From: a bacterium
GTDB taxonomy: Bacteria; Vulcanimicrobiota; JABDET01
Length of the DNA: 57,045 nt
Direction of reading: 5' to 3'
Assembly (NCBI GenBank): GCA_021800275.1
Contig: JAJYZB010000014.1
Span: 1 to 57,045 of the forward strand
The first letter of the stretch is position 1. The number at the start of each line of letters is the position of its first letter. Under the pieces are notes generated by a model. It saw nothing but the letters and a program-made list of their open reading frames with translations. It ran no database searches and was not told the origin of the DNA. This document shows, one piece after another, positions 1 to 57,045 of the stretch. The position numbers and the translations under genes were made by a program.

Positions 1-1
1 T

Positions 2-3000
2 ATCAGCAGTCAAGATTTTCTATTAGGGGATGACACGTTTAATCAACTTTCCACAGTACCCGCGTCTTTTATTGTGAATCAAGGGACGATCCAGGCTGGG
101 AATGGGGGTTCAGTGGTTTTGTTAGCTCCCTTAGTGGATAATGAAGGGAAGATCATAGCGAATTTAGGGAGTGTAGGGTTAGGAGCAGCGACTCATGCGG
201 TCTTGAGTTATGATTCGAACGGGTTAGTGAATTTAGTGTTGAGCAATCCTTCAGGAGTGCCTCAGGATGTGACGATTACACCAGCGGCTTATACGGCATT
301 ATTACAGCAGGTAGTGAATAACAAGGGTGTGTTACCTGCGACCAGTGTGGAGGAGAAGAATGGGGAGATAGTGTTAACGAATGCGGGTGGGACATTGGTG
401 AATGCGGGGAGTATTGAGGCGAATGGGGTTGCGAATTTAGCGGCAGGGAGCATTAGTTTAAATTCGACTCAGGATACGGATTTAGTGACTGGGAGTTTGA
501 TAGCAGCGAATGGAGAGGGACAGAATTCGAATGGTGGGGATGTGGTGGTTAATTCAGAAGGGAGCACGTATTTTAACAGTGGGAGTGAGATAGAGGCAGA
601 AGGCGGAGTGAGTGGGAATGGCGGGAAGGTAGAGGTGAGTGATAAGGCAGGAGGAGTGATAGCAGGGAGTGTGGATGTAGGGGCAGTGGATGGAGAGCTG
701 GGAAGTTTGTATATTGATCCGACCTGTATAGAGATTGTGGCTGCGGCAGGGACAGATGCGGATTCAAGCAGTGACAGTGATGTATCATCGAGTGAGACGT
801 TAGTGGCAGCGAGTACGATTGAAGGGGCGACAACAACAGAAGCAGCGAATACGATTACAATTGATCAGGGGTTAACGATTACGATGGCTCAAGGGGCGAG
901 TTTAACGCTGTGCAGTACCACAGGGGATATAGTGTTTGAGAGTGGTTCAGGGATTAAGGTGAGTGATTCAGGGACAGCGAATGGGAGTATAACGTTGAAG
1001 GCAGGGGCATCGGACACGTCAGGAGATGGGTTAGGGAATATGACGTTGAACAATGCGGATCTCTGCAGTCAATCTGGGAGCATTAGTTTGGTAGCAAATA
1101 ACAATGTAACAGGGAGTGGAGCAAACGTTGTGAGTCAGGGAGTGAATGGCGGCTGCGGCGCTGCAGGAGGGAATGGCGGCGCGATAACTCTGACAGCGGG
1201 TGAGAGTTTAAGTTTGACAAACAGCAGCACAGTGGAGAGCCTTGGCGGTGCTGGCGGAACTGGCTCCTATGGCATTGTTGGCGGAACTGGCGGCGCTGGC
1301 GGCGCGATTACCCTGACAGCCTCTAGTGGCTCTTTAGATCTGTCGTCATCAACGGTGGAGAGTGTGGGTGGAACTGGTGGGAATGGTGGGAGAGGTACTT
1401 CCACTGTATCTGGAGGGAATGGAGGCACTGGAGGGAGTGGAGGGAATGTGAGCTTGACGGCAGACAGTGGGTGTTTAGAGGTGTCATTTTCTACGATAGA
1501 GAGTATGGGTGTCAGTGGTGGTAAGGGGGGTAATGGTTATAATGTAATTTGCGGAACTGGTGGAAATGGCGGGAATGGTGGAAATGGCGGCGGCGCAGGA
1601 AATGTCAATATTAGTGGGAACAGCGTAAGACTTATAACTTCAAAATTGATAAGTCAAGGGGGATCTGGGTGTATTGGCGGGATTGCCTATTCAATAGGGC
1701 ATACTGCTGGCAGTTGTACTTTTGGTTTAGGTGGTACTGGTGGTTCAGGTGGGAATGCTGGAACTGTTAAAGTATTTTCTTCTAGTAATTTATTGATCTG
1801 TTCTTCCGCTGGTGTAGAAGCTCTTGGGGGTTCTGGAGGATCTGGGGGAATAGGTTGCTGTGCATCTTATTACGGCGGTACTGGTGGTGCTGGCGGCAGC
1901 GGAGGAAAGGGCGGCGCGATAACTTTGACAGCAGGAGGGAGTTTAAGTTTGACGAGCAGTAGCACAGTGGAGAGTATGGGTGGGACTGGCGGTTCAGGAG
2001 GCAGTGGCGGAAACAGTAGTCGCAGTGGTACTGTTGGTGGTTCTGGTGGTTCTGGATCTTCTGGAGGTTTCGGTTCTTGCGTTACTCTTGCTGCTTCGAA
2101 TTTAAGTATTGCTTCATCTACGATTGAGAGTGTAGGTGGTTCTGGTGGTTCTGGTGGTTCTGGTGGCGCTGGTAGTGCTGGTGGTAATAATAGTGGTGCT
2201 GGTGGTCGTGGTGGTTTTGGTGGTTGTGGCGGCACTGGTGGAAGTGGTGATAATATGAGTTTAACAACACTTAGTGGTTCGTTAGAAGTATCTTCTTCCA
2301 CAATTAAGAGTGTGGGGGGTACTGGAGGTAATGGGGGCAGAGGGGGTAATGGTAGTAATATCCCATGTAGTTCTGGTGGTTCAGGGGGTACTGGGGGTAA
2401 TGGGGGTGGAAGCGGTCGTATTGTTTTAACTGCTGCTAATAGTTTGGCATTCTGTTTTTCCACGATTGAGAGTGTAGGTGGTTCAGGGGGTAATGGGGGT
2501 AATGGGGGTAATGGTTATTGTTCTTCCAGCAATGGTGGCAATGGAGGTAATGGTGGCAGTGGAGGTACTGGGGGTTACATTGTTTTAACTGCTGCTAATA
2601 GTTTGGCATTCTGTTTTTCTACGATTGAGACTGTAGGTGGTGCTGGCGGTACTGGCGGCACTGGTGGAAGTGGTGTTCCTGCTTCTCTTGGGGGTACAAG
2701 TGGTCATCCTGGTATTGGTGGAACTAGCGGAACTGTGATTTTATCAGCGAGCAGTACAGCCACATTAGAGGATGTGAATGGGAATGGGATTACAGGGTTA
2801 ACCGATGTGAATGCTCCAAATCTTATTCTTACTGCCACAGGGAGTGGCTGTGGAATTACGGTCAATGATCAGGATGCAGTATCTAACCTTATAGTTAGTA
2901 CTAATAATGGGAATGTAACTGTGAGCTGGCCTACGAGTCAATCTTTAACGTTTGCTTCAGGTGATTTGAATGCAGCAGCAAATGGAAATAACACGAATCT

Positions 3001-4528
3001 GACGTTTACTAATACCAGTGGGAGTATTGTAGTGGGGAGTGTGAATGCAGGGACTGGCACTGTAACTCTGACAGCGAATGGGAATATTGAAGGGAGTGGA
3101 ACAGGACCTAATGTTATAGGTGGAACATTAACGTTAAATGGAACGAATGTCGGAAACACGAATGAGTTGTTTACCCAAGTCAGCACACTGAATGGGAGTT
3201 TAACAGGAAGTGTGCTGCTTTCCAATGATCAGGCATTGACTGTAGGAACATTAACTGCCAGTGGAACTGTGAATTTGACAACCACTTTAGGGGATCTGAC
3301 AGTGGATAGTTTAAGTGACGGAACCAATGCGGTGAATTTAGCAGCATCAGGTGGGAGCATAGAAGGGAGTGGAAGTGGAGCCACCCCTAATGTTACAGGT
3401 GGAACATTAACGTTAAATGGAACGAATGTCGGAAATACGAATGAGTTGTTTACTCAAGTCAGCGCACTGGATGGGAGTTTAACAGGGAGTGTGTTTTTGT
3501 CCAATGATCAGGCATTGACTGTAGGAACATTAACTGCCAGTGGAACTGTGAATTTGACAACCACTTTAGGGGATCTGACAGTGGATAGTTTAAGTGACGG
3601 AACCAATGCGGTGAATTTAGCAGCATCAGGTGGGAGTATTTTAGTGGGGAGTGTGAATGCAGGGACTGGCGCTGTGTCTCTGACAGCGAGCGGAAGTATT
3701 GAAGGGAGTGGAACAGGACCTAATGTTACAGGTGGGACTTTAACGTTAAGTGGAGTGAATGTCGGAAACACAAATGAGCTTTACACCCAAGTCAATACAC
3801 TGAATGGAACTTTAACAGGGAGTGTGCTTTTGTCGAATGATCAGGCTTTGACTGTAGGAACACTGACAGCTGCTGGAGCCGTAAATTTGACCACCACTTC
3901 TGGAAATCTTTTATTAGATGGAATTACGACCTCTGGGAGTATTGATCTTAGCGCTGCTGGCAGTATTTTAGATTTAACGAATGGAACAGGAACTGATATT
4001 ACTGCAGGAGCGAATTCAGTGCTGCAGGCTGGTGGAGTGATTGGTCTTTTATCTGATCCTTTGACAGTGGATATTACGAATGGGAGTTTAGGAGTTTTAT
4101 CAAAAGGAATCAATGGGAAAGTTTCAGTGGACATCAATGGGACAGTGGCCCCATCGAATACTTTAGAAGTTTTGAATTCACCTTTAGGGGAAGTAATTTT
4201 CAATGGGAATATTCTGTATTCCCCGTATGCTGCAGGGTATCCATATTTAACTCAAGTTCCTTTGAGCGGGATTGAGACCATTGGGACTGATATTGGGACT
4301 GGATTAACTTTTGAGAATTATTATGAGAGTCTGTCTCAGAATGATCCGTATATTGGGGTGATTCCGAGTGTGTTTATGATGAATGTGAACGGCTATGTAA
4401 GCAGTTCTTGTGAGAGTGGAGTACAGCATCCCCTGTGGGTGAGAGGTTTAGAGAAGAGACAGAGGAGAAGAGGTTGTTTGGAGGAGGGGAGTCAGAAACG
4501 ACTGAATTCACTGTCAATTCCTAAATGA
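2..4528 (+). CDS. Filamentous-haemagglutinin-like giant exoprotein, 5'-truncated by window edge
   Basis: The frame is open from base 2, so the gene enters from the left; a GTG at 74 is internal. The first visible residues (SSQDFLLGDDTF, then NQGTIQAGNGGSVVLLAP) match the end of the haemagglutination-activity/TPS secretion domain of two-partner-secreted adhesins. About 1508 residues are visible. Roughly residues 375-930 are extremely Gly/Ser-rich (GGxGGxGG blocks alternating with SSTIESVGG strands), as in beta-helical surface proteins. Residues about 1000-1310 hold near-identical beta-repeat modules. The last 50 residues are basic and cysteine-containing, without a recognisable anchor. It probably acts at the cell surface or is secreted as an adhesin; no TpsB transporter gene is in the window. 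Family assignment is secure, function inferred. Confidence 0.85.
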   Translation: MSSQDFLLGDDTFNQLSTVPASFIVNQGTIQAGNGGSVVLLAPLVDNEGKIIANLGSVGLGAATHAVLSYDSNGLVNLVLSNPSGVPQDVTITPAAYTALLQQVVNNKGVLPATSVEEKNGEIVLTNAGGTLVNAGSIEANGVANLAAGSISLNSTQDTDLVTGSLIAANGEGQNSNGGDVVVNSEGSTYFNSGSEIEAEGGVSGNGGKVEVSDKAGGVIAGSVDVGAVDGELGSLYIDPTCIEIVAAAGTDADSSSDSDVSSSETLVAASTIEGATTTEAANTITIDQGLTITMAQGASLTLCSTTGDIVFESGSGIKVSDSGTANGSITLKAGASDTSGDGLGNMTLNNADLCSQSGSISLVANNNVTGSGANVVSQGVNGGCGAAGGNGGAITLTAGESLSLTNSSTVESLGGAGGTGSYGIVGGTGGAGGAITLTASSGSLDLSSSTVESVGGTGGNGGRGTSTVSGGNGGTGGSGGNVSLTADSGCLEVSFSTIESMGVSGGKGGNGYNVICGTGGNGGNGGNGGGAGNVNISGNSVRLITSKLISQGGSGCIGGIAYSIGHTAGSCTFGLGGTGGSGGNAGTVKVFSSSNLLICSSAGVEALGGSGGSGGIGCCASYYGGTGGAGGSGGKGGAITLTAGGSLSLTSSSTVESMGGTGGSGGSGGNSSRSGTVGGSGGSGSSGGFGSCVTLAASNLSIASSTIESVGGSGGSGGSGGAGSAGGNNSGAGGRGGFGGCGGTGGSGDNMSLTTLSGSLEVSSSTIKSVGGTGGNGGRGGNGSNIPCSSGGSGGTGGNGGGSGRIVLTAANSLAFCFSTIESVGGSGGNGGNGGNGYCSSSNGGNGGNGGSGGTGGYIVLTAANSLAFCFSTIETVGGAGGTGGTGGSGVPASLGGTSGHPGIGGTSGTVILSASSTATLEDVNGNGITGLTDVNAPNLILTATGSGCGITVNDQDAVSNLIVSTNNGNVTVSWPTSQSLTFASGDLNAAANGNNTNLTFTNTSGSIVVGSVNAGTGTVTLTANGNIEGSGTGPNVIGGTLTLNGTNVGNTNELFTQVSTLNGSLTGSVLLSNDQALTVGTLTASGTVNLTTTLGDLTVDSLSDGTNAVNLAASGGSIEGSGSGATPNVTGGTLTLNGTNVGNTNELFTQVSALDGSLTGSVFLSNDQALTVGTLTASGTVNLTTTLGDLTVDSLSDGTNAVNLAASGGSILVGSVNAGTGAVSLTASGSIEGSGTGPNVTGGTLTLSGVNVGNTNELYTQVNTLNGTLTGSVLLSNDQALTVGTLTAAGAVNLTTTSGNLLLDGITTSGSIDLSAAGSILDLTNGTGTDITAGANSVLQAGGVIGLLSDPLTVDITNGSLGVLSKGINGKVSVDINGTVAPSNTLEVLNSPLGEVIFNGNILYSPYAAGYPYLTQVPLSGIETIGTDIGTGLTFENYYESLSQNDPYIGVIPSVFMMNVNGYVSSSCESGVQHPLWVRGLEKRQRRRGCLEEGSQKRLNSLSIPK
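2420..2642 (+). repeat. 159-bp-period direct repeat in the Gly-rich region
   Basis: A stretch of about 50 bp starting at 2420 (encoding VLTAANSLAFCFSTIE) recurs at 2579 with one or two base changes, so the period is 159 bp (53 codons). The repeat keeps the reading frame and lies among looser GGxGG repeats, suggesting unequal recombination within the gene. Confidence 0.75.
3022..3900 (+). repeat. Three near-identical beta-repeat modules in the haemagglutinin-like gene
   Basis: A module beginning GGTLTLNGTNVGNTNEL starts at about 3119, 3398 and 3731 (spacings of 279 and about 333 bp). A shorter leader module (GSVNAGTG then SIEGSGTGPNV) precedes copies one and three. Copies one and two are nearly identical at DNA level; copy three is more diverged. 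All spacings are multiples of three, so the array can expand or contract without breaking the frame. Confidence 0.85.
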
Positions 4529-4877
4529 AATCTGCGTCAAAACTGATAATCGTTAATCCGTAAATCTCAGCAGATACATATTGATAAGCATCATCAAAAT
4601 CAAGTTTATAATTTTTTACCGCATTCACTACTTTTTCAATATGATCAGGAGTGACACTAACAATTTTAACAGAGCCTTCTATAAAGGCATCTTGTACAAA
4701 ATTTAAAAGAGCTTCCTCTCTCCCTAAACGGACCAACGCGATTCCAATAGAATGGAGTGTAAAATCCGTCAAAAAAAGGAATTCTGAAGAAATGCCGCTG
4801 AGAAATCGTCCTACTTCCTCTGTTCGTTCTTGATCTAGCAGGCGCTCTAGCCAGATATTGGTGTCAATGAGATACAT
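4521..4877 (-). CDS. PIN-domain ribonuclease toxin (VapC-like)
   Basis: A 118-residue protein starting MYLIDTNIWLERLL, the typical first strand of PIN domains with the first acidic metal ligand (Asp5). Further acidic residues occur in KLDFDDAYQYVSA and SFDADFI, fitting the Mg-dependent RNase active site of VapC-type toxins. It starts 3 bp after the small upstream gene on the same strand, the usual antitoxin-toxin order. Its 3' end overlaps the convergent haemagglutinin-like gene by 8 bp. The RNA target cannot be read from sequence. Confidence 0.85.
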   Translation of the reverse strand: MYLIDTNIWLERLLDQERTEEVGRFLSGISSEFLFLTDFTLHSIGIALVRLGREEALLNFVQDAFIEGSVKIVSVTPDHIEKVVNAVKNYKLDFDDAYQYVSAEIYGLTIISFDADFI

Positions 4878-4880
4878 CTT

Positions 4881-5108
4881 CTAATTTCCGCGCCACTCCA
4901 TTATTTTTTTTTGAAGATCCAAAGACGTATATTGACCGCGGAAATCTCGCAGCGCGCCTGCCCAGGGCTGCCCCATCATTCCCCCGCTTTTCCGTTTCCG
5001 CTTCTTAAGCAGAAATTCAACAAAATCTGCAACTTCTTGTTTAAGCTCTGGGGGGAGATTTCGAATTTCTTCTTCAAAATTTTTCATATGAGATATTTCA
5101 TCAGTCAC
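4881..5108 (-). CDS. Antitoxin, DUF2281/VapB-like
   Basis: A 75-residue protein with the LPPELKQEVADFVEFLLKK helix typical of the DUF2281 antitoxins paired with PIN toxins, followed by a basic KKRKRK patch and a C-terminal tail (WAGALRDFRGQY..) likely to bind and block the toxin. It sits between the Sua5 gene (4 bp upstream) and the PIN gene (3 bp downstream), so all three are probably cotranscribed. The start could also be Met7. Autoregulation is usual for such pairs but no operator is obvious here. Confidence 0.75.
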   Translation of the reverse strand: MTDEISHMKNFEEEIRNLPPELKQEVADFVEFLLKKRKRKSGGMMGQPWAGALRDFRGQYTSLDLQKKIMEWRGN

Positions 5109-5112
5109 AGGG

Positions 5113-6132
5113 TCATCCCCTTTGAAAGCACTGCGCAGTTTTCTGCGCAGCTTTTTGGATTCTGTTCATAAGGGCAAGCCCTGCCCCTTTTTCTTCGAAC
5201 CTTTCTACAATGCCGAGATCAGCCCCACTTTTATCCAGTTTTCTGAAACAGGAAAAAAGATTATGTGCGATTTCTTTCAGGTTTTTCTGGCTGCCGAGAA
5301 TGATTTTTTTAATTCCCTTCAGCTTTATTTTTTCTCCTGTTTCCCTGCTGCACAGCACACAGATTTTATATTGTTTTGAAAGTTGACTGACTTTTTTCCC
5401 CAGGACTTTCCTCTCCACTGAAATCATAGGAGTCAAAGGGGCATAGTGTTTGTATTGGGTTCCAGGCACTTTAGTTTTAGTTTTTTTAAGGATTTTAAGA
5501 TTAGGGAAATATTTTTTTAATTCCTCGATATCAAAAGAGCCGAGTCTTAATACTGTGGGAACTTTTGAGGTGAGATCAATAATTGTAGATTCGATTCCAT
5601 AGTTGGTTCTGCCGCCGTCAAGGATCAGATCAATTTTACCCCTTAAATCTTCGATCACGTGGGCTGCACGGGTTGGGCTTGGTTTTGTGGAGAGATTGGC
5701 GCTTGGGGCAGCAATAGGGACACCGCTTTCTCGGATCAAAGCAAGTGCAGTGGGATGAGAAGGGATTCTTACAGCGACTTTAGGTGAGCCTGCTGTTATC
5801 TCATCAGGAATAATCTTTCTTTTTCGCAGAAGAAACGTGACAGGTCCTGGGGAAAGCTGCTTGATTAGTTCAAGTTTTTTTTGGTCGGCATACGCAATGG
5901 AGGGGATATCTTTCACATCAGCAAGATGAACGATTAAGGGATTATCCGGGGGGCGATTTTTGGCAGCAAAAACTTTTAATGCTGCGGTTCTGCTGAGGGC
6001 GCTGCAGCCTAACCCATAAACTGTTTCTGTTGGGAAGGCCGCCAGTCCATTTTTTCTGATGATCTCTGCCGCTTTTTTAATAATCTTCTTCTGCGGTTTG
6101 TTTGGGTCTATTTTTAAAATGATCGTTTTCAA
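5113..6132 (-). CDS. tsaC: L-threonylcarbamoyladenylate synthase (Sua5/TsaC with C-terminal domain)
   Basis: Makes threonylcarbamoyl-AMP from threonine, bicarbonate and ATP for the universal tRNA t6A37 modification. The YrdC-like domain (about residues 15-205) shows FPTETVYGLGC, KNRPPDNPLIVH and APSANLSTKPSPT, the substrate-binding signatures. A linker PGTQYKHYAP and an additional domain (about 225-335) make it the long Sua5 form (339 residues). The start is a TTG at 6130-6132 with no clear Shine-Dalgarno. It is followed within 4 bp by the antitoxin gene. Identification is secure. Confidence 0.95.
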   Translation of the reverse strand: MKTIILKIDPNKPQKKIIKKAAEIIRKNGLAAFPTETVYGLGCSALSRTAALKVFAAKNRPPDNPLIVHLADVKDIPSIAYADQKKLELIKQLSPGPVTFLLRKRKIIPDEITAGSPKVAVRIPSHPTALALIRESGVPIAAPSANLSTKPSPTRAAHVIEDLRGKIDLILDGGRTNYGIESTIIDLTSKVPTVLRLGSFDIEELKKYFPNLKILKKTKTKVPGTQYKHYAPLTPMISVERKVLGKKVSQLSKQYKICVLCSRETGEKIKLKGIKKIILGSQKNLKEIAHNLFSCFRKLDKSGADLGIVERFEEKGAGLALMNRIQKAAQKTAQCFQRG

Positions 6133-6187
6133 GGGATGTTTGATGGATTCTTTTCGGCTGTTTCATTCCCTTGTTGGGGTAGTCAGA

Positions 6188-7048
6188 TCAAGGGAATTCT
6201 GGTGGGGGTTCAGCGTTTTTTTGTGGGGAAGAATTGAGCCAGGGGTGTGGAAGTGCATTCTGATCAAGCCATGGATGTTTAGGCGCGTTTTTACTGCTCC
6301 ATACAGGGGGGAGTTTGTAATTGGCGGGAATAAAACTGGGAACTAGATTTAGATTTACTCCCAGGGTGTTTTTGTAAGCTGCTGACAGGACTGGAGTCAG
6401 GGCAGGATCCATGACAAGAGGCCACATCCATCTCTGTTCATTGATTTTTAATAAGGTTTCTTCAGCAAGGGATTTGGGGACGTAAGGGGCATCAGGATCA
6501 GGGTATTTTTCAGGAAAGAGTTGGTGGAGGGTCGGAATATCTTTTTTATCCACAAAACAACCGTGTTTCAGGGCATATTCATCATGACGCAGAAAAGTTG
6601 AAGGGGCGTCAAATGCCATCCAGAATCCGCTTAACTGCGACACTAAAACTGATAAACTGCCCAGTCCTAAGCCTGAGAAGTTTAAAGCGATAAAGGCTGC
6701 TAAAGAATCAAATAGATCCTTTTTTTCGTGCAGCTGCAGGAGAGAGATGATCTTTTCTCCAACGGCTTTAGATCCGGCTGCCGGATACTCTTGAGCTGCT
6801 GTAAACAAAGGGGAACACCCAAAGAATTTTTTAGGTGCAAACATTCCCAGTTGATTTAAACAGTCATTTTTTACGTATTCAGATTTAGAAAAAAAATCTC
6901 GGATAGTTTCCTGCAGATCTCCCATGAAAGGAGAAAACACGGTCGGATAACAAGAAAATCGCGGATTCTCTGTTCTTTTTAAGAAATGGCCGCCTTTAAA
7001 ATTTTTCGCATCATCAGGGTTGAGTGTAGAGTTTGATAAGGGCGTCAT
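6188..7048 (-). CDS. Uncharacterised protein, third gene of an unknown cluster
   Basis: I do not recognise this 286-residue protein. It has no signal peptide. The middle (about residues 105-150) is helical and hydrophobic (SLAAFIALNFSGLGLGSLSVL), and the C-terminal 80 residues are rich in Pro and Trp with a repeated HPWL motif (KHPWLDQ, PHPWLNS). The ATG at 7048 lies 35 bp inside the previous gene with AGGGA about 8 bases upstream, implying translational coupling. It belongs with the next two genes upstream in a single - strand unit. Function unknown. Confidence 0.7.
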   Translation of the reverse strand: MTPLSNSTLNPDDAKNFKGGHFLKRTENPRFSCYPTVFSPFMGDLQETIRDFFSKSEYVKNDCLNQLGMFAPKKFFGCSPLFTAAQEYPAAGSKAVGEKIISLLQLHEKKDLFDSLAAFIALNFSGLGLGSLSVLVSQLSGFWMAFDAPSTFLRHDEYALKHGCFVDKKDIPTLHQLFPEKYPDPDAPYVPKSLAEETLLKINEQRWMWPLVMDPALTPVLSAAYKNTLGVNLNLVPSFIPANYKLPPVWSSKNAPKHPWLDQNALPHPWLNSSPQKNAEPPPEFP

Positions 7049-7658
7049 GGATTTGTCCCTGCTGCTGTCTGACCTGTGTCCACATTTTTTCCCATTGGGT
7101 TCTCATGGTTAACATAGAACCAACCATCATCTGGGCAACGGTTTGGCTGAACTGAAGAATGGTTGTGAACTGTTCATACTTCCATTTTTCAGCCATTAAA
7201 AAAGTGTCTAATCCAGTTTGATAGAGTTTGACATACATCTGCTGCCCGACCTGCATGGCTAATCCATTTTTAATTAAGCTCGAATAGTTGTCTAACATCA
7301 TTTGTGTCTGAGGCGTTAAAAAAGATTCAACCCCTTGAATATCAGGGGATGGTTTGGGTTTCGCAATTCCTGCTCTTTCAGCCACTTCTTCAAATGTGGT
7401 GGGTCCGAGCTGTGGATCTTTCTCCGGGATTGATTTTTCCAATGGGGTTGGTTTCTGAGATTTTTCGAAGTTAGGCCGAGCAGATTTTTTTCCATTGTGG
7501 GAGGATTTGGGCGCCTCGCTTTTGGGCAGAGATTGGGACGTGGTGGATTTGTTTGGAATAGCGGTCTGGACGCTGTCGTTTGGGACTGGGGATTTTCTGT
7601 TTTGATTTCTGCTGTTGGTGAAAGCCCTTGTGCAAGGCTGAATTTTTTGAATTTTCAT
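7014..7658 (-). CDS. Uncharacterised disordered/helical protein (phasin-like layout)
   Basis: A 214-residue protein whose first ~90 residues are Ser/Lys/Pro-rich and probably disordered, followed by a ~115-residue helical C-terminal half rich in Met, Gln and aromatics (AMQVGQQMYVKLYQTGLD, AQMMVGSMLTMRTQWEKMW). This amphipathic layout resembles phasins and other coat or scaffold proteins, but no family is certain. It shares its plan, including an RAGI motif before the helices, with the product of the gene upstream. AGAGAGGA lies about 9 bases before the ATG. Confidence 0.65.
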   Translation of the reverse strand: MKIQKIQPCTRAFTNSRNQNRKSPVPNDSVQTAIPNKSTTSQSLPKSEAPKSSHNGKKSARPNFEKSQKPTPLEKSIPEKDPQLGPTTFEEVAERAGIAKPKPSPDIQGVESFLTPQTQMMLDNYSSLIKNGLAMQVGQQMYVKLYQTGLDTFLMAEKWKYEQFTTILQFSQTVAQMMVGSMLTMRTQWEKMWTQVRQQQGQIHDALIKLYTQP

Positions 7659-7698
7659 GATGAGGTCCTCTCTTGCATTTTTTCATAAATGAATCTTC

Positions 7699-8526
7699 TC
7701 ATAAGCGGGGAGTTGTGGTTAAAGCTGTCATCCAGGCTTCTGCCACTGCCATCGTGTTCTGAAACATGGTGGCAAAAGTTTTATTGTTCATCGCATACAC
7801 TTTCTGTCGGGCTGAAATAATGGTGTCCAGATTTTTATTTTGGGATTGAAAAACATCTAAATTCATCTGCATGATTCCATTTAAAATCTGCAGATGGGTA
7901 TTTAAAGCAGCCTGCTGCATTTGGACTTCCTGCTGCATTAAACTGAAGCGGTAGGAATGATTCATCATCTCCTGCTGCGCCTGCATCAGCTCAGGAGGAT
8001 ATTGAATTCCCGCCCTTTTCATTAAGTTAGGAAGAAATTCATTGAAATACTCTGATGGAGATCCCATGACTGCTGGATCCATTTTAGGGGAATACTGTTT
8101 AGATTTCCATCTGTTTCCTCCATTTTCGTATGTATTTTGTTTCCCATAAGTTTTTTTCCAATCTTTGTTTTTCCAGTCAGAGTATTGGGATCTGCCGTTC
8201 TGGCTGCTGGTTTTTTGAGGACCCGCGCTCTGAGTGTCCTGAGACTTTGTGGAAGGTGTGGGGTTTTCAGAGTTCTCTGCAGCTGCTGCAGAATCTAAAA
8301 CTGCATTAATTTGTTCTGCCAGTTCTGTATTTTTAGCGAGAGAAGATTTCTTTTTCGATTTTTTTGAGCCTTGGACTTCAGATCCTATTTTTTCTTCAGT
8401 TTTATCACTGGACTTCTCAAATCGATCCTGGGCAGCCTGCTGATGTTCTGATTTTTCTTCTCTGAACTGGACATGAGCTACTGCAGAGGCATCTGTATTT
8501 AAAGAAAATGGATTAATTTTTATCAT
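7699..8526 (-). CDS. Uncharacterised disordered/helical protein, first gene of the unknown cluster
   Basis: A 275-residue protein. Residues 1-165 are low-complexity (Ser, Lys, Gln, Asn); residues about 175-270 are helical and Met/Gln-rich (MNHSYRFSLMQQEVQMQQA, AMNNKTFATMFQNTMAVA). KRAGIQYPPELM corresponds to the RAGI motif of the downstream gene's product, suggesting distant paralogy. The ATG has no Shine-Dalgarno; instead TGCTATAAA ends 7 bases before it, so the mRNA may be leaderless. Possible granule- or surface-coating protein; this is a guess from composition only. Confidence 0.65.
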   Translation of the reverse strand: MIKINPFSLNTDASAVAHVQFREEKSEHQQAAQDRFEKSSDKTEEKIGSEVQGSKKSKKKSSLAKNTELAEQINAVLDSAAAAENSENPTPSTKSQDTQSAGPQKTSSQNGRSQYSDWKNKDWKKTYGKQNTYENGGNRWKSKQYSPKMDPAVMGSPSEYFNEFLPNLMKRAGIQYPPELMQAQQEMMNHSYRFSLMQQEVQMQQAALNTHLQILNGIMQMNLDVFQSQNKNLDTIISARQKVYAMNNKTFATMFQNTMAVAEAWMTALTTTPRL

Positions 8527-8533
8527 GATTCTA

Positions 8534-8569
8534 TTTATAGCATACCCCTGTCAAAAATCTGTCAAAAAT
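8534..8569 (-). promoter_or_regulatory. Extended -10 promoter with tandem 11-mers upstream
   Basis: On the - strand, TGCTATAAA (8534-8542) is an extended -10 element ending 7 bases before the ATG of the 7699-8526 gene. Directly upstream lie two perfect head-to-tail copies of ATTTTTGACAG (8559-8569 and 8548-8558), each containing TTGACA. The distal copy is about 20 bases from the TATAAA. The 11-mers could be a duplicated -35 or an operator. Confidence 0.6.
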
Positions 8570-8685
8570 GAGGTCGGATTTTGTTTCTTATAAAAAAAAT
8601 AAAAATATTTTTTTTGATATTTTACAAGGAGATTCAATCGAATCAGTTACAGGTAGAAATAAAATAGAATTTTCTGTCAAAAAAC

Positions 8686-8761
8686 TGGTGGCGCAGCGGG
8701 GATTTGAACTCCGGACACGCGGATTATGATTCCGCTGCTCTGACCACTGAGCTACTGCGCC
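8686..8761 (-). tRNA. tRNA with CAT anticodon (elongator Met or Ile2)
   Basis: A full cloverleaf: acceptor GGCGCAG/CTGCGCC, D-arm GCTC..GAGC, anticodon arm GCGGA-ATCATAA-TCCGC, T-loop TTCAAAT and an encoded CCA (76 nt). The anticodon is CAT. It has a normal G1-C72 pair and no GGG/CCC in the anticodon stem, so it is not the initiator; elongator Met and lysidine-modified Ile2 cannot be separated by eye. The T-stem CGGAG/CCCCG has one A-C mismatch. It begins 7 bases after the panC stop on the same strand. Confidence 0.93.
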
Positions 8762-8768
8762 ACAGCTA

Positions 8769-9617
8769 TTATAACTGATGAGTTGTCAAATTGTCAATAA
8801 GTCTGGTTTTCCCTGCCCAAACCGCCAGAGCGACAAGGACTTTTCCCTCTATGACTGACACGGACTGCAGAGTCTCAGGGTGGACGATTTCAACATATTC
8901 AACAGAAAGGAATTTTCCTTGCTTTAATTTGTTCAGGATTCTTTCCTGCACAATTTTGGGGTTCTTTTCTCCCTGCTCTATTAATTTTCTACCTTCTAAA
9001 AGTGATCGATAAAGAAGTGGAGCTTCTTCCCTTTCTTGAGAAGACAAATATTGATTTCTGGAACTGACTGCCAGTCCATCAGATTCTCTAATAATAGGGC
9101 AGGGAATAATTTTAACAGGAAGGTTTAAGTCTTGGACCATCTGTTTTATGATTTGCAGCTGCTGATAATCTTTTTCTCCAAAATACGCTTGATGAGGGGT
9201 TGTGATTTGGAACAGCTTTAAAACAACAGTTGCGACTCCTTGAAAATGTCCAGGACGAAATTTGCCGCAGAGAGGAATCGAAAGTTGTTCAACATTGATT
9301 TTTGTTTGAAAATGCGGGGGGAACATCGCATCTGCTGGGGGAGCAAAAATATAATCCACAGGAATTGATTCTAATAGTTTTTGATCTTCAGTCAAAGTGC
9401 GGGGGTATTTATGGTAATCTTCTGCTGGTCCGAATTGGATGGGATTTACAAAAATGCTGACGACAGCAGTTTCATTTTCTTTTTTGCATTTTTGAATAAG
9501 GGTTAGATGACCTTTATGGAGAGCTCCCATGGTTGGAACAAAGCCAATGCTCGTTCCTGAAACTCTCAGTTTTGAGGTTATTTTCTGCATTTCCTGAGGA
9601 GTTTCGATTATTTTCAT
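8769..9617 (-). CDS. panC: Pantoate--beta-alanine ligase (pantothenate synthetase)
   Basis: Joins pantoate and beta-alanine with ATP to give pantothenate, the last step before coenzyme A synthesis. The 282-residue cytosolic protein shows the nucleotidyl-transfer signatures PTMGALHKGH, VNPIQFGPAEDYHKYPR, YFGEKDYQQL and SSRNQYLS. It lies 43 bp downstream of panB on the same strand and is followed after 7 bases by a tRNA gene. No panD (aspartate decarboxylase) is in the window. Identification secure. Confidence 0.97.
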   Translation of the reverse strand: MKIIETPQEMQKITSKLRVSGTSIGFVPTMGALHKGHLTLIQKCKKENETAVVSIFVNPIQFGPAEDYHKYPRTLTEDQKLLESIPVDYIFAPPADAMFPPHFQTKINVEQLSIPLCGKFRPGHFQGVATVVLKLFQITTPHQAYFGEKDYQQLQIIKQMVQDLNLPVKIIPCPIIRESDGLAVSSRNQYLSSQEREEAPLLYRSLLEGRKLIEQGEKNPKIVQERILNKLKQGKFLSVEYVEIVHPETLQSVSVIEGKVLVALAVWAGKTRLIDNLTTHQL

Positions 9618-9660
9618 GTTGGTTTAAAGCGGAAACTTTCTTAAGGCTCTAAACTGATCT

Positions 9661-10455
9661 TTAAAAACTATGGGCATCATCAGGAAATGAGCTTGATTTT
9701 ACTTCTTGTATATACTGGCTGACAGCTTTTAATGAAATTTCTCGAAGGTCTGCAAATTTTTTTGCGAATCTTGGGTTAAATTCAGGGGTTAATCCGAGGC
9801 AGTCATAAAGCACCAGGATTTGCCCATCGCACTTTATCCCTGCTCCTATTCCAATGGTCGGGATGTCTAAACTTTTTGTGAGCTGTTCTGCCAGATTTTT
9901 AGGAACACATTCCAGCACAATGGAAAAACAACCTGCTTCTTGAAGCAGCTGGGCTTCCTCCAGTAAAATTTCAGCAGATTTTTCAGTTTTGCCTTGAACT
10001 TTATATCCGCCGAAAGCATGAATAGACTGAGGAGTCAATCCTAAATGCCCCATTACAGGGATTCCGCAGGCTGTTAATTTTTTAACCAGCTGCGCGATGG
10101 ATCTCCCCCCTTCCAGTTTTACTGCTTCCGCCCCATTCTGCAGGAGGATTCCAGCATTTTTAATCCCTTCGCTTTCACTGGTCTGATAGGAGAGAAAAGG
10201 CATGTCTGCCACAAGAAGAGCTTTGGAGGCTCCTTTGGATACAGCTCGGGTATGACGAATCATATCTTCCATGGTTACTGGTAGAGTAGTAGAATGACCT
10301 AGAACAACCATTCCCAGAGAATCTCCCACTAAAATGATATCTATTCCTGCCTCATCTAGAATTGAAGAGAAGGAATAATCATAAGCCGTTAAAGCGGTTA
10401 TTTTCTCGTTTTTACTCTTTTTTTCCAGTATGGTTTTAATCGTGATCTTGCTCAT
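9661..10455 (-). CDS. panB: 3-methyl-2-oxobutanoate hydroxymethyltransferase
   Basis: Adds a hydroxymethyl group from methylene-tetrahydrofolate to alpha-ketoisovalerate, forming ketopantoate. The 264-residue TIM-barrel enzyme shows ALTAYDYSF, VGDSLGMVVLGHSTTLPVT, DMPFLSYQ, VKLEGG, GHLGLTPQS and GIGAGIKCDGQILV, covering the metal ligands and substrate pocket. Its ATG overlaps the stop of the upstream DUF2520 gene by 4 bp (ATGA), so the two are translationally coupled. Length and motifs are normal. Confidence 0.97.
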   Translation of the reverse strand: MSKITIKTILEKKSKNEKITALTAYDYSFSSILDEAGIDIILVGDSLGMVVLGHSTTLPVTMEDMIRHTRAVSKGASKALLVADMPFLSYQTSESEGIKNAGILLQNGAEAVKLEGGRSIAQLVKKLTACGIPVMGHLGLTPQSIHAFGGYKVQGKTEKSAEILLEEAQLLQEAGCFSIVLECVPKNLAEQLTKSLDIPTIGIGAGIKCDGQILVLYDCLGLTPEFNPRFAKKFADLREISLKAVSQYIQEVKSSSFPDDAHSF

Positions 10456-11276
10456 GGATTTTTCAGTAGCATTTTCAAAAGATTAGATTCTTTCTCTGAA
10501 AGCCCTTTCAATCGAGCAAGTTTTAAAGTTTCTAATCCTAAAATTCTGTAAGTTTTCAGGATTTCTGGGGCGTTTTTTTTTAATGCTTTGATGTGTTCAG
10601 TGACCGTTGAAAAATCCCCTCTTTCAATGGGTCCTGTTAGGGCTCCAGGGATTCCCATTTTTTCGATATTTTTAAGGGTGCTGCTTAAAAGAGGGATGAA
10701 AAATAATTCAGGCTGCCTGGATTGGGATTTTCTCTCTGAGATTCCAGCTTTTTTGTTTAATGCTGCTGCCATTGAAACAAGGGTTACCAGAAAATTGCTG
10801 GCGATGCAGGCAGCAGCATGGTATAGAATTTTATTTTTGTCCTTTATTTGAAATAGTTTTCCCCCCAGGATTTTCACAAATTTTTCCGCTGGTTTTATCG
10901 CTTTTTTGTCCCCTTCAAAGATAAAGGGTATCCCTTGAAAATCCGAACATTTTCCCTCAGGGAATGCAAAAGATTTAAGAGGATGAATTGAGAATACAAA
11001 ACATCCATTTCCTCTTAAAACTTTAGAAGAAAGTGAACCGCTGAAATGAGCCAGAAAACTTCCTGGTTTTAAGGCTCTGCTTTGATGGATTTTTTTTGCC
11101 ACATCAGAGACGGCAGAGTCTTTGACTGCAATTAAGATCAGTCTGGCTTTAGGAATATCAGGCAAAAATTTTCCTCTTCCAGCGCGGTGAACCAGAGGGA
11201 TTTTTTGGGTTCGAAGACAGGAGCCTAGAGCTGTTCCCACCCTTCCTTTCCCAATGAGAAGAATTGAATCTTTCAT
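10452..11276 (-). CDS. Rossmann-like/DUF2520 oxidoreductase; candidate ketopantoate reductase
   Basis: A 274-residue protein with an N-terminal dinucleotide-binding fold (LIGKGRVGTALG, residues 6-17; LILIAVKDSAVSD) and a C-terminal helical DUF2520 region (about 140-270; YHAAACIASNFLVTL, TGPIERGD). It resembles ProC/ketopantoate-reductase-like enzymes. Because it overlaps panB and precedes panC, and no panE is in the window, it may perform the NADPH-dependent reduction of ketopantoate, as proposed for the PanG type in Francisella. That function is inferred from context and fold, not demonstrated here. Confidence 0.85.
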   Translation of the reverse strand: MKDSILLIGKGRVGTALGSCLRTQKIPLVHRAGRGKFLPDIPKARLILIAVKDSAVSDVAKKIHQSRALKPGSFLAHFSGSLSSKVLRGNGCFVFSIHPLKSFAFPEGKCSDFQGIPFIFEGDKKAIKPAEKFVKILGGKLFQIKDKNKILYHAAACIASNFLVTLVSMAAALNKKAGISERKSQSRQPELFFIPLLSSTLKNIEKMGIPGALTGPIERGDFSTVTEHIKALKKNAPEILKTYRILGLETLKLARLKGLSEKESNLLKMLLKNP

Positions 11277-11333
11277 GAATTAAGTTTTTCAAGAAAAAAA
11301 GGGGTTCATCCTTTTGTATCGGATAATTTAGGG

Positions 11334-12404
11334 GTGAGAAATTGGCCCTATTTAAAATTAAAAGGTAAGGTTGATATTGTTGATGTTGAATTTCCCAGCC
11401 TTAAAGGGAACCCTTTACAGGATCCGTGGATAAGATCTACAGTGATTTATTCTCCCTGCAGCAATTCTCTTGATGCAGCCGGTCGAGATATTCCTGTGAT
11501 CATTCACCTCCCCGCTTTTTTCGGAACAAGTCATCAAGTTCTGAATCGAGATCCATTTTCTAAAAATCTATTTGAACAGGCTGATACCGTGATTTTAAAG
11601 CAGTCCCTTCCTTTTATTCTGATCGTTCCTGATGGATTTACTTCCTATGGAGGAAGTCAATATTTAAACTCTTCTGCCACAGGAAATTATGAGGACATGA
11701 TCGCTCGGGATTTGGTAGATTGGATTCAAAAAGAAATTAAAATCCCCCCTCCTTATGGACTGATAGGACGTTCAAGTGGAGGGTACGGGGCTCTTACTCT
11801 TGGAATGAAACATCCTGAACTTTTTTCAGCGATTGCCTGTCACAGCGGGGATCTCTATTTTGAATGGTGTTATAAAAGAGATTTTCCTGAAGCTATTCAA
11901 GTTTTGAAGCAGTATTCATCTATTCGCGCATTTTTGAGTGATTTTTGGAAAAAGGAAAAACCGCATCCTCAGGATTTTACAACTTTGAATGTGATCGCCA
12001 TGTCTGCTTGTTACAGCCCAAATTCAAGAAGTCCACTAAAATTTGATCTCCCTTTTGATCTTGAAACCTCAGAGCTGGTTGAGGAAATATGGAGAAAATG
12101 GTTAAATTGCGATCCGGTTGTTCAGGTGAATCAATATGCGGAAAATCTAAAAAAATTGAAACTTCTCTTTTTAGACTGCGGAAATAAAGATGAATATTTC
12201 CTCCATCTGGGCGCAAGAATTTTTGCGAAGTATTTAAAAAAAATAAAAGTTCCCCGCCACTATGAAGAATATCCTGATGGGCATAGAGGAACAGGCTGGC
12301 GATTTTCTGTATCTCTTCCACTTTTGGCGAGATCGCTTCAGAAAACAGGAAGAAAGAAATTTGAGAAAGCAGAAGCTCGAAATCAAAAGTTAAAGGGAAT
12401 CTAA
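11334..12404 (+). CDS. Putative esterase, alpha/beta hydrolase (esterase D-like)
   Basis: A 356-residue hydrolase with the nucleophile elbow GRSSGGYGAL (Ser at about residue 148), a candidate acid in LFLDCGNKDEYF and a candidate His in YPDGHRGTGW, giving a full catalytic triad of the esterase D/feruloyl-esterase-like family. No signal peptide is seen, so it is probably cytosolic; the substrate is unknown. The start is GTG with no Shine-Dalgarno; GATAAT ends 6 bases upstream, so translation may be leaderless. It is followed 4 bp later by the transporter gene, so the two are likely one operon. Confidence 0.85.
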   Translation: MRNWPYLKLKGKVDIVDVEFPSLKGNPLQDPWIRSTVIYSPCSNSLDAAGRDIPVIIHLPAFFGTSHQVLNRDPFSKNLFEQADTVILKQSLPFILIVPDGFTSYGGSQYLNSSATGNYEDMIARDLVDWIQKEIKIPPPYGLIGRSSGGYGALTLGMKHPELFSAIACHSGDLYFEWCYKRDFPEAIQVLKQYSSIRAFLSDFWKKEKPHPQDFTTLNVIAMSACYSPNSRSPLKFDLPFDLETSELVEEIWRKWLNCDPVVQVNQYAENLKKLKLLFLDCGNKDEYFLHLGARIFAKYLKKIKVPRHYEEYPDGHRGTGWRFSVSLPLLARSLQKTGRKKFEKAEARNQKLKGI

Positions 12405-12408
12405 TAAA

Positions 12409-13680
12409 ATGAAATTTTTCGCTGCCTTAGGGATTTTTTTTGTTACTTATTCAGGGTTTGTTCTCGCTGATATTCCTGTTCTTCGAATGAAGAGACACAG
12501 GATTGCCTTGTTAGGAGGATTTCTAACACTTCTCGCCGGCATTCTTAGTCTGCAGCAGGCTTACCTGGCAGTTGATTTTCATACCATTTTTTTATTGATG
12601 GGCATGATGGTTCTGATAGAAGCTCTTTATTTATCAGGATTTTTCAAGTGGATTTCTGAAACCATGGAACCGGTTGTAAAAACTCCCATGCAGTTTCTGG
12701 CTGTGACAATTGCCGTCTCCGGGCTGCTTTCCGCTTTCTTGATTAATGATATTGTCTGCCTAGCTTTAACCCCTTTTCTCATTCATACCGCCCATAAAAT
12801 GAAGCTTAACCCTCTTCCTTATTTAATGGCATTAGCAACCGCTTCTAATATCGGTTCTTGTGCAGCTCTTACTGGGAATCCGCAGAATATTTTGATTGCA
12901 GGAGCCTCCCATCTTTCCTATCTTTATTTTATGGAAAGAGTTGGACCTGCTGCAGCAGTGAGTTTGCTGTTTGATTTCATTTTGCTGGCTTTGATTTACA
13001 AAAAAGATTTTTCCTCGTCTTCTGGTGAAAATATTCTGCAGCAGCTTGAGCCAGGTTCATCGTCAAAATTGAATTCGTCCAAAGTAGAGCAGCAGATCGA
13101 TCAGAAGATGATGATAAAAGCTGGTGGAATTGCTTTTTTAACCATTTTCTTTTTTTTTACAGGACTTTCTCTGGTCTGGATCGCTCTGGGTTCAGGAATT
13201 TTGACACTTCTACTATTGGGAGGGAAAAGAATTGAGATTTTAAAAAAGATGGATTGGAATCTTCTCCTCTTATTTATCGGTTTATTTATTGTCATTAAAG
13301 GATTCGAGATACATGTTTTAGACGGATTAAAAACAGGGGGGCTTCAAGCGGAAATTTTAGCTTCTATCCCAAAATTCGCTGCTGCCAGTGTCATTTTATC
13401 CAATCTGGTCAGTAATGTGCCTGCTGTGTTATTATTTAGGCCCTTTGTTCGATCCGTTCTTCCCGCCAGCAGAAGAATTCTCTGGCTTACTTTAGCCATG
13501 TCCAGCACTTTTGCGGGAAATCTGACTTTAATCGGGTCAATCGCTAATTTGATTGTGGCTGAAAAAGCTGCTCAGGAAAATATAAAATTGAGTTTCTGGT
13601 ATTATCTAAAAGGGGGTTTTTATATTACGATTTTCACAGTGGGGTTCGGCACAGCCTGGCTGTGCTTTGTGAAATATTGA
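12409..13680 (+). CDS. ArsB/NhaD/SLC13-type anion transporter
   Basis: A 423-residue inner-membrane protein with about 11 hydrophobic segments in two inverted halves. The paired family signatures are GSCAALTGNPQNILIAG (about residue 148) and STFAGNLTLIGSIANLIVAE (about residue 365), where re-entrant loops bind substrate. A polar cytosolic loop lies at about 200-225. The superfamily includes arsenite, Na+/H+ and dicarboxylate/sulfate carriers; the substrate cannot be decided, and no arsR/arsC is nearby. It follows the esterase gene by 4 bp. Confidence 0.88.
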   Translation: MKFFAALGIFFVTYSGFVLADIPVLRMKRHRIALLGGFLTLLAGILSLQQAYLAVDFHTIFLLMGMMVLIEALYLSGFFKWISETMEPVVKTPMQFLAVTIAVSGLLSAFLINDIVCLALTPFLIHTAHKMKLNPLPYLMALATASNIGSCAALTGNPQNILIAGASHLSYLYFMERVGPAAAVSLLFDFILLALIYKKDFSSSSGENILQQLEPGSSSKLNSSKVEQQIDQKMMIKAGGIAFLTIFFFFTGLSLVWIALGSGILTLLLLGGKRIEILKKMDWNLLLLFIGLFIVIKGFEIHVLDGLKTGGLQAEILASIPKFAAASVILSNLVSNVPAVLLFRPFVRSVLPASRRILWLTLAMSSTFAGNLTLIGSIANLIVAEKAAQENIKLSFWYYLKGGFYITIFTVGFGTAWLCFVKY

Positions 13681-13694
13681 GTTTTGACGGATTC

Positions 13695-13973
13695 TTAGGG
13701 AGAAAAAGGCCTTAAGACTTTAATGGATACAGCGACTAAAGCCCCCTGTATGTTTTTATAGACCACTAAGACGAAATCTCCGTCATGAGGAAATTTGTCC
13801 CCTGTTGTCGTGCCTCTCACTTGAAAAATTTTGTGAATCGTTCCATTTTGAACGGTGAATTCGTAATAATTGGCTGCCATCACTGTTCCTGTGAAAGAAG
13901 CTGCTCGCGCCTGCATCATCAGGGAGAAAAGTAAGAGAAGGCTTATCACTGCGAAGAGTAATTTTTTTTTCAT
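13695..13973 (-). CDS. Small secreted protein of unknown function
   Basis: A 92-residue protein starting at the ATG that follows AGGAGGG by 4-5 bases. Residues 1-24 form a clear signal peptide (KKKLLFAVISLLLLFSLMMQARA, shown here in part by its basic start and hydrophobic core), leaving a ~68-residue mature domain with beta-strand character (TGTVMAANYYEFTVQNG, DKFPHDGDFVLVVY), perhaps a small OB/SH3-like fold. It is convergent with the transporter gene. I do not recognise a family. Confidence 0.7.
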   Translation of the reverse strand: MKKKLLFAVISLLLLFSLMMQARAASFTGTVMAANYYEFTVQNGTIHKIFQVRGTTTGDKFPHDGDFVLVVYKNIQGALVAVSIKVLRPFSP

Positions 13974-14153
13974 GAAACCCTCCTGCCTTTTAATGAGTTT
14001 ATTTAATGGATGTGATTTTCCAGTCATTGAAAAGTTCCTGCCATTAAGAAGCAGCTGTCAGGAATGGAGAGTGGAATTTTTGCTCTACAGGTTTTTGACG
14101 TCAGGTTGTGGAATTAAACTCGATTGTTTTAATAACATAAGGAGGACTTGACC

Positions 14154-14540
14154 ATGGATCAGGGGCAGGAATCAAGAGAATTAGAAGAATTAGAAGCAGC
14201 GGAAGTTCTTCCTCTTGTGAATAGAAATGCGTTAACTGTGGAGCCAACAGAGGCTTATCTGGAGTGGGCGAAATCAGCTCCTGAACCGATGCCTGAATTG
14301 ACGATGCAGGAACTGTGTGAGGAAAGAACGGTTTATCTTATTCCCGAGGTTGAAGAAGAGTTAGAGGAATGGCTGAAAAAAAACTATCGAAGAATCTTTG
14401 AAGAAGAACTGGAGAGTTGGTGCACAGATGAGAGTCAATGGCCTGAGGATTTATCTCTGGGGAAGTTTAAAGAGTTTTTTAAGATATCCTATTCTTCTTT
14501 AGTTTTTGATTTGAATGAAGAAACCCTTGAAATTGAGTAA
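14154..14540 (+). CDS. Small acidic conserved-looking protein, function unknown
   Basis: A 128-residue, strongly acidic cytosolic protein. The ATG at 14154 follows AAGGAGG by 8 bases and is preferred to the TTG at 14148. Recognisable blocks are LVNRNALTVEPTEAYLEWA, TVYLIPEVEEELEEWLKKN and FEEELESWCTDESQWP. I have a faint impression of uncharacterised short proteins with this plan in other bacteria, but cannot name a family. It stands alone upstream of the secreted-protein gene at 14638. Confidence 0.75.
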   Translation: MDQGQESRELEELEAAEVLPLVNRNALTVEPTEAYLEWAKSAPEPMPELTMQELCEERTVYLIPEVEEELEEWLKKNYRRIFEEELESWCTDESQWPEDLSLGKFKEFFKISYSSLVFDLNEETLEIE

Positions 14541-14637
14541 AATTTTCAGGAGGAGATAGACTCCTGAATAAGGAAATTGATAGCAGGAATAGATTAGAAT
14601 TGAAGTGCGAGATTAAATTTTCGGGAGGACCGTGATT

Positions 14638-15438
14638 ATGTTTAAACGAGCAGTTTTTTTAACCTCTATTTTACTCAGCATTTTTGCGCTTGCTTTTGCT
14701 GATCAAGTTAGTTTTTACGTGAACAATCAACCTTACCAAAAACCGATTAAAGTGAAACACAGTCAGATCTATATTCGGCTTCATCAGATTCTTCCAGTTT
14801 TAGGAATGAAAATGGTCGAGAAAGGGAGGATTTTTTGCGCAGGATGGGCGTACGCTGAAAAAAATTTATGCCCTCAAGAAACTTCCTCTGCGTTTTTGTA
14901 TATTGACGGAAAACCTGCTGAAAAAGGTGTTTTTATGCATCACGGCACCCTTTGGATTTCAGTGCAAGAACTGGCGTCTTTATTAGGATTTTATTATAAT
15001 TACAGCCCTATCACTGAAATTGGAGAATTGACATCTCCCCCTAATTTAGCTCAGATCAGGGCATCGTCCCTTGCCTCCAGCACCAAGTCTGGCAAGAAGA
15101 GCAGGTCAGAAAAGAAAAAAAGTCCACTTGCCGCAAAAATTGTTTCTTTTGTTCCCGCTTTATTCAGCTCCAATCCGCCCATGTATGTGGTGAGAACAAC
15201 ATTCACTGTCACCAATGTCAGCAAAAAGACAATAAGAGGTGTAACAGCCACTCTTGTTTACACGCGAGGAGGAAAATCTCTTCCTACTTCTCTTTTTCAC
15301 GGCGGCTCCATGGTCTATCAAATCGGGACTATGACACCCGGAAAAACCGTATCAGAGATGAACAGGCAAACAACCTATACTCTTGTTTTAAGAACATGGC
15401 ATCCCCGCGTGAAATTGAATTGGCAAGGGAAAAAGTAG
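14638..15438 (+). CDS. Secreted protein with copper-amine-oxidase-N-like domain
   Basis: The ATG at 14638 (GGAGG 9 bases upstream) gives 266 residues; a GTG at 14632 is a possible alternative. Residues 1-21 are a signal peptide (FKRAVFLTSILLSIFALAFA). Residues 22-125 resemble the copper-amine-oxidase N-terminal/SLH-associated fold (VSFYVNNQPYQKPIKV, YIRLHQILPVLGMKM, GTLWISVQELASLLGF). A Lys/Ser linker follows, and residues 175-266 form a FxxTNVS-type beta-domain. Probably exported and envelope-associated; role unknown. Confidence 0.7.
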   Translation: MFKRAVFLTSILLSIFALAFADQVSFYVNNQPYQKPIKVKHSQIYIRLHQILPVLGMKMVEKGRIFCAGWAYAEKNLCPQETSSAFLYIDGKPAEKGVFMHHGTLWISVQELASLLGFYYNYSPITEIGELTSPPNLAQIRASSLASSTKSGKKSRSEKKKSPLAAKIVSFVPALFSSNPPMYVVRTTFTVTNVSKKTIRGVTATLVYTRGGKSLPTSLFHGGSMVYQIGTMTPGKTVSEMNRQTTYTLVLRTWHPRVKLNWQGKK

Positions 15439-15453
15439 TCTTCCGTCGAAATT

Positions 15454-15482
15454 TATAATCAGCATTTATGATAGATATCATA
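15454..15482 (+). promoter_or_regulatory. -10 box and inverted repeat upstream of def
   Basis: TATAAT at 15454-15459 has no convincing -35. It is followed at 15467-15482 by the inverted repeat TATGATA-GA-TATCATA, which would lie at or just after the transcription start of the def-fmt operon. It could be an operator or a 5' stabilising hairpin. Confidence 0.35.
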
Positions 15483-15524
15483 GATGCTAATAATGGAAAT
15501 CAAAGGAGTTTTAAGGGGGAAAAT

Positions 15525-16046
15525 ATGGCCATTCGTGAAGTGCGGAAACAGGGCGATCCTGTTCTTAAAAAGAAAGCTAAAGCGATTGAAAAGTTTAACG
15601 ATCCTCTTCTCGATCAATTGGCAGAGGATTTGTTCGAAACGATGTATCAGGCTCCAGGAGTTGGTCTTGCAGCCCCGCAGATTGGTGTTTCAAAACGAAT
15701 TTTGGTTGCAGACTGCGGAGAAGAGTACGGCGGTCCTTATGTGTTGATAAATCCTAAAATTGTTCATCAAGAGGGTACTCAGATTGGAATCGAGGGTTGT
15801 TTAAGTTTCCCTAATCTTTATGGAGATGTTGAGCGCGCGTATAAAGTCATTGTAAAAGCTCAAAATTTAAAAGGTAAGTGGTTTAAAGTAGAAGCTGAAA
15901 AACTGTTGAGCCGCTGCTTTCAGCACGAAATCGATCATTTGGATGGAGTGCTGTTTGTGGAAAAAGCTAAGAATTTAAGGGAACTCACCCCTGATGAATA
16001 TCGAAAAGAAAGGGAAGGCCGAGAATCGCAGCTGGCTGTAATTTAA
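15525..16046 (+). CDS. def: Peptide deformylase
   Basis: Removes the formyl group from the initiator methionine of nascent proteins. With the ATG at 15525 (AAGGGGGA upstream) the protein has 173 residues, normal for the family, and starts MAIREVRKQGDPVL. All three motifs are intact: GVGLAAPQIG, EGCLSFP (metal Cys) and HEIDHLDG (metal His pair and catalytic Glu). It is the first gene of the def-fmt-rsmB-rlmN block, and its stop codon abuts the unusual start region of fmt. Confidence 0.97.
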   Translation: MAIREVRKQGDPVLKKKAKAIEKFNDPLLDQLAEDLFETMYQAPGVGLAAPQIGVSKRILVADCGEEYGGPYVLINPKIVHQEGTQIGIEGCLSFPNLYGDVERAYKVIVKAQNLKGKWFKVEAEKLLSRCFQHEIDHLDGVLFVEKAKNLRELTPDEYRKEREGRESQLAVI

Positions 16047-17020
16047 TTTTTTTTGGATCCAGCCCATTTGCTATCCCTTCCCTTGATTTTTTTTTAAGAG
16101 AAGGGTTTCGAATTTTTATTGTTACTAAACCAGATAAACCGTCTGGAAGAGGAAAACAGTTAAAATCAACTCCTGTGAAAAAGTGGGGGATTGAGCATTT
16201 ACTTCCTGTTTTAGAGCCAGTGGATTTAAAATCTTTCGAGTTTTTTGAGAGATTAAAAGAGAAGGAGTCAGATTTGATTTTCAGCGCTGCTTATGGGTCG
16301 TATATTCCGACAGAGATTCTGCATTTGCCAAAGTTTGGATCGATTAATCTGCATCCATCTCTTCTCCCTCTTTACAGAGGGGCAGCTCCTGTTCAAAGAG
16401 CGTTAATGTCAGGGGCTAGAGAATCAGGGATTACACTGGCTTATATGACTGAAAAATGGGATCAGGGGGAGATTTTAGCTCAGAAGAGTTTTCCTGTTCT
16501 GGAAGAGGATGATTCAGGAACTCTGCTTGAGAAACTCGCTGAAGCAGGGGTTTTCCTTTTAGACCAGACGCTTCCAAAACTTTTCAGAAAAGAAATCGTT
16601 CCTGTTCCGCAGGATGATTCGAAAGCCACGTACGCTCCTGCCCTAAAAAAAGAAGAAACCTGGATCCAGTGGGGAAAACCAGCAGAAAAGATACACAATC
16701 AAATTCGAGGGCTTTCCCCTGATCCAGGAGCAAGAACTTTGTTCCAGGGGAAACAGATTAAAATTTTAAAGGCAGGGGTTTTAGAAGAGAAAGGATTGAC
16801 TGAATTCGGCGTCCGACTGGCACTGCTGCCGCAAATGCAGCCTGGAACAATCATTGGAATTGAACCAGAGGGTCCTGTGGTGGTCTGCGGAAAAGATTTG
16901 CTTTTAATTTTAAAAATTCAACCTGAGAGCCGCGGAATATTGAGTGGAAGGGATTTTTTGAATGGTTACAGAGTCCAGATTTTGCAGCAGTTCGAAATGG
17001 AGAAAGGGTTTTTTGAATGA
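16046..17020 (+). CDS. fmt: Methionyl-tRNA formyltransferase, no standard start codon
   Basis: Formylates initiator Met-tRNA using 10-formyl-tetrahydrofolate. Motifs FFGSSPFAIPSL, TKPDKPSGRGKQLKSTPVK, GSINLHPSLLPLYRGAAP and ITLAYMTEKWDQGEIL show a full catalytic domain, followed by the C-terminal beta-barrel (about 205-310). The first two lie upstream of the first GTG (16175), so that GTG cannot be the true start. In this frame no ATG, GTG, TTG or CTG occurs between the stop at 15995 and 16175. I place the start at ATT 16046, overlapping the def stop (TAATT), which gives 324 residues. An AUU start, a frameshift from def or a base error are all possible. The 3' end carries a 55-bp duplication. 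Confidence 0.85.
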   Translation: MFFGSSPFAIPSLDFFLREGFRIFIVTKPDKPSGRGKQLKSTPVKKWGIEHLLPVLEPVDLKSFEFFERLKEKESDLIFSAAYGSYIPTEILHLPKFGSINLHPSLLPLYRGAAPVQRALMSGARESGITLAYMTEKWDQGEILAQKSFPVLEEDDSGTLLEKLAEAGVFLLDQTLPKLFRKEIVPVPQDDSKATYAPALKKEETWIQWGKPAEKIHNQIRGLSPDPGARTLFQGKQIKILKAGVLEEKGLTEFGVRLALLPQMQPGTIIGIEPEGPVVVCGKDLLLILKIQPESRGILSGRDFLNGYRVQILQQFEMEKGFFE

Positions 17021-17052
17021 GGATAGAGTCCAGATTTTGCAGTAGTTCAAAA
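16951..17052 (+). repeat. 55-bp tandem duplication at the fmt/rsmB junction
   Basis: Bases 16951-16997 and 17006-17052 match at 40 of 47 positions with a period of 55 bp, including an unbroken 19-base core (AGAGTCCAGATTTTGCAG). Because 55 is not a multiple of three, the second copy is read in another frame: the first encodes the last residues of Fmt (GYRVQILQQF), while the second supplies the Fmt stop and the RsmB start (MRIESRFCSSS). Confidence 0.85.
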
Positions 17053-18375
17053 ATTAGCGTTCGCAAAGAAGCTTTAAATACATTATTGACCTGGGAGAAG
17101 GGAAAAGAAAATTTAGATTATTTTACTTCTCAAAAATTTGAGTTTCTCCCTAAAGAGCTTCGAGGTATTTATTTTGAAATGGTGAGAGGCACAGTGAGAC
17201 ATCTTGGATTTCTTGATTACAAATTGAAGAGCCTGGTGGAATCAGACTATTTTTCTCTTCCTTCTGTTATTCGAAATTTGCTGCGGCTCGGGGCTTATCA
17301 ATTGGAGTTTATGAATTTTCCTAAGCCTTCGATTGTTAATTCCATGGTGGAATTGTCTAAAACAGTGGGACATTCAGGAACTTCTGCTCTGGTCAATGGA
17401 GTTTTGAGAAAATTAGCTTCTAAGCCTGAAATTTTTCTCCCTGAAAATCAAACTGAGGCTCTCAGTGTTCTTTATTCCCACCCTTTGTGGCTTGTTGAGA
17501 GATGGGTGAAACGATTTGGAGCAGAACAGACAGAAGCTCTGATGAAATGGAATAATTCAATCGCTTCTTTAGAGGTCAGAGTGAATTCTCTGCGAATTAC
17601 CACGGAGAATTTTTTAAAAATTTGCGATTCCAAAGGAATTAAAGCCCTATCTGGACCTTTTGAAGGGATTGTGTTTTTAGAGGATGCTGGAGCAGTAGAA
17701 AAACTTCCTGGATATTCAGAAGGATTTTTCTGGGTGCAGTCTTTTTCTGCACAGCTGCCCGTTTTTCTTTTGCACCCCAGACCTGGAGAAAAGGTTTTAG
17801 ATATGTGCGCTGCCCCCGGAGGAAAATCTTGCCAAATAGCAGAGTTCATGCAAGATGAAGGGGAAGTTTTAGCTCTTGATAAGGTTCCTGATCGAATGAG
17901 AAAAATTGAAGAGAATAGAAGAAGAGTTGGATTTCGTTCCATTCATCCCGTTTTAGCGGATGCGAGAGAAGCGGGTGAACATTTTCCTGAAGCTTTTGAT
18001 TCTATCCTGCTCGACGTCCCCTGCAGTTCTACAGGTTCTTTAAGAAGAAAGGTGGATGTTAAGTGGAAAAAGTCCATTTCCGACTTGGAAAGACATTCCA
18101 TCCTTCAATTGGAACTTCTAAATTCAGCAGCTCTATCTTTAAAACCTGGAGGAAACATGGTTTACTGCACTTGCTCTCTAGAGATGGAAGAGAATGAAAG
18201 CATTATTGAGCAATTTTTGACTGTCCATCCAAATTTTATTTTAAAGGAACCTGACTCGTGTTTACCTAATTTTCTAAATGAATTGAATACTGGAACCAGA
18301 GGTATCGGATTCACGATTTTACCTCAGAAGGTTCATGCGGATGGTTTTTTTATGGCGCTTTTGGGAAAAAACTAA
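17017..18375 (+). CDS. rsmB: 16S rRNA m5C967 methyltransferase
   Basis: A 452-residue protein with an N-terminal NusB-like RNA-binding domain (about 15-145) and a C-terminal SAM-dependent methyltransferase domain. Motifs are DMCAAPGGKSCQIA (SAM binding), LLDVPCSSTGSLRR (catalytic Pro-Cys) and MVYCTCSLEMEENE (second catalytic Cys). It overlaps fmt by 4 bp (ATGA). The first ~12 residues are encoded by the duplicated 55-bp unit, so the ancestral start may have differed. Position in the def-fmt-rsmB-rlmN block is typical of Firmicutes-like order. Confidence 0.95.
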   Translation: MRIESRFCSSSKISVRKEALNTLLTWEKGKENLDYFTSQKFEFLPKELRGIYFEMVRGTVRHLGFLDYKLKSLVESDYFSLPSVIRNLLRLGAYQLEFMNFPKPSIVNSMVELSKTVGHSGTSALVNGVLRKLASKPEIFLPENQTEALSVLYSHPLWLVERWVKRFGAEQTEALMKWNNSIASLEVRVNSLRITTENFLKICDSKGIKALSGPFEGIVFLEDAGAVEKLPGYSEGFFWVQSFSAQLPVFLLHPRPGEKVLDMCAAPGGKSCQIAEFMQDEGEVLALDKVPDRMRKIEENRRRVGFRSIHPVLADAREAGEHFPEAFDSILLDVPCSSTGSLRRKVDVKWKKSISDLERHSILQLELLNSAALSLKPGGNMVYCTCSLEMEENESIIEQFLTVHPNFILKEPDSCLPNFLNELNTGTRGIGFTILPQKVHADGFFMALLGKN

Positions 18376-18380
18376 AAAAC

Positions 18381-19421
18381 ATGATTAATTTGAAAGGTCT
18401 TGAGCAGCATGAGCTGGAGTCTCTTGCAGAAAAGGAAGGGGAATCTTCTTATAGAGGCAGACAGCTTTTTTCCTGGATTTATCAAAAAGGAATTTTCAGT
18501 TTCCAGGAAATGACAAATCTTTCCCAGGGCTTGCGCGACAGATTTTCTTCTATTTGGAATATCCAGGAGATTGAAGCGATTAAAATTCAACACTCTGAAG
18601 AGCGGGATGCCGCTAAATTTTTATTTCAACTGAAAGATGGGGAGAGGATTGAATCCGTTCTCATGTATTTTGAGAATCGCTTGTCTGTCTGTCTTTCAAC
18701 ACAAGTAGGGTGCGCATTTAAATGCGCTTTCTGCGCTTCGGGATTGAAAGGATGGAAACGAAATCTGGAATCCTGGGAGATCGTGGATCAATTTTTGCAA
18801 ATTCAAAAGCGGAACAAGGATCGTATTTCTAATATTGTTTTCATGGGGATTGGTGAGCCTTTGAACAATTATGATAATACTATGAAAGCGATAAAAATTT
18901 TGCATGATCCTCTAGGCGCTGGAATTGGCATGAGACATATTACGATTTCAACGGTGGGGATTGTTCCCGAAATAAGAAAACTGGCTGAAGAAGGAGCTCC
19001 TATTCGCCTGGCTGTTTCTCTCCATGCTCCTGTAGATGAGCTGCGCGGAAAACTTCTTCCAATCAATAAAAAATACAAGATTTCTGAACTGATTGAAGCC
19101 TGCCGATATTATCAGTCTAAAATTAGGAGGAGAATTAGTTTTGAATACACTTTGATTAAAGGGGTGAATGATGATCTGGAACTCGCTAAAAAACTGGCGT
19201 CTCTGGTGAAAGGAATCATCTGTCATGTCAATTTGATTCCGCTGAATCCGATGTCAGAATACCCGCATCAAGCTCCTGATTCTAAGCATGTAAGGGCATT
19301 CCAATTCGTATTGGAAAAATCTGGAATCCCTGCAAGTGTCCGTCAGGAACGAGGGCAAGACATTCAGGCAGCCTGTGGGCAGCTGAGACTAGAAATGGAA
19401 AATAGGAAAGTATGCGCTTAA
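18381..19421 (+). CDS. rlmN: 23S rRNA A2503 / tRNA A37 C2-methyltransferase (radical SAM)
   Basis: A 346-residue radical SAM enzyme that methylates C2 of A2503 in 23S rRNA and of A37 in some tRNAs. The iron-sulfur motif is CAFKCAFC, preceded by STQVGC. FMGIGEPLNNYDN, ISTVGIVPEI and LAVSLHAP follow, and the C-terminal Cys in AACGQLR is the second catalytic cysteine. Length is normal. It starts 5 bp after rsmB and overlaps the next gene by 10 bp. Confidence 0.97.
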   Translation: MINLKGLEQHELESLAEKEGESSYRGRQLFSWIYQKGIFSFQEMTNLSQGLRDRFSSIWNIQEIEAIKIQHSEERDAAKFLFQLKDGERIESVLMYFENRLSVCLSTQVGCAFKCAFCASGLKGWKRNLESWEIVDQFLQIQKRNKDRISNIVFMGIGEPLNNYDNTMKAIKILHDPLGAGIGMRHITISTVGIVPEIRKLAEEGAPIRLAVSLHAPVDELRGKLLPINKKYKISELIEACRYYQSKIRRRISFEYTLIKGVNDDLELAKKLASLVKGIICHVNLIPLNPMSEYPHQAPDSKHVRAFQFVLEKSGIPASVRQERGQDIQAACGQLRLEMENRKVCA

Positions 19422-20356
19422 TTTTAAAGATAATTTTAGGATTAACAGCCGCTGTGGTTTTAGGAATTTTCCTGCTTTATGCCGCAAATGCTCTCCTTGG
19501 AATTGGAGAAAAAGGAACAGCGATTGTCCCTAATTTAAAAGGAAAAACAATTGATCAAGCGCAGAGATTGTTAAGAGGCAGAGATTTGTCTTTTAACATT
19601 GAAAGGTGGGTTTTCAGCGCCAAAGTTCCAAAAGGTGAGATTATTCGTCAAAATTTCGATCCAGGAATGGGAGTAAAAGATGGGAGAGAGATTCAGGTTG
19701 TTGTTTCACAAGGACCAGAAATTATCACGGTTCCTGATGTCAGGGGTTATGCTTATCAAGAAGCAGAACTTCAGTTGGAGTCTGCGCGCCTGCAGGTAGG
19801 GCCCATTTCCTATCTGCCCAGCCCTTATGCCAAAAAAGGAATAGTCATAGGACAAAAGCCTTCTCCTGGTCAGATTCTAAGTAAAGACGCCGTGGTAACA
19901 TTAGTTATTTCTTCTGGTCCACCACCCTTTGTGACGATGCCCGAACTGGTGGGTGATACTCTCCGTTCTGCCCGTCGAGTTTTGCAAAAGGTGCATCTAA
20001 AAATGGGACAAATTGGCTGGGAGTGGGATCCTAAAGATCCTCCAGGAACAATTTTAAGCCAGAATCCAATGCCCAATCAAAAAGTTGAAGAATTGGCGAT
20101 GGCAAGCATTGTGGTAAGCGCAGGAGCGAAACAAAACAACCTGCCCTTTACTCAGACCTATATTACGATTCATCTCCCGGATTTCAAAGGAGAAAAAGAG
20201 GTTAAGGTATGGGTTACTGACGAACTTTCAAAATATTTGGCCTATAAAGGACGACATAATGGAGGTCAAGAAATTAGACTTCTGGTCAGTGGATTTGGTA
20301 ATACGAGCATTGTTGTCATGCTGGGGAAAAAAATCTTAAGTTCCGCAAGTCTGTGA
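19412..20356 (+). CDS. Membrane-anchored PASTA-domain protein without kinase domain
   Basis: A 314-residue protein with one N-terminal membrane segment (about residues 4-28) and three PASTA domains outside the membrane (about 38-103, 104-168, 172-236), each beginning with a VPxLxG-type motif (IVPNLKGK, TVPDVRGY, TMPELVGD). A C-terminal beta-rich domain (about 245-314) follows. PASTA domains bind peptidoglycan fragments or beta-lactams. In Firmicutes the gene after rlmN is usually prpC and then the PASTA kinase prkC; here only the sensor half is present and no kinase residues exist. Translation is coupled to rlmN by a 10-bp overlap. Confidence 0.9.
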   Translation: MRLILKIILGLTAAVVLGIFLLYAANALLGIGEKGTAIVPNLKGKTIDQAQRLLRGRDLSFNIERWVFSAKVPKGEIIRQNFDPGMGVKDGREIQVVVSQGPEIITVPDVRGYAYQEAELQLESARLQVGPISYLPSPYAKKGIVIGQKPSPGQILSKDAVVTLVISSGPPPFVTMPELVGDTLRSARRVLQKVHLKMGQIGWEWDPKDPPGTILSQNPMPNQKVEELAMASIVVSAGAKQNNLPFTQTYITIHLPDFKGEKEVKVWVTDELSKYLAYKGRHNGGQEIRLLVSGFGNTSIVVMLGKKILSSASL

Positions 20357-20364
20357 GGTGAAAA

Positions 20365-21240
20365 GTGGGAATACTGGTCAATAAAAATACTCGCGTGATT
20401 GTTCAAGGAATAACAGGGAAAGAGGGACAGTTCCATACCAGACAAATGATTGAATATGGAACAAAAGTGGTGGGAGGAGTGACTCCAGGAAAAGGAGGAA
20501 CAAGAATTTTTGACTTGCCAGTTTTTAATTCTGTGCAGGAAGCCGCTGCTGTCACACAGGCAGACGCATCGGTTATTTTTGTCCCTCCTCCTTATGCTGC
20601 AGATGGGATTTTTGAAGCGGCTGAGGCAGGGATCAAGGTGATTGTATGTATTACTGAAGGCATCCCTGTGCATGACATGATGAAAGCGTATCGTGTCGTT
20701 AAAGAAAAAGGCATTGTTTTGATAGGACCTAACTGTCCTGGCATCACGACTGCAGGAGAGGCGAAGTTAGGGATTATTCCAGGAAAGATTTTCAAGCCAG
20801 GAAATATTGGGGTTATTTCAAGAAGTGGAACGTTAACTTATGAAGTCGTGAATTCGTTGACAAGAGCAGGGTTAGGGCAGTCCACCTGTATTGGAATTGG
20901 TGGAGATCCGATCATTGGCATGAGATTTAAAGATGGGCTGAAACTGTTTGATCAAGATCCGGGAACAGAGGTTGTCATCCTGATCGGCGAGATCGGCGGG
21001 AGCGATGAAGAAGAGGCAGCCGCAGAGATTTCAAAGCTTCGAATTCCTGCTGCCGCTTTTATCGCGGGAAGAACAGCCCCCCCTGGGAAACGGATGGGGC
21101 ATGCTGGAGCCATAATTTCAGGGAATCAAGGGACTCCGCAGTCAAAAGTGGAAGCTTTTCAGAGGGCAGGGGTTTCTGTATCGGACACAATCCCTCAATT
21201 GATCGAAAAAGTGCGAGAGATGGTGAAAGCGCCGGTTTGA
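20365..21240 (+). CDS. sucD: Succinyl-CoA ligase alpha subunit
   Basis: The alpha subunit carries the CoA site and the phospho-histidine of the succinate-CoA ligase of the TCA cycle. The 291-residue protein shows [49 protein letters not shown] and [10 protein letters not shown] (active His). It starts at GTG after GAGGTGAAAA, 8 bp downstream of the PASTA gene. The partner sucC is not adjacent and not in the window, which is unusual because the pair is normally sucCD. Confidence 0.95.
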
Positions 21241-21258
21241 TTCTCTTAGGATTTTGAT

Positions 21259-22146
21259 ATGACTTTTCAAGATATCATTTTAACTCTTCATCATTACTGG
21301 GAGTCCGCAGGGTGTATTATATGGCACCCCTATCATACAGAAGTTGGGGCAGGGACCATGAATCCTGCCACTTTTTTTCGCTCTTTGGGCCCTGAACCCT
21401 GGAAAGTGGCTTATGTCGAGCCTTCAATCCGACCAACAGATGGAAGATATACTGAGAATCCTAACCGCTGGCAGCATTATTATCAGTATCAAGTGATTTT
21501 GAAACCTTCTCCTTACAATGTTCAAGATTTATTTTTGAAAAGTCTGGAAGCTCTTGGGGTGAATTTGAGATATCATGATGTGCGTTTTGTTGAAGATAAT
21601 TGGGAATCTCCTTCTCTTGGAGCCTGGGGTGTGGGATGGGAAGTCTGGTTAGATGGAATGGAAATTACCCAGTTTACCTATTTTCAACAGGTCGGCGGAA
21701 TAGAAGTGAATCCAGTTCCTGTAGAGATTACTTATGGTTTAGAAAGAATTGCGCTTTATTTGCAGAAAGTAGATAATTTTTTAGAAATTGAGTGGGCTGC
21801 AGGCATTACTTATGGTGATCTCCACAAAGAAAACGAAGTGGAATTTTGCAGGTTTAATTTTGATGAGTCTGATGTGGGTTTACTCTGGCAGCTTTTTGAT
21901 CTGTATGAAAAACAGGCTCAGCAGCTTCTGCAGAAAAAATTAGTTTTTCCCGCGTATGATTTTATTTTAAAATGTTCCCATACTTTTAATTTGCTGGATG
22001 CAAGAGGCTCTTTAAGTGTTTCAGAGAGAACCCAGAATCTTCTTCGAATTCGAAAAATGGCTTCTCAATGCGCTAAATTGTATCTTGAGCAGAGAGAGCA
22101 GTTAGGGTTTCCACTGAAAAACTCTCTGCAGCCTGCTGCCCTTTGA
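21259..22146 (+). CDS. glyQ: Glycyl-tRNA synthetase alpha subunit
   Basis: Catalytic subunit of the alpha2beta2-type glycyl-tRNA synthetase. The 295-residue protein starts [18 protein letters not shown] and contains [37 protein letters not shown], and [13 protein letters not shown], all class II signatures of this family. The beta subunit gene glyS, needed for tRNA binding and usually immediately downstream, is absent; ligA follows after 24 bp. Identification is secure. Confidence 0.97.
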
Positions 22147-22158
22147 CTGCGAAGCTGA

Positions 22159-24324
<2,166 letters not shown>

Positions 24325-24334
24325 TCATATAGAC

Positions 24335-24769
24335 ATGGAATTAGATGAGAAAGCATATCTGGAAGAAATTGAGAAAGTCATCGAACAATTTGGGGTGATT
24401 CAGAGAAGTTTTGTCATGGATAAAAAAGGGATCCATGCGATTGTTCAATTCATTGAGGATTTTTCAGGACAGCCTCAGACTTTTTCTCTGGATGATCCGG
24501 TGATTCAGAAGGGGAAAGGGATTTGTACTCGTGTCATTAAAGAGATGGAAGATCAGTTTGTGCACATACAGGAGTTGACTCCTCCTGATCTCTGGAAGCC
24601 TTTTCATGAATCTTTGACCAAGTCAATTCAACTGCAGTTAGAGGGCTACAAAGAAATGGCAAAAGTTTTTGAGAATAAAAACATTATTCATATTGCCACA
24701 GGTCAAAAATTAGTCAATGAAGGGATGAGTTTGCTGGAGGCAGGCACTAAACAGTCTTTGCAAAAATAG
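24335..24769 (+). CDS. Uncharacterised 144-residue protein
   Basis: A mostly helical cytosolic protein with no signal peptide or membrane segment. Blocks include EKVIEQFGVIQRSFVMDKKG, VIKEMEDQFVHIQELTPPD and MAKVFENKNIIHIATGQKL. I do not recognise a family. It starts 10 bp after ligA and lies 40 bp before the sugar-nucleotide gene, in the same direction, so it is probably cotranscribed with them. No strong Shine-Dalgarno precedes the ATG. Confidence 0.65.
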   Translation: MELDEKAYLEEIEKVIEQFGVIQRSFVMDKKGIHAIVQFIEDFSGQPQTFSLDDPVIQKGKGICTRVIKEMEDQFVHIQELTPPDLWKPFHESLTKSIQLQLEGYKEMAKVFENKNIIHIATGQKLVNEGMSLLEAGTKQSLQK

Positions 24770-24809
24770 CTAAAACAATCCAAGCAACTTGTTTTCGGGA
24801 GGGAAAGCA

Positions 24810-27704
24810 GTGAAAGCAGTGGTCATGGCTGGAGGTGAAGGAACAAGGCTGCGTCCATTGACCTGTAATCACCCTAAACCTATGGTTCCTGTTTTAAATC
24901 GCCCTGTTATTGAACATATCATTAATCTTTTGATCAGGCACGGCATTAGAGACATCATTGTGACGCTTCAGTATCTTCCTGATGTGGTGATGAATTATCT
25001 TGGTGACGGGAGCGATTTCGGCGCAAAAATAAGTTATTCCATCGAATCTGAGCCTCTAGGAACAGCAGGCAGCGTCAAAAAAGCCGAGTCTTTTTTAGAT
25101 GACACTTTCTTGATTATTTCAGGAGATGCTTTGACCGATTTTGATTTAACAGAAATTGTTTCATTTCATAAGAGCAAAAAGGCTCTTGCGACCATTACTT
25201 TAACGCGAGTTGAGAACCCCCTGGAATTTGGCGTGGTGATTACCGACCTTGATGGAAAAATTAAACGGTTTTTAGAAAAACCAGGATGGGGAGAGGTTTT
25301 CAGCGATACCATTAATACGGGAATTTATGTTCTGGAGCCAGAAATTTTTAAGTATCTGGAATCAGGGAAAATGAGCGATTTCAGTAAAGATTTATTTCCT
25401 CGATTTCTCCATCAAAATGAACCTCTTTATGGATATATTTCCCAGGGCTACTGGTGCGATATTGGTAATTTGCAGCAGTATCGCCAAGCTCAATATGACG
25501 CGTTTGATGGGAAAGTTAAGTTAAATATTCCTGGAGCCCGAGTCCGTCAGGATGTCTGGATAGGAGAAGGAACAAAAATAGATCCTAAAGCAGAGATTCA
25601 GGGACCTGCTGTCATCGGGAAAAATTGCAGAATTAAGGAAGATGCGCTTCTGCATGAGTATCTGGTGATTGGAGACAACTGCATTGTTGAAGAAGGGGTT
25701 GTCCTGCAGAGAAGTATTTTATGGAATAACACCTATGTTGGGAAGAAAAGCAAAATCACAGGAGCGACTGTGACTCGTTCGTGCACAATTAAAAACAACA
25801 GTTTAATTTCTGAAGGAGCAGTCATTGGCGACAAATGCTATCTTGGTCCAGGAGCCGTTGTGCATCCCCAGGTTAAAATTTGGCCTGAGAAGCAGATTGA
25901 GGCGGGTGGAAACGTCAGCATGTCTCTGGTATGGGGAGGAAAGTGGCCAGGTTCTTTTTTTTCAAATCAGGGAATCACAGGTTTGGCTAATATTGAGATA
26001 ACTCCTGAATTCGCCATGAAGCTCGGGGCTGCTTATGGAGCCTCTCTAGAAAAAGGTTCTTATGTGATTACCAGTCGAGATTCTCATCCTGCCAGTCGAA
26101 TGATTAATCGTTCGATTATTTGTGGCTTGATCAGCACAGGAGTCAACGTTCTGGACTACCGCTTTATGCCCACCCCTATCAGCAGATATGGCATCAAAAT
26201 GGCGCAGGCAAAAGGTGGAATTCATGTTCGAATTTCTCCGAAGGATTCCCACGCGTTTTTGATCGAGTTTTTTGACGCTGACGGCATCAACATTGATCAT
26301 GGATTCGAAAGGAAAATTGAAAACGCTTTTTTTCGTGAAGATTTCCGAAGAACAGGGATGGAGGAGGTTGGAGCTATTGAATTTTCCTCCCGAGCGATTG
26401 ATCAGTACATGGAAGGATTTTACAGTAATATTGATGCTCAGATTATCCAAAAAGCAAACTTGAAAGTGATTGTGGATTATGGTTTTGGGAATGCCTCTCT
26501 TGTTCTGCCTCATCTCCTGGGCCGCATGGGAACGAATATGGTTGCTCTTAATGCTTATACGGATCCAATTCGCGGGAGACAGACCAGAACAACTCTTCAG
26601 AAATCGCTGAATGAACTGGCGAATATTGTTACGACCTTAAAAGCCGACGTTGGCTTATGGGTGGATGTGGATGGAGAAAAGATTTCCTTGATTGATGAAA
26701 AAGGACGGGTGATTTCTGGTTTCCATTTATTGAACCTTCTGACCATTTTGATGTTGAAACATTTGGGAGGAGGTGTTGTAGCTGTGCCTGTTACAGCTCC
26801 ATCTTCCATCGAAAATATTTGCGAAAAGTATAACGGCAAAGTTAAACGGACCAAAAATGATCCTAGAAGCCTTATGGCTGAAGCATTAAATGACAAGAAA
26901 GTCATTATGGCGGGAGATGGTGAAGGAGGGTTTATTTTCCCTAAAGTGATTCCTACTTTTGACGCCATGTTTACTTTTGCCAAACTTCTTGAGGCTTTAG
27001 CTAAAATGAAGATTTCTTTATCTGATGCCGCTCTGGAACTGCCTGCTTTTCACATGGCTCATGCTGATGTCGAATGTTCCTGGTCTGAAAAAGGCGGAAT
27101 CATGAGAAAAATTATTGAACTTTCCAAAAATGAAAGAATGGAACTGCTGGATGGAGTTAAAATCTTCCATGAGCATAAAAGCTGGATCCTGGTTGTTCCT
27201 GATCCTGTTGAACCAGTTCTTCATCTGACTGCAGAGGCTGCAAGTGAAGAATTCGCTGTTGCTCTGGTTAGAGAATATGAAAAAAGGGTATATTCATTAA
27301 AGACTCCTGCTGAAGTTTCTTCTGGCAGAGATTATGAAATAAAGGAGAGCGAGCTTATGGCTAAGAAGACCGCCAAAAAGGAAGTTGTTAAAACTCAAGT
27401 CAAGAAGGAGGAGTTTGCTAAAATTGTTGCGGCTCCTGAGAAATCGTTTTATTTCTGGTCAGACAATCATTTTTTAGGATTAAGAGCCTCGACTATTGAA
27501 GAGTTTGGAAAGATTTTGGAAGATGTGGACAGTAATTCGATTCGATATCATCTTTCAAGAGGAGATTTTCAGAATTGGTTGACTCATGAAATGGGAGCCC
27601 CTGCTCTGGCGGAATCTTTCAATAAAATTGACGTGAATGGGCAGGATCCTGAAACTTTGCGAAAACAGGCGATTAAACTTTTAAAAACAGTTTCCAGTCA
27701 TTAA
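24810..27704 (+). CDS. Sugar-1-phosphate nucleotidyltransferase / phosphomannomutase-like / DUF5752-like fusion
   Basis: A 964-residue protein starting at GTG 24810 (GGGAGGG 6 bases upstream). Domains: nucleotidyltransferase (1-235; [31 protein letters not shown]), left-handed beta-helix hexapeptides (245-365), phosphohexomutase-like region (375-825), Lys-rich linker (850-876) and a C-terminal domain resembling DUF5752 (877-964; [12 protein letters not shown]). In the mutase part the usual TASHNP is RISPKD and the metal loop DGDGDR is DVDGEK, so mutase activity is doubtful, as in related mannose-1-phosphate guanylyltransferase fusions of cyanobacteria and actinobacteria. It probably makes an activated sugar (GDP-mannose or NDP-glucose) for the envelope. 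Confidence 0.88.
27341..27359 (+). promoter_or_regulatory. Internal Shine-Dalgarno and in-frame ATG before the DUF5752-like domain
   Basis: Inside the fusion gene, AAAGGAG (27341-27347) lies 9 bases before an in-frame ATG (27357). Translation from there would give a separate 115-residue protein made of the Lys-rich linker plus the DUF5752-like domain. Just before it, TAA occurs in the +1 frame (aTAAaGGAG), which looks like a relic of a former gene boundary. Confidence 0.55.
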
Positions 27705-27720
27705 TAAAGAGGAGATCTCT

Positions 27721-27801
27721 ACGCGAAAAATTTTATGGGTGGTTTTTTGTCATCCTGGAGTAAGAAATCAGGACGCAGCCCATGAAATAGCTATTTTTTG
27801 A
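27721..27801 (+). pseudogene. Possible gene-start remnant with ACG in place of ATG
   Basis: AGAGGAG is followed about 7 bases later by ACG and an open stretch of 26 codons (TRKILWVVFCHPGVRNQDA..) that reads like the beginning of a normal protein before a TGA. It runs into the 3' end of the convergent gene. It could be the decayed start of a lost gene; evidence is thin. Confidence 0.25.
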
Positions 27802-30048
27802 GCTTTTTTTGAAGGTAAAGGTTGTGTGGATCCAGTTTCAGAGCTTTCTCCCATAATCTGTGAGCTTCTTTTCTATTTTTCTGCGCAGAGTAAATATCAC
27901 CAGCGATAACAAGAATTGAATCATCGGGTTGATGGAATTTTAAGGCTGTTTTTATATCACGCAGAGCTTTTTGGTACTTTTTTAATTTAAATTCTGACAG
28001 AGAAAGCCATTTCTCTGCTTTAAAGTTTAAATCAGGAGAATAGAGGGCTATTTTAAAATGGTTTTCTGCTTTTTCCCAGTTTCTTTGATACAGTTCCAAA
28101 AGTCCTGCATAATAATGGATTTGAGGAGAGGAGGGAGTAATTTTTAAAGCTGATTTTATTTCTTTTGCAGCCTTCAATATTTTGTTTTCTTTAATATCTA
28201 ATTTTGCCAATCCCAGATGTGCCATAGCATCAGTCGCAGCAAAATTAGCATACCTGAAAAAGGGGAGCCGTTTAATTTCCTGTATGGGATAAATAGAAAG
28301 GATCTCGTGATATTTTTTTCTGGCATTTTTAAATCGTTTTTCTCTAGCTTCAAGATCGGCGAGCCATAAGTAATGTTCAGGATAATTAAGGGGATCCAGT
28401 TTTAGAGCTTTTTTTAACAGAGCAATTGCCTTATTTGTCCCGTTCGGAAGCCTCACTATAATTTCTGACATTTCTCCTAGGTAAAGAGGTTTATCAGGGT
28501 CCATTTGAATAGCTTTTTTTAAATTTTTTTCTGCTTTGAGGATCCATGTTTTTTTACCTGTTTTTTCATATAGTCTTGTTTCGATAAGACTTTTCTGTTC
28601 CAGGTAATGACTGTCTAATGGAAATAATTTGACAGATTGTTTTTCCAGATTTAAAGCGGTTTTCAGTTTTCCCTGGCTTTGCAACTTTCCTGCTTGATGA
28701 TTGAGTTGTTCTGCGTACAGCGCTGTGCTTTGAAATAAAAGCAGAATGACCAGGATTAATCCTAAAAAATATTTTCCGTATTGGTTCATAATAAATCTGG
28801 AGATTGGGTCTGCGCTGTCTCTTCCGGCTGCTAGAAGGAGTCCTCCTTCTGCCCAGAAAAGCACGCTCCAGGATAAGAAATTAGAATCCACGTCAATGAA
28901 AAGATGGATTGCGCCGGCAAGAAATCCACAAAATAGCCCAAGAATGAGGAAGTAATCCTCAGACTCTCTTTTTAGGCGTTTGTATCCGTGGAGTAAAACG
29001 GCTGAGATCAAGGCGGCAAATAGAAAAAAATTGATGAGTCCTTCATCAGACAGCACCTGGATATAAAAATTATGGGGGAATCTGGAATACCAGAAAAAAT
29101 ATTTTTGGTACTCGGGGAATAAGCGTCCAAAAGTATTGGGGCCGCTTCCCAGGACAGGATGGCTCAGAAAGATTTTTAATCCTCCTATCCAGAAAGAAAG
29201 TCTTGCTCCAATGGCAGTGAGCCAACTGCGAGGATTTGCCGCTTTTTTATAAATATCCATGAAAGTGAACTTGTGTTTGAATAGAGAGAGATAAACAAGA
29301 GCAGAAGATAAACAGAGGAGTAGAGCGCTGAGACTGTATTTTGCCAGCAGTGGTTTTTTTTTGCGAGCAAAATAGATCCATAAAAGAAAAACTGCGATGA
29401 AGATTAAAAACGCGCCTCTGGATGAGGTGAATAAGAGAGCTGCAAGCATAAAAAATGTGGTTGCAAAATAGAGGATTTGCCGCAGTCTATCCTCAGATGA
29501 GAAAGCAAAACTCCCTGAAATTGGGATTAATAAAATGAGGTAACCAGCGAAAACGTCGCTCTCATAAAAGGTAGAAGTCATGAAAGGAAATTGTTTTCCC
29601 GCGAACATCCAGAATAGGAACCCCACTGCTGTCACACCTAATCCTCCAATTAAAAAAAGCAGGGGAACGTGTTTCAGGCTCCATTCTTTTTTGTCAAGAT
29701 TAGCGCATAAAAATAGGGTAAAAATCCAGGTAGCAATTTGTAGAAAAAAAAGAAAGCTGGCTCCAACTGCTGCTGAATTGAGGCAGCTTAAAAATGAAAA
29801 AATAAGAATGCTTATTCCAATGGATAGGGTAAAAGGAGATAGTTTTAGCGATGGAAGAAAGGCAAGAGATAAAAAAAAACTCCGAAACTAAAAATGGCTT
29901 CTAAAAATTGAGGCTGCGAATTGATTGAAAGGGCGTGGTCCAACGCTAAAATTGAAGGGATAACTCCGAGTGAAAAAAGCCACCATAAGATAAGTAGAAA
30001 AGTGAATATGCCTATAAAAAAGTTATCTTTTTTTTTGAGTTCACCCAT
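27791..30048 (-). pseudogene. O-antigen ligase/Wzy-like membrane protein with C-terminal TPRs, frameshifted
   Basis: Two frames form one gene. ATG 30048 opens 67 residues of membrane protein that stop just after a T9 run (A9 on the + strand at 29871-29879). With one extra T the frame continues (FFLSLAFLPSLKLSPF..) into the long frame ending at 27791, giving about 752 residues. The restored protein has many membrane segments (about 1-420) including the ligase-type HNFYIQVLSDEGL, then TPR repeats (about 450-752; KKALKLDPLNYPEHYLWLA). It would polymerise or ligate surface glycans or glycosylate proteins. Either phase variation, a real mutation, or a homopolymer sequencing error. It overlaps the upstream gene by 8 bp. 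Confidence 0.8.
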
Positions 30049-31153
30049 GGGTCTGCGTTTTGTTCAAGTTTTTTAAAGCTTCAATAAATTTTGGACAGGA
30101 TTTATCGATTGCAAACAAAAGGGTTCCTAAAACGCTTGGAGTATCTGCATAAATTCCGAAGAACAATTTAGGTATAAGGGATTGAATAATAAGCAGTCCC
30201 TGCTGAAACTCAATAATCCAGGATTTTAGAGACTCAGAGTAGGATAGCAAGGAAGAAAGATTTTCAGTTAGAACAGGAATCGTGCTGCTGATTTCCTCTT
30301 TTGAATCTGCGATGATTGTGACAATCTCGTTGTTCAAGTAAAAAATCGCGAGTCCTTTGACGCCTTTTGAGTTTTTTAACTGTTCTGCCATCGGTTCAAA
30401 GAGTTCTCGAATCGTCTGCGCATTGAGTGCCTGAAGAGAAGGCAGGGGTTCTTCAGAAAGTATTTCCTGAGGAGGAGTTTCTTTAAGAATTTTTTCTGGA
30501 ACTATGCTTGTTTCGCTTTCCGCAGCTTCTGATTTCACGAGCTGCATTTCAGGAGCTGATTCGAATTTAATTTTTTCTAATTCTTGGGCAGACTTTAAAA
30601 GATCTTCGACAATCTTCAGCCTTTGGTTAGCCATGTTTTTTGAGTACTCCAGGATAGTATTCATGGGGGATAATTCCAAAAGAGAAGAGAATTCTTCCAG
30701 ATCTTTTTGGAGTTTTTCTTTTTCGATTTCCAGTTGCTGCAGATAAACAGCCAGATTCTCGGGTTTTAAAGGAGAATTAATGGCTGTTTTAAAGAAAGGA
30801 GCCAGTTGTTCAGGTGGGGAGGACTCATGAATTAAAATGTTGTAAATGGCGCGGCTTTCAATATTCCCTTTGTCTAACTCAAGAGCGCGAGCTAACTCGG
30901 AATAAGCTTCATCAAACATTTTTTGTGTGCCGTAAATTTTTGCTAGCGAGGCATGGACCTCAATCGCATCCGGTTTTATTTCAGACAGTTTCTGAAAAAC
31001 CTGGAGAGCCATCAGTTTTTTTCCTCTTCTTAGAGCGGTTTCTCCTAATGCCATTAAAGTTGATGGGTCCTGTGGATTTTCTTTCAGGATCTGCTCTAAT
31101 TTTTCGATCTGGGTGTCCAGGGAAATTTTATAATCTTCAGTGCTATTCAGCAT
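30041..31153 (-). CDS. TPR protein with C-terminal roadblock/LC7-like domain
   Basis: A 370-residue cytosolic protein. Residues 15-115 are TPR repeats (PQDPSTLMALGETALRRGKK, KPDAIEVHASLAKIYG); a coiled or helical linker follows; residues about 245-365 form an alpha/beta domain (RELFEPMAEQLKNSKGVKG, LAIFYLNNEIVTIIAD) of the roadblock/LC7 type that regulates small GTPases such as MglA. No GTPase is in the window. It overlaps the kinase gene upstream by 11 bp and the O-antigen-ligase-like gene downstream by 8 bp, so it is embedded in the operon. Confidence 0.75.
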   Translation of the reverse strand: MLNSTEDYKISLDTQIEKLEQILKENPQDPSTLMALGETALRRGKKLMALQVFQKLSEIKPDAIEVHASLAKIYGTQKMFDEAYSELARALELDKGNIESRAIYNILIHESSPPEQLAPFFKTAINSPLKPENLAVYLQQLEIEKEKLQKDLEEFSSLLELSPMNTILEYSKNMANQRLKIVEDLLKSAQELEKIKFESAPEMQLVKSEAAESETSIVPEKILKETPPQEILSEEPLPSLQALNAQTIRELFEPMAEQLKNSKGVKGLAIFYLNNEIVTIIADSKEEISSTIPVLTENLSSLLSYSESLKSWIIEFQQGLLIIQSLIPKLFFGIYADTPSVLGTLLFAIDKSCPKFIEALKNLNKTQTHG

Positions 31154-32396
31154 CTTGCTCCTTATTTACGTGATGAGAGTCTTTCTGGTGTCTCGAGAAA
31201 ACGGGGAGGAAAAACGCAAAAAGACTCCCTCTGCCTTCCTGGCTTTTAACTTTAATGGAGCCGCCATGAGCTTCTATAATATATTTTACATTCGCCAATC
31301 CTATACCTGTTCCCTCAATTCCTTGAGTTAATTCAGAATTCACTCTATAAAATTTTTCAAATAATTTTGCAAGTTTTCCTGGAGGGATGCCTATTCCTTC
31401 GTCTTCTATGTCAATTTCCACAAAATCTCCCATTGTGCTGATTCTAATTTCGATTTTTCCTCCTTCAGGAGAGTATTTGATCGCATTTGAAAGGAGATTA
31501 TAAATGACTTGTATGATGAGATCCTGGTCTGCCCATACATCAGGTATTGACTCAGGCGGCTGGAAATGGATTTTATGGATTTGACTTTTCTTGGAGAGGA
31601 TTGGAAGGGCTTCATGAATTAACTGAACGAGATTAACGGGAACTCGATTTAATTTAAATTCTCCCGCCTCCAGTTTAGCCAGATCCAGGAGATTATTGAT
31701 AATCCTAACAAGTCTTTCTGTCTCTTCTCGCACAATCTGCAGATAGCCGTGGATTTTCTCCAGCGGAGGATTTCTGGTTAATATAATTTCCACAAATCCT
31801 TGAATGCTGGTGATAGGAGTTTTTAAATCATGGGTTACCATGGAAACAAACTGGCTCTTCATTTCTGTCGCTTTGCGAACTTCTGCATAGAGCCGCGCGT
31901 GCTCAATGGCGATAGAGACCTGATCTCCAATAGTGGTTAAGAATTTCAGATCGGTTTCTGTAAAATGAGAAGAGCGGCTTGGATTTCGCAGCATTAAAAC
32001 TCCAATGACTTTGTTATTCGTTTTTAGCGGCACACATAATGAGGATTGTATTTCTTCTTTTCGAGGGATGAGTCTCTTGAATTTAGAGTCAGCCACTTTC
32101 CCGTCTAAAAGGAGTGGCTCTCCTTTTAGCGCTACCCAGCCAGCAATTCCCTCTCCTAAAAGGACTTTTGTACTGGAGATAACCTCCTGGCTCAAACCCT
32201 GGGAGACTTCAATGGTTAAATATTTTTCTTTTTGCAATAGCATAATTGATCCGGCATCCGCTTTAAAAAGTTTGGTCGTCATGTCCATGATGAATTGCAG
32301 CACAGTTTTCAAATCCAAAGAAGAATTAACTACCCTACTGATTTCGTACAGGTGGTAGATTTCTTCTTGATTATGGGTATTAGGACTGCTAACCAT
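31143..32396 (-). CDS. GAF-domain sensor histidine kinase
   Basis: A 417-residue (ATG at 32396; TTG at 32402 possible) soluble kinase. A GAF domain (about 15-170; LLGEGIAGWVALKGEP, SLCVPLKTNNKVIGVL) binds an unknown signal. The HisKA helix holds the phospho-acceptor His in VTHDLKTPITSIQGF, followed by the ATPase motifs QVIYNLLSNAIKYSPEGG (N), DEGIGIPPG (G1) and GTGIGLANV (G2). No membrane segment, so it senses an intracellular cue. Two response regulators lie directly upstream in the same operon and are its likely partners. Confidence 0.95.
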   Translation of the reverse strand: MVSSPNTHNQEEIYHLYEISRVVNSSLDLKTVLQFIMDMTTKLFKADAGSIMLLQKEKYLTIEVSQGLSQEVISSTKVLLGEGIAGWVALKGEPLLLDGKVADSKFKRLIPRKEEIQSSLCVPLKTNNKVIGVLMLRNPSRSSHFTETDLKFLTTIGDQVSIAIEHARLYAEVRKATEMKSQFVSMVTHDLKTPITSIQGFVEIILTRNPPLEKIHGYLQIVREETERLVRIINNLLDLAKLEAGEFKLNRVPVNLVQLIHEALPILSKKSQIHKIHFQPPESIPDVWADQDLIIQVIYNLLSNAIKYSPEGGKIEIRISTMGDFVEIDIEDEGIGIPPGKLAKLFEKFYRVNSELTQGIEGTGIGLANVKYIIEAHGGSIKVKSQEGRGSLFAFFLPVFSRHQKDSHHVNKEQDAE

Positions 32397-32408
32397 CAAC
32401 AATTTTCT

Positions 32409-32864
32409 TTATTTGTTCTCTGCTACTCGGTGAATTTCCGCCAGAAGCCTCAGTGGACTGAATGGCTTTGTTAAGAATAATTCAGCTCCTGATTCAAGAC
32501 AGGCTTTTCTCATTCCTTCGCCGCGCCCAGTAATAAGAATCACAGGGATATGGGAAGTGGCGGCATTTTCTTTAATGGCTCTGCAAACTTCAGTTCCATT
32601 TTTTTGGGGAACAATCACATCGAGAAGAATGAGATCCGGCTTTGTTTCGAGAGCCAGTTGGTATGCTTCTTGTCCATCTCGCGCCTCTATTACTTCATAT
32701 CCTTCAGGTTCTAAATTGAGCCTTAGCAGTTTTACCATATGGGGCTCATCATCTGCAATTAGAATTTTTTTTCTATTTTTTCCTTTTTGGAGAGCAGTGT
32801 CTGCCTGCTTCTTGCGCGGGAAATTTAATATTTCTCCCCTGTTTTGTCTGCTAGGCGTCTTCAT
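32409..32864 (-). CDS. Response regulator, single receiver domain
   Basis: A 151-residue protein, starting at the ATG (32862-32864) that overlaps the stop of the upstream regulator (ATGA). After a ~30-residue basic linker the receiver domain has ILIADDEPHM (acidic pocket), the phospho-Asp in LILLDVIVPQKNG and the Lys in LTKPFSP. No output domain, so it acts by protein contact or as a phosphate shuttle, CheY-like. Next gene is the histidine kinase. Confidence 0.92.
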   Translation of the reverse strand: MKTPSRQNRGEILNFPRKKQADTALQKGKNRKKILIADDEPHMVKLLRLNLEPEGYEVIEARDGQEAYQLALETKPDLILLDVIVPQKNGTEVCRAIKENAATSHIPVILITGRGEGMRKACLESGAELFLTKPFSPLRLLAEIHRVAENK

Positions 32865-33241
32865 CGTTCTGCGTATTCTCTCAGAATACTCAACAGTTTC
32901 ACAGGGCTGAAAGGTTTTGCGATAAAGATGTCTGCTTTGCACATCATTTTTTTCCCATTTTCAAGAGATTGATTTTGGCCCGACAAGATTAAAACAGGTA
33001 TTTTTTTAGTTTTTTCATCGGTTTTTAGAGTTGAACAGACTTCATACCCGTCCATTTCTGGCATTTGAACGTCGAGAAGAATTAAATCAGGTTGAATTTG
33101 ATTGGCTATCTTTATTCCTTCACTTCCATTTTTTGCCTGAAAAATTTCGAAAGGTTCATTTTCGAGGCTTACTTTTATGAGCTCCGCAATATGCGACTCG
33201 TCATCAATCACGAGCAGTTTTCTCTTTTTCCCAGGGTTCAA
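32861..33241 (-). CDS. Response regulator, single receiver domain
   Basis: A 126-residue stand-alone receiver: LLVIDDESHI (acidic pocket), LILLDVQMPEMDG (phospho-Asp) and IAKPFSP (conserved Lys). No output domain. It overlaps the roadblock gene upstream and the second regulator downstream by 4 bp each. Having two single-domain receivers next to one GAF kinase suggests a branched or competing phosphotransfer, as in chemotaxis- or pilus-type systems; that is inference. Confidence 0.93.
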   Translation of the reverse strand: MNPGKKRKLLVIDDESHIAELIKVSLENEPFEIFQAKNGSEGIKIANQIQPDLILLDVQMPEMDGYEVCSTLKTDEKTKKIPVLILSGQNQSLENGKKMMCKADIFIAKPFSPVKLLSILREYAER

Positions 33242-33594
33242 GTCTTGAACTCCTCAAGGAGCTTTCTGCTTCTCTTAATTTCGTAACGAATTCTGCCTAG
33301 ATTCATTCCGCTTTGTCCTATTAAAATTAAGTATCGTTCTTGGGAAAATTTGTCTAAAGTTATGAAAATATCCTGGAATTCGATATACTGCTGTCCTGAC
33401 TCTCCCTTACCATAAAGCGGAGAAACTTTCATGGAGGATTCCATGGTTTTTAAAGCAAAGGGGATAAATTCGTTTTTGCTGACTGCGGCAGAAGAGACAG
33501 ACTCAAGAATTTCTCCTTTTTTGGAGATCAGCAGAGCGCATTGAATTCCATCCAGTTTCCCAATTCCTTCTAAAGCAGAAGCATAATCACCCAT
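33238..33594 (-). CDS. Roadblock/LC7 (MglB-like) protein
   Basis: A 118-residue protein with the roadblock fold: an N-terminal helix (DYASALEGIGKLDGI), then QCALLISKKGEILESV, a central helix and FIPFALKTMESSM, then YIEFQDIFITLDKFSQERYLILIGQ. Such proteins dimerise and often act as GTPase-activating partners of MglA-type GTPases in polarity and motility. A helical C-terminal extension (RRIRYEIKRSRKLLEE-like) is present. It overlaps the DUF4388-like gene by 8 bp and the first response regulator by 4 bp. Confidence 0.82.
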   Translation of the reverse strand: MGDYASALEGIGKLDGIQCALLISKKGEILESVSSAAVSKNEFIPFALKTMESSMKVSPLYGKGESGQQYIEFQDIFITLDKFSQERYLILIGQSGMNLGRIRYEIKRSRKLLEEFKT

Positions 33595-34480
33595 TTTCAG
33601 GACTCACTAGAATATAGGCGTCTTTTGCCGCTTTTATTTTTTTTTGTATCGTGGCAGACATCACAATTTTACCGCCAATCCCTTTTTTGCCGCTGACTTT
33701 ATAAATTTCAGGAGTTTCGCTTCCAACGTAAAGCGCCAGCTTCTGAATAGGGCGTGTTTTAGACCATTCTTTTAGTAGAGTTTCATCTACCTTCACTGTA
33801 TTTCCTCCTCCTAAAAAGCCGCCCGATTCCACAGAAATCATCAGTTCTCGATATTGAGCAAAAGTTTCTTCTTTCAGCTGCTTCTTCTTTTCAATTTCAT
33901 CAGGTTTTTCCCCGAAAACGTTTACAACTCCTCCCTGTACTGACAGCGATTCAATTAATTCATTTACTTTTTCGGGCCCAGTGATAATCTGGCCGTAAGC
34001 ATCAAGAAAATTATCGGTTATAATCCTTCCTTGATTTAAGAGAAGAAAAACGGCATCTTCCGAAGAGCTTCCAACGATCTCAATCATGCCTGTTATTCTT
34101 TCTCCATCAAGATTTCCAAGAAGCTTTCGAAATTCTCTTTTTCTAATGGGACTGTTTAAGTATTTTTCTTGGAACGCATGAGATCCAGATAAAACAGAGG
34201 CGGTTTCAGGAGCTAAAACGTAAGAGGCTACTATCGGAGTCTCTTTTCTTAAATAATGGTGTAAAAGAAGTTCAGCCGCCAAAGAGATGTTTTTTCCTGA
34301 AATCTCCACAACGCTGCTGGTAATTCCTTCTCTCATAAAAACGAAACTTGTTCTCTCATTCACTGTTATTTTGATGTATCCATTAAATCCGTGGTTTTGC
34401 AAGTTTGTGAGTTTTAATTTCACATCTTCTCCTGACAATGAGGTTGGTTTTAGAAGGACGTTTCCTCGCGGAATATTCAT
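33587..34480 (-). CDS. DUF4388/PATAN-like two-module protein
   Basis: A 297-residue soluble protein with two similar alpha/beta modules (about 5-100 and 110-195). Each has a GxIxI strand pair followed by FLxxGxI (GYIKITVNERTSFVFMREG; GMIEIVGSSSEDAVFLLL). This matches DUF4388/PATAN-type modules often found with response regulators and roadblock proteins. A helical linker and a C-terminal beta-domain (about 225-297) follow. It is coupled to both neighbours by overlaps. Family call is by pattern only. Confidence 0.6.
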   Translation of the reverse strand: MNIPRGNVLLKPTSLSGEDVKLKLTNLQNHGFNGYIKITVNERTSFVFMREGITSSVVEISGKNISLAAELLLHHYLRKETPIVASYVLAPETASVLSGSHAFQEKYLNSPIRKREFRKLLGNLDGERITGMIEIVGSSSEDAVFLLLNQGRIITDNFLDAYGQIITGPEKVNELIESLSVQGGVVNVFGEKPDEIEKKKQLKEETFAQYRELMISVESGGFLGGGNTVKVDETLLKEWSKTRPIQKLALYVGSETPEIYKVSGKKGIGGKIVMSATIQKKIKAAKDAYILVSPENG

Positions 34481-35004
34481 GTTTTGTCCTCAGGTTTCAA
34501 GTCTAACTCTAGAGGAATTTCTTTTGATTTTGCAGGCTCCTTAGACTGCTGCTGCATCAATGATTTCCAGGGATCTCCAATTTCTGCTGGACCAGTTTGA
34601 GTATTTTGGGGATCTGCAGTATTTTGAGTTTGGTTCTGCTGCTGCGCGGCAGGAGTGTTAGAAACTGAACCTGCATCCACGCTGATGTCATTTGGAAGCC
34701 CAAAAGAGGGTTGGTTTATTAACTTAAATACTGACTCACCTGGTGAGTTGTCTGCCGCAGGAGCCGCGGTTTGAACAGCAGGATCCATGGGTCGGATTCC
34801 TTGCTCTTGAACGTTCGAGCTCTCTTTTGCTGGTTCTGCTAGATTTTTGAATGGATCCTGTTCTTGTCCTTTGGGAGAGATGATAAGCGTTTGAGAAGAA
34901 GGGTTTTTTTTCTGAGAGAGGCGGCTGATGATTTCCCAGAAAAGCGTGAGGCTGAAAAGCAGAGCAAAAAAAATGCCGAGGTGATCGAAAAAAAGCGGGT
35001 TCAA
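34477..35004 (-). CDS. Single-pass membrane protein with disordered tail
   Basis: A 175-residue protein with one membrane segment near the N-terminus (about 8-27; HLGIFFALLFSLTLFWEII) and a long Gln/Pro/Ser-rich, probably disordered cytoplasmic tail ending in acidic LELDLKPEDKT. No enzymatic motif. It overlaps the 654-residue TPR gene by 4 bp upstream and the DUF4388-like gene by 4 bp downstream. It could anchor the soluble TPR/roadblock components to the membrane; that role is inferred from layout. Confidence 0.65.
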   Translation of the reverse strand: MNPLFFDHLGIFFALLFSLTLFWEIISRLSQKKNPSSQTLIISPKGQEQDPFKNLAEPAKESSNVQEQGIRPMDPAVQTAAPAADNSPGESVFKLINQPSFGLPNDISVDAGSVSNTPAAQQQNQTQNTADPQNTQTGPAEIGDPWKSLMQQQSKEPAKSKEIPLELDLKPEDKT

Positions 35005-36965
35005 ACTTTTTTCCCTCCTCCTGAAAGATCGGTTGGGAAGGAAACCACTTTTCCTGATGAGCCTGGATTTGCCAGATTTTTTAACCTTGTAGATATATCT
35101 TTATATCCGATATCCACAACCAGAATTTCGCTGTAGAGATCATGAGCCTCTTTGAACATTTTGACGTCTTCATAAGTTCTAGCGAGGTTGTACTGTATTT
35201 CCAGCAGCTCCTCTTCAGAATATTCGCTGTGTTCAAGTATTTTTCGAAATTGGCGAATCGCCAGATCATGGAAGCCTTGGCGATTAAAACATAATCCGAG
35301 TTGAGTGCTGCTCTGCAGAAAATAGCTCTTATTTTTGGATGCTTTTTGAAATTCAAGAATCGCTTCTTCCATAAAATCAAGGTCCTTATAAAGAAGGCCA
35401 AGGGCTAAAGCTGTTTCGCTCTCTCCTTTTGTGACCATTAACGCTTTTTTGTATTCTTCAATAATTTCAGCTATCACTCCTTTTGCGACAAGACGTCGGG
35501 CTAAAGCAGCCATTTCGTTTAACATTCCCTTTTTGGCGTAAGTCATTGCCATTCCTATCACTGCCTGTCGATAATAAGGGTCTTGTTCAAGGGCTTTCTG
35601 GAAGTTTTCTAGAGCTTTATTCCAATCTCCGATTGTATAGTAAATATTTCCTATTCTTGACAATAAAGAGGGGTCATTTGACTTTTTAAGCGAAAGAGTT
35701 TTGAAGATTTCTTCAGCCCGTTGAATCTCTCCGGCGCCCGCGTAGAGTTCAGCAGATTTCATGTAGGATTCAAAAGCCAGTATTGGATTTTCTTCTTTTA
35801 TATAGAGTTCTGCGAGGGAAAGGTGAATTTTTGGAGATTGGCTTCCTTTTTCGATGATTTGTTTGTAGATTTTAATGGCTTCCTGGAGCTTATAAAGTGA
35901 AACATAAATTTCAGCCAGGCGAATCATGGCTATTTCGCCAAACTGCTTGCTGCCTTTTGATTCGGCTGCAGCAGCTATTTTTTGAAGCGCATCATCCAGT
36001 TTTAAAATTTGTTCTCTTTGGAGCATCTGTTTGATGAACTCTTCCATGCTCGCTTTTCCTTTTTCAGGATGGTTTGCCCATGCGGCAAGTATTAATTTTT
36101 GATAACCCGATATTATTTTTTCTAGATTGTTTTGAGAGAGATAGTAGTCGAGAGTTTGCTGCCAGAGAGATAAATAGCGCTCGAAATGGTTTGCTTTCAG
36201 CTCTTCTTCAGCAATCTGCTCTAAAAGGACTACGGCTTTGTCCTTTTGATTTTCGGCAAAAAGAGTTTTGGCAAGATGTTCTTTTTCAAGAGAGACTTGG
36301 TTGAAAAGTTGATTTTTCTGCAGAAGTTTAAACCATTCTTCAGCCGCTGTGAGCGCATCCTCTATGTTTGTTTTTAGAAAGGCGCTGATTTGGTCGCGAA
36401 TGACACTGACCGCCTCCTGGAGTTTTTTTTGATTGATTAAGGCTTGTGCCAGGGTAAAGCTTATTTTTTTATTTTCAGGTTCGAGGACAAGAATTTTATA
36501 GTAACATTCTAATCTGTCAGGATTTAAGGAGACAGCTTGTGAAAAAGCATTCAGGGCTTGCCGCGAAAAGTTCCTGCTTAAGTAATATTCCCCGATAGAG
36601 TAATATAAGTCGCTGGATTTTTCTTTTTCTTGAATTTTTGCTGCTAAGTTTGCCATTTTAATTTTTATGGCAAGGTTATCAGGATAAAGTTTCAGGACAG
36701 GTTCTAATAAGTTGAAACTGTCTTGAGCTTTCCCCTCTCGTGAAGCCATAAAAGAGAGGAATAGACTTTCTGATTTGAAGTTTTCTTCCAATTTAAGCTG
36801 CGGGTAAATTTGCAGCAAATGGGTTCTTGCCAGGTGTTCCCCAGGGTTGACGAGCAAAATCTTCTCCAGGAGGGACTTAGCTTCCTCCAGATTGCTGGCT
36901 TGAACCAGGCCGTCAGCCAGTGATGTGGCTGAATTCTTCCATTTCTCGTAAGAGTTCAGTTTCAT
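35001..36965 (-). CDS. Large TPR-repeat scaffold protein (654 aa)
   Basis: Composed almost entirely of TPR-type helical hairpins (for example FSRQALNAFSQAVSLNPDR, GDWNKALENFQKALEQDP), with no signal peptide, so a cytosolic scaffold. The C-terminal repeat and tail (EELLEIQYNLARTYEDV.., then YKDISTRLKNL and SGKVVSFP) match the end of the 1172-residue TPR protein encoded upstream, marking them as paralogues. It starts 53 bp inside the previous TPR gene and overlaps the membrane-protein gene by 4 bp. Confidence 0.88.
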   Translation of the reverse strand: MKLNSYEKWKNSATSLADGLVQASNLEEAKSLLEKILLVNPGEHLARTHLLQIYPQLKLEENFKSESLFLSFMASREGKAQDSFNLLEPVLKLYPDNLAIKIKMANLAAKIQEKEKSSDLYYSIGEYYLSRNFSRQALNAFSQAVSLNPDRLECYYKILVLEPENKKISFTLAQALINQKKLQEAVSVIRDQISAFLKTNIEDALTAAEEWFKLLQKNQLFNQVSLEKEHLAKTLFAENQKDKAVVLLEQIAEEELKANHFERYLSLWQQTLDYYLSQNNLEKIISGYQKLILAAWANHPEKGKASMEEFIKQMLQREQILKLDDALQKIAAAAESKGSKQFGEIAMIRLAEIYVSLYKLQEAIKIYKQIIEKGSQSPKIHLSLAELYIKEENPILAFESYMKSAELYAGAGEIQRAEEIFKTLSLKKSNDPSLLSRIGNIYYTIGDWNKALENFQKALEQDPYYRQAVIGMAMTYAKKGMLNEMAALARRLVAKGVIAEIIEEYKKALMVTKGESETALALGLLYKDLDFMEEAILEFQKASKNKSYFLQSSTQLGLCFNRQGFHDLAIRQFRKILEHSEYSEEELLEIQYNLARTYEDVKMFKEAHDLYSEILVVDIGYKDISTRLKNLANPGSSGKVVSFPTDLSGGGKKV

Positions 36966-38442
36966 AAACTTTAGTCATCAAAATTTGCGCTTCTGACCGC
37001 TTAGGATCGGTTTCCAAGAGCTTTTCTAAAAATTCAGCGGCAGGGCCAATTTGTCCTTGTTCAAACAATGCTTTTGCTTGCCGCCACAAATCTTCAGAAT
37101 TTAGTGTTTTAGTTTCAGTTTTAGTTTCAGCTTTGGCTTTTGTCTCTATTTTTTCTTCTTCTTTTATTTCGGTTTTCGTTTCTGAGGCTGGTTTCTTTTC
37201 TTGAATAGGAACATTAACAGGGACAGGGGATTCTATTTTTCTAATTTTTTTGACAGATTTTTCTTCAATCTTAGGAGGTGCAGCCGGCTCTTCTAATGGT
37301 TTGCCTGTTTTTGCGTAAAAATTGTTCAAGAGTTCTTTTGCTTTTGAATTGGATGGATCCATGTCCAAAATTTTTTGATAATGAGTGGCAGCTTCTTCTT
37401 CAAGTCCTACTTCTGTATAGCTTGAGGCTAGTTGAAACAGTTGTTCAATCGCCTCCTTTTTGCTGTCAATTTTTATGAGGTTTTGGATCAGTTGGAGTCG
37501 AGCGCGCAAATTTCCTGGATCAACATTCAGCGCCATCTGATAAATGTTAATGAGGTGGTTGATGGTCTCAACATTGTCAGGCTCCCATTCTGCGAGCTTT
37601 TCATAGAGAAGGATAACTTTGTCATATAATCCTGCCTGGGAATAACTTTCAGCCAGTAATTTGTAAGTTTGAATGGCGCTGGCAGTGTCTCCTATTTTAA
37701 AATAACTTTCAGCTAGTTTATTTAAAATCTCTTTGTTGGAAGGTTCAGTCTCCAGGATTCGCTCCATTGCCTGAATTCCCATCTGATGGTTATCTTGTTT
37801 TAAATATTCGTTAACAGCGTCTTTCAGCCAGATTATCATTTGAGTTGTGTTTCCCTGGCTGGCATAGATTTCAGCCAGTTTCTCATAAGCTAGAGCAGAC
37901 TCTGGTCCTTGAAATCTGACGACTTCTTGGAATGGTCCCTTGGCTTTATCGAATTGACCTTTAGCCAGATAGGAAAGTCCTTGGAGAGTATAGGTTTTTG
38001 TATTACTGGAAGATTCAGAAGCTTTTTCGAGATATTCTATGGCATGGTCATAATCTTTTTTTTCGAAATAAATCTCTCCAATTGCTTCGTACAGCCGAGG
38101 CGTATATTTTGCCGAATGTTCTTTCAGGCGAGAAGAATGGGAGCTCCTTCGATCCAGGAAAGATCTTTTGCCGTGATGTCCTTCTAGAGAAAGAGCATCC
38201 AAAAGCGTTTTTGCTGCCTCATCCAGGTTTCCTTGTGAATGCAGAAAGTTTGCCCAATTTAGGTATTCTTCAAACACGGTTGGAAAATCTTCTTTTTTAA
38301 GCGCTAGATTAATGATCTGCTTGTGAGCTTCCGGCCGTGCAGGATCCAGTTCACGCGCCTGGGTGTATTCTGCAAAAGCTTCTTCAACTTTCCCCTGGTT
38401 TGCTAAGCTATCTCCTTGTTTGAGGAGTTGTTCATAATTCAT
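36913..38442 (-). CDS. TPR-repeat scaffold protein (509 aa)
   Basis: TPR repeats fill about residues 1-375 (KVEEAFAEYTQARELDPAR, KKDYDHAIEYLEKASES, EEAATHYQKILDMDPSN). A Lys/Glu/Thr-rich linker (about 385-455) and a last TPR pair follow. No signal peptide. It overlaps the 1172-residue TPR gene upstream by 4 bp and the 654-residue TPR gene downstream by 53 bp, so the three TPR genes are tightly coupled. It lacks the YKD/GKV tail shared by the other two. Confidence 0.88.
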   Translation of the reverse strand: MNYEQLLKQGDSLANQGKVEEAFAEYTQARELDPARPEAHKQIINLALKKEDFPTVFEEYLNWANFLHSQGNLDEAAKTLLDALSLEGHHGKRSFLDRRSSHSSRLKEHSAKYTPRLYEAIGEIYFEKKDYDHAIEYLEKASESSSNTKTYTLQGLSYLAKGQFDKAKGPFQEVVRFQGPESALAYEKLAEIYASQGNTTQMIIWLKDAVNEYLKQDNHQMGIQAMERILETEPSNKEILNKLAESYFKIGDTASAIQTYKLLAESYSQAGLYDKVILLYEKLAEWEPDNVETINHLINIYQMALNVDPGNLRARLQLIQNLIKIDSKKEAIEQLFQLASSYTEVGLEEEAATHYQKILDMDPSNSKAKELLNNFYAKTGKPLEEPAAPPKIEEKSVKKIRKIESPVPVNVPIQEKKPASETKTEIKEEEKIETKAKAETKTETKTLNSEDLWRQAKALFEQGQIGPAAEFLEKLLETDPKRSEAQILMTKVYETELLREMEEFSHITG

Positions 38443-41400
38443 GATATGGATTCCTGACGGCGGGAAGAAGGAAGTCTAGTGACTTTCCCTGATTTAATTT
38501 CTTCTTCCAGCTGCTTCTTTCGTTCTCGAGCATCTTTATAATCCATGTCAACCGTTAAAATTTCTTGGTAGTAAGGCAGAGCTTCCTGTATTTTTCCCAA
38601 TTTCTCATAAAGGTTTCCAAGCGCGTATTTGAGTTCTAAATATTCCTCGTCTTTGTACCCATGTAATTCCAGCCCCTTTTTATACACCTTTAAAGCATTT
38701 TGATAAAGGACATCATCTTTGTCCAGCAGCGCTTTTTCTTCCCAGCAGGCCCCCTGATATAAGTATCCTTTTAAAGTCAGCTCAGGAGATTTTTTGACGA
38801 TAATTTGAAATTCCCGAATGGCTTTGTCAAATTCTCTTGTTTTCAACAAAAATAAGCCAACGCCCAGCCGCAGATTTTGATTGTCCTGGTCTTTTTCTAG
38901 TTTAGATTCGGTTTCCTTTAAAAATTCGCCTATTAGACTTTGATTATCGGAATTTAATTTTATCAATTCATGAATGTACTCCATCGCGATTTCAAATTTT
39001 TCTAGAGAAACGTAACCTTTTGCCAGGCGAGATAAAGCGGCTGTATGATGGGGATCAAAACTTCTCACTTTTTTAAATTCAGAGAGGGCTGCTTCTAGAT
39101 TGTTTTTATGGTCAGACAGAATAACTCCTAATTGATAGCGGGCATCTTTATTCGTTCCATCCAGTGACAAGACATGCCGGTAAGCTTCAATCGCTTGGTC
39201 AAAAAGCGCTTGACTGGAGGATAAGTGCCCTATAGTCATAAATTCCTGGACGGCTTCCTGGTTTTGATTGTTTTGAATATAAAGACGGGCTAGGCTTTCA
39301 TGAAGAGCAAGGGAATCTGGAGCAAGAGAGATTAATTTTTTGTTTAGTTCGATCCTTTTTTTGACTTCTTTCATTTTTTCGTATAAACTTTCCAGACGCT
39401 TTCCTGCTGCCAGGGCTTCTTCTGTATTTTTCTGCTGGATGTAAACTTCTATTAATCTCGTCAGAGCTTCTGGATCGTCCTGAGTGCTGTCAAGAATTTT
39501 TTTGTAAGAACTTAAAGCCCCTTGCAAATCGCCTTTTTCTTGCGCAATGTCGCCTAGCTTCAGCTCAAGCTTTACAGCTGCTTCTTGTTTACCTAGCCCT
39601 GAATAAACATCTTTCAGGCGATGAATGATCCCAATATCATGGGAGTCCAATTCAAGCGCTCTTTCTAAAGCTTCTGCTTCTTTGTCATTCTCTCTACTGG
39701 AGCCATAATGAGTAGAAAGAATCAAAAATTCTTGTTTGGCTTCAGAGAGTCTTCCCATTTCTTGATAACAGAGGGCTAATTTGTGGCGTATAGGGAAAGC
39801 CTCGGGATTGGATTCAATCATTTGCTGATAGGCTTGAATTAGATCAGAGATAGAATTCGAAGACTCCAGAGAGGAGACCATAAGTTTAAAATGGTAGAGT
39901 GAAAACAAAGAAAGTCCGCTTTCTTTTAAAGCAGGGATCAGAACTTGACGGGCGGGATGATATTCCGGATTCCATGCCAGAATTTGAAGAAGAGCTGCTA
40001 TCCCATTATTCATCTCTCCTGATGAGATTTGAATTTTTGCCATTTGAGTAAAGGCTTCAGCCCATTGGTCTCCATCTTCTCTTAGAAGGAAGATTTCTCC
40101 CATTTTCTTGAAAACAGAGTAGTCTCTGCTGTTTTTTGACGCCTCTTTAAAGAGTAGAAGAGCTTCATCTAAAAGGCCATTTTGGAAATAAATTTCTCCG
40201 AGAGCAATTTTTAAATTTTCATTTTCCGGATTTTCTCTTAAAGCATCTTTGCATAATTGAATAGCTGGAATAATTTTGTTTTGCTTTAGCAACTGCTGAA
40301 TGTCTGAACTCAGGTTTTCAGGTAAAGATGCAATAGCAGAAGAAGGTTTAGGTTGAATTAGTGATGGCTGCTCTGATTTAACAGATGAGGAGATAGTCGG
40401 GATTTCTAGAGTTCTTTTTTGCAGGGGGAGGGGTTCTTTCTGAGCAATGGATTCTTTTTGTGGGGAGCTGACGGACTCCGTATGATCCGTATAAACAGAT
40501 TCTTTCACTGCAGGCTGCTGAATTTGGTCCGGTGTTTCTATGGGTGGTTCAGCCACAGCGGACTGCTCCACATAAACAACTTTTGGAGTTTCTAATGGAG
40601 AAACGGATTCTGTTTCATTTTGAGCTTTCGTCACTTCTAGAGGGGTTTGCTCTTCTGGGTTGAGTTCCTGAGCAGCAGGGGCAAAAGGCTCCTCTTTAGT
40701 ACGAGTGAGAATGGGTTTGAACCCTGGTTTTGTTCTTGGGATTCCTGATTCAAGCGGCGCGGGCGCAGAAGATTTCACTTTTGAGAAAGGAGCTGGCTTT
40801 TCTTTTCCTGGTGGATATTTCGATTTAAGGTCGGTTTTTAATATTAAAGGAGAATTAGCGGTTTCTTCTGCATCTTCTTTTTTCTCTTCTATCTCAGAAT
40901 AGACAGGTTTCTGCGCGGCTCTTAAATTTAGATTTGTCTCTATACTCCTTTTTTTAGGAACAACAGGGGCATTTAGAGTTTGAAGTTTTTTTTGGGCAGT
41001 TGTATGGTCAGGATCAAGAGCCAGGATGTTCTGGTATAACTCGACAGCTTTTGTGGAGTTCCCTTCTTTCTCATAAAGTTCGGCAGCTGCCAGATAATGT
41101 TTAATGGCATCCACTTGATTGCCCAGAACTTCACTGATTTCAGCGTAACTCTCCCTCCCAGAAGGATTGTCTGGAGCCAATTCAGCTATTTTTCTGAACG
41201 GCAGCTTCGCGTCTTCCCAGGCTCCCAATGTTTTATAGATCATTCCGAGCTGTGAGAGGGCTCCAATATGATTTAAATCAGAGCGGAGAATTTGCCTGAA
41301 TTCAAGTTTTGCCTCCTCGAGTTTTCCCATTTCAATGTAAACCGTTCCTAAGGAGGATAGATTCTCGATATCGTCTGGTTTAATCACTTTTATTCTTTTT

Positions 41401-41957
41401 AGAGCATCCAGGCAGAGAGGGTAATTTTCCTGCTTCAGCATTTCCTTTGCGACAACCTTATAAAGAGCAAGACCATCCCCAATTTGTCCTTGTTTTATAT
41501 AGATTTCTCCCAGTTGAAACAATAAATCAGGATTGTCAGGATCGTCTTCTCTTTGTTTTTGAAGAAGTTCAAGAGCTTTTTCTCCATGTCCAACAGCAGA
41601 AAATATTTTAGCGAGGTTGAGAGACTGCGTAATGGCTGCTTGCTTGTTCCCTTTTTTTTCCAGAAGTTCAATCAGTTTAAGCCTGGCTTGAGAACTCGTT
41701 GGTTCAATGCTGATAACCCAGTTGCAAACTTCTAAAGCGCCATCTAACTGCTCTTTGTTTTCCAGCACCTCTCCCAGTTTTAAAAATTGTTGGATAACTT
41801 GAGGAACAAGTCCTCGAATAGCATATAGATTTGCCGCCGAATAATAGGCATGTTCTTCCTCGGGGTTTTCTTCAATGATTTTTTGAAGCAGCTCTAAAGC
41901 TTCTTCAAAAGCCCCTGCTTTTTCAGCTTTTTCAGCTTGTTTATAGAGCGAATCCAT
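38439..41957 (-). CDS. Very large TPR-repeat scaffold protein (1172 aa)
   Basis: First gene of the operon. TPR block one covers about residues 1-330 (KAGAFEEALELLQKIIEENP), a Pro/Glu/Ser-rich disordered linker about 335-555, and TPR block two about 560-1150. The tail YKDARERKKQLEEEIKSGKV is shared with the 654-residue paralogue. No signal peptide or enzyme motif. A strong promoter (41985-42013) precedes it. Likely a multi-partner cytosolic scaffold for the signalling proteins encoded downstream. Confidence 0.9.
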   Translation of the reverse strand: MDSLYKQAEKAEKAGAFEEALELLQKIIEENPEEEHAYYSAANLYAIRGLVPQVIQQFLKLGEVLENKEQLDGALEVCNWVISIEPTSSQARLKLIELLEKKGNKQAAITQSLNLAKIFSAVGHGEKALELLQKQREDDPDNPDLLFQLGEIYIKQGQIGDGLALYKVVAKEMLKQENYPLCLDALKRIKVIKPDDIENLSSLGTVYIEMGKLEEAKLEFRQILRSDLNHIGALSQLGMIYKTLGAWEDAKLPFRKIAELAPDNPSGRESYAEISEVLGNQVDAIKHYLAAAELYEKEGNSTKAVELYQNILALDPDHTTAQKKLQTLNAPVVPKKRSIETNLNLRAAQKPVYSEIEEKKEDAEETANSPLILKTDLKSKYPPGKEKPAPFSKVKSSAPAPLESGIPRTKPGFKPILTRTKEEPFAPAAQELNPEEQTPLEVTKAQNETESVSPLETPKVVYVEQSAVAEPPIETPDQIQQPAVKESVYTDHTESVSSPQKESIAQKEPLPLQKRTLEIPTISSSVKSEQPSLIQPKPSSAIASLPENLSSDIQQLLKQNKIIPAIQLCKDALRENPENENLKIALGEIYFQNGLLDEALLLFKEASKNSRDYSVFKKMGEIFLLREDGDQWAEAFTQMAKIQISSGEMNNGIAALLQILAWNPEYHPARQVLIPALKESGLSLFSLYHFKLMVSSLESSNSISDLIQAYQQMIESNPEAFPIRHKLALCYQEMGRLSEAKQEFLILSTHYGSSRENDKEAEALERALELDSHDIGIIHRLKDVYSGLGKQEAAVKLELKLGDIAQEKGDLQGALSSYKKILDSTQDDPEALTRLIEVYIQQKNTEEALAAGKRLESLYEKMKEVKKRIELNKKLISLAPDSLALHESLARLYIQNNQNQEAVQEFMTIGHLSSSQALFDQAIEAYRHVLSLDGTNKDARYQLGVILSDHKNNLEAALSEFKKVRSFDPHHTAALSRLAKGYVSLEKFEIAMEYIHELIKLNSDNQSLIGEFLKETESKLEKDQDNQNLRLGVGLFLLKTREFDKAIREFQIIVKKSPELTLKGYLYQGACWEEKALLDKDDVLYQNALKVYKKGLELHGYKDEEYLELKYALGNLYEKLGKIQEALPYYQEILTVDMDYKDARERKKQLEEEIKSGKVTRLPSSRRQESIS

Positions 41958-41984
41958 TTTGAGTCAAATTATCTCCAACTACTT

Positions 41985-42013
41985 ATTATAGCATAATAAA
42001 TAGAAAAAAGCAA
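41985..42013 (-). promoter_or_regulatory. Sigma70-like promoter of the TPR/signalling operon
   Basis: On the - strand TTGCTT (42008-42013) and TATAAT (41985-41990) are separated by 17 bp, with TGC before the -10 (extended -10). The ATG of the 1172-residue TPR gene lies 27 bases after the -10. The -35 box lies inside one arm of the pilQ terminator hairpin. Confidence 0.75.
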
Positions 42014-42040
42014 AGCCTTTTTAAAGGCTTTGCTTTTTTT
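42004..42040 (-). terminator. Rho-independent terminator after pilQ
   Basis: A 17-bp perfect stem with a TT loop: arm GCAAAGCCTTT pairs with AAAGGCTTTGC, flanked by A and T runs, so it is a terminator in both orientations. It starts 14 bases after the pilQ stop and ends the pilMNOPQ transcript. Confidence 0.9.
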
Positions 42041-42053
42041 CAAGATAATGCGG

Positions 42054-44081
42054 TTAATCTTTTAAAAGAGTTGGCGTTACTGTAATCACCAAGTCCGTTT
42101 TAGTATAATTTTTCACCGTATTTTTAAACAGATTGCCAATAATAGGGATATCGCCTAAAAGAGGAACTTTGGAAATGGCAGTTGATGTTTGCTCATTCAA
42201 CAATCCTCCAATGACAATAGTCTGCCCATTTTGGACACGGACCTCTGTAGTAGCCTGGCGGGTGTCAATTTCAGGATAACCTTGAGCTCCAGCCGGTTGG
42301 GTTCCCAACTCACTGACCACAGGATTGAGTTTAACTGTGATAAATCCATTGGGACTGATGTGAGGCGTGACTTTTAGATCTACGCCGATATTGATATATT
42401 GAACCTGGTAAACTCCTGCCTGGGGTTCATAATATACAATCGGGTATTTTTCACCCAGAAGAATTTCTGCAGCTTTATCATTTAAGACTGCGACTCTGGG
42501 AGCGCCTAACACTTTGGCGACACTGTGCGTAATCAAGAAATTAAGGGAAGCCTGGAATCCAAGATTTCCTCTGACAAAAGAGTAGAAACCAAGACTATTC
42601 GTGGAAACAGTGTTTCCATTTTGACTTGGCGTTGGCAGAGCTCCGGTCGCAGAAGGCACATTTTCATCAAAATCCTCTTGAAGGGCTCCTGGCCATTGAA
42701 TACCAAGGTCGCTGCTCTTTGTTATATTCACGGCTACAACTTGCATAGCTAGCATAACCTGAGGCTGGGGAACGTCAATGGCGCTGATTAAAGATTGAAT
42801 GGCATTGATGTCATACTGTGATCCGACCACAAGCATTCCATTTAATCTGGGGTCTTCAATGACGGTAACGTTTGGTGGGAAAAGATCCTTCAGTTCAGCG
42901 ATTGTTGTTTTTACGTTCGCATAGTTTAATCGAATCAATGCTTTGTGAAGAGGAGGCGGAGGCGGAGGCGGAACCACAGGTTTGTCCAGTTCTGAAACCA
43001 AAGCCACGACTTTTCGAATGGCAGAGACAGAGCCTTTGACAATTAATGCATTCATTCGACTGTCAATATTGATTTGGACCTCCGGGAACTCGGAGGTGAT
43101 AGTTGGGGCAAGGCTGGCAGCTTTGACATTGATGAGCGGTATGACTTGAACCGCAGTAGGGCCAAAAGACTGCATCAAGGTTGGAATTTTTTCCAATTTT
43201 GCAGGAGCAGCGACAACGAGAATATTTCCGACCTGCCTGTAACCATATCCATTGAGGGCGAGGATCATTCCCAGCGCCTGGGTGGCTGGAACATGTTTTA
43301 AATCCATGGTAACAGTTCCTTTAACTGCTGTGTCAATCATGACATTCAAGTGGAGTTTGGCGGCTAACTGTCTTACGACAGCGGTTAAACTCGCATGGTT
43401 CCAATACATTGAAACATAAGGATCAGTATTGGCCCGATAACCCGCAGGTTCTGCCTGACCCATGTAGTGTCTGGCATAATACTGCTTGGCATAATTTTCT
43501 CTTGCTAGAATAAGCTTTGAGTATTTTGCTTCCATTGAGGGCGAATAAACAGACATCTCATTTGTGGAACCAGGGGATGAAGGTGAAAACATTTTTCTGC
43601 TGGCTTCGACGTTTTTCCATCTAGGGAGAGTTGAGACATGAGTACCCGTCTCCTTAGTGGCGGCTGTGCGAGTCGAAAAAGAGATTGTCAGTAAATGTCT
43701 TGAATCTGAAGGCTGAACTGTGTAAGGGAGTTTATGAATCATGCGGAAAACAACATGAACAACGTCGGGATGCGTGGAAAACTGCGCAATCGTCATATTT
43801 TTAATCTGTCCCATGCTGATGCTCTTGGTTTCTTTTTTGCCCAACAAGACAGCTTGAGGCAGCTCAAAAATAATGGCTTTTTCGGGAGTTTGAATTTGGA
43901 AACTTTTGCATTGGATTGGATGATTTCCGCGTATGAACAGTTTCACCCCCTGACTGGATGATTCTAAGCGAATCATCCTAATTTTTGTGGTTTGTTGATG
44001 AGCAAAAACAAACTTACCCATCAATACTAGAATGAGTAAACCGAGTACAGTTTTTAGGACCGTTTCCTTCTTTTTTACCAT
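42054..44081 (-). CDS. pilQ: Type IV pilus secretin
   Basis: Forms the outer-membrane channel through which type IV pili exit. Start at ATG 44081 (AAGGAGG 11 bases upstream); 675 residues. Signal peptide (about 1-28), AMIN domain (about 30-145) for peptidoglycan binding, STN domain (about 220-295), secretin N domains (about 300-465) and the secretin barrel with VPLLGDIPIIGNLFKN near the end. A PPPPPPP stretch sits between N domains. It is the last gene of pilMNOPQ, followed by a strong terminator. Confidence 0.96.
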   Translation of the reverse strand: MVKKKETVLKTVLGLLILVLMGKFVFAHQQTTKIRMIRLESSSQGVKLFIRGNHPIQCKSFQIQTPEKAIIFELPQAVLLGKKETKSISMGQIKNMTIAQFSTHPDVVHVVFRMIHKLPYTVQPSDSRHLLTISFSTRTAATKETGTHVSTLPRWKNVEASRKMFSPSSPGSTNEMSVYSPSMEAKYSKLILARENYAKQYYARHYMGQAEPAGYRANTDPYVSMYWNHASLTAVVRQLAAKLHLNVMIDTAVKGTVTMDLKHVPATQALGMILALNGYGYRQVGNILVVAAPAKLEKIPTLMQSFGPTAVQVIPLINVKAASLAPTITSEFPEVQINIDSRMNALIVKGSVSAIRKVVALVSELDKPVVPPPPPPPLHKALIRLNYANVKTTIAELKDLFPPNVTVIEDPRLNGMLVVGSQYDINAIQSLISAIDVPQPQVMLAMQVVAVNITKSSDLGIQWPGALQEDFDENVPSATGALPTPSQNGNTVSTNSLGFYSFVRGNLGFQASLNFLITHSVAKVLGAPRVAVLNDKAAEILLGEKYPIVYYEPQAGVYQVQYINIGVDLKVTPHISPNGFITVKLNPVVSELGTQPAGAQGYPEIDTRQATTEVRVQNGQTIVIGGLLNEQTSTAISKVPLLGDIPIIGNLFKNTVKNYTKTDLVITVTPTLLKD

Positions 44082-44141
44082 GTTTCTCTGCACCTCCTTG
44101 AGGAAAAATTAAAATTGAGTTTTACTTTTTTGGTGTACCAA

Positions 44142-44612
44142 TTATTTAAGCTGAGGAAGAGGTAAAAATTTTCTACCCGAACTCCCAATGACCATCACCC
44201 CCTTATCACTGATTGAAAGGACTCTATATTTATCTATGACTTCACCTTCATGTACGACATGACTGCGCGACCCTATTTGGATAATGGCCGATCGTTCTCC
44301 ATCCGTGAGGACACCTGTGACAACAGGTTCCCCTGATGCAACTTCTCCTTGAGTGGAGGAGCTGGATGAGATAACTCCGCTTGAGCTGCTCAATGGGACA
44401 AAAGGATCTTTCTGCGCCCGCATGAGATTTTTAGGAATATAGGGTTTCTGCGCCAGCTCTTTGGGCGTGGGCGGCGGTGGAGGAGGCGTCACTGCAGCGA
44501 TCTGAACTTGTTTCTGGACATGTTGTGTTTGTGGCTGGGAAGCGCAGCCGCTGAGAGCCAGCGAGAAAAGCATTAAGAAAGCAAGATAACTTATAATTGT
44601 ATTTAATTTCAT
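44142..44612 (-). CDS. pilP: Type IV pilus lipoprotein PilP
   Basis: A 156-residue lipoprotein: signal peptide with lipobox LSGC (Cys about residue 23), a Pro-rich spacer (TPPPPPPTPKE), the PYIPKNLMRAQKDPFVPL motif and a beta-domain (about 90-156; VVTGVLTDGERSAIIQIG, RVLSISDKGVMVIG). It links the PilNO inner-membrane complex with PilQ in the periplasm. Its gene lies 3 bp after pilO. Confidence 0.88.
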   Translation of the reverse strand: MKLNTIISYLAFLMLFSLALSGCASQPQTQHVQKQVQIAAVTPPPPPPTPKELAQKPYIPKNLMRAQKDPFVPLSSSSGVISSSSSTQGEVASGEPVVTGVLTDGERSAIIQIGSRSHVVHEGEVIDKYRVLSISDKGVMVIGSSGRKFLPLPQLK

Positions 44613-44614
44613 GG

Positions 44615-45232
44615 CTACCCTCCTAACATGTACATTTCAAATGGCATAGTTACTGTAAGGGTTGGATGGATGCCTGGTTTAGCCCCACTGGGGGACAAGC
44701 TAATTCGCTGAATGGTAACAAGTTTGTTGAGTTTGAAATTTCCAAGCTGCTCTAGAAAATTGACCACGGTATTGAATTTGCCAGTAAAGGTGATAGAAAC
44801 AGAGGATTTTCCAGACACCAGTCCTGGAGCAGGCGCTTTGTTGTTTTTCGCTGTCCTGGGCGCTGTACTTCCAGTGACCATGAATTGTCCAGGAGTTATG
44901 GCAGTGATTTGAAAAGTAGAATCTCCTGTGATGTTCCTTTCATATTTAGCGAGTTTTTCAATTGAGACTAGAAATGAGGGGATGAAATTTTTGATTGTTT
45001 TAGTTTGATGAAGTTTTTGAAGAACATCATTCCATGCTGCGACGTCGGTTCGCCATTTAGCAAGATTTTTAGATTCCTGCACAAGATTGCTGTATTCTTC
45101 CTTTTTGCTGGCAATTTTGTTTTTATTGTTGATGATTGTCTTTTGGATGTTTTTCCAACTCATGATCCAAAATCCCATGACAATGAGTCCTACCAGGACG
45201 ATCGTGATAAAAGCTTTTGTGATCATTCCCAT
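44615..45232 (-). CDS. pilO: Type IV pilus assembly protein PilO
   Basis: A 205-residue inner-membrane protein with one N-terminal membrane segment (about 7-26), a coiled coil (about 30-75) and a ferredoxin-like periplasmic domain (about 95-205; SITFTGKFNTVVNFLEQLGN, LVTIQRISLSP). It dimerises with PilN to align the pilus motor. The start codon overlaps the pilN stop by 1 bp and pilP follows after 2 bp. Confidence 0.88.
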   Translation of the reverse strand: MGMITKAFITIVLVGLIVMGFWIMSWKNIQKTIINNKNKIASKKEEYSNLVQESKNLAKWRTDVAAWNDVLQKLHQTKTIKNFIPSFLVSIEKLAKYERNITGDSTFQITAITPGQFMVTGSTAPRTAKNNKAPAPGLVSGKSSVSITFTGKFNTVVNFLEQLGNFKLNKLVTIQRISLSPSGAKPGIHPTLTVTMPFEMYMLGG

Positions 45233-45945
45233 TATGGTTTCCCCCCTTTCGTAGATTTTTTGAGTTGAGGCTTGTTAATTTCTTTTGGTGAGTTCTTTGC
45301 TTCTTTTTTTAAAGGGGTTTTCGATAGACTGCTTTGTTTCGGGGGAGGAGCGTTTTGAAAGAGAGGGACGCGGTAATTAAGCTTTAAGCTAAAGCCCCAG
45401 ATATTATGATATTTGCCGCTCGAACTTGTGTTCAGAAGTTGAACATTAGAAAAGTAGTTCTGCGGATCGTTTTGTAAATTCATGATTAAACCTGCAATAG
45501 CGGCTAATGGAGGACGCCCGGATTCATTTAACGAAGAACCGGATAAACTGACCAGATGGCTGTTTGGCTGTACCGAAAGATTGTTTATCCAAACATTTTT
45601 AGGAATGTCATCCGCCAGTCTTACGAGCAGAAGACTGTAGCGCAGAGGATCGTATCTCAGTGCTCGCAGCCGATTGATTTTGCTCCGGATCAGAGAAATC
45701 TCATTTCCTAGTTTAGCTAACTTTGCCTTTATTCCATTAAAACCTTTGATTTGATTGTTTAATGTTTGAAGTTGTTTTCGTTGCCTAGCAATTTTCCCTT
45801 TCAAATTTGCTCCGATAAAATAACAGATGATGCCTGAAAGAATGACGATGATGACTACAATAATCCACCCAAAATCAAAAGAAATTCCTTGTTTCTGTTC
45901 TTTTGATTTTAAGTCAACCCTTAACCCACCACCTGGTACAGACAT
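45232..45945 (-). CDS. pilN: Type IV pilus assembly protein PilN
   Basis: A 237-residue protein with a short cytoplasmic N-terminus that normally binds PilM (VPGGGLRVDLKSK), one membrane segment (about 24-46), a coiled coil and a ferredoxin-like periplasmic domain (DDIPKNVWINNLSVQP). A Lys/Pro-rich tail (about 195-237) is longer than usual. It lies 19 bp after pilM and overlaps pilO by 1 bp. Confidence 0.87.
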   Translation of the reverse strand: MSVPGGGLRVDLKSKEQKQGISFDFGWIIVVIIVILSGIICYFIGANLKGKIARQRKQLQTLNNQIKGFNGIKAKLAKLGNEISLIRSKINRLRALRYDPLRYSLLLVRLADDIPKNVWINNLSVQPNSHLVSLSGSSLNESGRPPLAAIAGLIMNLQNDPQNYFSNVQLLNTSSSGKYHNIWGFSLKLNYRVPLFQNAPPPKQSSLSKTPLKKEAKNSPKEINKPQLKKSTKGGKP

Positions 45946-45964
45946 TTTTTACACCCCCTCCATT

Positions 45965-47071
45965 TTAATTTAGATGTCGACACGCAAGCCCTAATACAAC
46001 AGCGCTTGCCTGCTCAATTTCTGATGCTTCTTCTGGCGTGAATCCAGGGACTCTGGAATCACCCAGCTTTTGGAATGGTCGAAGTAATTCTACATGAACT
46101 CCAAGTTCACCTCCTAGATATCGGTCTAAATTTTTAAATTTTGCTGTTCCTCCGCTTAAGTAGATTAAATCAACAGATTCACCTCTATAGCGTGATCTGT
46201 AAAAGTCAAAAGAGCGTTGAATTTCAGTGACTAATTCTATTAAAACAGGAAGCATTGTATTGAAAAGCCTCATGACTGTTGGAGCCACAGGGGTCGCATC
46301 TTTCTCGATTCTCACGGAAGCTTTTTCTTTTTTCAGTTTTTCGGCGTCCTCAAAACTTAAATTCATTCCCTGGGCGATCGCTTTTGTGAAACTATTTCCC
46401 CCGATCGCAATCGTTCTGGAATTCCGCAGAACTCCGTCTTTTACAATCGTGATGCTGGTAGAACCTGCTCCGATATTAATTAAAGAAATGGTTTGCCTCA
46501 GTTCTTCGGTTTTTGAAGTTAACCCCATGATCCTCGGCAGAGCAACAGGTTCAAGTTCAATGGCTTCCACCTGGAGCCCTGATTGAATAATAGTTTCCTG
46601 GTGATTGTTAATCATCTCTTTAGGAGCAGCCATTAACAGGACTTCCATGTTTTTATCGTCACCCGGAAGCTGCTTTCTTAAAATGTGTCCGCTGATATTG
46701 GCTTCTGCCACTGAATAAGGGATATATCTTTCAGCTTCATAGCGAATAGAGTTGTCTAATTCTTTCTGGGTCATGACAGGCATGGTAATGGTTCGAATAA
46801 CAATGGGCTGTCCACTGACAGCGCTGACGACCTGTTTTGAGGAAATATTGTGTTTTTTTATGAGATCCTTTATTTCTTGAGCGACAGTGGCTTGATCCAC
46901 AATCGTTCCATCTTTTACAGCCAGAGAAGGCGTTTGCTGGACAGCTAATTTTAATACTTTTAATCCTCCCGATGTTTTTCCAATTTGCGCGAGCTTGATC
47001 GACGTGCTGCCAATGTCAAGACCAATGATAGAAGGTGCGCTCTGCGAAAATAGTTTTTGGAAAAACGCCAA
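45965..47071 (-). CDS. pilM: Type IV pilus actin-like ATPase PilM
   Basis: A 368-residue cytosolic protein of the actin/FtsA fold with phosphate-1 loop IIGLDIGSTSIKLAQI, phosphate-2 region SLINIGAGSTSITIVKDG and adenosine motif LIYLSGGTAKFKNLD. It docks on PilN and, in other systems, recruits regulators. The start is a TTG (47069-47071) with AAGGAGG about 6 bases upstream. It is the first gene of pilMNOPQ. PilB/PilT ATPases, PilC and pilins are not in the window. Confidence 0.95.
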   Translation of the reverse strand: MAFFQKLFSQSAPSIIGLDIGSTSIKLAQIGKTSGGLKVLKLAVQQTPSLAVKDGTIVDQATVAQEIKDLIKKHNISSKQVVSAVSGQPIVIRTITMPVMTQKELDNSIRYEAERYIPYSVAEANISGHILRKQLPGDDKNMEVLLMAAPKEMINNHQETIIQSGLQVEAIELEPVALPRIMGLTSKTEELRQTISLINIGAGSTSITIVKDGVLRNSRTIAIGGNSFTKAIAQGMNLSFEDAEKLKKEKASVRIEKDATPVAPTVMRLFNTMLPVLIELVTEIQRSFDFYRSRYRGESVDLIYLSGGTAKFKNLDRYLGGELGVHVELLRPFQKLGDSRVPGFTPEEASEIEQASAVVLGLACRHLN

Positions 47072-47191
47072 CGACTGCCTCCTTAGTTTGTCGTTAACCT
47101 GCCGTAATCAGCAGGCCTCTGCCTCAAATCTGAACTTCTATTCTCTTTTCAATTTTTAACTCCTGCTGACAAAATATATTTTATTGGCGGT

Positions 47192-47815
47192 TTATGAATA
47201 TTTATGAAAAACAAGAAGCCAACCCTTTTTTATTGTTATTCTGCCTTTTTTGCGAGACAGTTTGTTGCTGATTCCCCTTGTCTCTCCTTGAGAGAGCGTG
47301 AGATTGTTAGCCGGATATTTGAATCCTGATGCTTGAATTCCAGTGACTGTTTTTGAAAGCGGCATCAGAGAGATTTCTTCCCCAGTTTTTCCGCTCAAAT
47401 GAATTTCTTTCAGAACGAGAAAAATTTCCCATTTCCCCTGGATTAGGGTTAAAGGAACGTGAAGTTTTGCCGCTTTAATGATAAGGAAGAGATTGGCCAT
47501 GCTTTGATCCCATCTTCCCCCAAAGGGCGCGTACCAGAGGATTTCTCTAAATCCATTTTTGAGAGCGAATTGGAGAGCCAGTTCTCCATCGGTTTCATTT
47601 TTGTCTTCAGGGAATTGGATGATTTGTATTGTTTTAGACAGGTTTTTGATCGTCAGAGAATCTAAATCTCCAATCACCATGTGGGGAGAAATGCCAGCTC
47701 TGCGCGCTTTTGTAAAACCTCCGTCGCAGGCAATTAAATAGTCGCTTTTTTTAAGGAGAGAAATTAATTTTTTTTGATTTCCCCAGGTTCCATTTCCCAG
47801 TATGACAGCCCTCAT
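47192..47815 (-). CDS. thiN: Thiamine pyrophosphokinase
   Basis: Transfers pyrophosphate from ATP to thiamine to give the cofactor thiamine diphosphate. The 207-residue protein (start at ATG 47815; upstream ATGs at 47824 and 47827) shows LIACDGGFTKA, VIGDLDSLT, FPEDKNETDGELAL and FGGRWDQSMANL, all family signatures. TATGAT ends 7 bases before ATG 47815 and TTGCAA lies 18 bp further up, so the mRNA may be leaderless. Unlike in Firmicutes it is away from the def-fmt-rsmB-rlmN block. Confidence 0.92.
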   Translation of the reverse strand: MRAVILGNGTWGNQKKLISLLKKSDYLIACDGGFTKARRAGISPHMVIGDLDSLTIKNLSKTIQIIQFPEDKNETDGELALQFALKNGFREILWYAPFGGRWDQSMANLFLIIKAAKLHVPLTLIQGKWEIFLVLKEIHLSGKTGEEISLMPLSKTVTGIQASGFKYPANNLTLSQGETRGISNKLSRKKGRITIKKGWLLVFHKYS

Positions 47816-47917
47816 TTTCGCCATCATATCATATTTATTGTTCTTTTTGCAAGAGGGATTAAGAAATATTCAGAAAATTCTAAACCAGTGCAAGCAAGTG
47901 TGGACAGAGTCATTTGA

Positions 47918-47992
47918 GCCGGGATAGCTCAGTGGTAGAGCAGCTCACTCGTAATGAGCAGGCCGCGGGTTCAAGTCCCGCTCCCGGCTCCA
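47918..47992 (+). tRNA. tRNA-Thr (CGT)
   Basis: A complete cloverleaf: acceptor GCCGGGA/TCCCGGC, D-arm GCTC..GAGC, anticodon arm GCTCA-CTCGTAA-TGAGC, T-arm GCGGG-TTCAAGT-CCCGC, discriminator T and encoded CCA (75 nt). Anticodon CGT reads the ACG threonine codon. It stands alone between thiN and the diguanylate cyclase gene. Confidence 0.96.
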
Positions 47993-48072
47993 GGCGTTGA
48001 TTTTGAGGAAGCAGCTTTCTCTCAGAACAAGGATTTTATAAAAACACCGCCAATTTTTTTCTTGGAGTGGGT

Positions 48073-49545
48073 TTGGATTTTTCTAAAAAGTTTAAAATAA
48101 CAGCTTCAGTTGTGAGGACAGCTGTGATTTTATATGCTTTTTATTTGTCTCCTTTTTTTACGCCTGGTCATGGCGATTTTTGGTTGGCGGGAGCCTTATT
48201 TGTTTCTTATGCTGTCATCACAGATTTATTGTTTTATGCGAATAAAACAGCGGCTGCCATTGTTTTCTTTTTAGATTCCCTAGTCTGCGCAGGATTTTTT
48301 CTGGAGTGGAAGCCATTCATGGTCCCTCTCCTATTTCTTCCCGGAATAACTGCTGGCTATTCTTTTCGTCGTTTTGTAATGCTCGGATTGGGCAACATGA
48401 TTCTCCAGATTGGAGTTTTTTCTTTCTATTTTTCTCCGCATTTCTCCCTCTGGAATTATGTTTTTCAGCACTCTATTTTAGCGATCATTTTAATGAACAT
48501 GACTGGAATTTTTTTGTCGTATGCAGTGTTCCATGCATTCAAAGAAAATGAACAGAGCAGAGGACTCCTGGATTTGATTCAAGTTGGACAGCAAATGGGT
48601 TCCAGCCTGAATTATGAGAAGCTTTCTTCTCTGCTGATGAAGGTATTAACCAGTATGTTTGATGCTCACACTTATGGTTTTTATGTTTTAGAAGAGAGAG
48701 AATCTGAAAAGATGGCTGTTCTTCACGGAATTGATTCCATGTATCATCAACTTTTTTTTGATTTTGCTCCTGAAATGGAACATTCTGTTTTCTCGCAGGT
48801 ATTGAAAGAAAAAAAGATTAAAAACGTGGCGGATTTGAAAGGAACCCAGGATCGACTTCTCCCTTCAGTAAAAACTTTTCGAGGAGCACTTGTGTGTCCT
48901 ATCTGTTTTGAGGATGAAGTTTTAGGTTTGATTTTTTTAATTTCCGGTTCTGCAAATGCTTATACATCGAGTCAGGAATCGCTTCTGAGCCTGTTGAGCA
49001 ACCAGTTTGCCGTCACGTTGAAAAATATCCTTCTCTATCAAAAGACCGCTGTCATGGCAATTACAGATTCTTTAACAGGACTTTACACTCACGGCTATTT
49101 TCAAGATCAGTTGATCAAACAACTGACAGAACATAAATATCAAACAAAACCGTTGAGTGTTATCATTTTGGACGTGGATCATTTTAAGGTGGTGAATGAT
49201 ACTTTTGGGCATCCCCAGGGGGATTACATTCTCAGCCAGATGGCGGGACTGATACGAAACAATGTCAGACCTCAAGATTTGGTCTGCCGCTATGGTGGGG
49301 ATGAATTTGTTTTGATCGCTCCCGGACTCGATCGAATCAGCTCTTCCGTTTATGCTGAACGAGTTCGAAAATCGGTTGAAGACTATGTTTTTGTTGTCGG
49401 CGGGAAAACCGCCAGGATAACAATTTCTGCTGGAGTTTCGAGTTTCCCTGAAAGCGCGCAGACTGCTAAAGACCTGATAGAATGCTCAGATAAAGCCCTT
49501 TATGAATCAAAGCGCAGAGGACGGAATAGAGTTGTCTATGTGTAA
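48073..49545 (+). CDS. Membrane diguanylate cyclase (GAF-GGDEF)
   Basis: Makes cyclic di-GMP from two GTP. About 490 residues (TTG 48073 with GGAG 5 bases upstream; GTG 48067 possible). Five or six N-terminal membrane segments (about 12-150) form a sensor, followed by a GAF domain (about 175-320) and the GGDEF domain (about 330-490). The active site RYGGDEF is intact, and the RPQD five residues before it is a complete inhibitory I-site, so product feedback is expected. c-di-GMP commonly controls pili and exopolysaccharide, both encoded nearby. Confidence 0.95.
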   Translation: MDFSKKFKITASVVRTAVILYAFYLSPFFTPGHGDFWLAGALFVSYAVITDLLFYANKTAAAIVFFLDSLVCAGFFLEWKPFMVPLLFLPGITAGYSFRRFVMLGLGNMILQIGVFSFYFSPHFSLWNYVFQHSILAIILMNMTGIFLSYAVFHAFKENEQSRGLLDLIQVGQQMGSSLNYEKLSSLLMKVLTSMFDAHTYGFYVLEERESEKMAVLHGIDSMYHQLFFDFAPEMEHSVFSQVLKEKKIKNVADLKGTQDRLLPSVKTFRGALVCPICFEDEVLGLIFLISGSANAYTSSQESLLSLLSNQFAVTLKNILLYQKTAVMAITDSLTGLYTHGYFQDQLIKQLTEHKYQTKPLSVIILDVDHFKVVNDTFGHPQGDYILSQMAGLIRNNVRPQDLVCRYGGDEFVLIAPGLDRISSSVYAERVRKSVEDYVFVVGGKTARITISAGVSSFPESAQTAKDLIECSDKALYESKRRGRNRVVYV

Positions 49546-49567
49546 ACAGGCAGCTTTTTTTAACAAT

Positions 49568-49599
49568 ATATTTAAAAAATGTTAACATTTTTTAAATAT
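49568..49599. promoter_or_regulatory. 32-bp perfect palindrome upstream of a promoter
   Basis: A perfect inverted repeat without spacer (16-base arms, centre GTTAAC, arm ATATTTAAAAAATGTT). It lies 22 bp after the diguanylate cyclase stop and 7 bp before the -35 box of the next gene. It could be an operator or, as an AT-rich hairpin, part of a terminator. Confidence 0.6.
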
Positions 49600-49606
49600 T
49601 AACTTA

Positions 49607-49635
49607 TTGTAAAATTTGTAAAATTGTGATAAAAT
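49607..49635 (+). promoter_or_regulatory. Promoter of the beta-propeller/glycosyltransferase pair
   Basis: TTGTAA (49607-49612), 17-bp spacer, TAAAAT (49630-49635) with TGA just before the -10. The -10 ends 7 bases before GTG 49643, so transcription is predicted to begin at or beside the start codon. Confidence 0.65.
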
Positions 49636-49642
49636 ACAGATA

Positions 49643-51151
49643 GTGTCTATGCGAAAGTTTTCGATTTTGTTAATCGTTTTTCTGCTTCTCCCTTTCCTGG
49701 CGCGCGCTGGCAATACTTATTTATCGGGAGCTGTTTTGGATGGGGAGGGGCATTTTATTGAAAATGCGAGTATTATGCTGTACAGGCCCGGCACCTATCA
49801 TAAAAACAAAAATATAAAGCCTGTCTATATGACGACCACCAACAATTATGGAGTGTTTTTGTTTCAGAATTTAAGCCCAGGAATTTATGACGTCATTTGC
49901 AAAAAGAAAGGGTATCACATCCAGGAAAAATCAATTCCGGTGATCCCTAATTCACCTCAATCCGTTGATTTCACTCTTTCTCCTACTTATTCGCCCGGTT
50001 GGGGCCTTTCTTCCCACTTTTTCTTCATTCATCCAGTGGATTTGAAAACTGCCCGAGTTTATGTTGCCTTCACTTCTGACAAAGATTTCACAAGTTATGG
50101 CTATAAGGTGAATCCTAACAATCCTGCGAATCCAATCCAATCCCCATTTATGACCAGCCCTGCTGAAATGGGAGGGATACTCTATGGAGCGAATCCGATG
50201 CAGGGAGATCCCATTTTTCAGTTGATGAGGAAAGATATGTTCAATCAATCTGCTGGATTTATTCAGACTCTGCATCCGGATAACATTTCTATTCTGGACA
50301 GCAAGAAGAATCGTATTGTCGCTTCTATTCCGACTCCTTCCCGAGTTTACTGGTTAGCTTTTTCACCAGAAGGAAAGCGGTTCTGGACGATTGGACAATT
50401 GGATGATTTAACCATGTACTCTCGGAATGGCTCAAGAATCGCTTCTGTCAATCTGGGAAACAATATTGTCAGCGCTTTGGCTGTCAGTCCGAATGGGAAC
50501 AGGGTCTATTTGGCTGTGCGCAGCTACCCTTCCCCAGAAGTCCTGATTGCGGATGGAGTGAGCAATTCACTGGTGGGGTCTTTCCCTCTTCCTTCTGACC
50601 ACGGGCAGCCAGGAGGAGTTGCAGTTTCTGCTGATGGGAGGATTCTGGTTGTGACAATGGGGGATGGCTCTGAGGGCTGGCTTGAAGTTTTAAATGCCAG
50701 TACAGGACAGATATTGGAACAGATTCCAGTTGGGGCAGAGCCTCTCGGTGTTGGGATTACCCCTTATGGAACAAGAGCGGTTGTGGCTGATTATGGTTCT
50801 TCAACTGTGGATGTTGTTGATTTAACAACAGGAAAAGTTGTTAGTGAAATTCAGTCAGGATTAGAGCCATGCCAGGTAGCCATGAGATCAGATGGCCGTG
50901 TTGCTTTTGTTACAAATCACGGAGACAATACTCTCTCTGTTGTAGAGGTTAATCGGGGAGTTCAATTAGGAAGAGTGCCTGTTGGAAAGGGACCGATGGG
51001 TGTGGCTGTTTCTCAAAGTGGGAAAAGAGTTTACGTGGCGGATCAGGAGTCTGGAAATATAACGGTTATTAATGGATACAGCTTAGTTGTGGTGGGCAGC
51101 ACAACCCCTGTTAAAGGGATTCACCCGTATGGAATTGCAATCAGACCCTGA
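49643..51151 (+). CDS. Secreted carboxypeptidase-regulatory-like / YVTN beta-propeller protein
   Basis: A 502-residue exported protein (GTG 49643; ATG 49649 also possible). Signal peptide about 1-23, a carboxypeptidase-regulatory-like beta-sandwich (about 25-115; GAVLDGEGHFIENASIMLY, FLFQNLSPGIYDVICKKKGY) and a seven-bladed-type propeller of YVTN repeats (about 205-502; VAVSPNGNRVYLAV, VTNHGDNTLSVVEVNRG). Such proteins bind ligands outside the membrane; the partner is unknown. No Shine-Dalgarno precedes the start. Its TGA overlaps the ATG of the glycosyltransferase gene (TGATG). Confidence 0.8.
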   Translation: MSMRKFSILLIVFLLLPFLARAGNTYLSGAVLDGEGHFIENASIMLYRPGTYHKNKNIKPVYMTTTNNYGVFLFQNLSPGIYDVICKKKGYHIQEKSIPVIPNSPQSVDFTLSPTYSPGWGLSSHFFFIHPVDLKTARVYVAFTSDKDFTSYGYKVNPNNPANPIQSPFMTSPAEMGGILYGANPMQGDPIFQLMRKDMFNQSAGFIQTLHPDNISILDSKKNRIVASIPTPSRVYWLAFSPEGKRFWTIGQLDDLTMYSRNGSRIASVNLGNNIVSALAVSPNGNRVYLAVRSYPSPEVLIADGVSNSLVGSFPLPSDHGQPGGVAVSADGRILVVTMGDGSEGWLEVLNASTGQILEQIPVGAEPLGVGITPYGTRAVVADYGSSTVDVVDLTTGKVVSEIQSGLEPCQVAMRSDGRVAFVTNHGDNTLSVVEVNRGVQLGRVPVGKGPMGVAVSQSGKRVYVADQESGNITVINGYSLVVVGSTTPVKGIHPYGIAIRP

Positions 51152-52233
51152 TGAGACTGGTTTTTCTCTGCGGAGGTTCTCCGCATCCTGAAGGCAGAGG
51201 ACTTTCTTACCAGTGGATTACGACTCGGGCAAAAGGCTATCAGAAAAAAGGACATGAAGTTTTTGTTTTAGCCCCGTATGCCCCTGATGTTCCTGCGCAT
51301 TATGTTTTAGAAGATGTCAACTTTTACCGTCTTCAATCCGATAGAGCTTCCCGGTTTATTTCCGAACTTAATCCTGACCGCCTGCTGATCCATCACTTTA
51401 CGCCGTGGACGATCAAAGCCTCGGAGTTTTTTTCGGGAGGAAAGATTTTCTGGGTGTATGGTCCGGAGATTTCTTCTGTTTTTTCTTATTATGAAAAACC
51501 TGGGGGGATTACCCGGTTTTTTTTGAGCGTTTTAGACTCTCTGCAGAATAGAAAGATGAGGCGATTTTTTTTGTCAGGTTCCGGTTTTGTATGCACTTCT
51601 CATTATGCAGCAAGCCAGTTGTCTCGATTTCTTCCACAGTTGGAACCTGTGGTTTTGCGAGACCCGATCGTAATTCCTGAATCACCCGCGCTTCGCGACC
51701 GCGGTAAATTGATAAAAGGACTGGCTGTTGAGCTCTTAGAACACCGTTTTCTCATCCCTTCAGGAATTGATCTCTTAATTAAAACTTTCTCTTCCTGTCC
51801 TGATGCTGCATTAACTCTTTTAGGGGATGGGAACGCTGTCAGCGATTTGCAAAAATGGATTAAAAAAGAAAAAAGTCCTGTCTATCTCGATGCCCAGGAA
51901 GTCTCTGAAAGAAAACTGTCAGAATGGTTTCAGTCACATCAGTATTTTCTGGTTGCGTCGCGGATGGAAAGATTTGTTTTTAGAGCTTGTACTGCCATGT
52001 CTTATGGATTGCCTGTGATTGCCCCACGCCGGTGGGCTTTCCCTGAAATCATTCAGAATGGAAAAACAGGATACGTGTTTGATCCCGAAAATCCTGATTC
52101 CATGCTCCATGGAGTGAAGAGCATAGCAAAGGATTATGAAATATTGGGGGCAAACAGCAGGAAATGGGTTGTGGAAAACTGCAGCTCTGAAGTCATTATT
52201 GATCAGGAATTGTCCTTGATTCATCATGGATGA
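51151..52233 (+). CDS. Glycosyltransferase, GT4-like, divergent
   Basis: A 360-residue GT-B-fold protein. The N-terminal half has GGSPHPEGRGLSYQW and GHEVFVLAPYAP; the C-terminal half has ALTLLGDGNAVSDLQKW, VASRMERFVFRACTAMSYGLP (the EX7E region in altered form) and NGKTGYVFDPENPD. It probably transfers a sugar from a nucleotide donor at the cytosolic face of the membrane. It is translationally coupled to the propeller gene by a 1-bp stop/start overlap, which suggests the two act on the same surface structure. Confidence 0.85.
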   Translation: MRLVFLCGGSPHPEGRGLSYQWITTRAKGYQKKGHEVFVLAPYAPDVPAHYVLEDVNFYRLQSDRASRFISELNPDRLLIHHFTPWTIKASEFFSGGKIFWVYGPEISSVFSYYEKPGGITRFFLSVLDSLQNRKMRRFFLSGSGFVCTSHYAASQLSRFLPQLEPVVLRDPIVIPESPALRDRGKLIKGLAVELLEHRFLIPSGIDLLIKTFSSCPDAALTLLGDGNAVSDLQKWIKKEKSPVYLDAQEVSERKLSEWFQSHQYFLVASRMERFVFRACTAMSYGLPVIAPRRWAFPEIIQNGKTGYVFDPENPDSMLHGVKSIAKDYEILGANSRKWVVENCSSEVIIDQELSLIHHG

Positions 52234-52305
52234 AGCGGGTTCGAGCTGTTGCAGAACGGTTGAACTTTTAAAGCATTCGGGAGGGAAGGAACTTTAAAGG
52301 CTTTA

Positions 52306-52311
52306 TATAAT
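52306..52311 (+). promoter_or_regulatory. -10 box before the Met/His-rich secreted protein gene
   Basis: TATAAT at 52306-52311 lies about 40 bases before the ATG at 52352; no convincing -35 is seen 16-18 bp upstream. GGAGGG occurs just before the start codon. Confidence 0.35.
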
Positions 52312-52351
52312 TAAAACAAAGGTTTAAAATTGTTTTCTTGAGGAGGGAATG

Positions 52352-52840
52352 ATGAAAAGGATATTCTATAGTTTAGTTCTGTTTATGTTTCTCGCTCCTG
52401 CTGTTTGTTTTGCTCAGTCGGGACAAAATCAAGGGATGAGTTCCAATGGACAAACTCCTGAGAAGCCGATGCATAAGGGCATCATGAAAATGATGTGGAA
52501 ACAACATCAGAAAATGGTCAAAATGGTGAATAAGGAAATGTTCTCAGTCTATGTCGTTTTTAAAAAAATGTCAAGAGCGGAGAGCCAGATTGCCTCTAAA
52601 GTTTGCAGAGCGCTTTTAAATCCAAAAACAAACCCTGCGGCTTTAAGCGATTTGCTCCATAAACTTTCTTATGTTCAAAAGCTCCTGCAAAAACAAATAT
52701 GCCTTCAGAACGAAATTTTAGGACCTGTCATGAGAGCTCACCGTATCTGGAAGCGCCATCGAATGATGATGTGGAAGCGCCGTCACATGCCCCACAGTCA
52801 TCCCATGATGCCGTCATCGGGGAGTTCAAGCGGTAAATAG
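52352..52840 (+). CDS. Secreted Met/His/Lys-rich small protein
   Basis: A 162-residue exported protein: signal peptide (about 1-20, ending AVCFAQ), a Met/Lys/His-rich segment (GIMKMMWKQHQKMVKMVNK), a helical core with two Cys (SKVCRALL, KQICLQN) and a Met/His-rich tail (RHMPHSHPMMP). The layout recalls CpxP/Spy-like periplasmic helices or metal-binding proteins, but no family is certain. GAGGAGGGA precedes the start; ATG 52349 is too close to it. Single gene with its own putative promoter. Confidence 0.7.
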   Translation: MKRIFYSLVLFMFLAPAVCFAQSGQNQGMSSNGQTPEKPMHKGIMKMMWKQHQKMVKMVNKEMFSVYVVFKKMSRAESQIASKVCRALLNPKTNPAALSDLLHKLSYVQKLLQKQICLQNEILGPVMRAHRIWKRHRMMMWKRRHMPHSHPMMPSSGSSSGK

Positions 52841-52860
52841 ATTCTCGATCTGCCGCCGGA

Positions 52861-53886
52861 TTAAACCCTGGTTTTGTAGTAAGCAGAAATGAATTCCTGA
52901 TAGGATTTCTGCTTTTGGATAATTTTTTCCCACCACTGTCTGTGGGTTTGATACCAGGAAATGGTTTCGGCAAGAGCATCATGAAAAGGGCGTTTTGCTG
53001 TCCATCCGAGTTTTTTGATTTTTTCGCATGAAACAGAATATCTACGGTCATGACCTTTTCTGTCTTCAACATAGGTAACCAGGGTTTCGGGTTTTCCGAG
53101 CATTTGTAAAATTTTTCGGGTTAATTCCAGGTTTGTGAGTTGATTTCCAGATCCAATATTGTAGATCTCGCCAATTTCTCCATACAAGAGAACGTGGAAG
53201 ATAGCTTCACAGTTTTCTTCCACCAGGGTCCAATCCCTGACCTGGAGTCCATCTCCATAAACAGGGAGGGGTTTGTTTTCCAGGGCTCGAGTCACGAAAA
53301 GAGGGATCATTTTCTCAGGGTACTGGTAAGGGCCGAAATTATTCGTGCTTCGAGTGGTAATAATGGGAGCATTGAAAGTGACGTGATGGGCATGAGCCAT
53401 TTGATCCTGTCCTGCTTTGCTTGCAGAATAAGGGCTTGAAGGTTTAAGCAGAAAATTTTCATCTGCCTCTCCTTCTGCAATGCTGCCGTAAACTTCATCA
53501 GTGCTGATATTGATGAATCTCTGGACATTTTCTTTTAAGGCTGCCTGCAGCAGAACGTAAGTCCCATAAATATTGGTTGAAATGAAATCCTGGGCGGCTA
53601 GAATGGAACGGTCAACGTGGCTTTCAGCGGCAAAATGCACAACCGCATCGCAGTTTTTCATGGCTGAATTGACGATTCCAGAATCTCGAATATCGCCTTT
53701 TACAAAAGTAAACCGTTTATTGTTTTTAATTTCATCCAGGTTTTCTTCATTCCCTGCATACGTTAAGAGGTCCAGGACCACGATTTTTAAGTCCGGGTCT
53801 TTTTTCAGGGCAAAGCGCACAAAGTTGGAGCCAATAAACCCAGCGCCTCCTGTCACTAAAATTGTTTTTGGCGTATATTTGGACAT
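52861..53886 (-). CDS. rfbB: dTDP-glucose 4,6-dehydratase
   Basis: An extended short-chain dehydrogenase (341 residues) converting dTDP-glucose to dTDP-4-keto-6-deoxyglucose for rhamnose and related sugars. NAD-binding TGGAGFIGSNFVR, HFAAESHVDRS, INISTDEVYGS, YSASKAGQD (catalytic Tyr and Lys) and TTRSTNNFGPYQYPEK are the RmlB/RfbB signatures. It starts 2 bp after the preceding epimerase gene. rmlA, rmlC and rmlD are not in the window. Confidence 0.92.
   Translation of the reverse strand: MSKYTPKTILVTGGAGFIGSNFVRFALKKDPDLKIVVLDLLTYAGNEENLDEIKNNKRFTFVKGDIRDSGIVNSAMKNCDAVVHFAAESHVDRSILAAQDFISTNIYGTYVLLQAALKENVQRFINISTDEVYGSIAEGEADENFLLKPSSPYSASKAGQDQMAHAHHVTFNAPIITTRSTNNFGPYQYPEKMIPLFVTRALENKPLPVYGDGLQVRDWTLVEENCEAIFHVLLYGEIGEIYNIGSGNQLTNLELTRKILQMLGKPETLVTYVEDRKGHDRRYSVSCEKIKKLGWTAKRPFHDALAETISWYQTHRQWWEKIIQKQKSYQEFISAYYKTRV
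52882..52916 (+). terminator. Possible terminator of the Met/His-rich protein gene inside the 3' end of rfbB
   Basis: AGCAGAAAT pairs with ATTTCTGCT (9-bp stem, 15-base loop) and is followed by TTTT on the + strand, about 40 bases after the 52352-52840 gene. It lies within the convergent rfbB coding region. Confidence 0.4.
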
Positions 53887-53888
53887 GG

Positions 53889-54893
53889 TTAACTCCAGTA
53901 ATGTTTTTTGTATTTTTCGTAATAAGTTACAGTTCTGGCAATTCCATCTTTTAAAGTGATTTCTGGCTGCCAGCCTGTTGTTCGAGAAAACCTGGAATAA
54001 TCAGCGACATAAGATCCCACTTCTATTTTTTTTCTTTCTTCGGGCCAGGGAACTTTCTGAAGTTCTCCTTTCCCTACAATCGCAACGATTTCTTCCGCCA
54101 TTTTGTAAAACGGGATCGGGTTTCCGCTTCCCAAATTGAAAGCCTGCCCTCCAGTTTCAGGAATCGCTCCAGCCAGAAGGAAAGCCTGTGTCACATCATC
54201 CACAAAATTGTAGTCTCTGAGCTGACTCCCATCCCCATAAATCGTGATTGGTTTGCTGTCCAGAGCCAGACGAATAAACCAGTTTAAAATTCCATAGTTC
54301 GCCTGTTTCATTTGATGTCTTGGTCCATAAGTATTGTTGATTCTCAGGCTGACACATTCCAGTCCATGAACATCGCGGTAAATCCAGAGATACCCTTCTC
54401 CCGCGTGTTTGTTGACTCCATAGATATCAACTGGCTGCATGTAGTCCTGTTCTTCCACAGGGGATTTTAAAATTTTCCCGTACTGGGCTCTTGTCCCTGC
54501 ATAAATAATTTTTGCTTTCGGGTTGAATTTTCTAACTGCCTCTAAAAGAATCAGGGTTCCTCTGCAGTTGATGTCCAGATCGAGAAAAGGATCTTTTAAA
54601 GAATCAATATGGCTGGTCTGTCCCGCAATATGGAAAATCAGTTCATGCTCTTTCACAAGGGACTGCATCAATTTCTCACTGCGAATATCGTCAATAATAA
54701 TACCGACTCTGTCTTCGATTCCCGCCACATTGAATCTGTTGCCTCCATATTCGGGGAAAAGCGGATCCACAAGAGTGACACAGGCTCCTTTTTCCGCAAG
54801 GGCATGAGCCAGATTGCTTCCCAGAAATCCGAGTCCTCCCGTGATTAAAATTTTCTTTTTTTGATAATGTTTTTCGATTTCCGATTTTGTCAT
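53889..54893 (-). CDS. NAD-dependent nucleotide-sugar epimerase/dehydratase
   Basis: An extended SDR enzyme of 334 residues with NAD-binding ITGGLGFLGSNLAHAL, FHIAGQTSHIDSLKDP, AGTRAQYGK (catalytic Thr/Ser) and DIYGVNKHAGE (Tyr and Lys). LRINNTYGPRHQMKQ and DYNFVDDVTQAFLLAG fit nucleotide-sugar 4-epimerases or 4,6-dehydratases. The exact sugar cannot be read. It is 1 bp downstream of the ABC transporter gene and 2 bp upstream of rfbB, so all three form one operon. Confidence 0.85.
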   Translation of the reverse strand: MTKSEIEKHYQKKKILITGGLGFLGSNLAHALAEKGACVTLVDPLFPEYGGNRFNVAGIEDRVGIIIDDIRSEKLMQSLVKEHELIFHIAGQTSHIDSLKDPFLDLDINCRGTLILLEAVRKFNPKAKIIYAGTRAQYGKILKSPVEEQDYMQPVDIYGVNKHAGEGYLWIYRDVHGLECVSLRINNTYGPRHQMKQANYGILNWFIRLALDSKPITIYGDGSQLRDYNFVDDVTQAFLLAGAIPETGGQAFNLGSGNPIPFYKMAEEIVAIVGKGELQKVPWPEERKKIEVGSYVADYSRFSRTTGWQPEITLKDGIARTVTYYEKYKKHYWS

Positions 54894-54894
54894 A

Positions 54895-56688
54895 TCAAGC
54901 CTCTGCTGCTTTTACTTGAATGTTGTGAAAGCGGCTGTAGATCCCTGAACTGGCAAGAAGTTCTTCATGGGAGCCTGTTTCCACAATCTGTCCTTCTTGA
55001 ATCGTCACAATTTTATCGGCGTTTCGAATGGTGGAAAGGCGGTGCGCAATCACAAAAGTGGTGCGCCCTTTCATAGCACTCTCAAGGGCTGCTTGAATTT
55101 CTTTTTCGGATTCAGCGTCAACACTGGAAGTGGCTTCATCCAGGATGAGAATTTTAGGATTGCAGATCAGAGCTCGGGCAATGGAGATCCTCTGTCGTTC
55201 GCCCAGTGATAGGGTGGATCCTCGTTCTCCGACCATGCTGTCATACCCCTGCGGCATACGGCTGATGAAGTCATGGGCATTCGCCATTTTAGCGGCCTCA
55301 ATCACTTCTTCTTCAGAAGCGCCGGGTCTGCCGTATCGGATGTTGTCTCTGACGGTTCCTGTAAAAAGGAAGACATCCTGCAGCACAATTCCGACTTGGC
55401 TTCTCAGGAATTTAAGGGAGAGCCTTTTAATGTCAGTCCCATCAATTTTTACTTTTCCTTTGGTAGGGTTGTAGAATCTGGGAATCAAATCCACGAGACT
55501 TGTTTTTCCTGCTCCGCTTGGACCAACTAGAGCCACAACAGTTCCTGGGTCTGCCGTTAGATTGACTTCTTTTAAAGTCCAGGGTCCCTCTGGATTGTAC
55601 TGAAACCAAATATCCTCAAATTCCACTTTTCCATTGAAATTTGAAATCTCTACAGGATCAATCGTCTCCTCTGTTTCAGTTTTCATGTCCAGAATTGGAA
55701 AAAGCCGCTGGGCTGCCATCTGGGCTCCCATGACTGCAGTCACAGTTCCTGAAAGCCGCTGAATCGGATTAATGGCCATCATTAAGTATCCGAAAAACAC
55801 AAACATCGTTCCTATTGAAAATTTTCCCTGGATCACTTCATATCCAAGAAAATAAACCAGGGCTCCAATTCCAATCATGGTAATGGTTTCAATGAGAGGA
55901 GTCTGCGTAATCCCCACCTGGGTCAGCTTCATGGTACAGGCAAATAAATCCTGATTTTTATTTTTAAATTTTTGGATTTCTTTTTCTTCCTGCGCAAAAC
56001 TTTTCACCACTTGAATGCCGCTGATCCCTTCCACCAGAACATGGGAGACCTCTGCCAGTTTTTCATAGAGATTCTTCGAGGCTTTTGAAGCCCATTTCAT
56101 GAATTTCAAAGCCGCAAAACCGAGGGTCGGAGCCAGGACAATGCAGAAAAGGGTGAGCAAAGGACTTTTCCAGGTCATCCAGGCAAGAGAGCCAATCACA
56201 ACCAGAGAGTCATTCAGAATAAAGATCAATTGACGCCCCAGCAGACTGCTTAAAAGCCCTGTGTCATTCGTCATCCTGGAGATCAGATCTCCTGTTTTCC
56301 ACTGTTTGAAAAAAGAAACAGGGAGGTTCTGCAACTTAATGAACAATTCTTCTCGAATTTTTTTGACGCAGGAAAGCCCTATAAAATCCAGAAGATACCC
56401 TTGAACATAGAAAAAGAACCCCCTCACAATAACAAGCAGAATTGCTGCCAGCACAATCAGTTTCAAATAGAGAAAGTTTTTGTGCAGCAGGGCTTTGTCC
56501 AAAAGTTTTCCAAACAAGATCGGCTGCAGGAGTGTCAAATTGTTCACAATGAGGGTGGCGATAACCACGACAATCATGTTTTTCCAGTAAGGGGTAGCAT
56601 AAGAACCCACACGTTTCAGGATTTTTAGGGTTTCCTTGAGTTCTGCTGCGGTTGGCAAATTTAGCTTTTTAGGATCGTTTGTTTTCAT
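54895..56688 (-). CDS. ABC exporter, MsbA-like half-transporter
   Basis: A 597-residue fusion of a six-helix membrane domain (about 30-330) and an ATPase domain (about 355-590). The ATPase has Walker A GPSGAGKTS, signature LSLGERQRISIARAL, Walker B ILILDEATSS and the H-loop IAHRLST. Related proteins flip lipid A core or lipid-linked saccharides, or export drugs or peptides. Cotranscription with two nucleotide-sugar genes favours a glycolipid or polysaccharide cargo. Likely works as a homodimer in the inner membrane. Confidence 0.9.
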   Translation of the reverse strand: MKTNDPKKLNLPTAAELKETLKILKRVGSYATPYWKNMIVVVIATLIVNNLTLLQPILFGKLLDKALLHKNFLYLKLIVLAAILLVIVRGFFFYVQGYLLDFIGLSCVKKIREELFIKLQNLPVSFFKQWKTGDLISRMTNDTGLLSSLLGRQLIFILNDSLVVIGSLAWMTWKSPLLTLFCIVLAPTLGFAALKFMKWASKASKNLYEKLAEVSHVLVEGISGIQVVKSFAQEEKEIQKFKNKNQDLFACTMKLTQVGITQTPLIETITMIGIGALVYFLGYEVIQGKFSIGTMFVFFGYLMMAINPIQRLSGTVTAVMGAQMAAQRLFPILDMKTETEETIDPVEISNFNGKVEFEDIWFQYNPEGPWTLKEVNLTADPGTVVALVGPSGAGKTSLVDLIPRFYNPTKGKVKIDGTDIKRLSLKFLRSQVGIVLQDVFLFTGTVRDNIRYGRPGASEEEVIEAAKMANAHDFISRMPQGYDSMVGERGSTLSLGERQRISIARALICNPKILILDEATSSVDAESEKEIQAALESAMKGRTTFVIAHRLSTIRNADKIVTIQEGQIVETGSHEELLASSGIYSRFHNIQVKAAEA

Positions 56689-56802
56689 GTTTTATTCAGG
56701 TATAGAGTACTATGTTTCTGCAGCGGCTGGTTAAACCCTTTGGGGGAACACATTCGACCCCGAATTCCTGCAGCGAAATATTTTTTTCGGCATTAAATTT
56801 TG

Positions 56803-57045
56803 GTGAAAGTTCACAGAACCAGCTTGTTTTGGCAGGTTTTTGACAATAGAAATGAGAGAGCAGTTATTGAGATCACGGCTGCCAATGGGATAAAGCCAGG
56901 GCAGCTGACCCCTCACGGGATTTTTCTAAAAAAGCAGGGAGATGTGAAGAAATCTATAAATTGGATTGGCACAATGAATCCACTTAATCCATTTTCAGAA
57001 AACAAGGGTGAAGAGAAGCGGCAGTATAGGAGACTCAATAAACAC
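56803..57045 (+). CDS. Possible gene running off the right edge
   Basis: From GTG 56803 the + strand is open to the window end (81 codons; VKVHRTSLFWQVFDNRN, then AVIEITAANGIKPGQLTPHG). An internal ATG at 56974 would begin MNPLNPFSENKG. There is no clear Shine-Dalgarno. The stretch 56689-57045 otherwise holds only the upstream region of the ABC exporter gene. An 81-codon open frame is suggestive but not proof. Confidence 0.35.
   Translation, partial: MKVHRTSLFWQVFDNRNERAVIEITAANGIKPGQLTPHGIFLKKQGDVKKSINWIGTMNPLNPFSENKGEEKRQYRRLNKH

Follow-up and report, generated by a model that had tools for sequence, protein, structure and literature searches.

What does an operon that combines large TPR scaffolds, roadblock proteins, a PATAN-like protein and two-component genes do next to the genes of a pilus alignment complex? 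The operon lies within a 57,045-bp stretch of DNA (the window) from a genome of the phylum Eremiobacterota/Vulcanimicrobiota, here named G000. What is known about the control of pili through TPR, roadblock and PATAN proteins comes largely from Myxococcus and cyanobacteria, and the operon brings these three protein types together beside the alignment complex in a distant, poorly studied phylum. Based on sequence comparison and analogy with known systems, the operon is proposed to encode a membrane-tethered module for the control or localisation of the type IVa pilus that works without MglA, a reading to which we give a probability of roughly 55%. The distribution of the module was searched in 58 genomes of the one phylum, including the sister species G001.

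Operon layout and transcription signals

All eleven open reading frames are found on one strand, running from 41957 to 27791 (Table 1), in agreement with what a first, sequence-only reading of the window had described. The same reading had nearly all junctions overlapping by 4 to 53 bp. Most genes do overlap, but RECb and the kinase gene are separated by a 6-bp gap and some of the sizes were revised. From TPR1 downward, the first six overlaps measure 4, 53, 4, 4, 8 and 4 bp, and the kinase gene overlaps the TPR/roadblock gene by 11 bp. RECa and RECb overlap by 82 bp if RECb has its listed start, and by 4 bp (ATGA) if it starts at ATG 32864, which is probably the start that is used. The apparent 405-bp gap upstream of the Wzy gene is not real, as the frame from ATG 30048 overlaps the upstream stop by 8 bp; with its start there, the Wzy gene therefore also overlaps its upstream neighbour. 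At the protein level, Pfam cut-offs were exceeded in the window for TPR, GAF-HisKA-HATPase, the two receivers and Wzy_C.

The location directly downstream of pilMNOPQ was likewise borne out, with pilMNO(P)Q preceding TPR1 on the minus strand. For the operon as a whole, one strong promoter had been proposed. A terminator and an extended -10 element precede TPR1 and both are retained in G001 with altered stem bases, but these are consensus matches, by which transcription is not proven. Because the two elements are kept in G001, they support a transcription unit apart from pilMNOPQ in this genus (G000/G001). On the opposite strand, adjoining the end of the operon, positions 24789-27704 encode a fusion protein that combines a nucleotidyltransferase with phosphomannomutase-like domains and DUF5752.

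Table 1. Features of the operon and its upstream flank, in the order of the minus strand (window positions)
Feature	Position	Strand	Remarks
pilMNO(P)Q	42054..47071	-	Alignment complex and secretin; conserved neighbour of the operon
Predicted intrinsic terminator	42004..42039	-	Strong, 16-bp, 3' of pilQ; also in G001
Predicted extended -10 promoter element	41985..41993	-	TGCTATAAT; consensus match; also in G001
TPR1 scaffold, 1172 aa	38439..41957	-	TPR block, low-complexity linker (~335-550), TPR block
TPR2 scaffold, 509 aa	36913..38442	-	In most relatives, the N-terminal half of one protein of 1147-1477 aa
TPR3 scaffold, 654 aa	35001..36965	-	Equals the C-terminal half of the same 1147-1477-aa protein
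Putative membrane tether, 175 aa	34477..35004	-	Single N-terminal TM segment (residues 9-27); tail disordered
PATAN/DUF4388-like protein, 297 aa	33587..34480	-	No fused receiver
Roadblock/LC7 protein, 118 aa	33238..33594	-	MglB fold, by family profile and predicted fold
RECa, stand-alone receiver	32861..33241	-	Phosphorylation residues present
RECb, stand-alone receiver	32409..32864	-	Likely start ATG 32864 (listed ORF start 32942)
GAF histidine kinase	31143..32402	-	No TM segment; Pfam GAF-HisKA-HATPase
TPR protein with C-terminal roadblock domain	30041..31153	-	Roadblock domain assigned by way of relatives
Wzy_C/TPR membrane protein	27791..30048	-	O-antigen-ligase superfamily; starts at 30048 in frame 0, changes to -1 at T9
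T9 tract at frame change	29871..29879	-	T TTT TTT in zero frame; same offset in G001 and G002

Proteins of the module

Three giant TPR scaffolds had been read from the window. Three TPR open reading frames are indeed present, but TPR2 and TPR3 form a single protein in most relatives; they are separate genes in G000, G001 and G004. TPR3 starts inside TPR2, and the 53-bp overlap (36913-36965) is nearly identical in G001. An overlap with an internal ATG explains this arrangement more simply than a programmed +1 frameshift would. No obvious ribosome-binding site is seen at the start of TPR3. Within TPR1, the N-terminal 310 residues are the most conserved part. In Myxococcus, SgmX is a protein of 1060 aa with TPRs at both ends that is required for polar PilB (PMC7519303). 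TPR1 differs from it in falling far under the cut-off of the SgmX family (NCBIfam NF052243; 101.8 bits against 1800), so membership of that family was rejected. Generic TPR models outscore the SgmX model for TPR1, which counts against a role in pilus control.

The tether homologues that were read have an N-terminal hydrophobic segment followed by a long, low-complexity tail rich in Pro, Ser and acidic residues. In the window, this tail carries the motif DPWKSLM and a C-terminal IPLEL, and both motifs recur in relatives. Of 14 homologues, 12 contain the pattern D-P-W/F-x-x-L-L, with 19 matches against 0.07 expected in shuffled sequences, a count that is descriptive because the motif was picked post hoc from the same sequences. 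A C-terminal I-x-L-D/E-L/I motif is likewise recurrent. These motifs might dock the TPR proteins.

For the 297-aa protein of the window, DUF2226 is the only match, and 15 of its 21 homologues match DUF4388 with a best E-value of 5.1e-6; its assignment as a PATAN/DUF4388 protein is fair at the level of the family. The predicted structure is of low confidence (pLDDT 57.7). Pfam found no receiver domain in this protein, i.e. there is no PATAN-receiver fusion. The last 60 residues show a pattern (KLG..., EGD.V.VRP) that recalls small beta-barrel domains, and one weak MazE match (0.013) was obtained among the homologues.

The 118-aa protein on its own gave no Pfam match. Robl_LC7 was matched by 12 of 16 homologues (best 8e-11), a PDB profile search with the family returned MglB (6.9e-9), and the best Foldseek matches of the AlphaFold model (pLDDT 79.8) are MglB structures with TM scores of 0.81 to 0.88. 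On the family profile and the predicted fold, the protein can be firmly assigned as a roadblock protein of the MglB fold. The domain call that had been proposed earlier holds for the roadblock protein and, at family level, for PATAN, which is not recognised in the window copy itself. A second roadblock locus is present in G000 (C8:201252-202199; L063 5810-8278, with L063 2004-5744 upstream) and encodes a TPR protein of 1246 aa, a 702-aa protein that carries a roadblock domain, and a small roadblock protein of 115 aa; relatives also have this locus. Similar roadblock pairs are seen in G001, G010, G017, G026 and G034.

As for the two-component genes, the GAF kinase of the window is without the PAS domain that the G001 copy carries. 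Elsewhere, G000 has one CheW/CheA locus.

Conservation and linkage to pilus genes

Gene order in relatives had been suggested as a check, and it is kept over many genera at 20-40% identity, as TPR1-TPR2/3-(membrane protein)-PATAN-roadblock-(REC-kinase)-TPR/roadblock-(Wzy). According to tblastn of the window proteins against the loci of relatives, the constant core consists of TPR1-TPR2/3-PATAN-roadblock-TPR/roadblock, and the membrane protein, the receivers, the kinase and the Wzy gene are common but variable members. Kinase and receiver were not found by tblastn in the loci of G017 and G024. PATAN is present in 27 of the 58 genomes and TPR2 (E<=1e-15) in 24 of them, mostly the same genomes. 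In public collections, a single-protein scan found nothing, and a scan with a narrower alignment yielded three named loci, each belonging to this phylum.

The genes pilMNO(P)Q lie directly upstream of TPR1 in G000, G001, G004, G005, G006, G013, G017, G019, G026, G034 and G036, and pilMNOPQ directly before TPR1 is found in eight families (f1, f3, f4, f5, f10, f11, f12 and f13). In at least three genomes (G017, G026 and G034), pilB and pilT are also located upstream, on the same strand and in the same cluster; in G000, less favourably for a link to the motors, they are on another contig. Strong PilM matches (E<1e-50) were obtained in most genomes outside family f8, which has neither the module nor an orthologous PilM and whose weak PilM matches are probably FtsA-like relatives. 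The joint absence in f8 favours a link between module and pilus. Family f14 speaks against it: PilM is present there without the module, which is therefore not required for a type IVa pilus in this phylum. A T2SSE-type ATPase match at G000:C10:92868-93878 contains two in-frame TGA codons and is a possible pseudogene.

Search for MglA

An MglA/MglB polarity module was rejected for the genome of the window, as an MglA-type small GTPase was not detected. In G000, PF00025 and PF08477 matched only in long open reading frames, none of them an MglA-type small GTPase. The G034 protein as query did not find MglA in G000, G001 and 51 other genomes, and weak partial matches were seen in 4; a very divergent GTPase could escape this search, made with two Pfam models and a single protein query. 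G034 has the only MglA-type GTPase found among the 58 genomes and is the sole exception among the bearers of the module. Its gene (L065 228-1172, G034:C186) encodes a C-terminal hydrophobic segment and lies beside a roadblock gene; it may be due to transfer or contamination.

Comparison with known systems

A system of the same composition had been thought to be undescribed, and a literature search agrees, although the parts resemble known pilus control. With the MglA/MglB/SgmX/FrzS/SopA proteins of Myxococcus xanthus (PMC7519303, PMC11580455), the module shares a large cytoplasmic TPR scaffold, a roadblock protein of the MglB fold, and a type IVa pilus output, presumed here from linkage; PATAN and TPR proteins also co-occur with SgmX (PMC11580455). 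Unlike in Myxococcus xanthus, MglA is not detected in the bearers other than G034, and the module genes form one operon beside pilMNOPQ, with a membrane tether carrying recurring motifs in addition. As in the cyanobacterial regulators PixE, PixG and LsiR, of which PixE reportedly binds PilB1 (PMC7690835), the PATAN-like protein has a genomic association with type IV pili and with receivers of the CheY type; in contrast to these, it is separate from the receiver, and large TPR scaffolds and roadblock proteins are added. PATAN proteins co-occur with MglA/MglB genes, and roadblock/PATAN neighbourhoods have been reported earlier (PMC4316618). The Streptomyces conservon CvnA-D (PMC4316618) also encodes a histidine kinase together with a roadblock protein, whereas in the operon no CvnD GTPase or CvnC is recognised, the locus is pilus-linked, and the kinase and receivers are variable.

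Proposed function and alternatives

By analogy with these systems, the module would most likely localise or license the pilus motor. With its tail inside, the TM protein might use its short motifs to dock TPR1 and TPR2/3 next to PilMNO at the inner membrane. PATAN, the roadblock protein and the roadblock domain that ends the TPR/roadblock protein would then serve as adaptors on the TPR scaffold, setting when or where the extension motor PilB (or the retraction motor PilT) engages. In loci that have the GAF kinase, it would phosphorylate the stand-alone receivers, and these could pass on the signal through contacts between proteins. The module would not be driven by an MglA GTPase, in contrast to the Myxococcus system. 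We infer all of these interactions, as well as the topology, the PilB/PilT target and the direction of control. As a pilus-linked module without MglA, it would probably be a new form of pilus-control system. If so, roadblock proteins can act in pilus control without MglA, the defining GTPase of the Myxococcus switch, and the operon offers a defined protein set for interaction tests. The wider proposal, in which pilus control without any MglA-type GTPase by roadblock and PATAN proteins on giant TPR scaffolds with a disordered membrane tether is widespread in the phylum, and the terminal Wzy gene is expressed in one order through conserved transcriptional slippage, is less likely than not.

Control of either pili or surface glycan had been suggested for the operon. 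The link to pili has become stronger with the eight families and with pilB/pilT in the same clusters, while for glycan there is only the Wzy_C gene, outside the constant core. It is unlikely that the module serves surface-glycan export or ligation, or pilin glycosylation, with the Wzy_C/TPR protein as the output enzyme organised by the scaffolds. Wzy_C does end the cluster in many bearers, and its product has a weak similarity to models of the oligosaccharyltransferase TfpM (O-linking) and of O-glycosylation ligases; however, these NCBIfam matches are generic and far under cut-off, and the f7 loci of G008, G011 and G020 keep the core on incomplete contigs in which the Wzy gene was not found. 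A general polarity or membrane scaffold, comparable to MamA or FlcA and merely inherited beside the pil genes, seems quite improbable, since adjacency to pilMNOPQ in eight sequence-divergent families is not expected in the absence of a shared function. This idea would fit the fact that MamA is the best TPR model for TPR1 and that genus g15 of f11 (G016, G032 and G038) has the cluster away from pilM, which also counts against the pilus reading.

A further explanation is compatible with pilus control, and both can hold together: the roadblock proteins may act on an unrecognised NTPase (such as PilB, PilT or PilM) or on a divergent GTPase with its gene at another site, which would make the module an MglA-type switch with its GTPase replaced. 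Roadblock proteins have been linked to the regulation of NTPases (PMC4316618), and the second TPR/roadblock locus of G000 would also agree with this, but neither the two Pfam models nor the one protein query gave a candidate small GTPase, and we consider this variant rather doubtful.

Frame change in the Wzy gene

The Wzy gene begins at ATG 30048 rather than at 29635 and continues in the -1 frame after the T9 tract. The comparison covers three genomes of the order (G000, G001 and G002), in which the tract occupies nt 170-178, counted from the start, with identical phase (counterparts of the tract in the loci of relatives at L021 8124-8132 and L022 10649-10657), after which the -1 frame is open for about 700 codons. 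Deeper relatives have the gene in a single frame. A nine-nucleotide A/T run at a conserved frame change, as required for programmed transcriptional slippage, is present, and the identical position of the frame change in these three genomes suggests conserved slippage. A downstream RNA structure as stimulator of ribosomal frameshifting was rejected, as no conserved structure was found; G001 alone stands out (z -2.6). Nine bases is a known tract length for transcriptional slippage, and two overlapping frames are joined via a T/U run in this way in Shigella mxiE (PMC1088944). For both genes, the longer product would depend on slippage; unlike mxiE, the present gene encodes a Wzy_C/TPR membrane protein and is known here from sequence alone.

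There is a somewhat less than even chance that the tract instead reflects phase-variable DNA, an assembly error or a decaying gene restarting at GTG 29635. Three genomes are a small sample and homopolymers mutate, and other nine-base A/T tracts inside intact genes of the window imply that such tracts are not avoided here. Against this, tract, offset, length and -1 direction are identical in the three genomes at about 40-70% protein identity. In addition, substitutions between G000 and G001 at the first, second and third codon positions number 14, 10 and 25 in frame 0 before the tract and 19, 11 and 38 in the -1 frame after it, a third-position excess that points to protein-level constraint on both parts.
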